NCBI GenBank assembly: GCA_017466325.1 | Contig: JAFTUK010000050.1 | Span: forward strand, 1-63,712 | Reading direction: 5' to 3' | Source: Bacteroidaceae bacterium | Lineage (GTDB): Bacteria; Bacteroidota; Bacteroidia; Bacteroidales; Bacteroidaceae | DNA: 63,712 nt | Shown here: piece after piece, positions 1 through 63,712 of the stretch | How the letters are laid out: every line of letters starts with the position of its first letter | Numbering within the stretch: the stretch's first letter is position 1 | Position numbers and translations under genes: made by a program | The notes under the pieces: generated by a model | Told to the model about the DNA's origin: nothing | The model's database searches: none | What the model saw: the letters and a program-made list of their open reading frames with translations, nothing else

Positions 1-3
1 ACA

Positions 4-591
4 GCCTACAAGGCTCATATAATTTCTACTATTGTAGATTGTTTCCCATCATGTTACTATCTCGTTGCCTACAAGGCTCATATAATTTCTACTATTGTAG
101 ATAGTGAGTCTTTTATGAATATTTGGATACCGCCTACAAGGCTCATATAATTTCTACTATTGTAGATTGCTGAAGAACAATATTTGCCGGGGGGCCTACA
201 AGGCTCATATAATTTCTACTATTGTAGATTTAGTTCTTCCATACATCTGTGTTATCGCCTACAAGGCTCATATAATTTCTACTATTGTAGATTTGTATGT
301 CGTTGCCCAACTCCTGATATAGCCTACAAGGCTCATATAATTTCTACTATTGTAGATGCGCCAATGCAACAAGGCTCTCCTGGAGCCTACAAGGCTCATA
401 TAATTTCTACTATTGTAGATATAATATCTGTATGTCTTGACTACATGCCTACAAGGCTCATATAATTTCTACTATTGTAGATCCAAGTCGGGTGCCAAAG
501 CAGTACTACAGCCTACAAGACTCATATAATTTCTACTATTGCAGATGTACACTTTGCGTATCACTTTTTCAAATGCCTATAAGGCTCATAT
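4..591 (+). CRISPR. Type V-A (Cas12a) CRISPR array, distal end
   Basis: Nine 36-bp repeats start at 4, 67, 132, 194, 257, 322, 385, 447 and 511, separated by unique spacers of 26-29 bp. A degenerate half repeat follows at 575-591. The repeat begins GCCTACAAGGCTCATAT and ends AATTTCTACTATTGTAGAT. The end contains the TCTAC-TATT-GTAGA hairpin that Cas12a recognises and processes, so crRNAs should be read from the + strand. The first eight repeats are identical. The ninth has two changes (G to A at its position 10, and T to C in the hairpin), and the tenth loses its 3' half. Decay at this end marks it as the trailer, so the leader and the cas12a/cas4/cas1/cas2 genes would be expected left of base 1. 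No cas gene is visible in the window. Assignment to type V-A is firm from the repeat; activity is inferred. Confidence 0.97.
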
Positions 592-676
592 TCTTCTTAT
601 CACAAAGCCCCGCCTTTCTAAAGTCAGGACTTTGCCATGTTGCAACACCTTGCAACAAAAATACAGACAACAGGCC

Positions 677-738
677 TTCTGAGAATTGCTTATTTATGCC
701 CTGAAATCCTTTGTCGTACAAATACCCTATTCTCAGAA
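677..738. repeat. 10-bp perfect inverted repeat
   Basis: TTCTGAGAAT at 677-686 is the exact reverse complement of ATTCTCAGAA at 729-738, with a 42-bp spacer. The spacer is long for a terminator. It could be a regulator site or a remnant of an element end; the role is unknown. Confidence 0.45.
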
Positions 739-778
739 TGGGGAATTTGAGAAGACTGGTGGCTTCTGTCAGGGCCTC

Positions 779-833
779 GGGACAACAAGGGCGAGTCATC
801 GGGACGACTTAGGCGAAGCGTCGGGACGACTTG
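779..833. repeat. Dispersed GGGACAAC/GGGCGAGTCA repeat, copy 1
   Basis: Contains GGGACAACAAGGGCGAGTCA followed by two CGGGACGACTT-like units. A related stretch with GGACAACGAGGGCGAGTCA and further GGACAAC units lies at about 54231-54300, downstream of recQ. Both copies are intergenic and no function is known. Confidence 0.5.
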
Positions 834-1188
834 CATGAGGCATCGGGGTGTCTTAGAGAAGGCAATACGGCAGGTGTATGGTAAAAGCAGGTCTATTTAG
901 GGCATTTTTTTAGAAAATAATGCTCAAAAATATGGAGAAATCATGGTTGGCGAAGAGAAAAACACCTACTGGGTTCTCTAAAACAAACACTGGGGCATGC
1001 CTGATTTTTCATGAATTTTCATGACATATTCACAAGAACAAGAGGATGGTGCAGGTAAATGGGGATTGTAGCATACGCTTGGGGGAGTGATGCCATAAAG
1101 ACCCACCCCACCGCACACCAATGGTGCGTTTTCGTCCATTTTGCACACTTTTCTGCACACTTTCTGCCGCTATATGCAACAAATGACG

Positions 1189-1196
1189 TAACTTTG
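1189..1196 (+). promoter_or_regulatory. Bacteroidetes -7 promoter box for SDR operon
   Basis: TAACTTTG matches the Bacteroidetes -7 consensus TAnnTTTG. It lies 45 bp before the SDR start codon, giving an expected leader of about 40 nt. Confidence 0.6.
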
Positions 1197-1241
1197 CATA
1201 AGATTTCATTGGAAAACTGACGTAGAAAAGGTAAAAAGGAT

Positions 1242-2066
1242 ATGTCAAAGATTAAAGGCAAAAGAGTACTGATAACGGGCGGTGCATCGGGCATCGGCCG
1301 GCTGATGGGCGAGACGGCTCTGGAGAAGGGTGCGGACGCCCTGGTGATATGGGACATAAACCAGGAGAACATAGATGCTACGGTGCGGGAACTGGGCAGG
1401 AAGGGCACGGTGCACGGATACCGCGTGGACGTGTCCAGGCACGAGGCGGTGGCGGAATGCTATGCCAAGGTGAAGAAGGAGGTGGGCGATGTGGACATAC
1501 TGATAAACTGCGCCGGCATAATAACGAGCAACAAGACCTTCGACCAGTGTACGGAGGAGGAGATTGACCGCACGATGGCGGTGAATGCCATAGCACCCAT
1601 GTATGTGGCACGGCAGATGCTTCCGGACATGATACGGCGCAACGAGGGACACATCTGCACCATTGCTTCGGCTGGCGGCATGCTCTCCAATCCCAAGATG
1701 AGCGTGTATGCCGCCAGCAAGTGGGCGGCCGTGGGATGGTCGGATTCGGTGAGGATAGAGTTGCAGGAGATGGGGAGCAGGGTGCGTGTGACCACCATAG
1801 CACCTTACTACATAACGACGGGCATGTTTGACGGTGTGGAGTCGAGGGTGTTCCCCCTGCTGAAGCCAGAAAAAGTCTCCAAACAGATAATCAAGGCCAT
1901 AGAGGGCGACAGGATGTTCCTGATGCTGATGCCATGGATTCCCATGGCCTACCACGTGATGCGCCTGTTGCAAGGTATCCTGCCCATGAGGGTGTTTGAC
2001 TGGCTGGTGGGCGAAACGCTGGGCATATACCACACTATGGACAATTTCACGGGAAGAAGAAAATGA
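1242..2066 (+). CDS. Short-chain dehydrogenase/reductase (SDR) family oxidoreductase
   Basis: A 274-residue classical SDR. The Rossmann cofactor motif TGGASGIG is at residues 11-18, the NAG-type motif appears as NCAG near residue 89, and the catalytic YxxxK appears as YAASK near residue 156 with an upstream Ser. The region after the active site is long and hydrophobic, with repeated Met/Leu/Pro stretches around residues 220-255, which resembles membrane-associated retinol or 3-ketosteroid-type SDRs. The start is preceded by AAAAGGA. Its stop overlaps the next start (ATGA at 2063-2066), so it is translationally coupled to an aldehyde dehydrogenase. The pair probably interconverts an alcohol, aldehyde and acid. 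The substrate cannot be told from sequence. Confidence 0.88.
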   Translation: MSKIKGKRVLITGGASGIGRLMGETALEKGADALVIWDINQENIDATVRELGRKGTVHGYRVDVSRHEAVAECYAKVKKEVGDVDILINCAGIITSNKTFDQCTEEEIDRTMAVNAIAPMYVARQMLPDMIRRNEGHICTIASAGGMLSNPKMSVYAASKWAAVGWSDSVRIELQEMGSRVRVTTIAPYYITTGMFDGVESRVFPLLKPEKVSKQIIKAIEGDRMFLMLMPWIPMAYHVMRLLQGILPMRVFDWLVGETLGIYHTMDNFTGRRK

Positions 2067-3451
2067 AGACTATGGAGAATACACCCAGGGAGGAGATAAG
2101 GAGGATAGTGGAGGCGCAGAGGGAGTTCTTCCGTAGCGGCAGGACGCTGGACCTGGAGTTCCGGAGGGAGAACCTCCGTGCGCTGGAGAGTGCCCTGCAC
2201 AAGTGGGAGGGGCGCCTGGCGGATGCCTTGTGGCAGGACCTGCACAAGAGTTACGAAGAGGCATACCTGACGGAACTGAGCATAGTGCTGGGCGAGGTGA
2301 AGAACCACATCGCGCACCTGGGCAGGTGGGCGGCGTCCAGGAGGGTGTGCACACCGCTGAAGATGTTTCCCTCCAGAAGCAAGGTGATACAGGAACCGTT
2401 GGGTTGCTCGCTGATAATAGCGCCGTGGAACTATCCCGTGCAACTGCTGCTGAACCCCTTGGTGGGTGCCATCTCGGCAGGTTGCACGGCGGTGCTGAAA
2501 CCCTCGCCCTACGTGCCCCGCGTGTCCAGGGTGATGGAGGAGATGATCAGGGAGACCTTCGCCCCGGAGTACGTTGCCGTGGTGCAGGGCAACAGGGAGG
2601 TGAACACCGCCCTGCTGGAGGAGAGGTACGACATAATCTTCTTTACGGGAAGTCCCTCGCTGGGACGCAGGGTGATGCGTGCCGCCTCGGAGCACCTGAC
2701 TCCGGTGGTGCTGGAACTGGGGGGCAAGAGCCCGTGCATAGTGGACAGGGATGCCGACATCCCCATGGCGGCACGCCGCATAGCATGGGGCAAGAGCCTG
2801 AATGCCGGACAGACGTGCATAGCGCCCGACTATCTGCTGGTGCATGCCGGGGTGAAGGAGCGTCTGATAGAGGCGCTCAGAAAGGAGTTCGGGCACCTGC
2901 TGGGCAAGAATCCGCAGGAGGCGAAGCACTTCGTGCACATAGTGAGCGACAAGGCGTTTGACCGTCTGACGGGCTACCTGAAGGACGGCAACGTGCGCAT
3001 AGGTGGCACCTACGACCGCGAGGAGCGCTACATCCATCCCACGGTGCTGGACGGTGTGAGGGAGGACAGCCCCATCATGCAGGAGGAGATATTCGGCCCT
3101 CTGTTCCCATTGCTCACCTTCAACACCACGGACGAGGCGATAGCCTTTGTGAACAGGAGGGAGAAGCCCCTGGCGCTATACTACTTCGGGGAGGACAGGG
3201 GCAACATCGGCAAGGTTCTGCGCCACACCTCGTCGGGCGGTGCCTGCATAAACGACACCATCATGCACATTGCCAACGAGAACCTGCCCTTCGGCGGTGT
3301 GGGACATTCGGGCATGTCCTCGTATCACGGCAAGGAGTCGTTCCTGGTGTTCTCGCACCAGAGGGCGGTGGTGACAACGCCAACGTGGCTGGACCTGCCC
3401 TTCAGATACATGCCGTACAGGTTCTTCGGGATGGTGAAGAGGGTGCTGTGA
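2063..3451 (+). CDS. Aldehyde dehydrogenase, ALDH3-like (fatty aldehyde type)
   Basis: A 462-residue NAD(P)-dependent aldehyde dehydrogenase of the short class-3 type. The active-site glutamate lies in LELGGKSP (about residue 220) and the catalytic cysteine in GQTCIAPDY (about residue 254), followed by the EEIFGPLFP motif near residue 346. The N-terminal helical region, the PWNYP motif and the overall length fit the ALDH3/fatty-aldehyde branch rather than the roughly 500-residue betaine-aldehyde type. The C-terminus (YMPYRFFGMVKRVL) is hydrophobic and basic, and could attach to the membrane. It overlaps the SDR by 4 bp and likely forms a two-step oxidation unit with it. Arginine codons here are unusually often AGG, unlike genes further along the window. 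Confidence 0.9.
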   Translation: MKTMENTPREEIRRIVEAQREFFRSGRTLDLEFRRENLRALESALHKWEGRLADALWQDLHKSYEEAYLTELSIVLGEVKNHIAHLGRWAASRRVCTPLKMFPSRSKVIQEPLGCSLIIAPWNYPVQLLLNPLVGAISAGCTAVLKPSPYVPRVSRVMEEMIRETFAPEYVAVVQGNREVNTALLEERYDIIFFTGSPSLGRRVMRAASEHLTPVVLELGGKSPCIVDRDADIPMAARRIAWGKSLNAGQTCIAPDYLLVHAGVKERLIEALRKEFGHLLGKNPQEAKHFVHIVSDKAFDRLTGYLKDGNVRIGGTYDREERYIHPTVLDGVREDSPIMQEEIFGPLFPLLTFNTTDEAIAFVNRREKPLALYYFGEDRGNIGKVLRHTSSGGACINDTIMHIANENLPFGGVGHSGMSSYHGKESFLVFSHQRAVVTTPTWLDLPFRYMPYRFFGMVKRVL

Positions 3452-3473
3452 GGAAACACCAAAAGCAGACCCA

Positions 3474-3710
3474 CCCCCAGCCCCTCCCTCTATGGAGGGG
3501 AGTAGTTACAACCGACTAAGTGGTCACATTGGCTCCCCTCAGAGGGTACAGAAGCACATTCAGTGCTTATTCTAAAGACCCTCTTCGCCCCCTGTCTCAG
3601 GGGGACAAAGAAAACGGGGAGCGATTTTCCTTAGAGTCCTTAAAGTCCTTAAAGACGCTTACCGCTTACCGCTTACCATTCACCGCTCATCCGCTCACCG
3701 CTCATCCGCT
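3474..3710. repeat. Intergenic repeat cluster after the ALDH gene
   Basis: This gap holds three repeat types. The first is a C-rich/G-rich dyad (CCCCTCCCTCTATGGAGGGG, about 3480-3500) ending in GAGTAG, like the long inverted repeat near clpP. The second is three 9-bp units of the CCTTAAAGT type at 3629-3655. The third, from 3656 to about 3710, is 7-bp units CGCTTAC and CGCTCAC/T. The last array runs into the 3' end of the nrnA-like gene and supplies its stop codon at 3695. Confidence 0.7.
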
Positions 3711-4762
3711 TTCAGCAATGGTGCGAATTCGCGGACGGCCTTGCGGAAGAGTTCCAGGGCCTCTTCTATTGAGCACTGGAGACGGCCACCGGAGGCATTC
3801 TTGTGGCCTCCGCCGTTGAAGAAGCGGGCAGACATCTCGTTGCAGGGGAAATCGTCCACACTGCGCAGGGAGAACTTGACGAAGCCGGGGTGCTCGGTGT
3901 CCTCGCTGATGAAGGCCGAAAGGCGCATACCCTGAATCTGCAGGGGCATATTGACAATGCCCTCCGTGTCGCCGTTCTTGATGCCGAGCATACGGCGCTC
4001 CTGATTGGTGAGCGTCATGACGGAGGCATTCATGCCGGGGATGGTTTCCAACTTCACATAGAGCAGATAACCGACCAGACGCATGCGGTTGGGCGTGGAG
4101 GTCCAGAAGACGTTTCTGTAGATGCGGTCCTTGTCTATGCCACGCGCCAGGAGCAGGGAGATACACTCGTAGATGACGCTTCGCGTGGAGGCATAGGTGA
4201 AGGCACCGGTATCGGTCATCATGCCCGTGTAGAGGCAGGTGGCCTCGGGCAGAGACATTGCATCCATGCGTCCCATCTGCCAAAGCAGGTGGCAGAGCAC
4301 CTCGCAGGTGGCGCACATCTCGGGGCGCGAAATCTGGAGATTACAGAAGGCGGGATTGGGGTCGAGGTGGTGGTCGGCCATCAGCATGAAAAGGTTGCCC
4401 TGTGCGCTACGCTCCACACACTCGGAGAGGATACCCTCCATGCCCAGGGCACGGGAGGCATCGTTCATGTCGCACACCCACAGGAGATCGGCCTGGCGAA
4501 GGACGGCATCCGCCTTGTCGGCATGCCTGTCGTAACGGACAATTTCGGATGCACCGGGCATCCACTGGAGAAAGTCCGGAAAACGGTTGGGGACAACCAC
4601 GGTACATTCCTTGCCCAGAGCCTTCATCCACGCCATCACGCCGAGGGTACTGCCCAGGGCGTCTCCATCGGGATTCACATGGCACACACAGGCCACCCGT
4701 TGGGCCTCATCTATCCTGTTTTGCAGAGCAGACAACTGCTCTTCTGTGAGAATCTTTTCCAT
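3695..4762 (-). CDS. DHH/DHHA1 phosphoesterase, NrnA-like (nanoRNase / pAp phosphatase)
   Basis: A 355-residue DHH-superfamily phosphoesterase. Motif I is seen as CHVNPDGDALGS (residues 24-35). Motif III is ADHHLDPN (about residue 133), and DTGAF follows near residue 172. The DHHA1 substrate-binding motif is FNGGGHKNASGG near the C-terminus. The family degrades 2-5-nt RNAs and often dephosphorylates 3'-phosphoadenosine 5'-phosphate, in the cytoplasm with Mn2+. An open frame continues upstream antisense to fmt, but the family's N-terminus begins at the chosen ATG, and a -7 box sits 9 bp before it. The last codons (ADER, stop) lie in a 7-bp repeat array, so the C-terminal tail may be repeat-derived. 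Confidence 0.88.
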   Translation of the reverse strand: MEKILTEEQLSALQNRIDEAQRVACVCHVNPDGDALGSTLGVMAWMKALGKECTVVVPNRFPDFLQWMPGASEIVRYDRHADKADAVLRQADLLWVCDMNDASRALGMEGILSECVERSAQGNLFMLMADHHLDPNPAFCNLQISRPEMCATCEVLCHLLWQMGRMDAMSLPEATCLYTGMMTDTGAFTYASTRSVIYECISLLLARGIDKDRIYRNVFWTSTPNRMRLVGYLLYVKLETIPGMNASVMTLTNQERRMLGIKNGDTEGIVNMPLQIQGMRLSAFISEDTEHPGFVKFSLRSVDDFPCNEMSARFFNGGGHKNASGGRLQCSIEEALELFRKAVREFAPLLKADER

Positions 4763-4771
4763 AACAAGAGA

Positions 4772-4779
4772 CAAAAGTA
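4772..4779 (-). promoter_or_regulatory. -7 promoter box for nrnA-like gene
   Basis: On the minus strand the sequence reads TACTTTTG (TAnnTTTG). Only nine bases separate it from the start codon at 4762, so the transcript leader would be very short. Confidence 0.55.
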
Positions 4780-4792
4780 CAAAGAATAATCG

Positions 4793-4800
4793 TATCTTTG
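4793..4800 (+). promoter_or_regulatory. -7 promoter box for fmt
   Basis: TATCTTTG matches the Bacteroidetes -7 consensus. It is divergent from the nrnA-like promoter, and the two boxes are only 13 bp apart, so they may compete or be co-regulated. Confidence 0.6.
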
Positions 4801-4831
4801 CACGTGAGAGCACATAAATATTATGTTTTAT

Positions 4832-5809
4832 ATGGAAAAGAAAGACCTGAGAATAGTATATATGGGCACACCGGACTTTGCCGTGCCCACACTGGAGCGC
4901 CTCATCAGCGAGGGATACAACGTGGCGGGGGTCATCACCATGCCCGACAAGCCCATAGGCAGGCACCAGAGCCAGTTGCAGGCCTCGCCCGTGAAGGAGT
5001 GCGCCCTGCGCCACAACATACCCGTACTGCAACCCGAACGCCTGAAGGACGAGGCCTTCCTGGAGGAGTTGAGGGCAATGAAGGCCGACCTGCAGATAGT
5101 GGTGGCCTTCCGCATGCTGCCCGAAGCCGTGTGGGCAATGCCACGCCTGGGCACCTTCAACCTGCATGCCGCCCTGCTGCCCCAATACCGTGGTGCGGCA
5201 CCCATAAACTGGGCCATCATCAACGGAGACAAGGAGACGGGCATCACCACCTTCTTCCTTGACCACCAGATAGACACCGGCGAGGTGATACAGCAGGAGC
5301 GTGTGCCCATAGGGCCGGACGACAACGTGGAGGACGTGCACGACCGGCTGATGACACTGGGTGCCGACCTGGTGGCGGAGACGGTGCAGAACATCATTGA
5401 CGGACGCGTCACGCCCATTCCCCAGGAGCAGATGCACACCGACGAACCTCTGCGTCCGGCGCCCAAGATTTTCCGCGAGACATGCCAGATACAATGGGCC
5501 AGCCACACCGTGGACACGGCACACAACTTCGTGCGCGGCCTCAGTCCCTACCCCGGAGCATGGACAACCCTCCTGTCGCCCGACGGCAAGGAGACGGTGA
5601 TGAAGATATTCCGCACCACCAAGGAGGCCTGCCCCGGACAGGCACAAGCCTGCCCCACCCTGTTGCCAAGCGCCAACGGCGACAAGACCCTGCGCATAGC
5701 CCTGCCCGACGGTATCCTGCACATCCACGAACTCCAACTGGCGGGCAAGAAGAGGATGAACGCCTCGGACTTCTTGCGCGGCACCTCGCTGGAGGGGTGG
5801 AAGGTATAG
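4832..5809 (+). CDS. fmt: Methionyl-tRNA formyltransferase
   Basis: About 325 residues, the normal size for Fmt, which formylates initiator Met-tRNA using 10-formyltetrahydrofolate. Hallmarks are the N-terminal RIVYMGTPDFAVPTLE. The folate-site region is AFRMLPE, then NLHAALLPQYRGAAPINWAI with the catalytic Asn/His. Next comes GITTFFLDHQIDTGEV with the catalytic Asp, and then a C-terminal OB-fold domain. I prefer the ATG at 4832 (MEKKDLRIVYMG), which matches the family start; an in-frame ATG at 4823 would add three residues. The gene stands alone, divergent from the nrnA-like gene, with a repeat-rich gap downstream. The assignment is secure. Confidence 0.95.
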   Translation: MEKKDLRIVYMGTPDFAVPTLERLISEGYNVAGVITMPDKPIGRHQSQLQASPVKECALRHNIPVLQPERLKDEAFLEELRAMKADLQIVVAFRMLPEAVWAMPRLGTFNLHAALLPQYRGAAPINWAIINGDKETGITTFFLDHQIDTGEVIQQERVPIGPDDNVEDVHDRLMTLGADLVAETVQNIIDGRVTPIPQEQMHTDEPLRPAPKIFRETCQIQWASHTVDTAHNFVRGLSPYPGAWTTLLSPDGKETVMKIFRTTKEACPGQAQACPTLLPSANGDKTLRIALPDGILHIHELQLAGKKRMNASDFLRGTSLEGWKV

Positions 5810-5817
5810 GGAACGGA

Positions 5818-6117
5818 AAAGGGGAAGGACCCACCCCGCCCCTCCCTGTGAGGGAGGGAGAGGTGAACACGGAAAACTATTAGGACATCCCCTCCGCGCA
5901 TTGCGCTCGTCCCCCGAAGCATGGTAGGGACACGGCATGCCGTGTCCGATAACAATAGCAAAAGCGGACTCGGCATGCCGAGTCCCTACAACCCCGAGCG
6001 GGAGCAGATTCAAGACCGCAAAGCGGGATTAAAACGGAGAATGGAGAACTGGAAGGTGACGAGAGAACTCGGAGTAATCAGAGTAATCAGAATAATCGGA
6101 GTAAGCGGAGTAAGCCG
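5818..6117. repeat. Repeat-rich intergenic region after fmt
   Basis: The 390-bp gap has no gene but at least four repeat families. There is a C-rich/G-rich dyad at about 5828-5855 (GACCCACC then CCCTCCCTGTGAGGGAGG). Two 20-bp perfect palindromes, GGACACGGCATGCCGTGTCC at 5928-5947 and GGACTCGGCATGCCGAGTCC at 5966-5985, form a pair. A segment at 5994-6041 (GAGCAGATTCAAGAC ... GGATTAAAAC) recurs inside gluQ at 33260-33305. Finally there are five 9-bp GAGTAATCA-like units at 6072-6117. Confidence 0.8.
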
Positions 6118-6146
6118 AAAAATCATACAATAAGAGAGTATAAGAC

Positions 6147-6180
6147 AATCGCCCGTGACCATTATGAGTCACGGGCGATT
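6147..6180 (-). terminator. Hairpin terminator for DUF5723 gene
   Basis: A perfect 13-bp stem (AATCGCCCGTGAC, 6147-6159, with its complement at 6168-6180) and an 8-nt loop. It lies 23 bp past the stop of the minus-strand gene ending at 6203. T-rich sequence follows on the minus strand. Confidence 0.8.
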
Positions 6181-6202
6181 GCTTTATACTGATGTCTTGC
6201 GT

Positions 6203-7618
6203 TTACCTGTTGGTCTTGCCGAAGGGGAAGTTGATACCTATGGTGAAACTATTACTACTGTTCAAAGGTATGCCCTGCTTGGAGAGTTTGCCCAACATGT
6301 GATCCATGCCGACAAAGACGTTGAAGCCCCTGGGATGAATGTTGGCAACCCAACCGAAACTGGTTCCCAAAGTGCCGAAACCTACGTTGACACCAGCCTC
6401 GAACCACTTGACGGGAGAGACAACGGCGCTGATACGTTCCTCGTTCCAACTGTACTCGCCCTGCATACGTGTGGTACTAAGCAGACCCACGCTGAGTTTC
6501 TTGTAGAAAGGCATCTGGTATTCCACACCTATGTTTAATGTCGCTCCGAGGGCTGTAGTTGATTTGGACATGCCGCCATCCTGCAAAGCAACGAGAGAGG
6601 AGAAACGGTCGCCATAGTTGTCGGCCTGATCTTCTGCCGGTGTACCAGGACCACCCTCTACCTGAATGTCATTGAAACCGGTGAAGACAACCTCCTTACC
6701 CATATTGTATGCCTTGTGGGTCTCGCTCCATGAAATGAAGCCCAAATCGAGCAGAGAGGCACTAACCTTAAGGCCGTCCACCCAACCCTGTTCGCCGAGA
6801 TCCCATTCAGCACCCAGGTCGAAGGCAAGGCCGAAACCGTTAGGGCCAGGGCTCTCGATGTCCACGTTGCCGAAATCTATCTGCTCATAGGGAGTGCCGT
6901 CACTGAACTCCTTCTGTTCCATTTCTCCCCACTCAAAGCCCTTGACACTTACATTGGCTTCGGCATCGGCAGAAAGAACCCACTTGTCGGGGGCGGTAAG
7001 GTTCAGGGTTGCATTCTTCAGGCGGACAGAAGCATTGGCGCCGCCAATGAGGAACTTCAACTTACCGCCCACGCGCCATGCATTGGCAACCTGACGGCTA
7101 TGACCCAAAGCTATCTCGCCCCACGCGGATGCTGTAGAGGACACATCGGTGATTTCGTAATTCTTGTTGGTAAGATTCTTTGTAAATTCGAACAACTCGT
7201 ACGGAGCATTGAAACCAGCATTGGCACGCACGCCGATGTTGAATGTGTTATAACCACCCCATGCATGGAAACCGAAACTGATGATATCCAACCTCATATC
7301 CATTCTGGAATGGTTGTTGGCAGAGAATTTGCCCAAGGCATCGTCCACAGAGATGCTTGGATGAAGATATGTAACCAACTGGTCGCCGTTAAGCCTTATG
7401 ACATCTGTCAATGCCAGGTTTCCCTTCATGCCAAAATTCATCTGACCCAATATAGGGAATGCCACATAACCCTTGCGGTCATAGTCCTTGGCAGGATTCA
7501 ACTGGTGGCCATAAGTGTATCCGTCCAGGAAGTAGGCGCTGTTCAGGTTCTGGGCAGAGGCTGTGCCGCACAGAGCAAGTGTTGCAACCGCCAATATATT
7601 TCTAAGATTCTTTTTCAT
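6203..7618 (-). CDS. DUF5723 family outer-membrane beta-barrel protein
   Basis: About 471 residues with a cleavable signal peptide (MKKNLRNILAVATLALCGTASAQ). The mature start, LNSAYFLDGYTYGHQLNPA, and alternating hydrophobic strands throughout are typical of the Bacteroidetes DUF5723/PorV-like barrel group. It ends in a short strand before the stop. It probably sits in the outer membrane, but its cargo or partner is unknown. An ATG two codons upstream (7624) is an alternative start. It follows the lipoprotein gene by about 35-40 bp on the same strand with no intervening promoter or terminator, so the two are likely co-transcribed and may form an envelope complex. A strong hairpin terminator lies just after it. 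Confidence 0.75.
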   Translation of the reverse strand: MKKNLRNILAVATLALCGTASAQNLNSAYFLDGYTYGHQLNPAKDYDRKGYVAFPILGQMNFGMKGNLALTDVIRLNGDQLVTYLHPSISVDDALGKFSANNHSRMDMRLDIISFGFHAWGGYNTFNIGVRANAGFNAPYELFEFTKNLTNKNYEITDVSSTASAWGEIALGHSRQVANAWRVGGKLKFLIGGANASVRLKNATLNLTAPDKWVLSADAEANVSVKGFEWGEMEQKEFSDGTPYEQIDFGNVDIESPGPNGFGLAFDLGAEWDLGEQGWVDGLKVSASLLDLGFISWSETHKAYNMGKEVVFTGFNDIQVEGGPGTPAEDQADNYGDRFSSLVALQDGGMSKSTTALGATLNIGVEYQMPFYKKLSVGLLSTTRMQGEYSWNEERISAVVSPVKWFEAGVNVGFGTLGTSFGWVANIHPRGFNVFVGMDHMLGKLSKQGIPLNSSNSFTIGINFPFGKTNR

Positions 7619-7658
7619 AATCATAATATTTACTTTAGGATATCACATATAGTATTGG

Positions 7659-8879
7659 TTAGTTTGCATCGTAGGAAATATCGCCTTTGATGCCAAGTCT
7701 GACATCCTTCATTCTTACGGAAGTTCTGGTCCTCAGGTATTCCCCTACATAATTCTGATTAGCCTTAAGGGTACAAACTATTCTTATACCGTCGATGACA
7801 GGTGTATTGTTCTTGCCGGAAATAAAGTCCAAAAGGTTGCGGCCGGACCCCTCCCTGGTCTTAAGGGTGTACTGGAAGGGATTGTCCTTGGATTTGGCGG
7901 AAACAGTAGTGGTGAGTTTGGGGAGGTCGGTTATGTCTCTGCCGTTCACATCAATGGGTACCACCTCTATCTCTGCATCCAATGGAGCATCATTATCAAT
8001 CTTGGCCTCTACAGTAATAGACGCCAGATTATCGGCAACAGCCTTTTCAATATCCTCGCCATAGTCCTCGGCCCAACCGTCTTCTGTAGATTTATATTGG
8101 ATTTTGAATCTGGGACCTATACACAGAGGGGCATATACCTGCAAATCCACCCTTACTTTAGTAGGAGTCTGCACCGGTGTGCCAAAACCTGATGCCTTTA
8201 GTCTCGTTACATGTGTCTCGAGTCTGTCAGGAACATTCAATATCAAATCGGAAAAATTCTGATCATCAGCAAGTTCTAAGAACGCAGGTTCGCCAAACTG
8301 AGGATCAAGAAGTTTAGAGGGAATGAATTCCTCCTTCCTTGCCACATAACTGCATGACTTGGGTTTTGCTACTGTCAGACCTTGCACCAAACAAGAGTCC
8401 AACTTTTCATCGTTCTTGTAACTGCGGATTTTAAAATCTGCCTCAAGTTTGCCGCCAGAAGGAGCATCTGAAGTGATATTGGCCAGGATTACAGGATTAT
8501 CCAAATCCAGGCGGACATCCTCTTCTTCCAGAATTTCCGGTACATCGGCCACATGGATTGGAGGAGCATACTCTGAATACTTTACCTCTCCGTCCACTAT
8601 TTGGTTCATTTCCAACTCAAAGAAACCAGATGTCTTGGCATAGAATATCGTGTCTTTGACATCCTGATTGAATACAGTGTCCACGAAATCCTGCTCATCA
8701 AGGTCCATAAAACTGGCAAGTTGAACAGGAGCCGTACTTGACTGAGGTAGCCAAAGATCCACCTTCGAGCCAATGGTCATGTCCAGATTGTCCAAATCAT
8801 ACTTGTCGTCCATGCAGGAAACAAACATGCATGAACCTAAAGCCAAAAAGGCCAAACCGAGAAATTGATTTTTCTTCAT
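7659..8879 (-). CDS. Putative lipoprotein of unknown function, partner of DUF5723 protein
   Basis: 406 residues. The lipoprotein signal peptide is MKKNQFLGLAFLALGSCMFVSC, where the final Cys after VS is the lipidation site. The acidic MDDKYDLDNLD stretch right after the Cys resembles the lipoprotein export signal that sends Bacteroidetes lipoproteins to the cell surface. The rest is beta-rich with no enzyme motif I recognise. It is first gene of a two-gene unit with the DUF5723 barrel. I infer a surface or periplasmic structural role. Secreted polysaccharide binding is possible but unsupported, since no SusD-like or carbohydrate-binding motif is seen. Confidence 0.7.
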   Translation of the reverse strand: MKKNQFLGLAFLALGSCMFVSCMDDKYDLDNLDMTIGSKVDLWLPQSSTAPVQLASFMDLDEQDFVDTVFNQDVKDTIFYAKTSGFFELEMNQIVDGEVKYSEYAPPIHVADVPEILEEEDVRLDLDNPVILANITSDAPSGGKLEADFKIRSYKNDEKLDSCLVQGLTVAKPKSCSYVARKEEFIPSKLLDPQFGEPAFLELADDQNFSDLILNVPDRLETHVTRLKASGFGTPVQTPTKVRVDLQVYAPLCIGPRFKIQYKSTEDGWAEDYGEDIEKAVADNLASITVEAKIDNDAPLDAEIEVVPIDVNGRDITDLPKLTTTVSAKSKDNPFQYTLKTREGSGRNLLDFISGKNNTPVIDGIRIVCTLKANQNYVGEYLRTRTSVRMKDVRLGIKGDISYDAN

Positions 8880-8930
8880 ATTATTGTTAATTATGGTTTA
8901 ATTTCGTTCGGATATAAAACAAGATATGCG

Positions 8931-8938
8931 CAAATATA
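8931..8938 (-). promoter_or_regulatory. -7 promoter box for lipoprotein-DUF5723 operon
   Basis: The minus strand reads TATATTTG, matching TAnnTTTG, about 52 bp upstream of the lipoprotein start. The DNA further upstream is very AT-rich. Confidence 0.5.
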
Positions 8939-9054
8939 CAAAAAAAACTAAATACTCATTAGTATTATGCATATTTTTTTGTTTATTTTCGTTAAAAAAG
9001 CAATGGGCACAGACACCACCAAAAGAATGGCATAGCCCCCATGGCATCATATTC

Positions 9055-9140
9055 TGTCCTCGGTGGTCATAAAGTTCACCGCCCTCGGCGATAAAGTACA
9101 CCGCCAGTGGCGACAAAATTCACCGCCACCGAAGGCGAGA
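9055..9140 (+). repeat. CCGCC-rich dispersed repeat, copy 1
   Basis: Part of a 427-bp gene-free gap (8880-9306). It contains TGTCCTCGGTGG, then AAAGTTCACCGCC, CACCGCCAGTGGCG and ATTCACCGCCACCG. The same words occur in inverse orientation at about 41660-41756. The rest of the gap shows nothing identifiable. Confidence 0.65.
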
Positions 9141-9306
9141 TAAGGCATTAATGGCGACAACAAGCGAAGAAGACGAAAAAGGAGCAATTTGCCTGCCAGG
9201 GTAAAGTCTTTTAGGCAGCAGGAACCTTTTCCCCAAAAAGTTGTCCGCAATGCCTATTTACCAGCACTGCGGACAACGTCTTACGAAATATCAAAATTTC
9301 CTATCA

Positions 9307-10263
9307 TTATATCTCCCAACCGAGAGCGCTGGCACCAAGCACAGCTGCGCTGGCACCGTCAAGTTCGCTGAGCAGGATCTTTGCCTTACCCTTGTAGACA
9401 AAGAGGACATTCTCATCGTATGCCTTGCGGACATGAGCCATAAGCAACTCGCCTGCCTTTGTGGGACCACCGAAGAAGATGAATGCCTCGGGGCTGGAGA
9501 AGGGAGCGAAGTTGGCACAAGCCTCGCCAAGACGGCGACCGGTATCGGCAAGAATCTCGAGAGCCAGTTCGTCACCGTTGGAAGCGGCGATAGACACGTC
9601 CTTGGCCTCGAGTTTTGAACTCAGGATATCTCTCAGGGAAGAAGGACGACGGCTGATTGCCAACTTCTCTATAGCACTGCGTGCGATACCTGTACCGGAG
9701 CAATAGCACTCCAAACAACCGCGACGGCCACAACCGCACTCGCGACCGTTCTTCTCCACGATGACATGGCCCAGTTCACCGGCGAAACCATCGTGGCCGT
9801 AAACCAACTGACCGTTTACGACAACACCGCTACCAACACCTGTGCCCAGAGTGATCTCGATGAAGTTCTTCATGCCACGTGCGGCACCATATGCCATTTC
9901 GCCGATAGCAGCGGCATTGGCATCGTTGGTCAGTACAACGGGAATGCCCAGAGCCTCCTGGAACATCTTCACCAAGGGGATGTTGCCACGCCACTCCAGA
10001 TTGGGGGCATCCTCGATACAACCGGAATAATAGTTGCCGTTGGGGGCACCAATACCCATAGCCTTTATTTTCTCGATACCGCCAACCTCGGCAATCAGAG
10101 GCTTCAGAGCCTCGACACAGGCATTCACATACTTTTCTGCAGTACCATGACCGGTGGTGGGGATAGAAACAGACTTGACAATCTTTGCGTCCTTGTCAAC
10201 AATGCCGAACACAGAATTGGTACCACCCAGGTCCAATCCTATTACATAGGGTTTCTTATTCAT
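9307..10263 (-). CDS. ROK family glucokinase
   Basis: 318 residues. The ATP phosphate-binding motif is GLDLGGTN (residues 9-16). The sugar-binding TNDANAAAIGE (about residue 112) carries the catalytic Asp, followed by TLGTGVGSG. The ROK zinc motif CGCGRRGCLE (about residue 178) is preceded by GELGH. The features fit cytoplasmic glucose kinases of the ROK family, which make glucose-6-phosphate. N-acetylmannosamine kinase or another ROK sugar kinase is possible, but there is no N-terminal helix-turn-helix, so it is not a ROK repressor. It is a single gene with its own promoter, divergent from the LysE exporter. Confidence 0.88.
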   Translation of the reverse strand: MNKKPYVIGLDLGGTNSVFGIVDKDAKIVKSVSIPTTGHGTAEKYVNACVEALKPLIAEVGGIEKIKAMGIGAPNGNYYSGCIEDAPNLEWRGNIPLVKMFQEALGIPVVLTNDANAAAIGEMAYGAARGMKNFIEITLGTGVGSGVVVNGQLVYGHDGFAGELGHVIVEKNGRECGCGRRGCLECYCSGTGIARSAIEKLAISRRPSSLRDILSSKLEAKDVSIAASNGDELALEILADTGRRLGEACANFAPFSSPEAFIFFGGPTKAGELLMAHVRKAYDENVLFVYKGKAKILLSELDGASAAVLGASALGWEI

Positions 10264-10304
10264 GCTATTATGATTTATAAGGTTATTTGCTTACGCTGTA
10301 TGGG

Positions 10305-10312
10305 CAAAGTTA
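10305..10312 (-). promoter_or_regulatory. -7 promoter box for ROK glucokinase
   Basis: The minus strand reads TAACTTTG, 41 bp upstream of the start codon, matching the TAnnTTTG consensus. Confidence 0.6.
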
Positions 10313-10395
10313 GCACTTATTTTGCAATAAAGGGTATTTTTTAATTACAAATGTATGTTAAAATGAAAAAAAAGTCCGTTATTTGCATTCATATT

Positions 10396-11061
10396 ATGTG
10401 GATAGAACCTGTTAGCACATTGGAATTGGTTTTCAAAGGTCTCATTGTGGGTATTCTGGCGAGTGCTCCGATGGGGCCTGTAGGCGTCCTTACCATACAA
10501 CGAACTTTGAACAAGGGACGTTGGTTTGGTTTTGTTACCGGTGTGGGAGCCGCCATATCAGACTTAATATATGCGGCCTTATCCATTTTGGGCATGAGTT
10601 TCGTGATGGACTTTATCGAAAATCCTAGCAACATGTTCTGGTTCAAGGTTGTAGGAGGAATACTGCTGATGTTCTTCGGAATATACACATATCTCAGCAA
10701 TCCTACACAGAACCTGCGCCCCACCAACCCCAACAAGGGTTCCCTATGGCACAACGGCATAACAGGATTCCTGGTAACTTTCTCTAACCCCCTCATCATT
10801 CTGCTTTTCATTGCATTGATGGCACGCTTTGAGTTCGTTGTACCGGAGCACTATCTGGAGCAGGGACTCGGATACATAGCCATATTAGGGGGAGCACTGC
10901 TATGGTGGTTCTGCCTGACATACATTATAAATAAGGTAAGGAACAAATTCCAGGTAAGCACCATCTGCAAAATAAACCGCATAATCGGAAGCATTGTCAT
11001 AGCGGCCGGATTCATTGGCTTTTTATGGGCATTGCTGCCCAAATTCGGCATCAATATATAA
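10396..11061 (+). CDS. LysE/RhtB family amino-acid exporter
   Basis: About 221 residues from the preferred ATG at 10396 (MWIEPVSTLELVFKG). An upstream in-frame ATG at 10351 would add 15 residues not typical of the family. The first transmembrane helix contains the SAPMGPVGV motif (the family's GPxxA-like signature), followed by about five more hydrophobic helices; FSNPLIILLF is another conserved segment. LysE-type proteins export amino acids or related small molecules across the inner membrane; the substrate is unknown here. It is followed after 19 bp by a DUF4924 gene on the same strand and then prfC, so it may head a small operon. Confidence 0.85.
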   Translation: MWIEPVSTLELVFKGLIVGILASAPMGPVGVLTIQRTLNKGRWFGFVTGVGAAISDLIYAALSILGMSFVMDFIENPSNMFWFKVVGGILLMFFGIYTYLSNPTQNLRPTNPNKGSLWHNGITGFLVTFSNPLIILLFIALMARFEFVVPEHYLEQGLGYIAILGGALLWWFCLTYIINKVRNKFQVSTICKINRIIGSIVIAAGFIGFLWALLPKFGINI

Positions 11062-11080
11062 CACTTTTCAGCACCACAAA

Positions 11081-11605
11081 ATGCTAATAGCAAAGAAACT
11101 TAGAAAACAGAATCTCGTGGCATATGTCCTCTACATGTATCAGGTGGAGGACATCATTCGTTCATACGATTGCGACATACAGAAGATTGCAGAAGAGTAC
11201 CTGCCACGCTTCGACTATGACGACGAGGAGTTGGAACAGGCTCTGCAATGGTACGACGGCCTCGCACGCATGATGCACGAGGAAGGATGCCGCGAACGCG
11301 GACACGTACAGGTGGTACGCAATACCATATTCCTGTTGGCCGACCGCCATCGCGAACTCTTGGCCGACCCTCAGGAATCCATCTACAATGCCGCTTACTA
11401 CAAGGCCCTGCCTTTCATAGTGGAACTCCGAGGCAAGGGCAACGGCAAGATGAAGCCCGAACTGGAAACCGCCCTGGACGCCCTCTACGGCATTACCCTG
11501 CTTCGCATGCAGAACAAACCTATCGGAGCAGAGACATCGGCTGCCATATCCGCCATCAGCAACCTGCTGAACATGCTGGCAGAAAAGTACGACCCGCAAC
11601 AATAA
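11081..11605 (+). CDS. DUF4924 family protein
   Basis: 174 residues starting at [11 protein letters not shown]. The sequence [12 protein letters not shown] and the later [16 protein letters not shown] are characteristic of the Bacteroidetes-specific DUF4924 family. It is predicted to be cytoplasmic and mostly helical, with no catalytic motif visible. An upstream in-frame ATG at 11015 overlaps the LysE gene and is unlikely to be used. It sits directly before prfC and may be co-transcribed. Function is unknown; the link to translation is only by neighbourhood. Confidence 0.8.
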
Positions 11606-11627
11606 CAACACCCTCAAGGGCCCAAAA

Positions 11628-11645
11628 GACCCTAAAGACCCTAAA
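11628..11645 (+). repeat. 9-bp repeat, two units (GACCCTAAA)
   Basis: Two exact GACCCTAAA units lie between the DUF4924 stop and the prfC start. They are the same family as 21392-21418 and, in reverse complement, 3629-3655. Confidence 0.6.
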
Positions 11646-11655
11646 GCAAAAAGTC

Positions 11656-13254
11656 ATGACTGAAGAAATACTACGCAGACGCACCTTTGCCATCATCGCC
11701 CACCCCGATGCCGGTAAGACCACACTGACAGAGAAGTTCCTGCTCTTCGGCGGCCAGATACAGGTGGCCGGAGCAGTAAAGAGCAACAAGATAAAGAAGA
11801 CCGCCACCTCCGACTGGATGGAGATAGAGAAGCAGCGCGGTATCTCCGTTACCACCTCGGTGATGGAGTTCGAGTATGCCCCCGAGGGCACACCAACAGA
11901 CAAGCCCTACAAGATAAACATCCTGGACACCCCCGGCCACCAGGACTTTGCCGAGGACACCTTCCGCACGCTGACCGCCGTGGACAGCGCCATCATCGTG
12001 GTGGACGGTGCCAAGGGTGTGGAGACACAGACACGCAAACTCATGGAGGTGTGCCGCATGCGCAAGACCCCCGTCATCATCTTCATCAACAAGATGGACC
12101 GTGAGGGACGCGACCCCTTCGACCTGCTTGACGAACTGGAGGAGGAACTGAAGATTGCCGTGCGCCCCCTGTCGTGGCCCATCAACCAAGGTCAGCGCTT
12201 CAAGGGTGTGTACAACATCTACGAGCAGAACCTGAACCTCTTCCATGCCAACAAGCAGAAAGTGACAGAGAAGGTGCAGGTGGACATAGAAAGCGAGGAA
12301 CTGAACCAATGGGTGGGCGACAGCGATGCCGAGAAACTCCGCGAGGATCTGGAAATGATCGAGGGCGTGTATCCTGCCTTCGACGAGGAGGAGTACAAGG
12401 AAGCTATGCTGGCTCCAGTGTTCTTCGGCTCGGCACTGACCAACTTCGGCGTACAGGAACTGCTGGACTGCTTCTGCAAGATAGCCCCAGCACCACGCCC
12501 CGTCATGGCGGAGGAACGCGAGGTGAACCCCGACGAGAAGAAGTTCACAGGCTTCATCTTCAAGATTACCGCCAACATCGACCCCAACCACCGGTCCTGC
12601 ATAGCCTTCTGCAAGGTGTGCTCGGGCAAGTTCGTGCGCAATGCGCCCTACCTGCACATCCGCAACGGCAAGACGGTACGCTTCTCCAGCCCCACCCAGT
12701 TCATGGCACAGCGCAAGGAGACCATCGACGAGGCTTGGGCAGGCGACATCGTGGGTTTGCCCGACAACGGCATCTTCAAGATAGGCGACACCCTCACCGA
12801 GGGCGAGCAACTGCATTTCCGCGGTCTGCCCTCCTTCTCCCCCGAGATGTTCAAGTACATAGAGAATGCCGACCCCATGAAGACGAAGCAGTTGGAGAAG
12901 GGCATCAACCAGTTGATGGACGAGGGTGTGGCGCAGCTGTTCGTGAACCAGTTCAACAACCGCAAGATTATCGGCACGGTAGGCCAGTTGCAGTTCGAGG
13001 TTATCCAGTACCGTCTGGAAAACGAATACGGTGCCAAGTGCCGTTGGGAGCCCGTGCATCTGCACAAGGCATGCTGGATTTCATGCGAACCAGGTTACGA
13101 GGCGGAACTGGAGAACTTCAAGAAACGCAAGTACCAGTACATGGCCAAGGACCGCGACGGACGCGACGTCTTCCTGGCAGACAGCGGCTATGTGCTGAGC
13201 ATGGCACAGCAGGATTTCGAGCATCTGCAATTCCATTTCACATCAGAGTTCTAA
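11656..13254 (+). CDS. prfC: Peptide chain release factor 3
   Basis: 532 residues, close to the usual 527-530 for RF3, the GTPase that recycles RF1/RF2 after peptide release. G-motifs are visible: AHPDAGKTT (G1), RGISVTTSV (G2), DTPGHQDF (G3) and [10 protein letters not shown] (G4). Domains 2 and 3 follow, with GVAQLFVNQ and [15 protein letters not shown] near the C-terminus. The start was placed at 11656 ([20 protein letters not shown]), because the upstream open frame overlaps DUF4924 in another frame and has no homologous sequence. It is flanked by 9-bp repeat arrays on both sides. Confidence 0.96.
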
Positions 13255-13255
13255 G

Positions 13256-13374
13256 ACCCACCCCTCCCCCCCCCCAGGGAGGGTGAACCAGAAAGACCAG
13301 ACAAACTAGACAAACTAGACAAACTAGAAAGGCTAGAAAGACTAGAACGGCTAGAACGGCTAGAAAAACTAGAA
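13256..13374 (+). repeat. C-rich dyad and nine-unit 9-bp array
   Basis: Just after prfC there is a CCCTCCCC...AGGGAGGG stretch (13261-13283). It is followed by nine contiguous 9-bp units from 13291 to 13371: GAAAGACCA, then GACAAACTA three times, and GAAAGGCTA, GAAAGACTA, GAACGGCTA twice, and GAAAAACTA. Every unit starts with GA; after the first unit every one ends in CTA. It leads into tsaC. Confidence 0.8.
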
Positions 13375-13406
13375 ATCATGGCCTAAGCCCCTTAATACAA
13401 AAGCCT

Positions 13407-13973
13407 ATGAATTGCGAAATAGACATAAAGCAAGCCGTGGAATGCTTGCGCAAGGGCGGTGTAATCCTCTACCCCACCGACACGGTATGGGGCATCGGTT
13501 GCGACGCTACCAACGAAGAGGCAGTACGACGCATATATCAGATAAAGCAGCGCGAGGACGCCAAATCCATGTTGTGCCTGGTGGACAAGGCCGACCGCAT
13601 ACAACGCTACTTCCGCAACATCCCCGACGTGGCATGGGACATCTTCGATGCCGCCGACTCGCCTGTGACGGTAATCCTGGACGGTGCCGACAGTGTGGCG
13701 CCAAGCCTCATCGCCGAGGACGGTTCGCTGGGGATGCGCGTTACACGCGACCAGTTCTCGCACGACATCTGCTACCGTCTGCAGAAGCCTCTTGTGAGCA
13801 CCAGTGCCAACATCAGCGGAGAACCCACCGCACGCACCTTCCGCGAAATCAGCGAGGAGATAAAGTCGCAGGTGGATTATATCTGTTCCTTCCGCCGAGG
13901 CGACAATATACCAGGTACACCCAGCCGAATCATAAAGTTGGGACAGGATTGTAGCGTGAAGATAATAAGATAA
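13407..13973 (+). CDS. tsaC: L-threonylcarbamoyladenylate synthase (TsaC/YrdC/Sua5 family)
   Basis: 188 residues forming one YrdC domain. The N-terminal motif GGVILYPTDTVWGIGCDA and KQRE...SMLCLVD are the conserved nucleotide- and threonine-binding elements; STSANISGEPT is the conserved C-terminal motif. The enzyme makes threonylcarbamoyl-AMP from threonine, bicarbonate and ATP, the first step of the universal t6A37 tRNA modification. It is the short TsaC form, without the extra Sua5 domain. It is followed after 30 bp by a ClC channel gene on the same strand, and is preceded by a 9-bp repeat array. Confidence 0.92.
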   Translation: MNCEIDIKQAVECLRKGGVILYPTDTVWGIGCDATNEEAVRRIYQIKQREDAKSMLCLVDKADRIQRYFRNIPDVAWDIFDAADSPVTVILDGADSVAPSLIAEDGSLGMRVTRDQFSHDICYRLQKPLVSTSANISGEPTARTFREISEEIKSQVDYICSFRRGDNIPGTPSRIIKLGQDCSVKIIR

Positions 13974-14003
13974 CAAGCAGGACATCAGAACTACGGGAGC
14001 AAG

Positions 14004-15821
14004 ATGAACTCACCACACAGACATCCCCTTCTGCGCAACATTGCGGCAGGACTCTTGAAATGGCGCCGACGCCACAGGGAGAAGATCAACGACGAACGTT
14101 TCGTGTTGCTCATCAGTTTTGCGGTGGGCATCTTTACTGCCTTGGCCGGATGGACACTGAAGTGGATTATCCACACCATCGAACATCTGCTCACATACAG
14201 TTTCTCCACTACCGACGCCAACTGGCTCTACCTTATCTTCCCCGTTGTGGGTATCGGCCTGACCATGCTATTCATCCGATACATCGTCAGGGACGACATC
14301 AGTCATGGCGTAACGAAGATTCTCTTTGCCATTGCCCGCAACAAGAGCAAGATAAAACTGCACAACACCTTCACCTCCGTACTGGCCTCTGCCGTCACCA
14401 TCGGTTTCGGTGGCAGTGTGGGAGCCGAGGCCCCCATCGTGCTTACCGGAAGTGCCATAGGAAGTAACCTAGGGCGCATGTTCCACCTCTCCAACCGTCA
14501 CATGATGCTTCTGGTGGGATGCGGTGCTGCAGGTGCCGTGGCCGGAATATTCAAGGCCCCCATTGCAGGCCTTGTCTTCGTCCTGGAGGTACTGATGATA
14601 GACCTCACCATGGGTTCGCTCCTTCCATTGCTGGTAAGTTGCGTTACCGCGGCCGCCGTAACATTTACCTTGTCAGGCATGGATTCGGTATTCGAGTTCC
14701 ACCTAAACAACGCATTCTCCGTAAACCGTATCCCGGCATATCTGGCATTGGGTGTAGCATGCGGTTTGGTTGCTCTTTATTTCACTCGCACCATGAACTG
14801 GCTGGAGGGTATTTTCCGCCGTCTTGCCGTTCCTCACAAGAAGTTCCTCTTCGGCGGCGCCATGCTGAGTATACTTATCTTCCTGTTTCCCTCGCTATAC
14901 GGTGAAGGTTACACCCTAATAGAACTGCTGCTGAACGGCAAGGACATGGAAGACTGGCAGGAGGCTATGAACGGCTCATTCTTTGCCGGACATGCACGTA
15001 TGCTCATACCATATCTTATATTGGTAATCCTAACGAAAGTATTTGCCTCCACGGCCACCAACGGTGGCGGCGGTTGCGGCGGTATCTTCGCTCCCTCATT
15101 GTTTCTCGGATGCATTGCCGGTTTCGTTTTCGCCCGTCTGTGGAACATCTACGGCATCCTGGGCATACAGGTACCCGAGTGCAACTTTGCCATGCTGGGC
15201 ATGTGCGGTCTGATGAGCGGTGTGATGCACGCACCCCTTACCGGCATCTTTCTCATTGCCGAACTTACTGGAGGATACGGTATGTTCATGCCTTTGATGA
15301 TGGTAGCCGTGGTGGCATACCTGACCATAAAACTCTTCGAACCTCACAGCATCTACGCCATGCGTCTGGCACAAAGAGGCGAACTGCTCACTCACCATAC
15401 TGACCGTTCCATCCTCACGCTGATGAGCATGGATTCCGTCATAGAAAAGAGCGACAAGGTTCTGTATCCCGACCAGACTTTAGGAGATGTGGCCAACCTT
15501 GTTGCCACCAGCAAAGGATACGTCTTCCCTGTGGTGAACAGACAGATGCAACTGATAGGTATCCTGCGCATGGATGACATACGCCATCTTGTCTTCCGCC
15601 CGGAACTCTTCTGCCGCTTCCGAGTATCCCAACTGATGGCCGAATCCCCGGCCATTCTGAGAGTAAACGACAGCATGGACTCTATTATCAAGACCTTTGA
15701 CCGCACCCGTGCGTGGAACCTGCCCGTGGCCGACCAAGAGGGTACATTCGTTGGTTTCATACGTAAGAGCACCATACTGTCCATCTACCGCAAGATCATT
15801 TCCGACTATTCTCAAGACTAA
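14004..15821 (+). CDS. ClC family chloride channel/transporter with CBS domains
   Basis: 605 residues with an N-terminal ClC membrane domain (about residues 35-440) and a C-terminal CBS pair (about residues 460-600). The ion-path motifs are GGSVGAEAPIV (the conserved glutamate is the external gating residue of H+/Cl- antiporters) and GGGGCGGIFAPSLFLG. It resides in the inner membrane as a homodimer, and the CBS pair may bind nucleotides to gate it. Whether it is a channel or an antiporter cannot be decided, because the internal proton glutamate is not obvious. It follows tsaC closely and ends before a good terminator. Confidence 0.93.
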   Translation: MNSPHRHPLLRNIAAGLLKWRRRHREKINDERFVLLISFAVGIFTALAGWTLKWIIHTIEHLLTYSFSTTDANWLYLIFPVVGIGLTMLFIRYIVRDDISHGVTKILFAIARNKSKIKLHNTFTSVLASAVTIGFGGSVGAEAPIVLTGSAIGSNLGRMFHLSNRHMMLLVGCGAAGAVAGIFKAPIAGLVFVLEVLMIDLTMGSLLPLLVSCVTAAAVTFTLSGMDSVFEFHLNNAFSVNRIPAYLALGVACGLVALYFTRTMNWLEGIFRRLAVPHKKFLFGGAMLSILIFLFPSLYGEGYTLIELLLNGKDMEDWQEAMNGSFFAGHARMLIPYLILVILTKVFASTATNGGGGCGGIFAPSLFLGCIAGFVFARLWNIYGILGIQVPECNFAMLGMCGLMSGVMHAPLTGIFLIAELTGGYGMFMPLMMVAVVAYLTIKLFEPHSIYAMRLAQRGELLTHHTDRSILTLMSMDSVIEKSDKVLYPDQTLGDVANLVATSKGYVFPVVNRQMQLIGILRMDDIRHLVFRPELFCRFRVSQLMAESPAILRVNDSMDSIIKTFDRTRAWNLPVADQEGTFVGFIRKSTILSIYRKIISDYSQD

Positions 15822-15855
15822 GCTGGCATAGAACACTATTCATACAAAAATAAAT

Positions 15856-15881
15856 GGCCTCCCGTACAATATCGGGAGGCC
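15856..15881 (+). terminator. Hairpin terminator after ClC gene
   Basis: GGCCTCCCG (15856-15864) pairs perfectly with CGGGAGGCC (15873-15881) around an 8-nt loop, 35 bp after the ClC stop. The T-run is short, so termination may be moderate. The following DNA to 16054 shows no feature. Confidence 0.7.
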
Positions 15882-16054
15882 GTTATGCGTTATAAGAATG
15901 AACGGTTGGAAAAACCTGAACCGTTGACAATACAGAAATAAAATCGTCTGCCTATGCCACTACCTCTACCCCAACCCATTTTTTTACCCAAACAGGAAAT
16001 TCTGGAGAATATCAAAAGGTTTGCCAGAGAATACCGTCCGCAGTAATCAGTTTC

Positions 16055-16645
16055 CTACACCGCCAAGTCCAAAGAGTAATCCTCTATCATCTTCCTCAGA
16101 TTCAGAGTAGCATATCGCATGCGTCCTAAAGCGGTATTGATGCTCACGTTGGTTACCTGTGCTATTTCCTTGAACGAGAGGTCCTCATAAAATCTCAGGT
16201 GCACAATCTCCTGCTGGACCTGCGGAAGCCTTTCTACCATTTTGGCCAAGGTCTGTGCATCTGCCATGCGAAGCATCTCTGCCTCGTGGCATTCCTCTGA
16301 AAGGTTCATATTGTTATATATAGCATCATTCTGGACCTCCTCGTCCAACTGGGAAATGTTCCTGTTGGTGCGCACGGTATCTATCACAAGATTGTGGGCA
16401 ATACGCATGAGCCAAGCCGAAAATTTACCGGTAGTTCTATACTGGTGACTACGTATGCATACGATAGCCTTCATGAAAGTTTCCTGGAATACATCATTCG
16501 CTCTGTCCACATCCTGTGTCAGACGCATAATATAGGCAAAAAGGTGCTCTTGATTTCTATATAGCAATACATCAAAAACCTCATCAATACCCTGTTCATA
16601 CAATTCCACCAACTGATGGTCGGACATTGTAGCATACTTACTCAT
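16055..16645 (-). CDS. ECF-type RNA polymerase sigma factor
   Basis: 196 residues with region 2 (about residues 20-90, including DVDRANDVFQETFMKAI and FSAWLMRIAHNLVID) and region 4 (about 130-190, QEIVHLRFYEDLSFKEIAQ then NTALGRMRYA), joined by an acidic linker. It lacks sigma regions 1 and 3, as extracytoplasmic-function sigmas do. The N-terminus (MSKYATMSDHQLVELY) matches a widespread Bacteroidales housekeeping-like ECF factor. No anti-sigma gene is adjacent on the same strand; it sits alone between the ClC gene and purL. It presumably directs RNA polymerase to a subset of promoters, but the target genes cannot be told from the sequence. Confidence 0.9.
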   Translation of the reverse strand: MSKYATMSDHQLVELYEQGIDEVFDVLLYRNQEHLFAYIMRLTQDVDRANDVFQETFMKAIVCIRSHQYRTTGKFSAWLMRIAHNLVIDTVRTNRNISQLDEEVQNDAIYNNMNLSEECHEAEMLRMADAQTLAKMVERLPQVQQEIVHLRFYEDLSFKEIAQVTNVSINTALGRMRYATLNLRKMIEDYSLDLAV

Positions 16646-16842
16646 ACTTCTTGATAAATTCTATTTTGGAGTAGAGTTGTCGTCTATAGGCTTATTTGGT
16701 TTTTAATGGTTAAACGTCAATTTCAACCTGCACAAAAGGCAGATTTGGCGCAAAGTACGTACATTTTTTTGAAAAAAACAAGAAAACACTTTTTTTTCTT
16801 AAAGTCTGTAACCAACATGATGTCTCTTTGGCGAAAAAAGTG

Positions 16843-16850
16843 TAACTTTG
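16843..16850 (+). promoter_or_regulatory. -7 promoter box for purL
   Basis: TAACTTTG at the end of the 233-bp gap before purL (16646-16878, otherwise AT-rich and featureless). The expected transcript start, about 4-7 bp further on, falls after the ATG at 16852. This excludes that ATG and supports 16879 as the start. Confidence 0.65.
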
Positions 16851-16878
16851 TGTGCAATTATATTTATCCGAAAAAGAT

Positions 16879-19800
16879 ATGGCAATTACCTTCTTTAAGA
16901 CACCGCAGCAGACCATCATTGCTACGGAAAGCGCCGAGGTTCTGACCAAGGCCGAGATAGAAAAGTTGTGCTGGCTGTATGGCGAGGCCGAAATGTTGGA
17001 AGCAGACCGTCTGGAGGGTTGCTTCGTTGGTCCGCGCCGTGAGATGATAACTCCCTGGAGCACCAATGCCGTGGAAATAACCCAGAACATGGCTGTACAG
17101 GGCATAGCACGCATAGAGGAGTACTTCCCCGTGGAGAGCGAGGATGCCGAGTTCGACCCCATGCTCCAGCGCATGTACAAGAACGGTCTGAACCAGGAAC
17201 TCTTCCGCGTGAACATAGAACCACAGCCCATCGTGGAGATTACCGACCTGGAGACATACAACGAGCAGGAAGGTCTGGCACTGAGCGCCGAAGAGATTGA
17301 ATACCTGCACAAGGTGGAGGGCCAGTTGGGCCGTCCCCTGACAGACTCCGAGGTGTTCGGTTTCGCACAGATCAACAGCGAGCACTGCCGCCACAAGATT
17401 TTCGGCGGCACCTTCATCATCGACGGAGAAGAGAAGGAGAGCAGCCTGTTCCAGATGATCAAGAAGACCACACAGGAAAACCCCAACCGCATACTCTCTG
17501 CCTACAAGGACAACGTAGCGTTCAGCCAGGGTCCCAAGGTGGAACTCTTTGCGCCTGCCACCCATGCCGAGCCCGACTACTATCAGGTGAAGGAGGTGGA
17601 GAGCGTTATCTCACTGAAGGCAGAGACCCACAACTTCCCCACCACCGTGGAGCCTTTCAACGGTGCTTCAACCGGTAGCGGAGGTGAGATACGCGACCGT
17701 ATGGGCGGTGGTGTAGGTTCCATGCCCATTGCAGGTACGGCTGTGTACATGACCAGTTACTCACGCCTGCAGGGCGATGCTGTAAGTGCCGAGCACGATG
17801 CAAGTCTGAAGCAGTGGGAAAAGATATTGCCAGTACGCGAGTGGCTGTACCAGACTCCCGAGCAGATTCTCATAAAGGCCTCCAACGGTGCCAGCGACTT
17901 CGGCAACAAGTTCGGCCAGCCCCTCATCTGCGGTTCCGTGCTTACCTTCGAGCACAACGAGGAGGGCAGCCAGGAGAGATACGCCTATGACAAGGTTATC
18001 ATGCTTGCAGGCGGTGTGGGCTACGGCACAAAGCGCGACTGTCTGAAAGGCCAGCCCCAACCCGGCAACAAGGTTGTGGTGATGGGTGGCGAGAACTACC
18101 GCATCGGTCTGGGTGGCGGCAGTGTAAGTTCCGTGGAGACTGGCCGTTACAGCAGTGGCATCGAGTTGAACGCCGTACAGCGCGCCAACCCCGAAATGCA
18201 GAAGCGCACCTACAACGTGGTACGAGCCCTGTGCGAGGAGGACAACAACCCCATCGTCAGTATCCACGACCATGGTTCTGCAGGACACGTGAACTGTCTG
18301 AGCGAACTTGTCGAGGAGTGTGGCGGCATCATACACATGGACAAACTGCCCATCGGCGACAAGACACTCTCTGCCAAGGAAATCATTGCCAACGAGAGCC
18401 AGGAGCGCATGGGTCTGCTCATTGACGAAAAGGCCATAGAGCATGTGCGCCGCATTGCCGAGCGCGAACGTGCCCCCATGTACACCGTGGGCGAGACAAC
18501 CGGCGACCACCGCTTCACCTTCGAGCAGGCCGACGGCGTGCGTCCCTTTGACCTGGCCGTAGAGCAGATGTTCGGTTCGTCTCCCAAGACCATCATGGTG
18601 GACAAGACCGTGGAGCGCACATACAGCGACAAGAAGGACATTGATCCTGCACAGATAGAGACATACCTGAAGAACCTCCTGCCCTTGGAGGCCGTTGCAT
18701 GTAAGGACTGGCTGACCAACAAGGTGGACCGTTGCGTCAGCGGCCGCGTGGCACGCCAGCAGTGTCAGGGCGAATTGCAGTTGCCCCTGAGCGACTGCGG
18801 TGCCGTGGCTCTCGACTACCGTGGCGAGAAGGGTATTGCCACCGCACTGGGTCATGCACCTCAGGCTGCACTGGCCAACCCTGCAGCAGGCAGCGTGCTG
18901 GCAGTGGCAGAGGCACTGACCAACCTGGTATGGGCACCCCTTGCCATAGAGGACGAGAAGGGTGCAAGTGCCATGGACAGCATCAGCCTGAGCGCCAACT
19001 GGATGTGGCCCTGCCGTGCACAGGAGGGCGAGGACGCACGTCTGTATAGCGCCGTTAAGGCATTGAGCGACTTCTGCTGCGCCCTGCAGATCAACGTGCC
19101 CACCGGCAAGGACTCTCTGAGCATGACCCAGAAGTACCCCAACGGCGACAAGGTGGTAAGTCCCGGTACCGTGATTGTAAGCGCAGGCGGCGAGGTAAGC
19201 GACATCAAGAAGATAGTTTCTCCCGTGCTGAAGCAGGTGAAGGGCAAGTGGGCAGGCAGCCGTCTGTACCATATCGACTTCAGTTTCGATGCCCTGAAAC
19301 TGGGCGGCAGCGCCTTCAACCAGAGTTGGGGGCTGGTGGGCAGCGACGTTCCCACAGTACAGAACCCCGAATACTTCCGCGATGCCTTCCTGGCTGTTCA
19401 GCAACTCGTCAGCGAGGGCCTCATACTTGCCGGTCACGACATCAGTGCCGGCGGTCTGGCAACCTGTCTGCTGGAAATGTGCTTTGCCAACACCACAGGT
19501 GGTCTGAAACTCGACCTGAGCAAGTTCAAGGGAGAGAATGACGCACAGGATGCATTGGTGAAGATCCTATTTGCCGAGAACCCCGGTGTGGTAATTCAGG
19601 TAAGCGACGAGAACGGTGCACGCGTGAAGAAGATTCTGGAGGATGCCGGTGTGGGGTACATCAAGATCGGCGAGGTTTGCGAGGAGCGCACCATCGACCT
19701 TGGCCAGGGCATCAAACTGGACATCGACCAGTACCGCGACATCTGGTACCAGACTTCATACCTGCTGGACCGCAAGCAGAGTTTCCACGGCAAGGCTGCC

Positions 19801-20724
19801 GAGCGCTACCAGAACTACAAGAGCATGCCCGTACAGCCCGTCTTCGGCAAGGACTTCACCGGTAAGTTGAGCCAGTACGGAGCCAACCCCGACCGCCGTG
19901 AAAAGAGCGGCATCCGTGCCGCCGTCATCCGCGAGAAGGGAACCAACAGCGAGCGCGAGATGGCATACTCCTTCTGGCTGGCAGGCTTCGACGTGAAGGA
20001 CGTTACCATGACCGACCTCATCTCCGGACGCGAGACTCTGGAGGACGTGAACGTGATTGCCTTCTGCGGCGGTTTCTCCAACAGCGACGTTCTGGGCAGT
20101 GCCAAGGGATGGGCAGGCGCATTCCTGTACAACCCCAAGGCCAAGGAGGCATTGGACAAGTTCTATGCACGCGAGGACACTCTGAGTCTTGGCGTCTGCA
20201 ACGGTTGCCAGTTGATGATAGAATTGGGACTGGTAAACAAGTCTCTGGATACCGCCAACGGCGAGAGCATCCTGGACAGCAAGCGACTGAGCCAGTACCG
20301 CAAAGATACTGCACAGATGCTGCACAACGACAGCCACAAGTTCGAGAGCACCTTCGTAGCACTTACCATACCCGAGAACAAGAGCGTGATGTTCGGTTCG
20401 CTGAGCGGATTCAAGATTGGTACATGGGTGGCACACGGCGAGGGCAAGTTCCGTCTTCCCAAGGCAGAAAGCGAATACAACGTGGTGGCAAAGTTCAGTT
20501 ACACTGGCTATCCCGGCAACCCCAACGGTTCCGACTACGACGTGGCAGCCATCTGTAGCGGCGACGGCCGTCACCTGGCCATCATGCCTCACCCCGAACG
20601 CACCATCTTCCCATGGCAGTGCGGCTACTATCCCGAGGAGCGCCGTCTCACCGACCAGTGCACTCCATGGCTGGAAGCCTTCGTGAACGCACGCAAGTGG
20701 GTTGAAGAGAGAATGAAGAAATAA
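16879..20724 (+). CDS. purL: Phosphoribosylformylglycinamidine synthase (FGAM synthase)
   Basis: 1281 residues, the long single-chain form with a fused glutaminase. It converts FGAR, ATP and glutamine to FGAM in purine synthesis. The N-terminal domain is followed by two AIR-synthase-like halves; AETHNFPTTVEPFNGASTGSGG and SAGHVN motifs are seen in the first half, and GHDISAGGL in the second. The C-terminal glutamine amidotransferase domain has the nucleophile Cys in LGVCNGCQLM and the His/Glu pair in MPHPER. Start 16879 (MAITFFKTPQQ) was chosen by promoter position. It is a single gene, ended by a very strong hairpin. The assignment is secure. Confidence 0.97.
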   Translation: MAITFFKTPQQTIIATESAEVLTKAEIEKLCWLYGEAEMLEADRLEGCFVGPRREMITPWSTNAVEITQNMAVQGIARIEEYFPVESEDAEFDPMLQRMYKNGLNQELFRVNIEPQPIVEITDLETYNEQEGLALSAEEIEYLHKVEGQLGRPLTDSEVFGFAQINSEHCRHKIFGGTFIIDGEEKESSLFQMIKKTTQENPNRILSAYKDNVAFSQGPKVELFAPATHAEPDYYQVKEVESVISLKAETHNFPTTVEPFNGASTGSGGEIRDRMGGGVGSMPIAGTAVYMTSYSRLQGDAVSAEHDASLKQWEKILPVREWLYQTPEQILIKASNGASDFGNKFGQPLICGSVLTFEHNEEGSQERYAYDKVIMLAGGVGYGTKRDCLKGQPQPGNKVVVMGGENYRIGLGGGSVSSVETGRYSSGIELNAVQRANPEMQKRTYNVVRALCEEDNNPIVSIHDHGSAGHVNCLSELVEECGGIIHMDKLPIGDKTLSAKEIIANESQERMGLLIDEKAIEHVRRIAERERAPMYTVGETTGDHRFTFEQADGVRPFDLAVEQMFGSSPKTIMVDKTVERTYSDKKDIDPAQIETYLKNLLPLEAVACKDWLTNKVDRCVSGRVARQQCQGELQLPLSDCGAVALDYRGEKGIATALGHAPQAALANPAAGSVLAVAEALTNLVWAPLAIEDEKGASAMDSISLSANWMWPCRAQEGEDARLYSAVKALSDFCCALQINVPTGKDSLSMTQKYPNGDKVVSPGTVIVSAGGEVSDIKKIVSPVLKQVKGKWAGSRLYHIDFSFDALKLGGSAFNQSWGLVGSDVPTVQNPEYFRDAFLAVQQLVSEGLILAGHDISAGGLATCLLEMCFANTTGGLKLDLSKFKGENDAQDALVKILFAENPGVVIQVSDENGARVKKILEDAGVGYIKIGEVCEERTIDLGQGIKLDIDQYRDIWYQTSYLLDRKQSFHGKAAERYQNYKSMPVQPVFGKDFTGKLSQYGANPDRREKSGIRAAVIREKGTNSEREMAYSFWLAGFDVKDVTMTDLISGRETLEDVNVIAFCGGFSNSDVLGSAKGWAGAFLYNPKAKEALDKFYAREDTLSLGVCNGCQLMIELGLVNKSLDTANGESILDSKRLSQYRKDTAQMLHNDSHKFESTFVALTIPENKSVMFGSLSGFKIGTWVAHGEGKFRLPKAESEYNVVAKFSYTGYPGNPNGSDYDVAAICSGDGRHLAIMPHPERTIFPWQCGYYPEERRLTDQCTPWLEAFVNARKWVEERMKK

Positions 20725-20737
20725 AACATGACATACT

Positions 20738-20770
20738 GCGAGGGCGGGGGAGACTCTTCCCCGCCCTCGC
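20738..20770 (+). terminator. Strong GC hairpin after purL
   Basis: GCGAGGGCGGGG (20738-20749) pairs perfectly with CCCCGCCCTCGC (20759-20770) around a 9-nt loop, 13 bp after the purL stop. No T-run follows; a 9-bp repeat array begins immediately. Confidence 0.7.
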
Positions 20771-20851
20771 AACTATAGGAGTTATAGATGCTATAGATTC
20801 TATAGAAACTATAGAGACTATAGAGATTATAGAGGCTATAGAAAGTTATAG
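20771..20851 (+). repeat. Nine-unit 9-bp array NNN-CTATAG
   Basis: Contiguous 9-bp units, most ending in CTATAG or TTATAG with three variable bases before it (ATG, ATT, AAA, AGA, AGG and so on). CTATAG is itself a palindrome, so the array presents a palindromic hexamer roughly once per DNA turn. It bridges purL and the chromate transporter genes. The same unit occurs at 33673-33708 and inside gluQ at 32878-32922. Confidence 0.85.
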
Positions 20852-20866
20852 TATCATCACACACAG

Positions 20867-21391
20867 ATGCTTGAACTATTCGTCACCTTTGCCAAGATAG
20901 GACTGTTTACCATCGGGGGAGGCTATGCCATGATTCCTCTGATAAAGCAGACCGTTGTGGATGAGAAGCAATGGGCCACAGAGGAAGAACTGATGGACCT
21001 CATTGCCGTGGCACAGTCGTGTCCCGGTGTGTTTGCCGTTAACATCAGCGTGTTCATCGGCTACAGGATGAAGCGTCTGCCCGGAGCACTGATGTGCGCC
21101 TTTGGCGCTGCCCTACCCTCTTTCTTTATCATATTGGCCATAGCGATATTCTTTCGCCAGTATAGGGAGAACCCGGTTGTGGCAAGCATATTCCGTGGCA
21201 TACGTCCTGCCGTGGCGGCACTGATAGCAGCCCCCGTGTTCAGGATGGCACGCACGGCCAAGATAAATATATATAATGTATGGATACCCGTGGTGGCGGC
21301 CCTTGCCATCTGGATGCTCGGTTTCAGTCCCGTTTTCGTCATACTTATAGCAGCCCTTGGCGGATATGCCTATGGCCAACTAACCAAATAA
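20867..21391 (+). CDS. Chromate transporter family protein, subunit 1
   Basis: 174 residues, a single CHR domain. It starts MLELFVTFAKIGLFTIGGGYAMIPLI, the conserved FxKIGxxxFGGG-type N-terminal motif, followed by VAQSCPGVFAVN and about five hydrophobic helices. Short single-domain CHR proteins work as heterodimers, as here with the next gene 49 bp downstream. The family exports chromate or takes up sulfate-like oxyanions; in anaerobic gut-type bacteria the natural substrate is not known. It is preceded by a 9-bp repeat array rather than a clear promoter. Confidence 0.85.
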   Translation: MLELFVTFAKIGLFTIGGGYAMIPLIKQTVVDEKQWATEEELMDLIAVAQSCPGVFAVNISVFIGYRMKRLPGALMCAFGAALPSFFIILAIAIFFRQYRENPVVASIFRGIRPAVAALIAAPVFRMARTAKINIYNVWIPVVAALAIWMLGFSPVFVILIAALGGYAYGQLTK

Positions 21392-21418
21392 GACTCTAAG
21401 GACCCTAAGGACCCTACC
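21392..21418 (+). repeat. 9-bp array, three units (GACTCTAAG/GACCCTAAG)
   Basis: GACTCTAAG, GACCCTAAG and GACCCTACC follow directly on the stop codon of the first chromate transporter gene and precede the second. Same family as 11628-11645. Confidence 0.65.
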
Positions 21419-21440
21419 TCCACACTAAAGCCTGTTAAAC

Positions 21441-22013
21441 ATGATATTCTTCCTCCTATTCATAACATTCTTCCAGATAGGTCTGCTTGGTTTCGGCGGA
21501 GGCTACTCCATGCTGTCCATGATACAGGCGGAAGTGGTGACACGCCATGGTTGGATGACCATGAGCGAATTCACCGACATGGTGGCAATAAGCCAGATGA
21601 CACCCGGTCCCATAGGCATCAACTCGGCCACCTACACCGGTTACACAGCCGTAGTGAATGCCGGTTACCCAGAATGGGCCGGACTTTTAGGCTCTGCCCT
21701 GGCAACCTTTGCCTTGGTACTGCCCACATTCGTACTGATGATTATCATCAGCCGCTTCCTGCTCCGCTATAAATCCCATCCTATTGTGGAAAGCATATTC
21801 AAGGGTCTTCGCCCTGCCGTAGTGGGACTCATAGCAGCAGCGGCACTGCTACTATGCACACAGGACAACTTCGGCAGTCCCGACACCGACCCATGGAGGT
21901 TTTGGATAAGCCTTGGACTCTTCGTCTTTGTGTTCATTGGCCAGCAGGTTTACAAGTTGCACCCCATACTGCTCATCTGCATGTGCGGTGTAGCAGGATT
22001 GATACTTTTTTAA
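21441..22013 (+). CDS. Chromate transporter family protein, subunit 2
   Basis: 190 residues, a second single CHR domain. MIFFLLFITFFQIGLLGFGGGYSML and MVAISQMTPGPIGINSATYTGY carry the conserved GFGGG and PGPxxxN motifs. It is a paralogue of the upstream gene; the two short CHR proteins are expected to assemble with opposite membrane orientation. Co-transcription is inferred from the short gap containing only a 9-bp repeat array. A tRNA-Pro gene follows with its own promoter. The substrate is unknown; sulfate or chromate is the family's annotation. Confidence 0.86.
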   Translation: MIFFLLFITFFQIGLLGFGGGYSMLSMIQAEVVTRHGWMTMSEFTDMVAISQMTPGPIGINSATYTGYTAVVNAGYPEWAGLLGSALATFALVLPTFVLMIIISRFLLRYKSHPIVESIFKGLRPAVVGLIAAAALLLCTQDNFGSPDTDPWRFWISLGLFVFVFIGQQVYKLHPILLICMCGVAGLILF

Positions 22014-22056
22014 GAAAATATCTTACGTTTTGCTTGCATAAACAAAAAAAAGGGGT

Positions 22057-22064
22057 TACCTTTG
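22057..22064 (+). promoter_or_regulatory. Promoter for tRNA-Pro
   Basis: TACCTTTG (-7 type) at 22057-22064 with TTG at 22034-22036, about 20 bp upstream, matching the Bacteroidetes -33/-7 arrangement. The tRNA begins 31 bp after it. Confidence 0.6.
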
Positions 22065-22094
22065 CAATGTGTTAAGCTTAAAGGCAAGGCACAT

Positions 22095-22167
22095 CGGGGT
22101 GTAGCGCAGTTGGTAGCGCACCTGGTTTGGGACCAGGTGGTCGCCCGTTCGAGTCGGGTCACCCCGA
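22095..22167 (+). tRNA. tRNA-Pro (anticodon TGG)
   Basis: Cloverleaf is visible: acceptor CGGGGTG pairing with CACCCCG, a D-arm region GCGCAGTTGGTAGCGC, and an anticodon stem CCTGG/CCAGG with loop TTTGGGA (anticodon TGG). The T-arm contains GTTCGAGTC. No CCA is encoded; a discriminator A is followed by C and then a T-run (22169-22175) that likely terminates transcription. Confidence 0.95.
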
Positions 22168-22211
22168 CTTTTTTTATTTATTATAGTACCTGAAATAATA
22201 CTAACAAGACT

Positions 22212-23282
22212 ATGAAGAAGTATAATTTCAATGCAGGTCCCTCCAAGTTGCCCAAAGAGGTAATGGAGGCAGTTTCTAAAGCATGTATCGAATTTGAAGG
22301 CAGCGGTCTCTCCCTGATGGAGATGAGCCACCGCGCAAAGAACTTCCAGCCCGTGCTGGACGAGGCAGTAGCACTGTTCAAGGAGTTGCTCAATATCCCC
22401 GAGGGATACAGCGTGCTCTTCTTGGGTGGCGGTGCCAGCCTGGAGTTCTGTATGATTCCCTATAACTTCCTGGAGAAGAAGGCTGCATACATCAATACCG
22501 GTGTATGGGCCAAGAAGGCTATGGCCGAGGCAAAACTCTTCGGTGAGTGCGTGGAGGTGGCATGCAGTTCGGATACCAACTACACCTACATCCCCAAGAA
22601 CTTCACCATCCCTGCGGATGCCGACTATTTCCACATCACCACCAACAACACCATCTATGGTACGGAGATACGTCAGGACTTCGACAGTCCCATACCCCTG
22701 ATTGCCGACATGAGTTCAGACATCTTCTCACGCCCTGTGGACGTGAGCAAGTACGCCATGATCTATGGCGGTGCACAGAAGAACCTGGCCATGGCCGGTG
22801 TTACCTTCATCATCGTGAAGGACGAGGCTCTGGGCAAGGTGAGCCGTCAGATTCCTACCATGCTGGACTACCGCACACACATCAAGGGCGGTTCCATGTT
22901 CAACACACCTCCCACAGTGCCCATCTACTGCGCTCTGCAGACACTGAGATGGATTAAGAAGAACGGCGGTGTGGCCGAGATGGAGCGCCGTGCCATAGAG
23001 AAGGCCACAGCCCTCTATGCCGAGATAGACCGCAACAAGATGTTCCGTGCCACAGTACAGGATGCCGAGGACCGCAGCCGCATGAACGTTTGCTTCGTGA
23101 TGAACGAGGAGTACAAGGACCTGGAGGCCGACTTCATGGCATTCGCCACAGAGCGCGGCATGGTGGGCATCAAGGGACACCGCAGCGTGGGTGGTTTCCG
23201 TGCAAGTCTCTACAATGCAGTGGACATGGAGGACGTTCAGGCTCTCGTTGCCTGCATGCAGGAGTTCGAGGCCCAGCACTAA
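22212..23282 (+). CDS. serC: Phosphoserine aminotransferase
   Basis: 356 residues, a class V aminotransferase that makes phosphoserine from 3-phosphohydroxypyruvate and glutamate with PLP. The N-terminus [19 protein letters not shown] is diagnostic of Ser[11 protein letters not shown] binds the cofactor phosphate, [10 protein letters not shown] carries the PLP aspartate region, and [13 protein letters not shown] holds the Schiff-base lysine (about residue 190). [14 protein letters not shown] is the conserved C-terminal substrate motif. It is followed after 46 bp by serA, so the two steps of serine synthesis are paired. Confidence 0.97.
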
Positions 23283-23328
23283 TCGGCGCTGTATGCCTTT
23301 ATATATATAATAAGGAAAGAATACCTAT

Positions 23329-24252
23329 ATGGCAAAGATACTTATAGCAACGGAGAAGCCTTTCAGCAAGGTTGCCGTTGACGGAATTAAGAAAGTGGCA
23401 GACGAGGCCGGCATGGAACTGGCCCTGCTGGAGAAATACACAGAAAAGGCCCAACTTTTAGAGGCCGTTGCCGATACCGATGCTCTCATTGTGCGCTCCG
23501 ACAAGGTGGACGCCGAGGTGGTTGAGGCTGCCAAGAACCTGAAGATTGTTGTCCGCGCCGGTGCCGGTTTTGACAACCTCGACCTTGAAGCCTGCACAAA
23601 GGCCGGTGTAGTGGCAATGAACACTCCCGGACAGAATGCCAACAGTGTGGCAGAACTGGTGTTCGGCATGCTCGTAATGGCAGTGCGCAACTTCTACGAC
23701 GGAACCAGCGGCACTGAGTTGATGGGCAAGAAGTTGGGCATCCTAGCCTTCGGTAACGTGGGCCGCAACGTGGCACGCATAGCCAAGGGCTTCGGCATGG
23801 AGGTGATGGCATACGACGCCTTCTGCCCTGCTGAGGCAATAGAGAGTGCCGGGGTGAAGGCTGCCGCAAACCAGGTGGAACTCTTCGAGCAGTGCGATGT
23901 GGTTTCCCTCCACATCCCCGCTACCGCAGAGACACGCCAGAGCATCAACGCCGAACTTGTAGGCAAGATGAAGAAGGGCGGCATCGTGGTGAACACCGCA
24001 CGCAAGGAGGTTATCGACGAGGCCTCTCTGCTTGGTCTGATGAAGGAGCGTACCGACCTGAAGTACGTTGCCGACATCAAGCCCGACATGCACGCAGAAT
24101 ACTCTGAGGCACTCGCCGGACGCTATTTCGCCACTCCCAAGAAGATGGGAGCGCAGACGGCCGAGGCCAACGTGAACGCAGGCATTGCCGCAGCAAAGCA
24201 GATTGTCGGTTACCTGAAGGACGGCATCACCAAGTTCCAGCTGAACAAGTAA
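23329..24252 (+). CDS. serA: D-3-phosphoglycerate dehydrogenase (short form)
   Basis: 307 residues of the D-2-hydroxyacid dehydrogenase family, making 3-phosphohydroxypyruvate with NAD+. Seen are VRAGAGFDNLDLEA (substrate Arg region), GILAFGNVGRNVARIAKGFG (a Rossmann motif, with FGNVG in place of the common GLGxIG), VVSLHIPAT, and VVNTARKEVIDE. There is no C-terminal ACT regulatory domain, so it is the short type and probably lacks serine feedback through ACT. The usual EP-H tail motif appears altered (KPDMHAEY). Position right after serC supports the assignment. Confidence 0.9.
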   Translation: MAKILIATEKPFSKVAVDGIKKVADEAGMELALLEKYTEKAQLLEAVADTDALIVRSDKVDAEVVEAAKNLKIVVRAGAGFDNLDLEACTKAGVVAMNTPGQNANSVAELVFGMLVMAVRNFYDGTSGTELMGKKLGILAFGNVGRNVARIAKGFGMEVMAYDAFCPAEAIESAGVKAAANQVELFEQCDVVSLHIPATAETRQSINAELVGKMKKGGIVVNTARKEVIDEASLLGLMKERTDLKYVADIKPDMHAEYSEALAGRYFATPKKMGAQTAEANVNAGIAAAKQIVGYLKDGITKFQLNK

Positions 24253-24291
24253 ACGGAAAAACTGAAACCAGAAATCCTAAGCCCTACATCT

Positions 24292-24471
24292 ATGACATAC
24301 GGAAAATTGCTTGGCGCCTCAATCACAGGCATATTGTTCGCCCTCTTCATGTGGATTGGCGATGAGTTCGTCCTTGATGACAAGAACCCATTCTACGTGT
24401 ATATCGTTTACGCCTTAGTGTTTGCCGTGGCAATGTTCTTGTACGACAAGTTCTTCGGCAAGAAGAAATAA
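24292..24471 (+). CDS. Small two-helix membrane protein (59 aa)
   Basis: An ATG at 24292 opens a 59-residue frame ending TAA at 24469-24471: MTYGKLLGASITGILFALFM, then a charged middle (GDEFVLDDKNP), a second hydrophobic segment (YIVYALVFAVAMFLY) and a basic tail (DKFFGKKK). Two transmembrane helices with a short acidic loop are predicted. It lies in the serC-serA-DUF1015-yigZ run, 39 bp after serA and 24 bp before DUF1015, so it is probably co-transcribed. No family recognised; coding potential is supported by the positive-inside tail and good codon use. Confidence 0.6.
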   Translation: MTYGKLLGASITGILFALFMWIGDEFVLDDKNPFYVYIVYALVFAVAMFLYDKFFGKKK

Positions 24472-24495
24472 GAAACCTGATAAAAATCTGATACT

Positions 24496-25743
24496 ATGGC
24501 AATCATCAAACCTTTCAAGGGATTGAGACCCCCCAAAGACCTTGTAGAACAGGTACAGTCACGCCCCTACGACGTATTGGACTCTGAAGAAGCCCGCGCC
24601 GAGGCCGAGGGCAACGAGAAAAGCCTTTACCATATCATCAAGCCGGAGATAGACTTCCCCGTCGGTACCAGCGAATATGCACCCGAGGTGTATGCCAAGG
24701 CAGCAGAGAACTTCCAGAAGTTCCAGGACAACGGCTGGCTGGTACAGGACAAGGAGGACGGATACTATATCTATGCACAGACCATGAACGGCAAGACACA
24801 GTTCGGTCTGGTGGTATGTGCCTACGTGGACGACTACATGAACGGTGTCATCAAGAAGCACGAACTGACACGCCGCGACAAGGAGGAAGACCGCATGAAG
24901 CACGTCCGCGTGAACGATGCCAACATGGAGCCTGTCTTCTTTGCCTATCCCGACAATGACACTCTGGCTGCCATCATAGCACGCTATGTATGCAACGAGC
25001 CTGAATATGACTTCACCGCTGCCACCGATGGTTTCCGCCATCAGTTGTGGCTCATACAGGACAAGCAGGACCAGGAGGCTATCACCAAGGCCTTTGCCGA
25101 AATTCCCTACCTCTATATTGCCGACGGCCACCATCGTAGTGCCGCCGCCGCTCTGGTGGGTGCCGAGAAGGCAAAGCAGAACCCCAACCACCGTGGCGAC
25201 GAGGAGTACAACTACTTCATGGCAGTCTGCTTCCCTGCAAGCCAACTGACCATCCTCGACTACAACCGCGTGGTGAAGGACCTCAACGGACACAGCAGCC
25301 TGAAATTCATGTCCCTGCTGGCAGAGAACTTCACCGTAACCCCCATGGGCGAGTCATGCTACCGTCCCGAGAAACTGCACGAGTTCAGCCTGTATCTGGA
25401 CGGCGAGTGGTACAAGTTGGAACTGCTCCCCGGCAAGGCAGACGACAACGACCCCATCAAGTCTCTGGACGTGAGCATCAGCAGCGAACTCATCCTTGAC
25501 CAGATTCTGGGCATCAAGGACCTGCGCAGCGACAAGCGCATAGACTTCGTGGGCGGTCTCCGTGGCTTGGAGGAACTGAAGCGCCGTGTGGACAGCGGAG
25601 AAATGCGCATGGCCCTGGCACTCTATCCCGTCAGCATGCAGCAGATCATCAACATTGCCGACAGCGGCAACATCATGCCTCCCAAGGCCACGTGGTTTGA
25701 GCCTAAGTTGCGCTCAGGTCTGGTGGTACACAAATTGTCGTAA
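24496..25743 (+). CDS. DUF1015 family protein
   Basis: 415 residues with the typical N-terminus MAIIKPFKGLRPP and SRPYDVLDSEEA, and the DGHHRSAAAA motif near residue 212, defining DUF1015. Many Bacteroidetes and clostridial genomes carry it next to serC/serA, and it is proposed to take part in serine or amino-acid metabolism (some members are serine kinase-like). The His-His-Arg motif suggests a phosphoryl-transfer role. It overlaps the yigZ-like start by one base (TAATG), so the two are tightly coupled. Confidence 0.85.
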   Translation: MAIIKPFKGLRPPKDLVEQVQSRPYDVLDSEEARAEAEGNEKSLYHIIKPEIDFPVGTSEYAPEVYAKAAENFQKFQDNGWLVQDKEDGYYIYAQTMNGKTQFGLVVCAYVDDYMNGVIKKHELTRRDKEEDRMKHVRVNDANMEPVFFAYPDNDTLAAIIARYVCNEPEYDFTAATDGFRHQLWLIQDKQDQEAITKAFAEIPYLYIADGHHRSAAAALVGAEKAKQNPNHRGDEEYNYFMAVCFPASQLTILDYNRVVKDLNGHSSLKFMSLLAENFTVTPMGESCYRPEKLHEFSLYLDGEWYKLELLPGKADDNDPIKSLDVSISSELILDQILGIKDLRSDKRIDFVGGLRGLEELKRRVDSGEMRMALALYPVSMQQIINIADSGNIMPPKATWFEPKLRSGLVVHKLS

Positions 25744-26354
25744 TGAGAGATTCATACAAAGTATTGACAAAACCAAGCGAGGGAACCTACTCCGAACTAA
25801 GGAGCAAGTTCCTCGCTTTTGCTATACCCGTGCGCACGGCCGAAGAGGCCATGGAGCAGGTGGCGAAGTATCAGAAGGAGTATTTCGACGCACGCCACGT
25901 CTGCTGGGCATACCGTCTGGGACTCGAGGGAGAGGAGTACCGCTCCAACGACAACGGCGAGCCTTCCGGCACGGCAGGCAAGCCCATACTGGGACAGATG
26001 GTCAGTGCCGACGTGTCCGATCTCATCATCCTGGTGATACGATATTTCGGCGGAGTGAAACTGGGCACCAGCGGCCTCATCGTTGCCTACCGCACGGCAG
26101 CCGCCGAGGCTTTGGAGGCAGGCGAGTATGCCGAGCGTCTGGTGGAGAAGGAGTTGAAACTGACCTTCGGCTACGAGCACATGAACATGGTCATGCGCAT
26201 GGTCAAGGACCTGCAGCCACGCATCGTCAGCCAGGACTATAAGGACAACGGCGACATCGTCATGACCATAGCCATACGCCTCTCACTTGTGGAACGTGTG
26301 CACTCGGCCTTCATTGTCAACGGCCAAAGCCTCGTGAAGGTAGAGGAGTGTTGA
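25743..26354 (+). CDS. YigZ/IMPACT family protein
   Basis: 203 residues with an N-terminal UPF0029/IMPACT domain (EYFDARHVCWAYRLGLEGEEYRS..DNGEPSGTAGKPIL) and the YFGGVKLGTSGL motif, followed by a short C-terminal DUF1949 ferredoxin-like domain. Members of this family bind translation machinery or act as oxidoreductase-like stress proteins; the exact bacterial role is unsettled. The start overlaps the DUF1015 stop by a base. Its last 26 bp plus the next four form a perfect 30-bp repeat that recurs at 28025, at the far side of a GNAT/AraC cassette. Confidence 0.88.
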   Translation: MRDSYKVLTKPSEGTYSELRSKFLAFAIPVRTAEEAMEQVAKYQKEYFDARHVCWAYRLGLEGEEYRSNDNGEPSGTAGKPILGQMVSADVSDLIILVIRYFGGVKLGTSGLIVAYRTAAAEALEAGEYAERLVEKELKLTFGYEHMNMVMRMVKDLQPRIVSQDYKDNGDIVMTIAIRLSLVERVHSAFIVNGQSLVKVEEC

Positions 26355-26358
26355 CGTG
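26329..26358 (+). repeat. 30-bp direct repeat, left copy (3' end of yigZ)
   Basis: GCCTCGTGAAGG through GTTGACGTG at 26329-26358 is identical to 28025-28054 for all 30 bases. It covers the last codons and stop of yigZ. Flanking bases differ on both sides, so the repeat is exactly 30 bp. Confidence 0.9.
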
Positions 26359-26395
26359 GCATTGCAAACCATATCCCCTCAATGCGTACTTTTCA

Positions 26396-26998
26396 TCAGA
26401 AACACTTTCGGTAGATGTAGGTTAGGTAGTCGTTGGCATCGGTCTTCCACTCGTTGCTCTTGAATTCGGCAACCTTCTCAAAACCGTGGTGGGCATAATA
26501 GCCATGGTTGCACGATGAGTCGGTCCATAGGTAGAGGTTCTCATAGCCCTCGCTCTTTGCCAATGCCACAACCTCCGCCAGCAACCGCTTTCCGCAACCT
26601 TGCACTGCCGAAATGAAGAAAGACAAATACAAATCCTTGTCTGCTCGCATATAACGATAGACCTTTGGCGAGGTCTTGCCGAAGTATTCACGCAGAGCCA
26701 ACGCCTCCTTGCGTTGCTGATCATTGAATGTCGGCATTACACTATCCAACCATTTGTTGTAGCCGCTATCCTGTCCGATATTGCCTGCAAGGATACAACC
26801 CACCATCTTTCCCTCATCGGTAATCTTGAAGGCATAAGGTGCGCCATACCAGCCATAGCGGATGATATACTCGCACATCAGCAGTCCGAACTCTTCGCCC
26901 TGACCATTTGCAGCGTGCCCCTCGCCCCACACGGGATAGGCAAGATGTGCCGCCTCACGAATATCCTCTTCGCTAAATGTTTCTATCTTCATTGCCAT
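26396..26998 (-). CDS. GNAT family N-acetyltransferase
   Basis: About 200 residues from MAMKIETFSEEDIREAA (start 26998; MKIETF at 26992 is an alternative, and an upstream frame to 27043 lies before the promoter). The C-terminal half shows the acetyl-CoA motif SAVQGCGKRLLAEVVALA (Q/RxxGxG/A is seen as QGCGKR) and YYAHHGFEKV, typical of GNAT motif B. A longer N-terminal segment precedes it. The acceptor is unknown. It lies inside the 30-bp-repeat-bounded cassette, and is divergent from the AraC-type gene 133 bp away. An antibiotic or toxin acetylation role is conceivable but unsupported. Confidence 0.82.
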   Translation of the reverse strand: MAMKIETFSEEDIREAAHLAYPVWGEGHAANGQGEEFGLLMCEYIIRYGWYGAPYAFKITDEGKMVGCILAGNIGQDSGYNKWLDSVMPTFNDQQRKEALALREYFGKTSPKVYRYMRADKDLYLSFFISAVQGCGKRLLAEVVALAKSEGYENLYLWTDSSCNHGYYAHHGFEKVAEFKSNEWKTDANDYLTYIYRKCF

Positions 26999-27013
26999 TT
27001 GGTTTTTCGGGTG

Positions 27014-27021
27014 CAAAGTTA
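27014..27021 (-). promoter_or_regulatory. -7 promoter box for GNAT gene
   Basis: The minus strand reads TAACTTTG, 15 bp before the ATG at 26998. The expected transcript has a leader of about 10 nt, and the box rules out the start at 27043. Confidence 0.55.
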
Positions 27022-27108
27022 TAATATAAAGAGTAAACGGCATATAGACAAATCACTCCCGACACGGTACTTTTCGATACCATTCTTAAATAATAAGGGA
27101 TATTTAAC

Positions 27109-27116
27109 TATCTTTG
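27109..27116 (+). promoter_or_regulatory. -7 promoter box for AraC-type gene
   Basis: TATCTTTG, 15 bp upstream of the preferred ATG at 27132. Divergent from the GNAT promoter across about 90 bp, a natural place for the regulator to act on both. Confidence 0.55.
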
Positions 27117-27131
27117 CGGCATAAATCGGGT

Positions 27132-27974
27132 ATGGAGAGATTGCAGATTGGAATCATTGCCAACGGAGGCAGGACTGGACAGACAGACTTTAAGGCATAC
27201 GGCAGCAACCGCATAGGAATAAGCGGCTGTATGGTACTGCTTGTCGATAGTGGGCGTGCCATCGTATCGGTAGGTTTCAAGCGAAGGGTTCTCTGTAGAG
27301 GGATGATGGCTGTGCTGTTCTATGATGACACGTTCTGGATAGAACGAAGTAGCCATACATTCCGTTGCCGATATGTTGCCCTTTCCTACGACAATGTGCA
27401 GGAGGCAATCTATAAACTCACATCACCTTACTTCTGGGACTCCCTGTCAGAAAATCCACTGTTCCGCCCCGACAACGCCCAATGGGAACTTTTAGAGAGA
27501 TGGTATGAGCAGATGGTGTGGATATGCCACAATTCAGCAAACGAATACACCGACCAACTGCTCAGAAACAATATACACAACCTCTTTATGGCAATGGACG
27601 GTGCGATGACACATAGCGGTGCAGGTTCAAACAAGCCCATCAGCAGAAGCCGCATCCTGATTATCAAATTCCTAAAACTTGTAGCACAGCATTTCCGCAC
27701 CACACGCGAAGTGTCGTTCTATGCCCGGCAACTATGTATCACTACAACCTATCTCTACAAACTGACACACAGGCGATGGAACCTATCTCCCAAGGAACTG
27801 ATTGACCAACAGACAATCTGCGAGATAAAGACATTGCTGTCTAATACTGACATGTCGGTCAAGGAGATAGCACACGCACTCAATTTTGAGGATATTCCGT
27901 ATATGTGCCGATATTTCAGGCAACGCACAGGACTATCGCCAATGCAATATAAAAACGATATAAAAAGGTCATAA
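27132..27974 (+). CDS. AraC family transcriptional regulator
   Basis: About 280 residues from MERLQIGIIANGG (27132); the upstream ATG at 27114 precedes the likely transcript start. The C-terminal 100 residues form the AraC double helix-turn-helix: VSFYARQLCITTTYLYKLTH for the first, and MSVKEIAHALNFEDIPYMCRYFRQRTGLSPMQYK for the second. The N-terminal domain (residues 1-170) is a likely cupin-like effector domain, with no clear ligand. It sits divergently beside the GNAT gene inside the repeat-bounded cassette, which suggests it controls that acetyltransferase. Confidence 0.85.
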   Translation: MERLQIGIIANGGRTGQTDFKAYGSNRIGISGCMVLLVDSGRAIVSVGFKRRVLCRGMMAVLFYDDTFWIERSSHTFRCRYVALSYDNVQEAIYKLTSPYFWDSLSENPLFRPDNAQWELLERWYEQMVWICHNSANEYTDQLLRNNIHNLFMAMDGAMTHSGAGSNKPISRSRILIIKFLKLVAQHFRTTREVSFYARQLCITTTYLYKLTHRRWNLSPKELIDQQTICEIKTLLSNTDMSVKEIAHALNFEDIPYMCRYFRQRTGLSPMQYKNDIKRS

Positions 27975-28024
27975 CATCTTCGTCCCTATGCTTTTCCTTG
28001 GGTTGTATCGGCTTCGTGGGTGCT

Positions 28025-28054
28025 GCCTCGTGAAGGTAGAGGAGTGTTGACGTG
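28025..28054 (+). repeat. 30-bp direct repeat, right copy
   Basis: Identical to 26329-26358. It contains the last codons and stop of yigZ but no preceding yigZ sequence, so it is a duplicated gene end rather than a second gene. Confidence 0.9.
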
Positions 28055-28109
28055 ACAACACTCCGGTGTTGATGCGACAACAAAACTTTGTTGATATAGC
28101 AACAAAATT
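28044..28109 (+). repeat. Three tandem GTTG-N6-CAAC hairpin units
   Basis: Units of 22, 23 and 21 bp begin at 28044, 28066 and 28089. Each contains GTTG, six bases, then CAAC (the first extends to GTGTTG...CAACAC). The first unit begins within the right 30-bp repeat. The rest of this gap, up to 28238, holds a terminator-like hairpin and nothing else. Confidence 0.6.
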
Positions 28110-28117
28110 AAATCCCC

Positions 28118-28164
28118 ATAATGGTACATGCTCGGTTTCGTGAACATGCACCATCATTATTTTT
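28118..28164 (+). terminator. Imperfect hairpin with T-run, terminator-like
   Basis: ATGGTACATG (28121-28130) pairs with CATGCACCAT (28145-28154) with one mismatch. It is followed by CATTATTTTT. It could end transcription arriving from the AraC gene or from yigZ. Confidence 0.5.
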
Positions 28165-28238
28165 AGAAAAACTCACAAAACTACGAAAGGATTTCCGCAT
28201 CCCCGTGTCTAAGAGAGTAGAGAACAACAGAAAAACGG

Positions 28239-28721
28239 ATGGAAAACATTGAATTGCAATTCACGAAAATGGTGGAGGAATACCGGAAGACTATCTACAC
28301 CGTATGCTATTTCTTCTCCAAGGACACGGAAGAGGTGAACGACCTTTTTCAGGAAATCCTTATAAACCTATGGAAAGGTTTCCCGAAATTCCGTGGAGAG
28401 AGCGACATCAGGACATGGATATGGCGCGTAAGCCTGAACACATGCAGTAACCAGAAACGCAAAAAGGACAGCCGGGTACAGACAGTACCGCTATCGGTAG
28501 ACATCGACCTCTACAACGATGACGACCTGCACAGCCGGCAGATACAGATGCTGTACGACCGCATCAACAGGCTTGACGTCTTTGACAAAGCCATCATCCT
28601 CCTCTGGCTGGAGAACATGACGTACCAGGACATAGCCAGCGTGGTAGGCATATCCACCGCCGCCGTCACCACCCGTTTGTTCCGCATAAAGGAACAGTTG
28701 AAATCAATGTCTAACAAGTAA
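28239..28721 (+). CDS. ECF-type RNA polymerase sigma factor
   Basis: 160 residues. Region 2 spans about residues 5-75 (EEVNDLFQEILINLWKGFPKF and RTWIWRVSLNTCSNQ), and region 4 about 100-155 (DKAIILLWLENMTYQDIASVVGISTAAVTTRLFRIKEQL). It is a minimal ECF factor. The next gene starts 14 bp downstream and encodes a small four-helix membrane protein, which would be the natural place for an anti-sigma factor. That protein does not look like a FecR/PupR-type regulator, so the pair may be one of the less-studied ECF groups. Confidence 0.9.
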   Translation: MENIELQFTKMVEEYRKTIYTVCYFFSKDTEEVNDLFQEILINLWKGFPKFRGESDIRTWIWRVSLNTCSNQKRKKDSRVQTVPLSVDIDLYNDDDLHSRQIQMLYDRINRLDVFDKAIILLWLENMTYQDIASVVGISTAAVTTRLFRIKEQLKSMSNK

Positions 28722-28734
28722 ACACGGAACTATC

Positions 28735-29331
28735 ATGTCACAACAAACCCTTGACCTCAGCGAACTGCAGGAACTGAAAGAGCAGTTCAACCTTATGGAT
28801 GCCAAACTGGAAAAGCAGAGAATCATCAACGAGAAGATGCTGGAAAAGTCCATGAAGGAAAACCTTTCACACATAGAACGCTGGTACCAGTACCGCCTGC
28901 GCGTATGCAGCATTTCTGCGCCATTGGTAAGTTTCATCTTCTTAGTAAAGTTCTTTGACCAAGGCATAGCCTACTGGGGATTCTGCCTGATGATCATGGC
29001 CGTAGCCCTGCTGGAACTGTATCTGGACAGGAAAAGTTACCATGCCCTCGACATCAGCAACCTGCCCAACCTGAGCATGACCAAAGCCACGGAGAACGTA
29101 ATCAGACACAAGAAATACCGCAGCATGACAAACTGGTTGCTGCTCGTCCCCGGCACTGCCCTTGTGGTATGGACCATCCTTATTGCCAGCAACTTCACAT
29201 GGGACCTGCGCATCATTGCCATCACCACGTTTACCATGGGCGTCTCCATCCTATGGGGCCTGCGCCAATCCAAGAAAAACGGCAAGAGACTGGATGAAGT
29301 GCTGGAACATATCAAGGAACTAAGGGGCTAA
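28735..29331 (+). CDS. Four-TM membrane protein, putative sigma-factor partner
   Basis: 198 residues. The N-terminal 45 residues are charged and helical (ELQELKEQFNLMDAKLEKQ), a likely coiled coil facing the cytoplasm. Four hydrophobic segments follow: SISAPLVSFIFLVKFF, WGFCLMIMAVALLELYL, WLLLVPGTALVVWTILIA and IIAITTFTMGVSILWGL. It lies 14 bp after the ECF sigma gene and ends just before a terminator, so it is co-transcribed. Anti-sigma function is inferred from position and topology (cytoplasmic helix plus membrane anchor) rather than from recognised domains. Confidence 0.6.
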   Translation: MSQQTLDLSELQELKEQFNLMDAKLEKQRIINEKMLEKSMKENLSHIERWYQYRLRVCSISAPLVSFIFLVKFFDQGIAYWGFCLMIMAVALLELYLDRKSYHALDISNLPNLSMTKATENVIRHKKYRSMTNWLLLVPGTALVVWTILIASNFTWDLRIIAITTFTMGVSILWGLRQSKKNGKRLDEVLEHIKELRG

Positions 29332-29371
29332 AAGCCCCGTAACCTTCAAAAGGCATGCTGAACCGAAAACA

Positions 29372-29410
29372 AGTCTGCCTCCACAACCAATCGGTTAGCG
29401 GAGGCAGACT
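29372..29410. terminator. Bidirectional hairpin terminator
   Basis: AGTCTGCCTCC (29372-29382) pairs perfectly with GGAGGCAGACT (29400-29410), with an internal CCAATCGG dyad in the loop. It lies between the ends of the sigma-partner gene and the convergent M16 protease. Confidence 0.75.
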
Positions 29411-29449
29411 CTTTAACCCCTGGAGAATAACGACTCCTTAATCAGGCGA

Positions 29450-32359
29450 TTAATAGCCGAATATATCTTCCTGTGTAAGACGCACTATCTTGCCCCACTT
29501 CTCCAGTGACTTCATATCGAGGTCGCTTTCACGGCCAAGAATAGCAGTAACGGCCTTACGGTCCTTGACATTCGCCTGCTGGTATGCCTTCACATCGTCC
29601 AAGGTCATTCCCTGCACTGCCTCATACAGTTGCTTGCGGGTATCCTCGGTGAGTCCCAATTCCTCCTGATCAAGGTAATAGGTAAGGACATCTGCCTTGG
29701 TAATGCGCTCTGAACGCAATCTGCTGATAATGGCCTCCTTGGCTATTGCAAAGGCCTGTTCGCTCAAAGGCATGTTGTTGATGATTTCCTCAAAAGCGCT
29801 GAGCGCGTCTATCATCTTGTCGTTCTGGGTGGCTATCATTGAGAAATAACCGTATGGTTCTTCCAGACGTGCCGGTTCCATGGCAAGGGCGTATGCACTG
29901 TATGCCAGGCCACGTGCCTCGCGCATCTCCTGAAACACGATGCTGTTCATTCCGCCACCGAAGTATTCGTTGTACATGTTCAGCACGGGTGATTTCTGCA
30001 CATCATACTTATCGCCCCTGGAAGCGTAGGTTATCATGTATATCTGGTTTGCATCGTATGGTGCGATGTACACGACATTTTCCTGAACTGTCTGCAATTT
30101 GAACACATCGTTCTCAGGCACTGGGCTAAGGTTCTCGGGCACCTTGTGCAATGAAGCGACAAAGGACGAAACCTCATCCATGCCCAAAGGACCGTAGTAC
30201 AGCACACGGTGCTCCAATGCGGACAACTGCGAGATGCGCTGCAACAAGGTTTCTGGAGCCATGCTTCTCAGTTCTGCCTCGCTGAGGATAGTGTTAGAAG
30301 GATTGTTGGGACCATAGAAGGTGTAGGTCTGCAAACGCCTGAAGTTGGCTTGTTGGTCGGCCTTGTCATTGAGGCGTGCCCTCAGGATATCGTCCACAAG
30401 TCCGTCGTAAGCCTCCTTGTCGGGCTGTGCATCGGCAAGCACCTTCTCCAGCAGTTCCATTGCCTTGGGCATGTTCTCCGCCAGACCGCTAAGGCCGACA
30501 ACAACCCTATCCTTACTTGCACTTATATAATAGTTACATGCCAGATTGTAGAATGCCAACTTTATCTCGGCAGCAGTCATGTCGGACGTGCCAAGGTAAT
30601 CGAGATAAGAGGCAGCAATACCCATATCCTTCATTTCGGAGGTTCCGAAGTCGTATATGTATTGCAGGGCGAATATGTCATTTGTCTCGTTCTTTTTGTA
30701 AAGCAGGGGCAGTTTGCCAACAGTGCCCTGACTCATATCCTTGCTGAAGTCCACGAATACAGGCTCTATAGGTGCGACAGCAGAAGCCTGCACCTCACGC
30801 AGGAACGCACTGGTGGTGTCGCGGTTCATGAATATCGGAGTAATGACGGGTTTGTTCACCTTCTTGATGTTGGGGTCCTCGCCCTGACGCTTGTACACAA
30901 CGGCATAGTTGTTGTCCTTCAGATAGTTGTTGGCAAATGCCAGCACGTCATCCTTGGTAATTTTCTCCATCTTCTCTATGCGCTGCACCACATCGGCCCA
31001 TGGCTGGTTGTTGACGAACGCCTGAACAAACAGGTCTGCACGGGATTCGTTGTCTTCAAGCATTTTCTGCATCTGCAATTTATAGTTGGCTATGCCCGCT
31101 GCCAACAACGACTCGTCCCACTTGCCCTGACGCAGGGAGTCTACCTGAGCCAGCATCATTGCCCTGACCTCATCAAGGTCCTGTCCCTCCTTGGGTGTAC
31201 CCTGAAGTATGTAGGATGTATAGTCTGCCATTGCATAGGGGAAAGAATAGGCAGACAGCAGTTTCTGCTCCTGCAGCAGGTTGAGGTCGATGATGCCGGC
31301 CTTACCATTGTTCATGATTGCATCGACCACCTCCAGCATCAGGGCTTCATCTGAGGTGGCACCGGGAAGACGCCATGCCATTGTCACGTTCTCCGACTCC
31401 AGACCCAGAACCTCACGCTCCACGGGGGCGGTAATCTCGTCCTCTGCAGCGAAGTCCAGCATCTGCAGGTCCTTGTTGGGTTGCATGTCGCCGAAATACT
31501 TCTCTATGACATCCATAGCCTCATCATAGTCGAAATCGCCCGACATACAGATGGCCATGTTGTTGGGAACGTACCACTGCTTGTAGAAATTCTTGATGTT
31601 GGTGATGGATGGATTCTTCAGATGGTCTTGACTTCCCAGTATTGTCTGGGTTCCATAAGGGTGCTTTGTATAGAGCGCTGCCAGAATGGCATCAATCACT
31701 TTCCTTCCGTCCTGTGTGAGACTCATGTTCTTCTCCTCATACACTGTTTCCAGTTCGGTATGGAAACCGCGTATCACATTGTTCTTGAAACGGTCGGCCT
31801 GTATCCTTGCCCAGTTGTCCAACTGGTTAGAGGGAATATCCTCCACATAGCACGTCACATCGTAACCGGTATAGGCATTGGTGCCTGATGCACCAATGGC
31901 AGCCATCAGTTTGTCGTACTCGTTGGGAATTGCCAGTTTGGAGGCTTCATAGGAAAGGCTGTCAATCTGGTGATAGATTGCCGCACGCTCCGCCTCGTCA
32001 GTCTTTGTGCGGTATACCTCAAAGAGTGCCTCAATCTGGTCCAGCAAAGGTTTTTCCTCTGCATAGTTCTGGGTACCGAAACTTTCCGTACCCTTGAACA
32101 TGAGGTGCTCGAAGTAGTGTGCCAGGCCCGTTGTCTCGGCAGGGTCGTTCTTGCCGCCCACACGAACAGGGATGTAGGTCTGGATGCGCGGAGCCTCCTT
32201 GTTGACGGTCAGATAGACTTTCAGACCGTTGTCCAACGTGTAGATACGGCTCTGCATGGGATCTCCCTTTACTGTCTCGTAACTTCTCTTTTCACCGCAA
32301 GAAGCCATCATCAGTGCAATAAAGAGCACTGGCAGCATGGATAGCAGGTTCTTTCTCAT
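29450..32359 (-). CDS. M16 family metallopeptidase, lipoprotein (insulinase-like, two repeats)
   Basis: 969 residues. A lipoprotein signal (MRKNLLSMLPVLFIALMMASC, lipidation Cys at about 21) precedes two M16 halves. The first half has the inverted zinc motif HYFEH (HxxEH, near residue 81), with the following conserved glutamate region. It is of the pitrilysin/insulinase type and cleaves peptides inside a closed chamber. The second half (residues 520-969) lacks the motif and is the inactive partner domain. It is probably anchored to the outer membrane and digests peptides in the periplasm. Its own promoter is divergent from gluQ. Confidence 0.9.
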   Translation of the reverse strand: MRKNLLSMLPVLFIALMMASCGEKRSYETVKGDPMQSRIYTLDNGLKVYLTVNKEAPRIQTYIPVRVGGKNDPAETTGLAHYFEHLMFKGTESFGTQNYAEEKPLLDQIEALFEVYRTKTDEAERAAIYHQIDSLSYEASKLAIPNEYDKLMAAIGASGTNAYTGYDVTCYVEDIPSNQLDNWARIQADRFKNNVIRGFHTELETVYEEKNMSLTQDGRKVIDAILAALYTKHPYGTQTILGSQDHLKNPSITNIKNFYKQWYVPNNMAICMSGDFDYDEAMDVIEKYFGDMQPNKDLQMLDFAAEDEITAPVEREVLGLESENVTMAWRLPGATSDEALMLEVVDAIMNNGKAGIIDLNLLQEQKLLSAYSFPYAMADYTSYILQGTPKEGQDLDEVRAMMLAQVDSLRQGKWDESLLAAGIANYKLQMQKMLEDNESRADLFVQAFVNNQPWADVVQRIEKMEKITKDDVLAFANNYLKDNNYAVVYKRQGEDPNIKKVNKPVITPIFMNRDTTSAFLREVQASAVAPIEPVFVDFSKDMSQGTVGKLPLLYKKNETNDIFALQYIYDFGTSEMKDMGIAASYLDYLGTSDMTAAEIKLAFYNLACNYYISASKDRVVVGLSGLAENMPKAMELLEKVLADAQPDKEAYDGLVDDILRARLNDKADQQANFRRLQTYTFYGPNNPSNTILSEAELRSMAPETLLQRISQLSALEHRVLYYGPLGMDEVSSFVASLHKVPENLSPVPENDVFKLQTVQENVVYIAPYDANQIYMITYASRGDKYDVQKSPVLNMYNEYFGGGMNSIVFQEMREARGLAYSAYALAMEPARLEEPYGYFSMIATQNDKMIDALSAFEEIINNMPLSEQAFAIAKEAIISRLRSERITKADVLTYYLDQEELGLTEDTRKQLYEAVQGMTLDDVKAYQQANVKDRKAVTAILGRESDLDMKSLEKWGKIVRLTQEDIFGY

Positions 32360-32405
32360 TTCTGCGTGTTTGATAAATTGTTATTGGTTGTTTCTGTTTG
32401 CGTAC

Positions 32406-32413
32406 CAAAAGTA
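32406..32413 (-). promoter_or_regulatory. -7 promoter box for M16 protease
   Basis: The minus strand reads TACTTTTG, 46 bp before the start codon at 32359. Confidence 0.5.
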
Positions 32414-32487
32414 CACAATATAATCCGAATTGCCATTGCGATGACACTACAAAATCCACATATAGTGAATATTTGAGAAAAAAGCCT

Positions 32488-32495
32488 TACCTTTG
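32488..32495 (+). promoter_or_regulatory. -7 promoter box for gluQ, overlapping a leaderless start
   Basis: TACCTTTG ends four bases before the gluQ ATG at 32500. The usual start point, about 4-7 bp past the box, would fall at or beside the A of ATG, so the mRNA would be leaderless or nearly so. Confidence 0.6.
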
Positions 32496-32499
32496 CAAT

Positions 32500-33681
32500 A
32501 TGACACGAGGCAGATTTGCACCTTCTCCAACAGGACGCATGCACCTGGGCAACGTATTCTGTGCCCTGCTCTCCTGGCTTTCCGCCAAGAGCCAAGGGGG
32601 CGAGTGGGTATTGCGCATTGAAGACCTCGACCCTCAGCGCAGCCGTAGGGAATATGCCCTCCAACTGATGAACGATCTACAATGGCTCGGCCTCCCCTGG
32701 GATGGCGAACCCGTATGGCAAAGCCAACGTGGCCACATCTACGAGGAATACCTCCGCCGCCTGACGGAAATGGGGCTCACCTACCCCTGCCATTGCACCC
32801 GTGCCGACATAATGGCCACACAAGCACCACACGAAACCGACGGCAGAGTGGTATACAAGGGGACATGCAGGCCGAGGGCTATAGATGCTATAGATGCTAT
32901 AGATGCTATAGGCTCTATAGATTCTACAATCCGCACTGTTCCCGCCACCACCCGCCTCATCGTCCCCGACCGCACCATTCCCTTCACCGACGGGCACTAT
33001 GGCCCCCATCCTCTCAACCTTGCCGAACACTGCGGAGACTACATCGTCCGCCGCAAGGACGGTGCCTGGGCCTACCAACTTGCCGTAGTGGTGGACGATG
33101 CCCTGATGGGCATAACGGAAATTGTGCGCGGACGAGACCTGCTCCTGTCCTCGCCACAACAGATACACCTTAGAGAACTATTGTTTTTTGAACGGGAAAC
33201 GGAAAACGGGAAACGGGAATCTGCGAGTAAGCGAGAGCAGAGAAAATCTATTTACTCTGCCGAGCGTGAGCAGATTCAAGACGACGCAGTCGGATTAAAA
33301 CAGAAAACTAAAGTCATACCGCTCACCACTCACCGCTCACCGCTCACCGCTCACCTTTCTTCTCCCGAGGAAGACGTTTCGACCATACGTAAGGACACGG
33401 CGCTCACCGCTCACCGCTCGCCGCTTACCGTTAAATTCTTCCACCACCCCCTGCTCTGCAATGCCGAGGGCCAGCGCCTATGCAAGCGCGACAAGAGCAT
33501 GGACCTTGCCTATCTGCGCGAGAAAGGCACCACTGCCCGGGAAATCATAGGCCTGCTGGCACACCTCGCCGGCCTGACCGACACCCCGGCGCCCATAACA
33601 CCCACCGAACTCCTTCCCCTCTTCTCGTGGGACAAGGTCCCCACCGAGGACATAATGTTAGACAAGCAAATAATGCTATAG
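32500..33681 (+). CDS. gluQ: Glutamyl-Q tRNA(Asp) synthetase with repeat-derived insertions
   Basis: 393 residues against roughly 290-310 for the family. The enzyme attaches glutamate to the queuosine base of tRNA-Asp. It starts MTRGRFAPSPTGRMHLGN (class I HIGH-like motif) and has the zinc Cys set in YPCHCTR and KGTC. A KRDKS motif (LCKRDKSMDL) ends the catalytic core. Two insertions break it: AIDAIDAIDAIGSIDS after the zinc region (9-bp repeat array), and about 80 residues after LRELLFFE (33190-33431), made of dispersed intergenic repeats. Both keep the frame. The stop codon itself lies in another 9-bp array. An alternative ATG at 32398 precedes the promoter and is not favoured. Confidence 0.88.
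   Translation: MTRGRFAPSPTGRMHLGNVFCALLSWLSAKSQGGEWVLRIEDLDPQRSRREYALQLMNDLQWLGLPWDGEPVWQSQRGHIYEEYLRRLTEMGLTYPCHCTRADIMATQAPHETDGRVVYKGTCRPRAIDAIDAIDAIGSIDSTIRTVPATTRLIVPDRTIPFTDGHYGPHPLNLAEHCGDYIVRRKDGAWAYQLAVVVDDALMGITEIVRGRDLLLSSPQQIHLRELLFFERETENGKRESASKREQRKSIYSAEREQIQDDAVGLKQKTKVIPLTTHRSPLTAHLSSPEEDVSTIRKDTALTAHRSPLTVKFFHHPLLCNAEGQRLCKRDKSMDLAYLREKGTTAREIIGLLAHLAGLTDTPAPITPTELLPLFSWDKVPTEDIMLDKQIML
32878..32922 (+). repeat. 9-bp array inside gluQ (GCTATAGAT)
   Basis: Three exact GCTATAGAT units and two diverged ones, in the reading frame, encode the A-I-D repeat. This is the same unit family as 20771-20851 and 33673-33708, here within a coding region. Confidence 0.85.
33190..33431 (+). 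repeat. Composite dispersed-repeat insertion inside gluQ
   Basis: In order: CGGGAAACGGAAAACGGG-type runs (33190-33220), the GAGCAGATTCAAGAC/GGATTAAAAC element (33260-33305, also at 5994-6041), five 7-bp CGCTCAC units (33320-33354) and four more (33401-33428). All are intergenic repeat types elsewhere in the window, and all are translated here. Confidence 0.8.
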
Positions 33682-33708
33682 AGACTATAGAGGCTATAGA
33701 TACTATAG
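33673..33708 (+). repeat. 9-bp array at the end of gluQ (NNN-CTATAG)
   Basis: ATGCTATAG, AGACTATAG, AGGCTATAG and ATACTATAG are contiguous. The TAG of the first unit is the gluQ stop codon. Confidence 0.8.
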
Positions 33709-33727
33709 AAATATAAAAAGACATCCC

Positions 33728-35692
33728 ATGTACCTTCCCCTCTCCCCCCAGCAAATCAGCCAGTTGGAAGCCCAGCACTGCACCGCCGAGGACTGGACAC
33801 AGATAAGCATCCATCCCGAACTGAACCTGAAGTACGTGCGTGAAGTACGCTTCTCCGGCACATGCCGCATAGGAAAATTCGAGAAATCCTTCCTCATGCC
33901 CGGAGGCATGCGAAAGCATAGCGGCATATTCCATGCCACGCTGCACAACGTCAATGTGGGCAACGACTGCTGCATAGAGAACATCAAGAACTACATCGCC
34001 AACTACGACATCGAGGAGGATTGCTTCATAGAGAATTGCGACATCATCCTGGTGGACGGCGAGACAAGTTTCGGATGCGGAAGCGAGGTTTCCGTCCTTT
34101 GCGAAACCGGAGGCCGAGAAGTTACACTGCACGACCGCCTGACGGCTCACGAGGCATATATCACCGCCATGTACCGCCACCGTCCCCTGCTGATACAGCG
34201 CATGAAGGAAATGGCCATGGCACGCACTAAGGAAAGAAGCGCTACACGTGGCACGATTGGCGCACATAGCACCATAGTGGACACGGGCTACATAAAGAAC
34301 GTCTACATTGGTCCCGGTTCCAAGATAGAGGGAGCGGGCCGCATGAAGAACGGTTCGCTGATGTCCAGAACGGAATCGCCCATACACATAGGCTACGGTG
34401 TCATTGCTGACGACTTCATCGTCCTGGACGGCAGTTGCATAGAGGACTGCACCACGCTGACACGTTGCTTCGTGGGTCAGGCCTGCACCTTCAAGCACGG
34501 TTACAGCGCCTCCGACTCACTCTTCTTCTGCAACTGCCACGAGGAGAACGGCGAGGCTTGCTCCATCTTTGCCGGCCCGTTTACCGTCACGCACCACAAG
34601 AGCACCCTGCTCATAGCCGGCATGTTCTCGTTCATGAATGCCGGCAGCGGCAGCAACCAGAGCAACCACATGTACAAACTGGGCCCCATACACCAGGGGG
34701 CCATGGAGCGTGGTGCCAAGACCGCCAGCGACTCCTACATCCTGTGGCCGGCACGCATAGGTGCCTTCTCGCTGGTGATGGGGCGACATACCACAAACCC
34801 CGACACCTCGGACATGCCGTTCAGTTACCTGATAGAAAAGGACGGCGTCACATACCTCGCCCCGGCCGTGGCCCTGCGCAGTGTGGGCACCATCCGCGAT
34901 GCACAGAAATGGCCCAGGCGCGACAAGAGGCACGAGGAGGGCCGACTGGACAACGTCAACTTCAACCTGCTCTCGCCCTACACCATACAGAAGATGCTGC
35001 GCGGACTGAAGACCCTGAAACAGTTGAAGGAGATTTCTGGTGCCACGTCGGACACATACGCCTACCAGAGCGCACGCATCACTGGCAGTGCCATGGAAAA
35101 GGGCATAAGCCTCTACACCATGGCCATCAACAAGTTCCTGGGCAACAGCGTCATCTCACGCCTGGAGAAAGTGGAGGGCAGACTGGACCTTTTCCGCCCC
35201 ACCAGCGAGGACGGAACGGGCGACTGGGTGGACCTCTGCGGACTGATAGCGCCAAAGAAACTCCTTGTCCCCCTGCTGGACAGGATACAGAACGGGGATA
35301 TTGACTCTCTGGAAGAGGTCAATGCCGAACTCTCTGCCCTGCACCAGAACTACTACGACCTGGAATGGCAATGGGCATACCGCATAATGCTGGACTTCTA
35401 TGGCATAGACGAAAACGGCGGTATTACCCCCGCCATACTCTCCGACATCATCAGCAAATGGAAGGAATCCGTAGTCTGTCTGGACCAAATGCTATGGAAG
35501 GATGCACGCAAGGAGTTCTCTCTGAGCGCCCGTACCGGTTTCGGTTTTGACGGACAGAACACCGAGACACAAAGCATGGACTTCAGCGAAGTCCGCGGCC
35601 AGTTTGAGTCCAATCCATTCGTCATGGCAGTGGAAGAGCACATCAGCACCAAGTCGGCACTGGCAGAGAAGTGGCTGGGATTCCTACTCTAA
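33728..35692 (+). CDS. DUF4954 family protein with left-handed beta-helix repeats
   Basis: 654 residues of the Bacteroidetes DUF4954 family. The central portion (about residues 75-330) shows hexapeptide-type periodicity, for example IGAHSTIVDTGYIKNVYIGPGSKIEGAG and IHIGYGVIADDFIVLDGSCIEDC, as in left-handed beta-helix acyl- or nucleotidyl-transferases. A conserved block TVTHHKSTLLIAGMFSFMNAG follows, and a helical C-terminal part ends it. The N-terminal residues are PLSPQQISQLEAQHC. Activity is unproven; sugar-nucleotide or acyl transfer is plausible. It begins 46 bp after gluQ, separated only by a 9-bp array. Confidence 0.82.
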   Translation: MYLPLSPQQISQLEAQHCTAEDWTQISIHPELNLKYVREVRFSGTCRIGKFEKSFLMPGGMRKHSGIFHATLHNVNVGNDCCIENIKNYIANYDIEEDCFIENCDIILVDGETSFGCGSEVSVLCETGGREVTLHDRLTAHEAYITAMYRHRPLLIQRMKEMAMARTKERSATRGTIGAHSTIVDTGYIKNVYIGPGSKIEGAGRMKNGSLMSRTESPIHIGYGVIADDFIVLDGSCIEDCTTLTRCFVGQACTFKHGYSASDSLFFCNCHEENGEACSIFAGPFTVTHHKSTLLIAGMFSFMNAGSGSNQSNHMYKLGPIHQGAMERGAKTASDSYILWPARIGAFSLVMGRHTTNPDTSDMPFSYLIEKDGVTYLAPAVALRSVGTIRDAQKWPRRDKRHEEGRLDNVNFNLLSPYTIQKMLRGLKTLKQLKEISGATSDTYAYQSARITGSAMEKGISLYTMAINKFLGNSVISRLEKVEGRLDLFRPTSEDGTGDWVDLCGLIAPKKLLVPLLDRIQNGDIDSLEEVNAELSALHQNYYDLEWQWAYRIMLDFYGIDENGGITPAILSDIISKWKESVVCLDQMLWKDARKEFSLSARTGFGFDGQNTETQSMDFSEVRGQFESNPFVMAVEEHISTKSALAEKWLGFLL

Positions 35693-35702
35693 TAAACAAC
35701 CG

Positions 35703-36122
35703 CTAATCATAAGCGTGATACCGTACGTCGTCCTCCTCGTAATAGTCTCTTAGCCAGGCAATAGCATCCTCCTGTCCCAAATCGGCAGCAAAAGCCATGT
35801 ATTTCGCTACCAATTCAAGCATCTCAGGATACTGTTCCTCAACGGATTCTGCAATGCGCAACGCAGCGTCCTTATCCGTCAGACTATCCACCAGATCCTT
35901 GGTGTCAACAATACAGCGCACAGGTTTCTCTTCCGTATCATCCCACTCGGTGATGACGGTAGAGAACGTTTCCAAAGTCAGGGTGACTCCATCCCTGTGC
36001 ACAGGTTCTTCGTGCAACCTTACGCATAGGAAATCCGAATGCTTCTGGCCACAATACAATCCCAACTTATCATCAGTACATGGATAAGAAAAATAGTGAT
36101 TCATAACCAACATTTTTACCAT
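35703..36122 (-). CDS. Hypothetical protein, small acidic
   Basis: About 139 residues from ATG 36122 (MVKMLVMNHYFSYPC); ATGs at 36113 and 36104 are alternatives and an upstream frame to 36182 has weak support. The C-terminal half is acidic and helical (ESVEEQYPEMLELVAKYMAFAADLGQEDAIAWLRDYYEEDD), which resembles a small ankyrin/Sel1-like or immunity-type helical repeat. No family recognised. It is convergent with DUF4954 (10-bp gap) and divergent from the following membrane protein. Confidence 0.55.
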   Translation of the reverse strand: MVKMLVMNHYFSYPCTDDKLGLYCGQKHSDFLCVRLHEEPVHRDGVTLTLETFSTVITEWDDTEEKPVRCIVDTKDLVDSLTDKDAALRIAESVEEQYPEMLELVAKYMAFAADLGQEDAIAWLRDYYEEDDVRYHAYD

Positions 36123-36171
36123 ACATCTCACATTTAATCCAGAAAACCATGCTATTTTATCACAAATAACG

Positions 36172-36179
36172 TATATTTG
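36172..36179 (+). promoter_or_regulatory. -7 promoter box for membrane protein gene
   Basis: TATATTTG, 33 bp before the ATG at 36213, matching TAnnTTTG. Confidence 0.55.
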
Positions 36180-36212
36180 CACTGATCACTATAACCAAAA
36201 ACTCTTTACACT

Positions 36213-36896
36213 ATGTCAGGTATTATTGATTTTATTGAAGGTCTTCTGTTCCTTTCCATTACTCCTGCACTGGCAGCCTATGCCTTTGCACGACGCAAGG
36301 CGGCTATCCGTGATGGTCAAGCATTGTTTGTAAGCAACGACAAGAAATGGGTCAGATGGGTATGGCTGGCAATGTTCTTTTCCGTACTCTTCCTTGTCTT
36401 CATTTGTCCTATTTTTAAGCACAGGTATCGTCCGGATTTCCAATATCTATTGCTCCTGTTAGAGGGAACCGTGTTCTATGCATGCTATATCCTGGTTTCT
36501 TTCCGCCGCGCCACACCCGAAGAGTTTGAACAAGCCAAGACTCAGGGAGAGAATGTCCTGGACATGACCAAAGAGTCGGCAAAGAGCATAATTGGAGTGA
36601 TGGGAGCTGCCTTGTTGGGAGTATTGGCTGCATTACCTCATATACTACACGATGTTTTAAATCCAGTTGTAGCAGCAAAAACAATTGGCAATGTTACCTA
36701 CAAACTCATTGACACCAGTCTTGTGTCCATAGCTGGCGGCTTTCTTGGATTGGCAATGTTGGCAATTGTGATTTTTATCAGCGCATATGTTGCTGGCGCC
36801 TTTATCTCCATAGCCAGTGTGATATTCTTCTTCTGTATCACGATTATAAAGTTTTTCAAAAACAGGAAGGAATATAAGAACATAGAACAGAAATGA
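36213..36896 (+). CDS. Hypothetical multi-pass membrane protein
   Basis: 227 residues with hydrophobic segments at about residues 5-22, 50-68, 77-95, 127-145 and 175-218 (the last long enough for two helices), giving five or six transmembrane spans. The soluble loop before the fourth segment (EEFEQAKTQGENVLDMTKESAK) is charged. No catalytic or transport motif is recognised. It is a single gene with its own promoter and a clear terminator downstream. Codon use is more A/T-rich than in the adjoining asnS, so it may have been acquired more recently. Function unknown. Confidence 0.6.
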   Translation: MSGIIDFIEGLLFLSITPALAAYAFARRKAAIRDGQALFVSNDKKWVRWVWLAMFFSVLFLVFICPIFKHRYRPDFQYLLLLLEGTVFYACYILVSFRRATPEEFEQAKTQGENVLDMTKESAKSIIGVMGAALLGVLAALPHILHDVLNPVVAAKTIGNVTYKLIDTSLVSIAGGFLGLAMLAIVIFISAYVAGAFISIASVIFFFCITIIKFFKNRKEYKNIEQK

Positions 36897-36939
36897 CACC
36901 TGTGGCTTCGTTCCACACCCGTATATACAACAATATAGT

Positions 36940-36972
36940 CAGCGCCGTGGCTCATTGAGTACCACGGCGCTG
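36940..36972. terminator. Perfect 11-bp hairpin between convergent genes
   Basis: CAGCGCCGTGG (36940-36950) pairs with CCACGGCGCTG (36962-36972) around an 11-nt loop. It lies 25 bp past the asnS stop (minus strand) and 43 bp past the membrane protein gene, so it can serve both. Confidence 0.75.
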
Positions 36973-36996
36973 GCTGTATGTAGTGTTTGTTACGTT

Positions 36997-38418
36997 TTAG
37001 AACTCTGCGTTTCTTGGAGTGCGGGGGAAGGGGATTACGTCGCGGATGTTCTGCATGCCGGTAACGAAGAGCAGCAGACGCTCGAAACCAAGACCGAAAC
37101 CTGCATGGGGGCATGAACCGTACTTGCGGGTATCGAGATACCAGGTCATGTCCTTCATGGGGATGTTGCGTGCCTCTATCTCGCCCACGAGTTTGTCATA
37201 ACTCTCCTCGCGGACACTACCGCCGATAATCTCGCCGATAGAGGGGAAGAGCACATCGGTTCCCTGTACGGTTTCCTCCATCTCTGCGCCGTCCAGAACG
37301 GGCTTCTCGGCATCTATCTTCATGTAGAAGGCCTTGATCTTCTTGGGATAGTGGCTCATGATTACGGGCTTCTTGAAGTACTCCTCAACGAGGTAGCGCT
37401 CGTGCTCGCTGGCAAGGTCGTCGCCCCAGTTGCAGGGGAACTCGAACTTGCGACCGTCCTTCACTGCCTGCTGCAGTATCTGTATGCCCTCGGTGTATGA
37501 GAGGCGCACGAAGGTCTCGTTCAGCACACCCTCCAGGCGGGCGATAAGGCCCTTGTCCACCATCTTGTTGAGGAACTCGAGGTCGTCCTTGCAGTTCTCC
37601 AGTGCCCAGCGCACGCAGTACTTGAGGAAGTCTTCCTCCAGGTCCATGAGTTCGTCCAGATCCATGAAGGCTATCTCGGGCTCTATCATCCAGAACTCTG
37701 CCAAGTGGCGGGGAGTGTTGGAGTTCTCGGCACGGAAGGTGGGGCCGAAGGTGTAGATGGCACCCAGGGCTGTAGCACCCAGTTCGCCCTCCAACTGACC
37801 GCTAACGGTGAGGGAGGTCTGCTTGCCGAAGAAGTCGTCGTCGTAGATGATGCTTCCGTTCTCGTCCTTCTTCAGGTCATAGAGGTTCTTGGTGGTAACC
37901 TGGAACATCTGGCCTGCACCCTCACAGTCGCTGGCGGTGATGAGGGGGGTGTGGAAGTAGAAGTAGCCGTGCTCGTGGAAATATGTATGTATGGCCATGG
38001 CCATGTTGTGGCGTATGCGCAGGATGGCACCGAAGGTGTTGGTGCGGGGGCGCAGGTGTGCCACGGTGCGGAGGTATTCCCATGAAGCACCCTTCTTCTG
38101 CAGGGGGTAGGTATTGTCGGCAGGACCCAGGATCTCTATCTCGCGGGCCTGCACCTCGCTGGCCTGACCTGCGGCAGGGCTTTCCACCAGAGTGCCCAGC
38201 ACGCTGATGCAGGCACCTGTGGTAATCAGCTTTACGGTCTCCTCAGAGAAGTTGGCATCATCGCCTACAATCTGTATGTTCTTGATGGTGGAACCATCGT
38301 TGAGGGCAATGAAGAAGATGCCCTTGCTGCCACGCTTGGAGCGTACCCAGCCCTTTACTATGATGTCTGAGCCGTAGTCGGTACGTCCCAGTGCGTCAAT
38401 AACTTTTGTACGTTTCAT
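36997..38418 (-). CDS. asnS: Asparagine-tRNA ligase
   Basis: 473 residues of a class II aminoacyl-tRNA synthetase. The N-terminal OB-fold domain ([21 protein letters not shown]) recognises the anticodon. The catalytic core shows motif 2 as [21 protein letters not shown] and motif 3 as [17 protein letters not shown] near the C-terminus. FFLLY-like core residues and FRAENSNT rather than the AspRS-type FRDED distinguish it from aspartyl ligase. It charges tRNA-Asn in the cytoplasm. The minus-strand gene is 84 bp downstream of the pseudouridine synthase, so the two may be co-transcribed. Confidence 0.95.
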
Positions 38419-38502
38419 ATTGTATTATATAAGGTATGGTGAAAGGGCAAAACCACGGCAAACCGTTTTCGGCTTTCAGCATTCACCTTTCCGTTTTCCG
38501 TT

Positions 38503-39768
38503 TTACTCGAAGGCTCCCATCTTGAGCATGTTCACCTCATCCTGGGTGAGGAAACGCCAGTCGCCGCGCTTCACGTTCTTCTTGGTAAGACCGGCAAAGT
38601 AGACGCGGTCCAACTTCACCACCTTGTATCCAAGGTGTTCGAAGATACGGCGCACGATGCGGTTGCGTCCGCTGTGTATCTCTATGCCAACCTGCTTCTT
38701 GTCAGTCTCGTGGGCATAGTCGATGGCATCGGCATGTATCTCGCCATCCTCCAGCATGATGCCGTCGGCAATCTGGCGAAGGTCGGCAGCGGTGACGTTC
38801 TTGTCGCAGAACACGTGGTATATCTTCTTCTTGAGGTACTGGGGGTGTGTCAGTTTGGTAGCCAGGTCGCCATCGTTGGTGAACAGGAGCACACCGGTGG
38901 TATTGCGGTCCAGACGGCCCACGGGATAGATGCGCTCGCGGCAGGCGTTCTTCACCAGTTCCATCACGGTCTTGCGGTTCTGGGGGTCATCGCTTGTGGT
39001 AACGTAGTCCTTGGGCTTGTTCAGGAGCACATACACCTTCTTCTCCATGTTTATGGCCTGGTCGTGGAACATCACCTCGTCGCTGCGCTTCACCTTGGTG
39101 CCGAGTTCCGTAACCACCACACCGTTCACCTTGACAACGCCGGCCTGTATGAAGGTGTCGGCCTCGCGACGGCTGCACACACCTGCATTGGCCAGGTAGC
39201 GGTTCAGACGTACGGGTTCATCGGGATCGTAGTTCTTCTCCTTGTACTCTATCTGCTTCTTCATGCTGTACTTGGCATGAGGATTGTAGCCCTGGGGGCG
39301 CTTCTTGTAGCCACCGGGACGTGACTGGTAACCGCCTTCGCGATGCTGATAGCCGCCTTCACGGTTGTATGGACGCTGCTGGTATCCTCCCTCGCGCTGC
39401 TGGAAACCTCCCTCGCGCTGCTGATAGCCGCCTTCGCGGTTGTAGGGGCGCTGCTGATAGCCACCCTCGCGACGCTGATAGCCACCCTCGCGGTTGTAGG
39501 GACGGCTCTGGTAACCGCCTTCGCGCTGTCTGTAGCCGCCACGGTTATAGTCTCCGCCGGGACGACGGTCTCTGTTCTCTCTCTGGTAACCGCCCTCGCG
39601 ATGATGGTAGCCACCCTCGCGGTTGTAGCCATCATTGGAACGATACTCTCTTCTCTCTCTCTGATAACCGCCGTTGTTGCGGTCGAATGAAGGGCGTTGG
39701 GGACGATCACCGCCACCATTTCCCTCGCTGGCAAACTGCTTGCGCCAGCTCTCGTCTTCTGTAGTCAT
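38503..39768 (-). CDS. RluB/RsuA-type pseudouridine synthase with RG/GGYQ-rich extension
   Basis: 421 residues. Residues 1-165 are a low-complexity tail built from repeated REGGYQ, RPYNREGG and QQREGG units, rich in Arg, Gly, Tyr and Gln. The core (residues 180-421) holds an S4 RNA-binding domain (VRLNRYLANAGVCSRREADTFI) and the catalytic Asp in GRLDRNTTGVLLFTNDG. This family modifies 23S or 16S rRNA uridine to pseudouridine. The tail resembles RGG-type RNA-binding regions that can form condensates; in the nucleotide sequence it is a tandem repeat and could vary in length. No signal peptide; cytoplasmic. Confidence 0.9.
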   Translation of the reverse strand: MTTEDESWRKQFASEGNGGGDRPQRPSFDRNNGGYQRERREYRSNDGYNREGGYHHREGGYQRENRDRRPGGDYNRGGYRQREGGYQSRPYNREGGYQRREGGYQQRPYNREGGYQQREGGFQQREGGYQQRPYNREGGYQHREGGYQSRPGGYKKRPQGYNPHAKYSMKKQIEYKEKNYDPDEPVRLNRYLANAGVCSRREADTFIQAGVVKVNGVVVTELGTKVKRSDEVMFHDQAINMEKKVYVLLNKPKDYVTTSDDPQNRKTVMELVKNACRERIYPVGRLDRNTTGVLLFTNDGDLATKLTHPQYLKKKIYHVFCDKNVTAADLRQIADGIMLEDGEIHADAIDYAHETDKKQVGIEIHSGRNRIVRRIFEHLGYKVVKLDRVYFAGLTKKNVKRGDWRFLTQDEVNMLKMGAFE

Positions 39769-39813
39769 AGTCTAATGAACTTAATGTGTTTTTCTCTCCT
39801 ATAATCATTGTAG

Positions 39814-39877
39814 GGACACGGCATGCCGTGTCCGCCACTCTAACAATCTTAGCATACGGACACGGAATGCCGTGTCC
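39814..39877. repeat. Paired 20-bp GGCATGCC-type palindromes, copy 2
   Basis: GGACACGGCATGCCGTGTCC (39814-39833) is a perfect palindrome identical to 5928-5947. GGACACGGAATGCCGTGTCC at 39858-39877 is an almost perfect one. They are separated by 24 bp, and TAGGGAC/GTCCCTA flank the pair, as at 5925-5988. The element lies between purB and the pseudouridine synthase. Confidence 0.85.
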
Positions 39878-39884
39878 CTATTGG

Positions 39885-41228
39885 TCACACACCTGTGTAG
39901 GTGTGGGGGGTAATCTTGCGCAACTCGTCCTTCACAGACTCGCTTACATCCAGACCCTCAATGAAGTCCTTTATGGTGGACTCGTTGATGCCGGCGCCGG
40001 TGCGGGTCAGGGCCTTCAGAGCCTCGTAGGGGTTGGGGTAAGCCTCGCGGCGCAGGATTGTCTGGATGGCTTCGGCGCACACTGCCCAGCATCCGTCCAG
40101 ATCGCGGTTGATGGCGTCCTGGTTGAGCAGGAGTTTACCCAAGCCCTTCATTGTGCTCTGCACGCTGATGAGCATGTGGCCCATGGGCACACCCACATTG
40201 CGCAGAACGGTAGAGTCGGTAAGGTCGCGCTGCAGGCGGCTGATGGGGAGTTTCTGTGCCAGGTGGGACAGGATGGCATTGGCCACGCCAAGGTTGCCCT
40301 CAGAGTTCTCGAAGTCGATGGGGTTCACCTTGTGGGGCATGGCGCTGGAACCTACCTCGCCGGCCTTCACCTTCTGACGGAAATACTCCATGGATACGTA
40401 CTGCCAGAAGTCGCGGTCCAGGTCGATGATGATGGTGTTGATGCGCTTCATGGCATCGAACATGCCTGCCAGACAGTCGTAGTTGGATATCTGCGTGGTC
40501 CATTCCTCACGCTCCAGTCCCAACTTCTCGCTGACAAAGCGGTTGCCGAAGGCACGCCAGTCATACTGGGGATATGACACGTTGTGGGCATTGTAGTTGC
40601 CGGTGGCACCACCGAACTTGGCGGTGAGGGGCTGTGCCTTGAGGGCCTCCAACTGGCGCTCCAGACGGTAGACGAAAACCATCACCTCCTTGCCCATACG
40701 TGTGGGGGAAGCGGGCTGGCCGTGTGTCTTGGCAAGCATGGGGATGTCCTTCCACTCCTCGGCATAGGTGCGCAACTGTGCTATCAACTGCTCTATCTGG
40801 GGATAGTAGACCTCCTCCAGAGCCTCCTTGATGCTGAGGGGCACGCTGGTATTGTTTATGTCCTGGCTGGTCAAACCGAAGTGTATGAACTCCTTGTAGG
40901 CCTCCAGTCCGCCAATCTTGTCGAACTGCTCCTTGATGAAGTATTCCACGGCCTTGACATCGTGGTTGGTAACGCTCTCGATGTCCTTGACACGCTGGGC
41001 ATCAGCCTCGGTAAAGTTGCGGTAGATATCGCGCAAAGTCTCCGCCGATGCAGGGAAGCCCTCCAACTGAGGCAGGGGAAGTTCGCACAAAGCAATGAAA
41101 TACTCTATTTCCACACGCACACGGTACTTGATGAGTGCGTACTCAGAAAAATAACCTGCCAAAGGCTCGGTCTTGCCACGGTAACGTCCGTCAATAGGAC
41201 TGATTGCTGATAAAAGACTTAACTCCAT
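39885..41228 (-). CDS. purB: Adenylosuccinate lyase
   Basis: 447 residues. The fumarase/lyase superfamily signature is GSSAMPHKVNPIDFEN near residue 285. The N-terminal SAISPIDGRYRGKT is typical of PurB, and TSQDINNTS carries the conserved active-site region. The enzyme works twice in purine synthesis, releasing fumarate from SAICAR and from adenylosuccinate. Its stop is 8 bp from the palindrome pair. It is a single minus-strand gene upstream of the RluB-type gene. Confidence 0.96.
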   Translation of the reverse strand: MELSLLSAISPIDGRYRGKTEPLAGYFSEYALIKYRVRVEIEYFIALCELPLPQLEGFPASAETLRDIYRNFTEADAQRVKDIESVTNHDVKAVEYFIKEQFDKIGGLEAYKEFIHFGLTSQDINNTSVPLSIKEALEEVYYPQIEQLIAQLRTYAEEWKDIPMLAKTHGQPASPTRMGKEVMVFVYRLERQLEALKAQPLTAKFGGATGNYNAHNVSYPQYDWRAFGNRFVSEKLGLEREEWTTQISNYDCLAGMFDAMKRINTIIIDLDRDFWQYVSMEYFRQKVKAGEVGSSAMPHKVNPIDFENSEGNLGVANAILSHLAQKLPISRLQRDLTDSTVLRNVGVPMGHMLISVQSTMKGLGKLLLNQDAINRDLDGCWAVCAEAIQTILRREAYPNPYEALKALTRTGAGINESTIKDFIEGLDVSESVKDELRKITPHTYTGV

Positions 41229-41317
41229 TGTCTTTATATTAAGTAAGGTACCTTAAAACAGAAAAGAAACTGAGATTACTTCTTAAAGTCATCGTCAGTT
41301 TCTTTCCATCACTTTTG

Positions 41318-41392
41318 TGGGCGATGACGGATTCGAACCGCCGACCCTCTGCTTGTAAGGCAGATGCTCTGAACCAGCTGCGCTAATCGCCC
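41318..41392 (-). tRNA. tRNA-Val (anticodon TAC)
   Basis: On the minus strand, acceptor GGGCGAT pairs with ATCGCCC. The D-arm is GCGCAGCTGGTTCAGAGC, the anticodon stem is TCTGC/GCAGA with loop CTTACAA (anticodon TAC), and the T-arm contains GTTCGAATC. A discriminator A follows; CCA is not encoded. Confidence 0.95.
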
Positions 41393-41841
41393 ATGCCTTC
41401 CGTAGAATTGCGATGCAAAGGTACGACTTTTCCGCGGAACCGGCAAGCATTTACCGAATTATTTTATGCGTTGGTGCATTATTTGCTTAGAAAACGAAAA
41501 ACGTCACCATACAATCCAGAAGACCTCAGGCAGAAATATAGAGAAAGGTTGACAATCGGCCAATAGACAGTTACGCACTAGTGAAGTCTTCTTTGTGTCA
41601 CCTGCTTCGTCGCTTCTTGGTTACAAAGGAACCCCATTGTGTTTGAATGTCCAAAAGGTCCCCTCGGCGAGCCGCCGATGGCGGTAAAATGAATCGCCAG
41701 TGGCGGTGAACTTTGACGCCGGTGGCGATTCATTTTACCGCCACCGAGGACAGGAGAGAGGCCCTTGGGAGAACAAATGCCCCCCCTATGAATTTATCGT
41801 TGGTATCGGAGCGAGGAATAGGAATGTGGATTATAACACAG
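41393..41841. repeat. Intergenic region with CCGCC-rich repeat, copy 2
   Basis: A 510-bp gene-free gap runs from the tRNA to the OmpA gene. At about 41660-41756 it contains GCCGCCGATGGCGG, ATCGCCAGTGGCGGTGAA, GCCGGTGGCGATTC and TACCGCCACCGAGGACAG. This is the 9055-9140 element in inverse orientation with extra units. The rest is non-coding without features I can name. Confidence 0.7.
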
Positions 41842-41876
41842 CGGGAGCGGGAAGTTACATACGCTTCCCACTCCCG
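41842..41876 (-). terminator. Terminator hairpin for ompA-like gene 1
   Basis: CGGGAGCGGGAAG (41842-41854) pairs perfectly with CTTCCCACTCCCG (41864-41876), apart from one internal mismatch, 27 bp beyond the stop at 41903. Confidence 0.75.
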
Positions 41877-41902
41877 TTGTATATCAAATACAGTTTCTTT
41901 AC

Positions 41903-43108
41903 TTACTTCAAAGACACGACTACGCGACGATTGTAGGAGATGGGAGAAAGATCCTTAACACCACCCTTGCCAACTACCTCGATCTTGTCGCGGCTTACGC
42001 CCATCTTGACAATTTCTTCGGCAACAACCTGAGCGCGCTTCTCTGACAAGGCCTGGTTGTACGAAGCGGTACCAGTCTTGGAGTCAGCATAACCTGTAAC
42101 TACGATAGTCTGGCCGTTTGCCTTGGCACACTCTGCCAAACCCTTCACTGTTACAAGATCCTTTTTTGAAGCAATCTTGCTCTTGCCGATATTGAAGAAT
42201 ACAGAGGCTCTGCTTGAAACAATCTGAGTAACCTGCTTTGTGGGTTCAGGGCACTTATGACTCTTGATTAAAGCCATCAAACGCTCGTTCTCAGCCTGCT
42301 GGTCAACCAAAGAGGCATTCAGAGCATCCAGTTGAGCCTTGTTCATAGCCATGATAGCGTCCACATCGGGAGCATTATCCCAGCCAACCTTGCCTAAATT
42401 AAAGCCAAAGCCCACGCTTGCACCAATCTGCCAATCACGAGTACCAAATGCGGGAGTTCCTGTAACTTCTGCAGGCGCATCTGCAATAGAAACGCCATCC
42501 ATATCGTCTTCACCCATATTTGCATAGATATCCACATTGATATGGAAACGCTTTGTTACATTGAAAGTGTTCAACCAACCTGCACCAACCAAAACAGAGT
42601 TTTTGGGCAGACAGTCAGTATTATGATACCATCCCACCGTACCGTAAAAAATTGTATTCCATACACGGGGTTTATAACCTGCAAACAAGTTATGCAGATT
42701 CAACATGGGTTGCAAACTGACATTAATTTGTGTGTACTTAGGACTAGCCATATCGTTAGTCCAGGTATATACAGGTCCCAAATAGGTATTGTAGGCATAG
42801 TTCACCTGTCTCCCCTGCCCAAAACCGGCCTTAACCCGAAGGCCAAAAGAAGGAGTTGCCCACTTACCAACGGTTATATGACCGGCCCAACTACCACGCT
42901 CACGCGCAAAAGGATTACCGCTTACGCCAAATTCCTGACTGGAATAGTTGCTGATAAAGTCCGCACCAAGAGACACGAACCAATTATCCCAAAAACCGTT
43001 AGTCACAACCTTGTGCTTCAAAGTTGGGATCTCATTTGTCTCTGCTTCCTGAGCAAATGCTCCGAAAGAAATGCCAGCGAATGCCAGCAAAAGCATCATT
43101 TTCTTCAT
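41903..43108 (-). CDS. OmpA family outer-membrane protein 1
   Basis: 401 residues with a signal peptide (MKKMMLLLAFAGISFGAFAQ). A beta-barrel follows (about residues 30-240, including NLHNLFAGYKPRVWNTIFYG), then a coiled linker MNKAQLDALNASLVDQQAENERL. The C-terminal OmpA domain has the peptidoglycan-binding core TGYADSKTGTASYNQALSEKRAQVV. It anchors the outer membrane to peptidoglycan. A close paralogue of the same length and architecture lies at 44428-45612, with trpS between them. It is transcribed from its own promoter and ends in a hairpin. Confidence 0.93.
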   Translation of the reverse strand: MKKMMLLLAFAGISFGAFAQEAETNEIPTLKHKVVTNGFWDNWFVSLGADFISNYSSQEFGVSGNPFARERGSWAGHITVGKWATPSFGLRVKAGFGQGRQVNYAYNTYLGPVYTWTNDMASPKYTQINVSLQPMLNLHNLFAGYKPRVWNTIFYGTVGWYHNTDCLPKNSVLVGAGWLNTFNVTKRFHINVDIYANMGEDDMDGVSIADAPAEVTGTPAFGTRDWQIGASVGFGFNLGKVGWDNAPDVDAIMAMNKAQLDALNASLVDQQAENERLMALIKSHKCPEPTKQVTQIVSSRASVFFNIGKSKIASKKDLVTVKGLAECAKANGQTIVVTGYADSKTGTASYNQALSEKRAQVVAEEIVKMGVSRDKIEVVGKGGVKDLSPISYNRRVVVSLK

Positions 43109-43157
43109 TTATGCACAAATGTTATAAAATATTCACTCATTTTCTAATATTTCGGCG

Positions 43158-43165
43158 CAAAGGTA
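43158..43165 (-). promoter_or_regulatory. -7 promoter box for ompA-like gene 1
   Basis: The minus strand reads TACCTTTG, 49 bp upstream of the start codon. Confidence 0.55.
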
Positions 43166-43257
43166 GGAAATAAATCCAACTTTAACTAATTTTTACATCT
43201 AAAAATGCAAATCTATTGAAAATGTAATTGGAAATATACCCTGGCCATCAGTCTAAG

Positions 43258-44355
43258 TCATTTACCCTCAGCATAGCGCTTGGCCTGCTCGCGGATAAGT
43301 TCCTCGTCGTCAAAGTAGGTTATCTTCATGGCCTTGCGCACCTCATCCATAGTCTCAATGGCAGCCTGACGGGCCTTTTCGCAACCCTTACGCAAAATCT
43401 CGTAGATGGCGGGAATGTCCTTCTGGAGTTCCAGACGACGCTCGCGGATGGGAGTGAGGCGGTCGTTCAGCACATTGTAAAGGAACTTCTTGCAGGTTCC
43501 GTCACCCAAGCCGCCACGGGTGTAGTGAGCCTTCAGTTCGTCAAGGTTTTGGTACTCGGGGAGGTACTTCTGGAAGTCCTCGTCGGTACAGAAAGCATCC
43601 AGATAAGTGAAGACTGTATTACCCTCAAGGTGACCGGGCTGCTCAATGTGGATGTGCTCGGGATCGGTGTACATGCTGTTCACCTTCTTCTTCAGTTCCT
43701 TGGCAGTATCGCTCAGATAGATGCAGTTGCCCAGCGACTTTGACATCTTGGCCTTGCCGTCGGTACCAGGAAGGCGCAGGCATGCCGCATTGTCGGGAAG
43801 CATGATGTTGGGCTCTACCAGAGTCTCGCCGTATATATTATTGAAGCGGCGCACTATCTCGCGGCTCTGTTCCAACATGGGTTCCTGGTCCTGACCAGCA
43901 GGAACGGTGGTAGCCTTGAACAAAGCAATGTCGGCCGCCTGGCTTATTGGATAAGTGAAGAAGCCCACGGGAATGCTCTCACCAGCAAAGCCACGCATCT
44001 GCACTTCAGTCTTCACCGTGGGATTGCGTTGCAGGCGTGACACGGACACGAGATCCATGAAGTAGAACGACAATTCGCAGAGTTCGGGTATCTGGCTCTG
44101 TATGAAAATAGTCACCTTCTCGGGATCAAGTCCGCAAGCCAGATAGTCCAGTGCCACTTCTATGACGTTCTGGCGCACCTTCTCAGGATTGTCAATATTG
44201 TCCGTCAGCGCCTGGGCGTCGGCAATGAAGACATACATCTTGTCGTAATTGCCCTCGTTCTGCAACTCCACACGACGACGGAGACTACCCACATAATGTC
44301 CTATATGCAGACGACCTGTGGGACGGTCGCCTGTGAGTATGATTCTATTATTCAT
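43258..44355 (-). CDS. trpS: Tryptophan-tRNA ligase
   Basis: 365 residues from ATG at 44355 (MNNRIILTGDRPTGRLHIGHYVG); the upstream frame to 44382 adds MLPSLFSKE, which overlaps the ompA terminator and is unlikely. Class I motifs: TGRLHIGHYVG for HIGH, and AKMSKSLGN for KMSKS (about residue 200). DxxQ-type PAGQDQEPMLEQSR is the dimer/ATP region. It charges tRNA-Trp in the cytoplasm. The gene sits between two OmpA paralogues, suggesting that one ompA copy was duplicated across it or that trpS was inserted between them. Confidence 0.95.
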   Translation of the reverse strand: MNNRIILTGDRPTGRLHIGHYVGSLRRRVELQNEGNYDKMYVFIADAQALTDNIDNPEKVRQNVIEVALDYLACGLDPEKVTIFIQSQIPELCELSFYFMDLVSVSRLQRNPTVKTEVQMRGFAGESIPVGFFTYPISQAADIALFKATTVPAGQDQEPMLEQSREIVRRFNNIYGETLVEPNIMLPDNAACLRLPGTDGKAKMSKSLGNCIYLSDTAKELKKKVNSMYTDPEHIHIEQPGHLEGNTVFTYLDAFCTDEDFQKYLPEYQNLDELKAHYTRGGLGDGTCKKFLYNVLNDRLTPIRERRLELQKDIPAIYEILRKGCEKARQAAIETMDEVRKAMKITYFDDEELIREQAKRYAEGK

Positions 44356-44371
44356 CTCTTTAGAAAACAAA

Positions 44372-44399
44372 GAGGGAAGCAATACATGTCGCTTCCCTC
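44372..44399 (-). terminator. Terminator hairpin for ompA-like gene 2
   Basis: GAGGGAAGC (44372-44380) pairs perfectly with GCTTCCCTC (44391-44399) around a 10-nt loop. On the minus strand it is followed by TTTGTTTTC, and lies 29 bp after the stop at 44428. Confidence 0.8.
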
Positions 44400-44427
44400 C
44401 ATTATAATATTAATAACCTGTATCGTA

Positions 44428-45612
44428 TTACTTCAAAGTAACAACTACGCGACGGTTGTAAGAAATGGGAGTCAGGTCCTTAACGCCACCCTTACCTACG
44501 ACCTCAATCTTATCACGGCTTACACCCATCTTAACCAGTTCTGCAGCTACAGCCTCAGCACGGCGCTCAGAGAGTTTCTGGTTATAACTTGCGCTGCCAG
44601 TCTTAGAATCGGCATAACCAGTAACCACAATAGTCTTGCCAGAAGACTTAGCGCATTCAGCCAATTCCTTAACATTAACCAAATCCTTCTTGGAAGCAAT
44701 TCTGCTCTTGTTGATATTAAAGAATACAGAAGCACTGCTTGCAACAATCTCGGTCACCTGAGTAACAGCCTCGGGGCACTTGTGGTTCTTGATCATAGCC
44801 TGCAGACGCTCGTTCTCTGCCTGCTGGTCAGCCAAAGATGCATTCAGCGCATCAAGCTGAGCCTTGTTCATAGCCATGATGGCATCAATATCAGGAGCAT
44901 TGTCCCAACCTACCTTGCCAAGGTTGAAACCACAACCTACACTCCAGCCAATCTGCCAATCGCGAGTACCCAGTCCTGCAGTATTAGCACCTACACCAGA
45001 TACGCTTGATGCATCAATACCATCCATATCGCTTTCACCCATATTTGCATAGATATCCAAATTGATATGGAAACGCTTGGTAATATTGAAAGTATTCAAC
45101 CAACCGGCACCAACCAAAACAGAATTTCTTGCAAGGAACTCTGTATTATGCTGCCAACCTACACTTCCGTAGAAGATTGTGTTCCATACACGTGGTTTAT
45201 ATCCTGCAAACAAGTTGTGCAAGTTCAGCATTGGCTGCAGGCTAATATTAAACTGATTGTACAAAGGATTTACTTCGTTACCTACAAGAGAACTCTCAGG
45301 ACCATTCACCTGAGTACCCCATGCAGCACCGATCTTTGCGCGCATACCGAAAGAAGGAGTTGCCCACTTACCCACGGCCACATGGAAACCCCAGTTACCA
45401 CGATCACAAATGAAAGGATTACCGCTAACACCTACTTCCTGGTCGGAATAGTTGCTGATATAATCTCCTCCGAAATCAATAAACCAATTATCCCAAAAAC
45501 CATTGGTAACGACCTTGTGCTTCTGAGTTGGAATCTCGGTAGTTGTTGTCTCCTGAGCCATCACTCCTGTAGACATGCCAGCAATAGCCAGCAGAAGCAT
45601 GATTTTCTTCAT
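44428..45612 (-). CDS. OmpA family outer-membrane protein 2
   Basis: 394 residues with signal peptide MKKIMLLLAIAGMSTGVMAQ and the same architecture as the 41903-43108 protein: barrel, coiled linker AQLDALNASLADQQAENERLQ, then OmpA domain with TGYADSKTGSASYNQKLSERRAEAV. The two share most of the barrel and domain (NLHNLFAGYKPRVWNTIFYG, CGFNLGKVGWDNAPDI), so they are recent paralogues. They differ mainly in the loop segments (about residues 85-105 and 190-215), which face outside. It is transcribed alone with its own promoter and terminator. Confidence 0.93.
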   Translation of the reverse strand: MKKIMLLLAIAGMSTGVMAQETTTTEIPTQKHKVVTNGFWDNWFIDFGGDYISNYSDQEVGVSGNPFICDRGNWGFHVAVGKWATPSFGMRAKIGAAWGTQVNGPESSLVGNEVNPLYNQFNISLQPMLNLHNLFAGYKPRVWNTIFYGSVGWQHNTEFLARNSVLVGAGWLNTFNITKRFHINLDIYANMGESDMDGIDASSVSGVGANTAGLGTRDWQIGWSVGCGFNLGKVGWDNAPDIDAIMAMNKAQLDALNASLADQQAENERLQAMIKNHKCPEAVTQVTEIVASSASVFFNINKSRIASKKDLVNVKELAECAKSSGKTIVVTGYADSKTGSASYNQKLSERRAEAVAAELVKMGVSRDKIEVVGKGGVKDLTPISYNRRVVVTLK

Positions 45613-45696
45613 AAAATAAATTATTATATTGTTATTACTATATCACTTTTAAAACATGATCTTTACGAATGACTCGTATATACACATTTTTCGATG

Positions 45697-45704
45697 CAAA
45701 GTTA
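45697..45704 (-). promoter_or_regulatory. -7 promoter box for ompA-like gene 2
   Basis: The minus strand reads TAACTTTG, preceded by ATTG about 18 bp upstream. The leader would be about 80 nt, long for this genome. AT-rich DNA fills the rest of the gap to mutL. Confidence 0.55.
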
Positions 45705-45778
45705 CAAAAAATATTATTAACTCAATATATTTTTGAGAAAAATAGTTTTTTTTGCTATAATTATTGTTATTTTTTATG

Positions 45779-47614
45779 CTATACGAACATTTTTTGAATA
45801 CTTTCTTGCTTCAATAACACTATAATAGTCTTACCATCAGGCGTTAGACTTGGATTTGAACTTTTCAACAAATCGGACATCAAGATATCCATTTCATCTT
45901 GGTTAAGAACCTGACCAGCAACAATGGCAGCAGATTTAGCCAAAGAGAGTGCTATTCGATGCCTATAGGCAGAAATATCAAACTTACCTCCATCACAAGC
46001 AGAAGCGACCATGCTCTGTAGTAACGCCTGAGGAGAAAGTCCTTCTACGCCAGAAGGCAAACCATTGATTGAAAAACTTCCACCACCAATAGGCGTCACA
46101 TCAAAACCAAGATGGTGCAAATCATCCATTATTTGTTCTAACACATGGGCATCAGATGGAGGTAACGTCAGAAGTTCCGGGAATAACAGTCCTTGGCTGA
46201 CATTTTCTTGCTTCGACATCTGGCCAGTGTACCTGTCATACAAAATACGCACATGGGCACGATGCTGGTCTATTATCATTAATCCGGAGTTAGTTGCGGA
46301 AATTATGTACTGTCCCTTATACTGAAAATGCATACTGCCAACCTCCTCCCTGACAAAATAATCATCAGAGAACATAGTTGGCTGTTCCATTTGGTTTCCC
46401 TTATCTACACTTGAGGACAAATTGCCATACAAACTTGCCCAGTCACCCATATCGCTTTTGGAACGCGTAACGCCTAAAACGGTTTCCGAGAATGATTCTT
46501 TTCTCGCAGTAAACGGATTATATGTAGAATCAACAACTATCTTTGGAGCTTTGACCTCATCTTGTCGCTCTCCCATCACTGGTATTTCGGTTTCTACTGC
46601 CTGATCAAAATCAATAGTAGGGACAGCACTGAATCGCCCTAGCGACTCCTTGGTGCCGGCATGGATAATCTGCCATATCGCTGGTTCATTCTCAAACTTT
46701 ATCTCGGTCTTTGTGGGACTGATGTTGACGTCAATGTTGGCAGGGTCTATGGTTAGATACAGGAAATAGGGCACCTGTTCGCCTTCAGGGACAAGACCAT
46801 TGAAGGCTTCCGCTACCGCCTTGGCAAAATAAGGATGGCGCATATATCTGCCGTTGACAAAGAAATACTGGCGTGCTCCCTTTTTCTTGGAAGACTCGGG
46901 ACGTCCGACAAAACCGGTTATCCTAACCAGACTTGTATCCACATCCACTGCCACAAGGTCGTCGCCAATCTTCTTGCCGAATATGTCTACTATACGTCTG
47001 CGGAGGTTTGAAGACATCAAACGGACCGACGTAGTTCCGTCACACGTCAGACTGAAGGACACCGAGGGGTTTACAAGAGCGATGCGCTCAAACTCCTGCA
47101 TGATGTTGTTCAACTCTGTTTGGTTGGACTTGAGGAACTTTCGGCGTGCCGGAATGTTGAAAAAAAGGTTGCGCACCTCAAAGTTGGCACCCACGGCACA
47201 GACGCATGGCTGCTGATCCAGAACACGGCCTCCTTCTATCTCAAGGCGTGTGCCCAACTCGGAGTCAAGGGTACGTGTTTGCAACGTAACCTGGGAAACG
47301 GCAACGATGGAAGGCAGGGCCTCGCCACGGAAACCCATAGTGCGAAGAGTAAAAAGATCTTCGGCCTTGGTTATCTTGCTGGTGGCATGACGTTCAAAGG
47401 CCAGACGTGCATCCGTCTCGCTCATTCCCTTGCCGTCGTCTATCACCTGTATGCAAGTGCGGCCGGCATCCTGTACATACACATCAATGGTTCCGGCACC
47501 TGCGTCGACTGAATTCTCCACAAGTTCCTTGATGACAGAAGCAGGGCGCTGAATCACCTCACCGGCTGCTATCTGATTGGCGACAGAATCTGGCAGAAGA
47601 TGAACTATATCCAT
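45779..47614 (-). CDS. mutL: DNA mismatch repair protein MutL
   Basis: 611 residues. The GHKL ATPase N-terminus shows ELVENSVDAGAGTIDV, DDGKGM and TMGFRGEALPSI (residues 29-105). The C-terminal dimerisation domain is present. The metal-binding endonuclease motif, normally DQHA(x)2E(x)4E, appears as DQHRAHVRILYD, and the CPHGRP-like end motif reads TPDGKT. The endonuclease site therefore looks lost. MutL links MutS to downstream repair; without its own nicking it would need another strand signal. It is last in the guaB-ppi-surA-ostA run, 13 bp after a small membrane protein gene. Confidence 0.95.
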   Translation of the reverse strand: MDIVHLLPDSVANQIAAGEVIQRPASVIKELVENSVDAGAGTIDVYVQDAGRTCIQVIDDGKGMSETDARLAFERHATSKITKAEDLFTLRTMGFRGEALPSIVAVSQVTLQTRTLDSELGTRLEIEGGRVLDQQPCVCAVGANFEVRNLFFNIPARRKFLKSNQTELNNIMQEFERIALVNPSVSFSLTCDGTTSVRLMSSNLRRRIVDIFGKKIGDDLVAVDVDTSLVRITGFVGRPESSKKKGARQYFFVNGRYMRHPYFAKAVAEAFNGLVPEGEQVPYFLYLTIDPANIDVNISPTKTEIKFENEPAIWQIIHAGTKESLGRFSAVPTIDFDQAVETEIPVMGERQDEVKAPKIVVDSTYNPFTARKESFSETVLGVTRSKSDMGDWASLYGNLSSSVDKGNQMEQPTMFSDDYFVREEVGSMHFQYKGQYIISATNSGLMIIDQHRAHVRILYDRYTGQMSKQENVSQGLLFPELLTLPPSDAHVLEQIMDDLHHLGFDVTPIGGGSFSINGLPSGVEGLSPQALLQSMVASACDGGKFDISAYRHRIALSLAKSAAIVAGQVLNQDEMDILMSDLLKSSNPSLTPDGKTIIVLLKQESIQKMFV

Positions 47615-47626
47615 GTTCCGGGAATC

Positions 47627-47929
47627 CTAAAAACGTATGTTTCCTGTCATTATCCAACGCAAAAGCATAAATAGCAGGATGATGACAACCAAGGCTACGG
47701 GCCACTTAATCAGGCCACGACCTCCCTCGGCATACCTCTTGGCACGCGGAGTATACTCGGAGAACTTGCCCCTGAAACGATTCTGTGTATAGTCATCCTG
47801 TGCCGGAGGCAACTCGCCGGTTTCACGCTTATAGTCGTTGACCAGTTTCTCCAGCTTCTCCTTGCGTTCGTCCGTATATATGCTGACACGCCTAAATCTC
47901 CTTGGCTCCCGAGTCTTGAACAATCCCAT
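47627..47929 (-). CDS. Small membrane-anchored protein (100 aa)
   Basis: 100 residues. The N-terminal part is basic and helical (FRRVSIYTDERKEKLEKLVNDYKRE), the middle is polar (PPAQDDYTQNRFRGKFSEYTPRAKR), and there is one C-terminal transmembrane helix (WPVALVVIILLFMLLRWI). Conserved hypotheticals of this shape occur between ostA-like and mutL genes in Bacteroidales. It overlaps the OstA-like gene by 38 bp and ends 13 bp before mutL, so co-expression is certain in practice. Function is unknown; the neighbours suggest envelope assembly. Confidence 0.7.
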   Translation of the reverse strand: MGLFKTREPRRFRRVSIYTDERKEKLEKLVNDYKRETGELPPAQDDYTQNRFRGKFSEYTPRAKRYAEGGRGLIKWPVALVVIILLFMLLRWIMTGNIRF

Positions 47930-49577
47930 GTTTCTTCTTTTTATTATCTAACTTCTGTAAAGGCACCTTACGTTGCACACTCTTTTTCAATTCCGACCCC
48001 TTCGACTTGCCTCTCCAAACGAAAATATCCTGTGGACTTAAAGGACGGACATAGTCAAACCATTGAAAGTTCTCCAGAAAGCGCACGTTGGCAGGAATCA
48101 TCGGGATAGGATAGAAGGTTCCCGTGGCCGCCGGCATCCATATCTTGCGTATCTTCCGGTTCTCGCCCATGAACATCTTCATCTCGGTACTCTCTATGTG
48201 GTTCATGGCCACCATCAGACTATCCTCGTCCAGCGGGAAATAATTGACAATAACGTTTCCTATTACGTGCGTCATCTTCAGTTCCCCATTCTCCATATAG
48301 GAATGCATCTCATGACCGGACACCTGATTGTAGTGCAGGCTGTCCATCCTTTCACAGGAAAGAGTTTGGCGCAGGACATAGATGCTGTCTATCGTACTGT
48401 CATTCATGAAGGCCTGTATCTCCTCGCCAAGCAACTGCTGGGAACCTGTCCACACAATTGGGTCTTTGTACATTATCATCATGGAATCCTTGGTAGTATA
48501 GAACAAGGAATCGCACACCCCTTGCATATCCTTGCGATACATACGCACATGATGGAAGGCGTGCATGGTCCTGTATACCGAGTCCGTCTTTATGTTGAAG
48601 GTGTACATCTTGATACTGTCGGCATGCATATACATCGTGTCCGCTCCCTGCGAGAAATCCAGTATACATGCAGAGTCCGTACCAAGACTATATCCCATCT
48701 TGTCGTCATAATAACAGTAATTGCCCGTCATGGCATTCTTGTTCAGCACATCTGTATAGATCACATTGCCGAACGCTTCGCCTATGGAGTCCACACTGTT
48801 CCACACAATGCTGTCGCCAATCAGTTTCTTGCCATCATTACTCATCTCGCTACGATTCAACAAAGTCAGGTCGTTGTTCTTGGAATTCATATAGCCAAGT
48901 TCCGTATAGATATGGCAACCGCCATCGTCTATGGTACTCGGTCCTCTTGCATTTGCCACGGAAGTAACCGTATTATAATATAAGGTATCGGTAAGCAGCG
49001 TGGTACGTGCCTTTTGCGGAGGAGCCGGACTGACAAGATGTACATTATAGTTAAACACCGCAACCTTTGTTTCGGGACGGTATTCTCCCCAGTCGGAAGT
49101 CATGTCGTTGTCCGAAGTTACGATACGTCCTCCTTCAAAAAAGTAACCCACATTATAAAGGCGGTCATAATCCAACGAGTCGGTATAAAGCGTCGTCTTG
49201 CCATGTACCAAAACCACGTTGTTGCGAACACGAGCCAACTTGTCCAACCCGTTGTAATACAACACATCTCCTGTCAGACTCAGTGTATCACCCTGTACCA
49301 TTCGGACATTACCAAAGGCATCCATACTGTTGGAAGCCTCGTAAAACAGGGCACTGTCGCAGTACATGAGCACCTCGTCATGGCGGAACTGCACATTACC
49401 GACCAGTATCTGCGCCCTGGCATCTATATCAGTATCGTGATACAATCTGTCGGAGTGCAGGAGATGAACCCTGCTCTCTTCCTGTGCCCATACCATCCTC
49501 GGAAGGAAGGAGGACACAATAAAGATCAGTATGAAGAAATTCTTTCTCAAAGAAAAACCGTAATGCAGTGACAACAC
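47892..49577 (-). CDS. OstA-like protein (LptA/OstA N-terminal domain)
   Basis: 561 residues with a signal peptide (LRKNFFILIFIVSSFLPRMVWAQ). Repeating beta-strand units follow, such as GNVQFRHDEVLMYCDSALFY and GNVRMVQGDTLSLTGDVLYY, the hallmark of the OstA/LptA fold that binds lipid A during LPS export. A longer C-terminal part continues the same pattern. It probably forms a periplasmic bridge or part of one. Its gene sits directly after surA (1-bp gap), as in other Bacteroidales, so the unit couples outer-membrane protein folding with LPS transport. Confidence 0.82.
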   Translation of the reverse strand: MLSLHYGFSLRKNFFILIFIVSSFLPRMVWAQEESRVHLLHSDRLYHDTDIDARAQILVGNVQFRHDEVLMYCDSALFYEASNSMDAFGNVRMVQGDTLSLTGDVLYYNGLDKLARVRNNVVLVHGKTTLYTDSLDYDRLYNVGYFFEGGRIVTSDNDMTSDWGEYRPETKVAVFNYNVHLVSPAPPQKARTTLLTDTLYYNTVTSVANARGPSTIDDGGCHIYTELGYMNSKNNDLTLLNRSEMSNDGKKLIGDSIVWNSVDSIGEAFGNVIYTDVLNKNAMTGNYCYYDDKMGYSLGTDSACILDFSQGADTMYMHADSIKMYTFNIKTDSVYRTMHAFHHVRMYRKDMQGVCDSLFYTTKDSMMIMYKDPIVWTGSQQLLGEEIQAFMNDSTIDSIYVLRQTLSCERMDSLHYNQVSGHEMHSYMENGELKMTHVIGNVIVNYFPLDEDSLMVAMNHIESTEMKMFMGENRKIRKIWMPAATGTFYPIPMIPANVRFLENFQWFDYVRPLSPQDIFVWRGKSKGSELKKSVQRKVPLQKLDNKKKKHGIVQDSGAKEI

Positions 49578-49578
49578 T

Positions 49579-50925
49579 CTATTTCACCCATCCGGGATAC
49601 ATGAAGTCGCACTCGCCCCACCCCTGCTTTATGCGCACATAGGTGCTCTTCTGCTTCTCGCGAATCCACTTCTGGATAACCTCCTCGCTCTTGCGAGCCT
49701 CAACAGCACCCTTAAGAATCTGGAAATCCTCGGTAACTGACGCCCTATGAGCAGGGATACGGTTCTTCAACTTCACTATGGCACACACCTCACGTCCACG
49801 CCTGTCAATCATAGTAAAGGGTTTGGAAATCTCGCCTATCTCCATGTCATTGACTATGCGGGAAACCTCACCAGGCAAGTCGCCCATCTCGAAGCGTGTG
49901 GTACGCTCGCCGGTTTCCTGATCGGTGTTCACCATGATACCATGATTATTGCGGGTATCCTTGTCGTCAGATATCTCCTGAGCACCTATCTCAAAGGTAA
50001 ACTTACCCTCCTTGATGTCCGCAGATATCGAGTCAAGTCGGGCCAGGCATGCATCCACGTCCTTCTGCTCCACCTCGGGACGGCGCAGGATGTGGCGCGC
50101 ACGGATCTTGTCACCACGAACCTCTATCAACTGTATGATATGGAAACCGTATTCACTCTGCACCACCTTGCTGACCTTGTTGGGGTCTGTCAATGAGAAG
50201 GCTACATTGGCGAATGCAGGGTCCATATCGGCCTTGCCAAAGAAACCGAGGTCACCACCCTGACGGGCAGAACCTTCATCCTCGCTGAACATGCGCGCCA
50301 AAGCAGAGAAACTGGTTGTTCCACTTGTAACACGCTCCGACCAGCCTCTCAACTGCTCCTTCACACGTTCAATTTCCTCGCGTGTGATTCTGGGATGCTG
50401 CACCAGAATCTGTACCTCCACCTGAGTGGGGATAAAAGGCAGACTGTCCTCGGGCATGTTCTTATAATGACGGCGCACCTCGGCAGGAGTAGCCTTGACA
50501 TCCTTTGTCAGGCTGCGGCGCACCTCTTGAGTAAGCAACTCGGCACGGATTTGTTCAAACAAGTCCTCGCGTATCATATTCATGGGCATGCGCATGTATT
50601 CCTCCAACTTCTCCTTGCTGCCTGCCATCAATACCTTTTCGTTAATCTTGGCCTCAACATGACGGTTCACATCCGCATCGCTCACAGTGATACTGTCAAG
50701 CTCTGCCTGATGCAAGAAGAGCTTCTGTACGGCCAACTGCTCCGGTATCACACAATATGGGTTACCTTTTATAGTATTACCGTAATCATTGCGTATACGT
50801 TCTACTTCCGAACGCAGGATAGCCTCATCGCCTACCACCCAGACAACCTCATCCACGACATCGTTCTGGGAGAATGATACTGCTGTCTGCAGGGCAACGA
50901 GAGCCAGACATATAAACTTCTTCAT
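49579..50925 (-). CDS. surA: SurA-type periplasmic peptidyl-prolyl isomerase
   Basis: 448 residues with signal peptide MKKFICLALVALQTAVSFSQ. An N-terminal chaperone domain (DEVVWVVGDEAILRSEVERI) is followed by two parvulin domains (about residues 175-275 and 285-390), with the typical GGDLGFFGKADMDPAFANVAFSL in the first. It helps fold outer-membrane proteins. It lies between a second parvulin-type gene upstream (12-bp gap) and the OstA-like gene downstream (1-bp gap), within the guaB-mutL block. Confidence 0.9.
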   Translation of the reverse strand: MKKFICLALVALQTAVSFSQNDVVDEVVWVVGDEAILRSEVERIRNDYGNTIKGNPYCVIPEQLAVQKLFLHQAELDSITVSDADVNRHVEAKINEKVLMAGSKEKLEEYMRMPMNMIREDLFEQIRAELLTQEVRRSLTKDVKATPAEVRRHYKNMPEDSLPFIPTQVEVQILVQHPRITREEIERVKEQLRGWSERVTSGTTSFSALARMFSEDEGSARQGGDLGFFGKADMDPAFANVAFSLTDPNKVSKVVQSEYGFHIIQLIEVRGDKIRARHILRRPEVEQKDVDACLARLDSISADIKEGKFTFEIGAQEISDDKDTRNNHGIMVNTDQETGERTTRFEMGDLPGEVSRIVNDMEIGEISKPFTMIDRRGREVCAIVKLKNRIPAHRASVTEDFQILKGAVEARKSEEVIQKWIREKQKSTYVRIKQGWGECDFMYPGWVK

Positions 50926-50937
50926 TTACAGCTTTTA

Positions 50938-52374
50938 TCAATGATTATTAACCGTAGAAAGCACGTCCTCGAAGATTACAACGGGATACTTTTTGCGAAG
51001 ACCATCCACGTATTTGTCCTCCTGTGCCTTCTGATAGTCCTGTACAACCTGTGCACTGACATCCGTCCACCTTGCTGGTCCCTTCTTAAGAACCTTGCCC
51101 ACACGACCGACATAGGGGAATCCGTCCAAAGGTATCACGTCCCCACCCTTCACCTTGAAGACCAAGACATCGACATTGGCATTGTCGCCCTTGGCAAACA
51201 GACGCTTGTCCATACGCACAGTAACACTGTCCTTATTAAACTGCTCACGCACCATGGCAATCCACTTGCTGTCGTCCTTCTGCTTCTTCAGCATCTTGGC
51301 CACACGCTTCACGTCGGCCTTATCCTTGCAATAGTACAGCATTCCGCTGAAATGAGGATTGTCCCATGCATATACATTCTTGTTAGCCTTGAAATAGTTC
51401 TCCAGTCCTGCGGTATCCACCTTGGCAGGTTCCCATATCTTTGTGGAGCACAATTCGTACAGGAGCAGACCGTCGTGATATTCCTTGACCAGATATTTCA
51501 GTTCCTGATTATCGGCACACAGACGTTCCGTCTCCATATCAAGAATCTGTTCTGTGGTGTACTTGCCTTCATATTTCCTGACGATAGAGTCAAGGGCGTC
51601 AGTAGCCAACCGCTCGTGCACACCACGGCGCTCCATGAAGCGGTGAATTTGGGGATGCAGGGTATCGAACGGTTCCAACTGCTTGCGTTCCAACATCTTC
51701 ACTATGTGATAACCCACGGGACTGAGGAATGGTTTGCTAATCTCTCCAGGTTGCAATGCATAGGCAACATCTTCAAACTCCTTCAGGGTATTGCCGGGAC
51801 CTATCCATGGCAAAGCACCGCCTTCCCTACCTGTCTGCACGTCATCGCTCAATTCCAATGCCAGTTTGGAGAAATCAGCTCCTTGGAGCAGGGCATTGTA
51901 GATACTGTCGGCACGCATGCGCTTTTCTTCCTGCACCTTGGCGTCAGCATTCTGAGGAATAAGCATCAGGATATGCGCAGGGCGGATCAGGTCCTTGCCA
52001 CCAAGGGTCTGTACCATACCGTTATAGTAGTCCTGGCACTGCTGCTCAACAACCACTTCAGGGACGAGCAGAGGTCTGATCTGCAAATCACGGTAATGGC
52101 GGAACTCCTTTTGGAAAGAAGTGATGGTATCCATCTTGGCATCCAGAGCCGCACGCACCTTCATCTTGTAGACGGCAAACAGGTCGGCATATTCACGAAC
52201 CGTCTTCTTGTCCACTACAGCATCGGTGTTGTTCTTGTTGAAATTATATTCGAACTCACTGCGCGTAACAGGCTCGCCACCTACGGTCATCACCACAGGA
52301 TCTGATGTCTGTTGGGCAGAAACGGCAGCAACAGAAAGGCACAGGGCACAGGATGTCAGAATTTTCTTAAGCAT
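50938..52374 (-). CDS. PpiC/parvulin-type periplasmic peptidyl-prolyl isomerase
   Basis: 478 residues with signal peptide MLKKILTSCALCLSVAAVSAQ. An N-terminal SurA-like region (DPVVMTVGGEPVTRSEFEYNFNKNN) is followed by a parvulin domain (REGGALPWIGPGNTLKEFEDVAYALQPGEISKPF, about residues 185-225). The long C-terminal half is helical, with no second clear domain. It is a paralogue of the downstream surA and probably a periplasmic chaperone. The gene follows guaB with a 55-bp gap. Confidence 0.88.
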   Translation of the reverse strand: MLKKILTSCALCLSVAAVSAQQTSDPVVMTVGGEPVTRSEFEYNFNKNNTDAVVDKKTVREYADLFAVYKMKVRAALDAKMDTITSFQKEFRHYRDLQIRPLLVPEVVVEQQCQDYYNGMVQTLGGKDLIRPAHILMLIPQNADAKVQEEKRMRADSIYNALLQGADFSKLALELSDDVQTGREGGALPWIGPGNTLKEFEDVAYALQPGEISKPFLSPVGYHIVKMLERKQLEPFDTLHPQIHRFMERRGVHERLATDALDSIVRKYEGKYTTEQILDMETERLCADNQELKYLVKEYHDGLLLYELCSTKIWEPAKVDTAGLENYFKANKNVYAWDNPHFSGMLYYCKDKADVKRVAKMLKKQKDDSKWIAMVREQFNKDSVTVRMDKRLFAKGDNANVDVLVFKVKGGDVIPLDGFPYVGRVGKVLKKGPARWTDVSAQVVQDYQKAQEDKYVDGLRKKYPVVIFEDVLSTVNNH

Positions 52375-52429
52375 AGTCTTAGGTTGGCTTTTCTTGATAA
52401 AAAGTTAGAAAGGCATAAAGAGCCGTCCC

Positions 52430-54139
<1,710 letters not shown>

Positions 54140-54230
54140 TTCCAGGCCACCAAACTGCACTTGCCATATGCCCTTCCCTATCCTTCCCAAAGGGGCCATA
54201 GGGCAGGCAAGACTGCCTTTTTGTAGTCCA

Positions 54231-54279
54231 CCGGACAACGAGGGCGAGTCACCCAGGACAACAGGGACGAGCCACCCAG
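54231..54279. repeat. Dispersed GGACAAC/GGGCGAGTCA repeat, copy 2
   Basis: GGACAACGAGGGCGAGTCAC, then GGACAACAGGGACGAGCCAC, and a third GGACAACAGGG that belongs to the following hairpin. The related copy is at 779-833. Confidence 0.6.
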
Positions 54280-54322
54280 GACAACAGGGAGCCGTCCTCA
54301 ACGAGAACGGCTCCCTGTTGTC
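54280..54322 (-). terminator. 16-bp hairpin after recQ
   Basis: GACAACAGGGAGCCGT (54280-54295) pairs perfectly with ACGGCTCCCTGTTGTC (54307-54322) around an 11-nt loop, 58 bp past the recQ stop. There is no T-run. The left arm is shared with the GGACAAC repeats. Confidence 0.65.
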
Positions 54323-54379
54323 GGGGCACACAAATTATGATGCCGGCGATGCACTCCGGATGCCGGCCGCAGGAAAGCC

Positions 54380-56551
54380 TCAGTTGGCCAACTCGGAAAG
54401 GAATTTGATGCGTACCAGTCGGATGTCCCTTTCCTCATAATCCGGTCCAAGTGTCTTTACCGCTACGGAAAGGCGGTCGGTCTCCGACTCATCGTGGAAA
54501 TAATCGTAGATGTCCAGCATGTAGTCCTCGTCCATCACATCCTCCAGATAATAGTTGATGTCCAACTTTGTTCCGCTATACACGATGGCGTCCATCTCGT
54601 CCAGGAGTTCGTCGAACTCAATGCCAAGTCCGTCGGCAATATCCTCTAGGTCCAGTTTGCGATCCACCTTCTGTATTATGCTCACTTTCAGTTTGCTCTT
54701 GCTTGCCACGGTGCGCACACGCAGGTCCAGCGGGCGTTCTATCTCATTGTCCTCACAATGGCGTCGTATCAGTTCGCAGAACTCCTTGCCATAACGCTGT
54801 GCCTTGCCCTGCCCCACTCCGGGGATGTTCTGCAGTTCCTCGAGAGAAATAGGATACATGGTTGCCATAGCCTCCATGGAACTGTCCTGGAATATCACGT
54901 AGGGAGGAATGCCCAATACCTGCGCACGCTTGCGACGCAGGTCGCGCAACTGCTTCAGCAGAGGTTCGTCGAGCACGGCAGTACCTTCCTCGGCTTCGGG
55001 TTCGTAGTCGCCAAACTCAGTATTCTCCTTGAAGTAGAAAGGTTCCGGCGATGCCATGAACTTCTTGCCTGCCTTGGTAAGTTTGAGCAGACCATAGTTC
55101 TCCACCTCCTTTTCTATATAGCCCGACAATATGCCTTGTTTCACAAGGGCATGCCAATAGGGCGACTCGTGCGACATGCCTGCGCCGTACTCCGGCAACT
55201 GTTCGTGGCAATGGGATATTATCTCTTCGGTATCCATGCCCATCATGATGTTCACGATGTGGTCCACCTTGAACTTGCCCTTCACAGCCTGGATAACGTT
55301 GAGAACCTTAAGCAGGTCCTTGCTACCCTCAACGTATTCATGCGGATGCAGACAGTTGTCACAACGGTGGCAGTTGTCCTCGGGATACGCTTCTCCGAAG
55401 TAGTGCAGCAACAGACGGCGGCGGCACACTCCGCTCTCCACGTATGCCTTCGTTTCGGCCAGCAACTGGTTGCCTATGTCCTGTTCTGCCACGGGCTTGC
55501 CCTCCATGAACTTTCTCAGTTTCACCAGGTCCTTGGGAGAGTAGAACGCCACGCACATGCCCTCGCCTCCATCTCGGCCGGCACGTCCCGTCTCCTGATA
55601 ATATCCTTCCAGGCTCTTGGGTATGTCGTAATGTATCACAAACCTCACATCGGGTTTGTCGATGCCCATACCGAAGGCTATGGTGGCCACAATCACATCC
55701 AGGCGCTCCATGATGAAGTCGTCCTGGGTCTGGTTGCGCTCCGCCGTCTCCATACCGGCATGGTAGGCGCGTGCATTGATATTGTTGGCTCTGAGTATCT
55801 CCGCCAACTGCTCCACCTTCTTGCGCGACAGGCAGTACACTATGCCGCTCTTGCCGGGGTGCTGCAGGATGAAGCGGACGATGTCCTTGTCCACGTCCTT
55901 GGTCTTGGGGCGCACCTCATAGTAGAGGTTGGGGCGATTGAAGGAACTGACAAAATCATTAGCCTTCAGTATGCCCAGACTCTTCTTTATGTCGCGGCGT
56001 ACCTTGTCCGTAGCCGTGGCGGTAAGCGCTATGATGGGAGCACGTCCAATCTCATTGACTATAGGACGTATCCTGCGGTATTCCGGACGGAAGTCGTGTC
56101 CCCACTCGGAGATACAGTGGGCCTCGTCCACGGCATAGAAACTTACCTTTATATTACGCAGGAAGTCCTTGGTCTCCTCCTTGGTAAGCGACTCTGGAGC
56201 CACATAAAGCAATTTCGTGCGCCCTGCCTGGATATCCTCCTTGACCTCATCCACCTGCTGACGGGTAAGACTGGAGTTAAGATAATGCGCAATGCCATCG
56301 TCCTCGCTGACCTGGCGTATGGCATCCACCTGATTCTTCATCAGGGCTATAAGGGGCGACAGGACTATCGCAGTGCCCTCCATTATCAAGGCCGGCAGTT
56401 GGTAGCACAGGCTCTTTCCTCCGCCCGTAGGCATCAGGACAAACGTATCGTTCCCTCCCAGAAGGTTGTTGATGACATCCTCCTGCTGTCCCTTGAACGA
56501 ACTGAAACCGAAATAGCGCTTTAGTTTAGAAATAAGGTCAATTTTATCCAT
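54380..56551 (-). CDS. recQ: ATP-dependent DNA helicase RecQ
   Basis: 723 residues from MDKIDLISKLKRYFG (56551). A -7 box 32 bp further upstream rules out the longer frame. Walker A is MPTGGGKSLCYQLPA, the DEAH box is VDEAHCISEWGHDFRP, and helicase motif VI is QETGRAGRDG. The RecQ zinc/winged-helix region contains CRRRLLLHYFGE and NCHRCDNC. A C-terminal HRDC domain (LPxVGQGKAQRYG-like) ends the known parts. A further acidic tail (about residues 620-723) extends beyond HRDC, as in Bacteroidetes forms. It unwinds DNA in recombination repair. The gene lies between clpX and guaB. Confidence 0.95.
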   Translation of the reverse strand: MDKIDLISKLKRYFGFSSFKGQQEDVINNLLGGNDTFVLMPTGGGKSLCYQLPALIMEGTAIVLSPLIALMKNQVDAIRQVSEDDGIAHYLNSSLTRQQVDEVKEDIQAGRTKLLYVAPESLTKEETKDFLRNIKVSFYAVDEAHCISEWGHDFRPEYRRIRPIVNEIGRAPIIALTATATDKVRRDIKKSLGILKANDFVSSFNRPNLYYEVRPKTKDVDKDIVRFILQHPGKSGIVYCLSRKKVEQLAEILRANNINARAYHAGMETAERNQTQDDFIMERLDVIVATIAFGMGIDKPDVRFVIHYDIPKSLEGYYQETGRAGRDGGEGMCVAFYSPKDLVKLRKFMEGKPVAEQDIGNQLLAETKAYVESGVCRRRLLLHYFGEAYPEDNCHRCDNCLHPHEYVEGSKDLLKVLNVIQAVKGKFKVDHIVNIMMGMDTEEIISHCHEQLPEYGAGMSHESPYWHALVKQGILSGYIEKEVENYGLLKLTKAGKKFMASPEPFYFKENTEFGDYEPEAEEGTAVLDEPLLKQLRDLRRKRAQVLGIPPYVIFQDSSMEAMATMYPISLEELQNIPGVGQGKAQRYGKEFCELIRRHCEDNEIERPLDLRVRTVASKSKLKVSIIQKVDRKLDLEDIADGLGIEFDELLDEMDAIVYSGTKLDINYYLEDVMDEDYMLDIYDYFHDESETDRLSVAVKTLGPDYEERDIRLVRIKFLSELAN

Positions 56552-56582
56552 AGTGGTAGTCGCAGATAGTGGCGCACGTCTA

Positions 56583-56590
56583 CAAAGGTA
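56583..56590 (-). promoter_or_regulatory. -7 promoter box for recQ
   Basis: The minus strand reads TACCTTTG, 31 bp before the recQ ATG, with the gap to clpX otherwise AT-rich. Confidence 0.55.
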
Positions 56591-56745
56591 ACGAATAAAA
56601 ACGACATATCCAAGGAAATAGGGCAAAAACAAGACTACTTTCCAATGTCTATTCCTGCCTTTTCTTGGTCACAGGGAGCATATCTCCATAGTTTTTATGT
56701 ACATCAGCAATTACAACATGCATACTGAAATGGTCCAAAAGCAAC

Positions 56746-56780
56746 ACGCGCGCCCCGACATCTTGCGTCGGGGCGCGCGT
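56746..56780 (-). terminator. Strong hairpin after clpX
   Basis: ACGCGCGCCCCGAC (56746-56759) pairs perfectly with GTCGGGGCGCGCGT (56767-56780) around a 7-nt loop, 33 bp past the clpX stop. On the minus strand it is followed by TGTTGCTTTT. Confidence 0.8.
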
Positions 56781-56813
56781 GCTACATGTCTGCCGTCAGA
56801 GTCGGCACATAGG

Positions 56814-58043
56814 TTACAAAACCTCGGATTTGGCCAACTGCTCACGCACATAATCGGCGGTGATGGTAAGTTCCGTCTGGCCCGTACCGGGGACAGAGAA
56901 CTGGAGGTCGGTCATAACCGATTCCACGATACCGCGAAGACCACGGGCGCCGAGATTGCGCTCCATAGCCTTGTCCACCATAACCTCCAGAGCCTCCGGT
57001 GCGAACTCCAGTTTCACTCCGTCCATCTCAAAGAGTTTCTTCTGCTGGCGGATGAGCGAGTTCTTGGGCTCGGTGAGGATATTGCGCAAGGCCTCCCTGT
57101 CCAGGGGACGCAGGTAGGTCAGTGCCGGCAGACGGCCTATGAGTTCGGGAATGAGGCCGAAACTCTTCAGGTCCTGCGGCTGTATGTACTTCAACAGGTT
57201 CTTGCTGTCTATGTTGTGACGCACGGACACATTGTTGTAACCCACCGTGTGGGTGTTCATGCGTTGTGCTATCTTGCGCTCGATGCCGTCGAAGGCACCA
57301 CCGCAGATGAACAGGATGTTGCGGGTGTCCATGTGCACATAGTCCTGGTCGGGATGCTTGCGGCCTCCCTTTGGCGGCACGTTCACAACACTGCCCTCCA
57401 GCAATTTCAACAGGCCCTGCTGCACACCCTCGCCACTGACGTCGCGTGTAATGCTGGGATTGTCGCCCTTGCGTGCTATCTTGTCTATCTCGTCTATGAA
57501 CACAATACCTCGTTCCGCCTTGGGCTGGTCATAGTCGGCAGCCTGCAACAGGCGCGACAGGATGCTTTCCACGTCCTCGCCCACATAGCCGGCTTCCGTC
57601 AGCACCGTGGCATCGACAATGGAGAACGGCACGTCAAGCATCTTGGCTATGGTGCGTGCCAGCAAGGTCTTGCCCGTACCGGTGGAGCCTATCATGATGA
57701 TGTTGCTCTTCTCTATCTCCACATCATCGTCAGCCTTGCCCAATGCCTGCTGGCGCAAACGCTTGTAGTGGTTGTAGACGGCCACGGATAGGGCTATCTT
57801 GGCCTCATCCTGACCGATGACATACTCATCCAGCCTGGCCTTGATCTCTGCAGGACGCATCAGAGGCTTGTCGGCATCATAGAAGTCGTCCTTGCCTCTG
57901 CCGGACTTCAGGTTCTCACGAACCATCTGGTGTGCCATCTCCACACAATCGCTGCAGATGAAGCCTTCAAGGCCGTTGAGCATCAGAGGTACATCCTTCT
58001 CGCTACGGCCACAAAAGGAGCAACGGTTCAGTTTCTTTGCCAT
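56814..58043 (-). CDS. clpX: ATP-dependent Clp protease ATP-binding subunit ClpX
   Basis: 409 residues. The N-terminal C4 zinc finger is CSFCGR...CSDC (residues 8-37). Walker A is [12 protein letters not shown] (about 113), Walker B is VFIDEIDK, and RLPALTYL with the GARGLRG sensor-2 region follow. ClpX unfolds tagged proteins and feeds them to ClpP. Its start is 8 bp after the clpP stop, so the two form an operon, with the trigger factor gene upstream. The pair supports regulated proteolysis in the cytoplasm. Confidence 0.97.
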
Positions 58044-58051
58044 ACGCTCAC

Positions 58052-58717
58052 TCAGGCTTTGCGTGAGAGGACATTGTCCACCATACCATACTCCTTGGCC
58101 TCCTGGGCTGTCATCCAGTAGTCACGGTCGCTGTCGGCCCACACCTTGTCGAAAGGCTGGTGCGAGTGGTCGGCAATGATGGTATAGAGTTCGTTCTTCA
58201 ACTTCAATATCTCGCGGGCAGTTATCTCTATGTCCGAAGCCTGGCCCTGTGCACCGCCAAGAGGCTGGTGTATCATCACACGGGAATGTTGCAAGGCTGA
58301 GCGCTTGCCCTCGGCTCCTGCCACGAGCAGCACGGCGGCCATGGAAGCAGCCATACCTGTGCAGATGGTGGCCACCGGACTCTGGATGAACTGCATGGTG
58401 TCGTATATGCCCAAACCGGCATACACACTGCCGCCGGGGGAGTTGATGTAGATGCTGATGTCCTTACCCGGATCTACGCTGTCCAGATAGAGCAACTGTG
58501 CCTGAAGGGTGTTGGCGGTATAGTCGTCCACCTGTGTACCGAGGAAGATGATGCGGTCCATCATCAGTCGGCTGAACACGTCCATCTGTGTGACGTTCAA
58601 CTGACGCTCCTCCAGGATGTAGGGGTTCATGTACTGGTTCTGCATGGACACTATGTCGTCCAGCACCATACCGTTGATTCCCATCTTGCCGGTCGCGAAC
58701 TTACGAAAGTCTTTCAT
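58052..58717 (-). CDS. clpP: ATP-dependent Clp protease proteolytic subunit
   Basis: 221 residues from [17 protein letters not shown] (58717). The upstream ATG frame to 58771 runs into the inverted repeat and is not used. The active serine is in [14 protein letters not shown], the histidine in [14 protein letters not shown], and the aspartate in [12 protein letters not shown]. It forms a tetradecameric barrel in the cytoplasm that degrades substrates supplied by ClpX. A 37-bp near-perfect inverted repeat lies just upstream, between it and tig, and could attenuate transcription. Confidence 0.96.
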
Positions 58718-58747
58718 ATATACATTATATATAATATAGAGCCAATG

Positions 58748-58853
58748 ACCCTCCCCCTCACCCCTCCGCAAGGGAGGGGAGTAGAATGAACTGAGTTTTC
58801 CGTCAGTCTGCAGTAACTACTCCCCTCCCTTGCGGAGGGGTAAGGGGGAGGGT
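58748..58853. repeat. 37-bp inverted repeat between tig and clpP
   Basis: The left arm 58748-58784 starts ACCCTCCCCCTCACCCCTCC and ends GGGAGTAG. It pairs with 58817-58853 with a single mismatch, around a 32-bp loop. A relative, CCCCTCCCTCTATGGAGGGGAGTAG-like, lies at 3480-3505, and shorter C-rich/G-rich dyads lie at 5828-5855 and 13261-13283. All are intergenic. Confidence 0.85.
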
Positions 58854-58874
58854 CTTCTTGTGTTATTTACTAAG

Positions 58875-60224
58875 TTATTCCTCGAATGCCTTGTTGAACT
58901 CGTCCAGGCTTACGGTCTTCTCGTCCAGAGTAACCACGGCCTTGGCGGCAGCGCCGAGCTTGCGCTCTACGGTACGGTTCACCAGACCCTCGGCCTGCTG
59001 CTTGTTCTCCAGCATACCCTTGGCATAGTTCTCCAGAGCATCCTCGGGGATGTTGCTCATGCCATACTGGGCAAACTGCATGCGGGCAACCTCCTTGGCG
59101 GTCTCCATCACGTCGGGCTGCTCAACCTTGATTTCCATCTGGTCGCACAACTGCTCCTTGATGAGGTGCCACTTCAGTTCCTCAACGCTGGGCTTGAAGT
59201 TCTTCTCGATGAACTCGTCGTCCTTGTCCTGGTTGTTCATCTTCATGATGCGCTTGAGCAGTTCCTCGGGGAACTCAACCTCGCCTACGCGGGCAACGAT
59301 GTACTTCTTCAGGTCCATAACGAAGCGGAAGTCGCTGTCCACACGGAACTGGCTCTCCAGAGTCTCCTTGATGGCAGCACGGAAACCTGCCTCGTCGCTA
59401 ACCTTGCCCTCGCCCAGAACCTGATCGAACAACTCCTGGTTCAGGGCATGAGCCTCGTAACGGGTAATCTCGCTGATCTGGTACTGGAAGTCGCCGGTCT
59501 TCTGGGCAGCCTCGTCCTTTGTAATCTTCAGCAGAGAAGACAGTTCAACATCGCTGTTGTATGCCTTTGAGGGGTTGAAGACGATAACGTCGCCTACCTT
59601 GGCACCCTCGAACTTCTGCTTCTGCTCCTCGTCCTTCATGTAGTCGGGCAGCATTACTGCAGCCTCAACCTCAATGCCACCCTCTACGGGCTGACCGTTC
59701 TCGTCCAACTCGGTGATGGTACCCTTCACCATGTCCTTGGCCTGGTACTCCTCTACCTTCTGGTAGCTGCCGGCACGGCTGGTGTACATCTGGATCTGCT
59801 GGTCGATCATAGCGTCGTCCACGGTGATGTTGTAGTACTCCACGGTGTCGCTGCTGCTCAACTTGGCATCCATCTGGGGAGCCAGGGCAATGTCGAACAG
59901 GAAAGTCTGCTCGTCAGCCTCCAGACTTACCTCACCCTGCTTGTCGCTGGGAAGGGGCTCGCCCAGGATGTCGATCTTCTCCTCGCGGATATACTTGTAG
60001 AGTTCGGTACCCAGCATCTTGTTCATCTCCTCAGCCTGAACCTCCTGGCCGAAACGCTTCTTCAGCAGAGCCATAGGAGCCTGACCGGGACGGAAACCGG
60101 GCAGAGAAGCCTTCTTGCGATAGTCCTTCAGTGTCTTTTCCACATTGGCGGCATAGTCAGCCTTAGCCAGTGTAATGGTCAGCAACGCTGTTACGTTGCC
60201 AGTCTTCTCGAATGAAATGTTCAT
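58875..60224 (-). CDS. tig: Trigger factor
   Basis: 449 residues. The N-terminal ribosome-binding motif is GFRPGQAPMALLKKRFG (about residues 44-60). A central FKBP-like region contains GQPVEGGIEVEAAVMLPDYM, and a long C-terminal helical arm domain carries VEFPEELLKRIMKMNNQDKDD. It is a ribosome-bound chaperone for new chains. The FKBP motif lacks several active-site aromatic residues, as in Bacteroidetes forms, so isomerase activity may be weak. The upstream gap (60225-60442) has no further feature. It is the first gene of the tig-clpP-clpX run. Confidence 0.94.
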   Translation of the reverse strand: MNISFEKTGNVTALLTITLAKADYAANVEKTLKDYRKKASLPGFRPGQAPMALLKKRFGQEVQAEEMNKMLGTELYKYIREEKIDILGEPLPSDKQGEVSLEADEQTFLFDIALAPQMDAKLSSSDTVEYYNITVDDAMIDQQIQMYTSRAGSYQKVEEYQAKDMVKGTITELDENGQPVEGGIEVEAAVMLPDYMKDEEQKQKFEGAKVGDVIVFNPSKAYNSDVELSSLLKITKDEAAQKTGDFQYQISEITRYEAHALNQELFDQVLGEGKVSDEAGFRAAIKETLESQFRVDSDFRFVMDLKKYIVARVGEVEFPEELLKRIMKMNNQDKDDEFIEKNFKPSVEELKWHLIKEQLCDQMEIKVEQPDVMETAKEVARMQFAQYGMSNIPEDALENYAKGMLENKQQAEGLVNRTVERKLGAAAKAVVTLDEKTVSLDEFNKAFEE

Positions 60225-60442
60225 TGGTTTATATCTTTGTTTACGATTTAATCACGTCAATAACACGTGCGCATGAGCGCATTCAGCGTGCAAAGGTAAT
60301 AAAAAATAATGAGGAATGCGCGATATGCAGGCATGTTTTTTCTCCATTTGCGCTTTTTACCCTCTATAACGGACACCGCATTATAGGCTTTGACATTAAA
60401 TTCATATCTTTACACACAAATTAACATTAACTTACACGTATT

Positions 60443-62053
60443 ATGCTATTCGACCTGCTGAAATCATCGTATTTCGCGCTCTTCACCATCGTTGCCCTGG
60501 GCTTCATGCTGGGAAGAATCAAGATCAAAGGAGTGTCACTGGACGTCTCTGCCGTTATCTTCATCGCACTGCTCTTCGGACACTTCGGCGTATTCATTCC
60601 CAAGGACTTGGGCAATTTCGGACTGGTGCTCTTCATCTTCACCATCGGCATACAGGCCGGTCCCGGTTTCTTCGACTCGTTCAAGAGCAAGGGCAAGACA
60701 CTCATCATCATCACTGCCCTGCTCATTGCATCGGCAGCCCTGACCGGTGTAGGACTGAAATACCTCTACGGCATAGACACTCCGAGCCTGGTGGGCCTGA
60801 TGGCCGGAGCACTGACCTCCACCCCCGGTCTGGCGGTTGCGATTGACAGCACAAAACACTTGGCAGCCAGCGACCTGGCTCCCATATCCTATGGTATAGC
60901 CTATCCCTTCGGTGTAATCGGTGTAATCCTCTTCGTGAAACTTCTGCCCAAGATCATGCGCATCGATCTGGAAAAGGAGGCTAAGGAACTGGATGCACAA
61001 CGCAGAAGCAAGTTCCCCGAGATGGAGACCTGCCTGTTCAAGGTAACCAACGACGCCGTATTCGGACGCACGCTGATGGAACTGAAGTTCGCCAACATGA
61101 CAGGTGCCATCATCTCCCGTATGAAGTCCGACGACAAGATTACCATCCCCATGGGTATCACCGTCCTGCACGAGAACGACTGGGTTCAGTGCGTAGGCAC
61201 AAAGGAGGCCCTGGCACAGGCCGAAGTGCTCCTCGGAGAACGTAAGGAAGGCGAACTGCCGCTGGACGTTGACCAGGACATCCAACAATTGTTGCTCACC
61301 AACAAGAAGATGGTAGGCAAGCAGTTAGGCGAGTTGCGCCTGCACCAGAACTTCGGTTGTACCGTGACCCGTGTACGCCGAAGCGGTATTGACCTCACCC
61401 CTTCGGAAACCCTGGAACTGAAGTTCGGCGACAAACTGATGGTTGTCGGAGAGAAGGAGGGTCTGAACGGTTTTGCCTGCATGCTGGGCAACAACGCCAA
61501 GATACTGTCCGACACCGACTTCTTCCCCATTGCATTGGGTATCGTCCTTGGTGTCATTGTGGGCAAGATGAGCATCAGTTTCGGCGACGGCATGAGCATA
61601 TCCCCGGGCCTTACCGGCGGTGTCCTGCTGGTAGCCCTTTTGCTTAGCGCCATAGGCAAGACCGGTCCCATTATCTGGTCAATGTCAGGCCCCTCGAACC
61701 AACTTCTGCGCCAGTTGGGCCTGTTGCTTTTCCTTGCCGAGGTAGGTACATCCGCAGGAAAGACACTCGTATCCACATTCCAGACAAGCGGCCTGTTGCT
61801 CTTCGGCATCGGTGCTGCACTCACACTGGTTCCCATGCTCATAGCCACTCTGGTAGGCAGACTGGTCTTCAAGATTTCCATGCTCGACCTTCTGGGCACC
61901 ATCACCGGTGGCATGACCTCCACTCCCGGTCTTGCCGCCGCCGACTCCATGGTGGACAGCAACATCCCCAGCGTGGCATACGCCACCGTCTACCCCATCG
62001 CCATGGTATGCCTGATCATTGCCATTCAGGTAATTTCAATGACGGTGATGTAG
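60443..62053 (+). CDS. AspT/YidE family transporter with RCK_C (TrkA_C) domains
   Basis: 536 residues. Two halves of five to six transmembrane segments each share the motif GxxxGALTSTPGLAVA / GGMTSTPGLAAADS (about residues 120 and 490). The cytoplasmic middle (residues 180-350) holds two TrkA_C/RCK_C domains. The family includes the aspartate:alanine exchanger AspT and the YidE/YbjL duplication group. It likely exchanges a dicarboxylate or amino acid; the substrate is unknown. A near-consensus -7 element (TATCTTTA, 60405-60412) with TTTG upstream lies before it. It is a single gene, ended by a good hairpin. Confidence 0.9.
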   Translation: MLFDLLKSSYFALFTIVALGFMLGRIKIKGVSLDVSAVIFIALLFGHFGVFIPKDLGNFGLVLFIFTIGIQAGPGFFDSFKSKGKTLIIITALLIASAALTGVGLKYLYGIDTPSLVGLMAGALTSTPGLAVAIDSTKHLAASDLAPISYGIAYPFGVIGVILFVKLLPKIMRIDLEKEAKELDAQRRSKFPEMETCLFKVTNDAVFGRTLMELKFANMTGAIISRMKSDDKITIPMGITVLHENDWVQCVGTKEALAQAEVLLGERKEGELPLDVDQDIQQLLLTNKKMVGKQLGELRLHQNFGCTVTRVRRSGIDLTPSETLELKFGDKLMVVGEKEGLNGFACMLGNNAKILSDTDFFPIALGIVLGVIVGKMSISFGDGMSISPGLTGGVLLVALLLSAIGKTGPIIWSMSGPSNQLLRQLGLLLFLAEVGTSAGKTLVSTFQTSGLLLFGIGAALTLVPMLIATLVGRLVFKISMLDLLGTITGGMTSTPGLAAADSMVDSNIPSVAYATVYPIAMVCLIIAIQVISMTVM

Positions 62054-62108
62054 CATCATGAAGCATCCGGCAGGATTGCCCCAAGTGGCAATCTGCAATA
62101 ATCATATG

Positions 62109-62140
62109 GGGTATGCCTCCATTTCGAGGCATGCCCTTTT
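62109..62140 (+). terminator. Hairpin terminator after AspT-type gene
   Basis: GGGTATGCCTC (62109-62119) pairs with GAGGCATGCCC (62126-62136) with one G-T wobble, a 6-nt loop, and a TTTT tail, 56 bp after the stop. Confidence 0.75.
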
Positions 62141-62352
62141 CTATTTCGTTTTGACGGCAACAAAGATACCACTTATACTTTTCAGAAGGAAGCATTTGCC
62201 TTTTTCTTTCCTGATAAGGCTTCTGTTTTCTGCATTATTCCCCCAACTGATTCATTGGCGTTATGAATATAATAGCAGATTTGGGGTTATGTGACGCCAA
62301 CCATCGCATTACTGGTAGTCACAAACAATTGGGTCAATACTCATACCGAACG

Positions 62353-62387
62353 TACAAAAAAATGAGCTCGATGCAATACCGAGCTCA
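62353..62387 (-). terminator. Hairpin terminator after the LRR gene
   Basis: TGAGCTCG (62363-62370) pairs with CGAGCTCA (62380-62387) on the minus strand, followed by a T-run (A-run at 62355-62362 on +). It lies 79 bp past the stop of the LRR protein. The rest of 62141-62465 is AT-rich with no gene. Confidence 0.7.
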
Positions 62388-62465
62388 ATAACTTAAGGAA
62401 TAAACAAAGTGTTTAACATCTATGAGAGTACTCCTTTTTACACACTCTCTATTTACACACTTACA

Positions 62466-63712
62466 TTACTTCGCCAGTATTTTCCTTCCGTTTTTGATGT
62501 AGATTCCATGGTTTTGTTTATTCGTACGCCGTCCGTTTATATCATAAATAGCATTGTTTTCTATAGGTGACTCCTGTATTGTTTCATCTATGTTGGTAGC
62601 ATCTTCTTCAAAATCAACACCAATGATATTTATTTTGGATGGATGAGATTTCCAAGCAGCATCAGCCTCATATAGAGTTACAGATTCTTTTGGGACATAA
62701 ATATTAAGTAGGTCACAAATAAATGTTCCCGTTGAATTGTTATTTCTTAACATTTTAGAAGTGCATGTTGGAGGAACGGGGTTTTTACATGCTATGGAAG
62801 CAAGATTATAGCAGCGATCAAAAGCAAAATCACCTATAGACTGCACAGAACGACCGATGCATACTGAATCAAGGGCTACGCAAAAAGTAAAAACTAGTTC
62901 ACCGATATTGATGACAGAATTAGGGATGTCTATTGACGTAAGGCCAGAGCAAGAAGCAAAAGCTCCTAGCTCTATGTTAGTCACACTGTTGGGGATAGTA
63001 ACTGAGGTCAAACCTGAGCAACCAGAGAAAGCATACTCTCCAATATTTGTTACGGTATTTGGAATGTTGGTATTTCTAATTCCACAGATCAATGTATTTG
63101 TGGATGTTTCTATTATCGCATTACAATTATTCCGACTATCAAATATGGGATTGCTTTCTGCCACAGTAATAGACATGAGGTCTGGGCAATTGGAAAAATT
63201 ACCTCCTCCAATGTACCTTACATCTTGCGGAATATGAATAGCAGTTAAAGGTATTTCGCCAATTGCGCTGATTGCAATACCAGTAGTATTTTCTTTTAAA
63301 GCATACGTAAATTCTCCTTTCTTAGTGCCTACAGCCCAAGTATCTGCATATAAGATTCCGTTTTCTTCGGGTAGGTTGCATCCAAAAAAGGCATCTGCGT
63401 AAACCTTTGACACAGAATTGGGAATAGTTACTAAAGATAGATTTGAACACCACTGGAATATTCCATGCTCAATACATGAGATAGAATTAGGTATGCTTAT
63501 GGAAGTAAGACTAGCACAACCAGAGAAAGCAGAAGTCCCAATTTCCGTTACCGAATTTGGAATGTCAATGGAAGTGAGACTAGCACAACCAGAGAAAGCA
63601 GAAGTCCCAATTTCCGTTACCGAATTTGGAATGTCAATGGAAGTGAGACTAGCACAACCAGAGAAAGCAGAAGTCCCAATTTCCGTTACCGAATTTGGAA
63701 TGTCAATGGAAG
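62466..63712 (-). CDS. BspA-like leucine-rich repeat surface protein (5' end outside window)
   Basis: The frame is open from the stop at 62466 to the right edge, at least 415 residues, and continues beyond. It holds many LRR_5 (BspA/TpLRR) units with the pattern IPNSVTxIGxxAFSGCxxLTSI. A GTG at 63413 would open a shorter frame, but the repeats continue upstream of it, so it is not the true start. The C-terminal tail, IYDINGRRTNKQNHGIYIKNGRKILAK, is a common Prevotella-type ending, probably for secretion or anchoring. Such proteins mediate adhesion or immune contact at the surface. The most upstream visible part has 69-bp identical units. Confidence 0.85.
   Translation of the reverse strand, partial: SIDIPNSVTEIGTSAFSGCASLTSIDIPNSVTEIGTSAFSGCASLTSIDIPNSVTEIGTSAFSGCASLTSISIPNSISCIEHGIFQWCSNLSLVTIPNSVSKVYADAFFGCNLPEENGILYADTWAVGTKKGEFTYALKENTTGIAISAIGEIPLTAIHIPQDVRYIGGGNFSNCPDLMSITVAESNPIFDSRNNCNAIIETSTNTLICGIRNTNIPNTVTNIGEYAFSGCSGLTSVTIPNSVTNIELGAFASCSGLTSIDIPNSVINIGELVFTFCVALDSVCIGRSVQSIGDFAFDRCYNLASIACKNPVPPTCTSKMLRNNNSTGTFICDLLNIYVPKESVTLYEADAAWKSHPSKINIIGVDFEEDATNIDETIQESPIENNAIYDINGRRTNKQNHGIYIKNGRKILAK
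63472..63712 (-). repeat. 69-bp tandem units in the LRR gene
   Basis: Units starting at 63541, 63610 and 63679 (the last cut by the window edge) are base-identical; the one at 63472 is a diverged copy. Each encodes one 23-residue LRR ending in SGCASLTS. Identity at the DNA level suggests recent expansion. Confidence 0.85.

Follow-up and report, generated by a model that had tools for sequence, protein, structure and literature searches.

A GNAT–AraC gene pair inserted at the 3′ end of yigZ in a Bacteroidaceae genome is bounded by a 30-bp duplication of the gene end

The locus lies in a 63,712-nucleotide stretch of DNA (the window), which is contig C48 of a draft Bacteroidaceae genome (G000; 2.59 Mb, 56 contigs, 88% complete). 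The genes follow one another in the order DUF1015, yigZ, a GNAT-type acetyltransferase gene (−), an AraC-type regulator gene (+), a sigma factor gene, a gene for a 198-aa protein and an M16 peptidase gene (−) (Table 1). The 198-aa neighbour of the sigma factor gave no Pfam match; in a search of 139 same-genus genomes, its close relatives were found in G093 (95% amino acid identity) and G094 (82%).

Table 1 Features at the yigZ 3′ end (window coordinates)
Feature	Position	Strand	Basis and remarks
yigZ (UPF0029/IMPACT family), complete, C-terminus ...VKVEEC*	25743..26354	+	ORF and domain search; G093 ortholog 99% identical at the amino acid level
Left repeat copy, 30 bp exact	26329..26358	+	To 26361 with one mismatch; contains the yigZ stop codon
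Insert missing in G093 and G094	26359..28024	+	Length 1,666 bp with the 30-bp repeat as boundary, 1,663 bp with the 33-bp repeat
ATGAAAAG, putative MATE start remnant overlapped by the GNAT stop	26389..26396	-	As in the L098/L099 GNAT–MATE junctions
GNAT-type acetyltransferase, 198 aa	26396..26992	-	ORF, Pfam, aligned homologues; open frame reaches 27043
TAACTTTG, putative −7 box for GNAT	27014..27021	-	Read from the sequence
GGTACTTTTCGATAC, 15-bp word, candidate AraC operator	27066..27080	.	Invariant in 9 aligned intergenic regions
TATCTTTG, putative −7 box for AraC	27109..27116	+	Conserved in the intergenic alignment; function inferred
AraC-type regulator, 280 aa	27132..27974	+	ORF, Pfam, aligned homologues; open frame from TTG at 27114
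Right repeat copy	28025..28054	+	Runs on into the ancestral sequence, as in G093
Three TGTTG-N6-CAACA palindromes, 22-bp period	28045..28104	.	Overlaps the right repeat copy; RNA fold z −4.1
Sigma-70-type factor	28239..28721	+	In G093/G094 directly after yigZ and the array

A previous sequence-only reading of this DNA had proposed that the last 26 bp of yigZ plus four further bases are copied exactly behind an acetyltransferase and an AraC-type regulator, with different bases outside both copies. The copy is exact at 30 of 30 positions, and as yigZ ends at 26354, 26 bp of the repeat lie inside the gene. The two copies do part beyond the repeat, although not at once: a single mismatch is followed by a CA common to both before they diverge, and when the comparison is extended (26329–26361 versus 28025–28057), 32 of 33 positions are identical. 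Across the 3-kb flanks the second-longest common word is only 12 bp, and the chance expectation for 30-bp matches is arithmetically ~9 × 10^6 × 4^−30, roughly 10^−11. The reading had allowed that a repeat copy elsewhere might explain the match; the yigZ-specific part has no further place in the own genome, and the five other matches are to the part of the repeat that belongs to the palindrome array.

Comparison with two same-genus relatives revealed the site in its empty form. Window positions 16826–26361 aligned to 243–9761 of the G093 locus L189 at 97% identity and positions 28025–29312 to 9729–11018 at 95%, and the 33-bp stretch common to both alignments occurs once in G093. G094 has the identical order at 88–90% identity and is likewise empty. 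In both relatives, yigZ, one copy of the stretch, the palindrome array and the sigma factor gene follow one another with nothing in between. Beyond the right copy the sequence follows G093, whereas the left copy ceases to do so after ...GTTGACGTG; it is thus the right copy that has its ancestral surroundings, with yigZ completed by the left. This is a real insertion at the yigZ 3′ end that left yigZ whole, as had been proposed from the repeat, and the relatives show the empty yigZ end that the sequence-only reading had suggested looking for rather than both genes with one repeat copy. The relatives compared are species-level draft assemblies, and the joints are known from assemblies. With 56 contigs and 88% completeness, the window genome is also a draft, a situation in which an assembly artefact can arise; we consider this extremely improbable, as both joints (repeat to insert and insert to repeat) would by reasoning need real molecules and the assembly holds no second contig with the empty site.

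The two inserted genes were assigned by their Pfam matches, which agree with the acetyltransferase and regulator named before: GNAT matched Acetyltransf_1 (E = 3e-5; 24.7 bits versus a cut-off of 20.7) and the regulator matched HTH_18 (E = 3e-18). Judged from aligned homologues, the likely start codons are at 26992 (GNAT) and 27132 (AraC), which corrects the earlier note. We take TAACTTTG to be a putative Bacteroidota-type −7 box for GNAT, and TATCTTTG ahead of AraC is presumably its counterpart under the Bacteroidota promoter consensus. With these two divergent predicted promoters, the pair would be a self-contained regulator–enzyme unit, in which AraC probably binds the conserved 15-bp intergenic motif and thereby controls GNAT. 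GNAT likely acetylates a toxic small molecule. Its nearest curated model, ArsN2, scored 21 bits versus a cut-off of 125, so far below that we claim no substrate.

The pair is foreign to the genus. No close GNAT relative turned up among the 138 other genomes of the genus (best 36% amino acid identity, in G032, with 3 of the 138 matching at all), and the best AraC match reaches 29% over residues 36–280; these genomes are drafts of 57–100% completeness, in which single absences may be gaps. Both genes were detected in four of 398 other family genomes (G213, G181, G350 and G272, the last split over two contig ends), while two more had GNAT or part of it and 15 had short matches only. The genome_contigs search returned 13 loci from Bacteroidales, Bacteroidaceae and Rikenellaceae, with sheep, goat and deer as frequent sources; several lie on the same contigs as those of the family search, judged by equal lengths. 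Both genes are present at ten of the 13, and L101 and L103 begin inside AraC at contig ends. AraC is 80–88% identical at the amino acid level in 12 loci and 46% in one; given that same-genus yigZ proteins are only 48–86% identical (best place per genome), such values across genera point to recent transfer.

In other Bacteroidales, the pair occurs at 77–87% DNA identity in varying neighbourhoods. The four that were examined all differ: an S41-type peptidase gene and recN (L094), a DUF169-like gene (L097), a MATE transporter gene (L099) and an EamA-like gene (L091), named by NCBIfam for L099 and by eye for the other three. As the pair is absent from kin yet this similar in other Bacteroidales, it arrived horizontally. 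The third-position G+C content of GNAT (0.60) and AraC (0.54) is lower than in five neighbouring genes (0.64–0.74), in line with this. At the sensitivity used, no plasmid matched the pair (AraC matched below 60% identity only), the phage collection gave no match with GNAT as query, and viral contigs gave no match to the pair. A 725-bp neighbour (95% identity) lies on opposite sides of the pair at two loci, in the left flank of L096 (738–1462) and the right flank of L101 (276–1000). Within the gut Bacteroidales the pair is widely transferred, in some cases together with a MATE pump.

The MATE pump bears on the left end of the insert. At L099, the GNAT stop (gene at 5258–5854) and the MATE start (gene at 3915–5258, assigned by NCBIfam) overlap by one base, so the two look like one operon. 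The window retains ATGAAAAG past the GNAT stop and then diverges, and homology with other copies ends here; the left end of the insert looks like a cut just inside an apparent former MATE start. From these gene neighbours, an AraC-controlled detoxifying acetyltransferase with a pump would be the natural reading.

The sequence-only reading had gone further and proposed a recombinase-free mobile unit of a new type at a fixed insertion site. The absence of a recombinase stands, as ORFs and the domain search of the insert show none. A discrete unit is unsupported: homology to every other pair copy ends at or inside 26389 and 27974, that is, it stops at the genes, and a mobile unit with defined ends was rejected since the pair flanks at the 13 loci share no end sequence with the window insert. 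What other loci share among themselves is the MATE gene or its start (L094, L098 and L099), a terminator-like hairpin after AraC (L091 and L099), a 29-nt flank piece (L092, L093 and L103) or flanks that are near-identical or rearranged among one another (L095, L096, L097 and L101); some flanks compared are short (135 bp in L092, 414 bp in L096 and 569 bp in L093). No match was obtained with PADLOC, or with Rfam over 26000–28500 at E 1, and the literature matches listed contained no comparable insertion and no yigZ insertion site.

Repeats around the pair were also sought at the ten other loci with both genes. Eight have no bracketing repeat above 13 bp, some with short flanks. The repeat at L091 was rejected as a bracketing duplication, being a hairpin with an additional copy 1.5 kb on. 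L094 (G213) has a unique 29-bp exact direct repeat at 4810 and 7026, whose full copy occurs nowhere else in G213. In G354 all 3.3 kb that separate the S41-type gene from recN are missing, and G315, with the recN side present, has no copy of the L094 repeat within 7 mismatches in 16 kb; with no single-copy target in either, the repeat is at most a candidate target duplication. The repeats around the pair in L094 are nested (4051–4263, 4810 and 6845–7407): long imperfect copies flank it left and right, and a ~270-bp repeat is dispersed across many places of G213.

A fixed site at yigZ found no support either. With the last 60 + 10 bases around the yigZ end as query, none of 40 other yigZ loci repeats the gene end or carries other cargo between copies of it, and the longest downstream repeat is 12 nt versus 30 in the window; the 40 comprise 38 of 56 non-own places, with 1.5–19.3 kb downstream, plus G093 and G094. 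These loci weigh on the possibility that the insert is the integrase-less remnant of a tyrosine- or serine-recombinase element that used the yigZ 3′ end, with the 30-bp repeats as attL and attR and the integrase deleted or acting in trans. An exact repeat ending just past the stop, a restored gene and an empty site are what such a cis-mobilizable (CIME-like) remnant would leave. We nevertheless hold it to be rather unlikely, because besides the 40 loci, which are without such an element, the insert has no integrase, the repeat is absent elsewhere in the own genome, and the non-gene ends amount to just about 35 and 50 bp that other pair copies do not share.

The length of the duplication suggests a second source, a non-autonomous transposon moved in trans that makes long target duplications. 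In the parts of PMC10132070 and PMC10045372 consulted, IS1202-group duplications are given as 16–28 or 24–29 bp, and they come with inverted terminal repeats. The 30–33 bp in the window is near this range, slightly beyond it. We judge such a transposon highly improbable: the ends GCATTGCAAACC... and ...CTTCGTGGGTGCT are unpaired, the best inverted word (11 nt at 91%) lies away from the ends, and pair copies elsewhere have different ends.

Sequence identity around the junction raises a different route. Upstream the window is 97% like G093 and downstream of the array it is nearer to G094 than to G093, so the junction region has recombined. A close relative with the pair already behind yigZ could have passed it on by homologous recombination, with a duplication older than the strain. 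This is distinctly unlikely in our estimation, as none of the 138 other same-genus genomes has the pair, and it would merely shift the original insertion to another strain.

The right repeat copy runs directly into the three-unit palindrome array, which had been absent from the earlier note. Unit one of this array contains the yigZ stop codon in G093; G094 has units one and three intact, with a degenerate unit two. The insert is joined on its left at loop base five of six in the first hairpin, in the spacer of array unit 1. The own genome has 79 TGTTG-N6-CAACA units versus nine for the reversed pattern; from the stretches around the units, they form 23 arrays with a 22-bp period, 20 with three units and three with four, of which 22 are further to that at yigZ (L191–L209). 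Of 139 genus genomes, 6 have arrays with at least two exact neighbouring units, this genome being one of them. By mechanical ORF calling, divergent genes flank only 2 of the 23 arrays, and two arrays were placed inside an ORF. RNA fold z-scores of four arrays were −4.1, −9.0, −9.4 and −7.4, and the N6 core varies between orthologous arrays. Complementarity of spacers within arrays was not significant (8 of 23 versus 6.35 expected; 577 of 2,000 shuffles reached 8). The yigZ C-termini are highly variable: those of the window (26340–26354), G093 and G094 end in VKVEEC, and that of G004 has a longer tail. The yigZ protein of G004 is 86% identical and its gene has no array; the array may have truncated the yigZ gene end.

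Such arrays might be fragile or recombinogenic landing pads, whose hairpins, cut in the loop, capture gene pairs with ~30-bp duplications and no recombinase. The joint in the loop and two places at or beside arrays where G000 and G093 lose synteny fit this, and it is very unlikely all the same: with flanks of up to about 6 kb compared around each of the 22 other arrays, the longest shared run was 14 nt versus 28 at the window array. As flanks there are not duplicated beyond 14 nt, present evidence does not make the arrays a landing site in general, and we rejected them as a general insertion hotspot. Seven G093 arrays were compared, of which five lie in shared flanks and two at the synteny breaks with G000. 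Each break is at or within about 100 bp of an array (L225 6081 in G093 and L192 13451 in G000; L226 6007 in G093 and L191 6001 in G000), and for L225 the left flank has its 97% match on a different contig (G000 C16 5179–9676). They represent either rearrangement or misassembly at a repeat.

The best explanation, to which we give moderate confidence, is that the pair was acquired once horizontally and captured at the yigZ 3′ end, with about 30 bp of target duplicated. Its source was probably a GNAT–MATE operon and AraC unit of gut Bacteroidales. The array overlapping the yigZ stop could extrude a hairpin or stall a replication fork, whereupon the hairpin loop would break or the template switch there. 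An incoming DNA fragment would be joined at the loop break, the second joint would be made 30 bp upstream, and fill-in or re-copying would leave the stretch on both sides. The empty sites, the duplication, the foreign gene pair and the left joint in the loop are observed; to these we add by inference the break or template-switch step. Capture at a break or stalled fork is favoured because the duplication is host sequence, the insert ends are arbitrary and one joint lies in a hairpin loop. Counting against it, a 30-bp repeat with the stop at a gene 3′ end is also left by integrase-borne elements, and against a one-off event, the unique L094 repeat around the same pair could mean a recurrent process. 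The locus offers a clean before-and-after pair for a regulator-plus-enzyme unit arriving without visible recombination machinery. If hairpin arrays do aid captures, genes could be gained by that route with no mobile element involved; since the 22 other arrays lack such an insertion, the hairpin role rests on one joint.

Several known systems resemble parts of this locus. Acinetobacter dif (pdif) modules, in the part of PMC6449649 consulted, likewise carry adaptive genes between ~30-bp sequences with no recombinase of their own; they are flanked by Xer sites at both ends, and their cargoes vary widely. The window repeats are instead host gene sequence, direct and unique to one site; judged from the repeat sequence, yigZ coding sequence in direct orientation, they led us to reject a module with XerC/XerD flanks. 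The IS1202 group (same partial sources, PMC10132070 and PMC10045372) shares the long target duplication, whereas the window insert has neither transposase nor terminal inverted repeats. CIMEs, as far as the consulted part of PMC5704250 describes them, share direct repeats at a gene 3′ end, a restored gene and the lack of an integrase; the window insert differs in having no sibling elements at the site and ends unshared with any element found. Measured as an integrative element, it has the direct repeats at a gene end and neither an integrase nor same-site relatives. The palindrome arrays are comparable to the BrickBuilt MITE/minisatellite of Porphyromonas gingivalis (PMC4596501, seen in part), which comprises dispersed intergenic tandem repeats of ~22–23 bp at about 20 loci per genome; the arrays of the window family are limited to 3–4 units, and every unit is an inverted repeat around a variable 6-bp core. 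The insert qualifies as a horizontally acquired genomic islet, with an empty site and genes that are absent from kin and have close relatives in other taxa. It shares with islets the empty site in relatives, foreign distribution, deviating composition and self-contained predicted promoters, and differs in being bounded by an unusually long, near-perfect target duplication of 30–33 bp. The event itself is ordinary; its duplication is unusually long.
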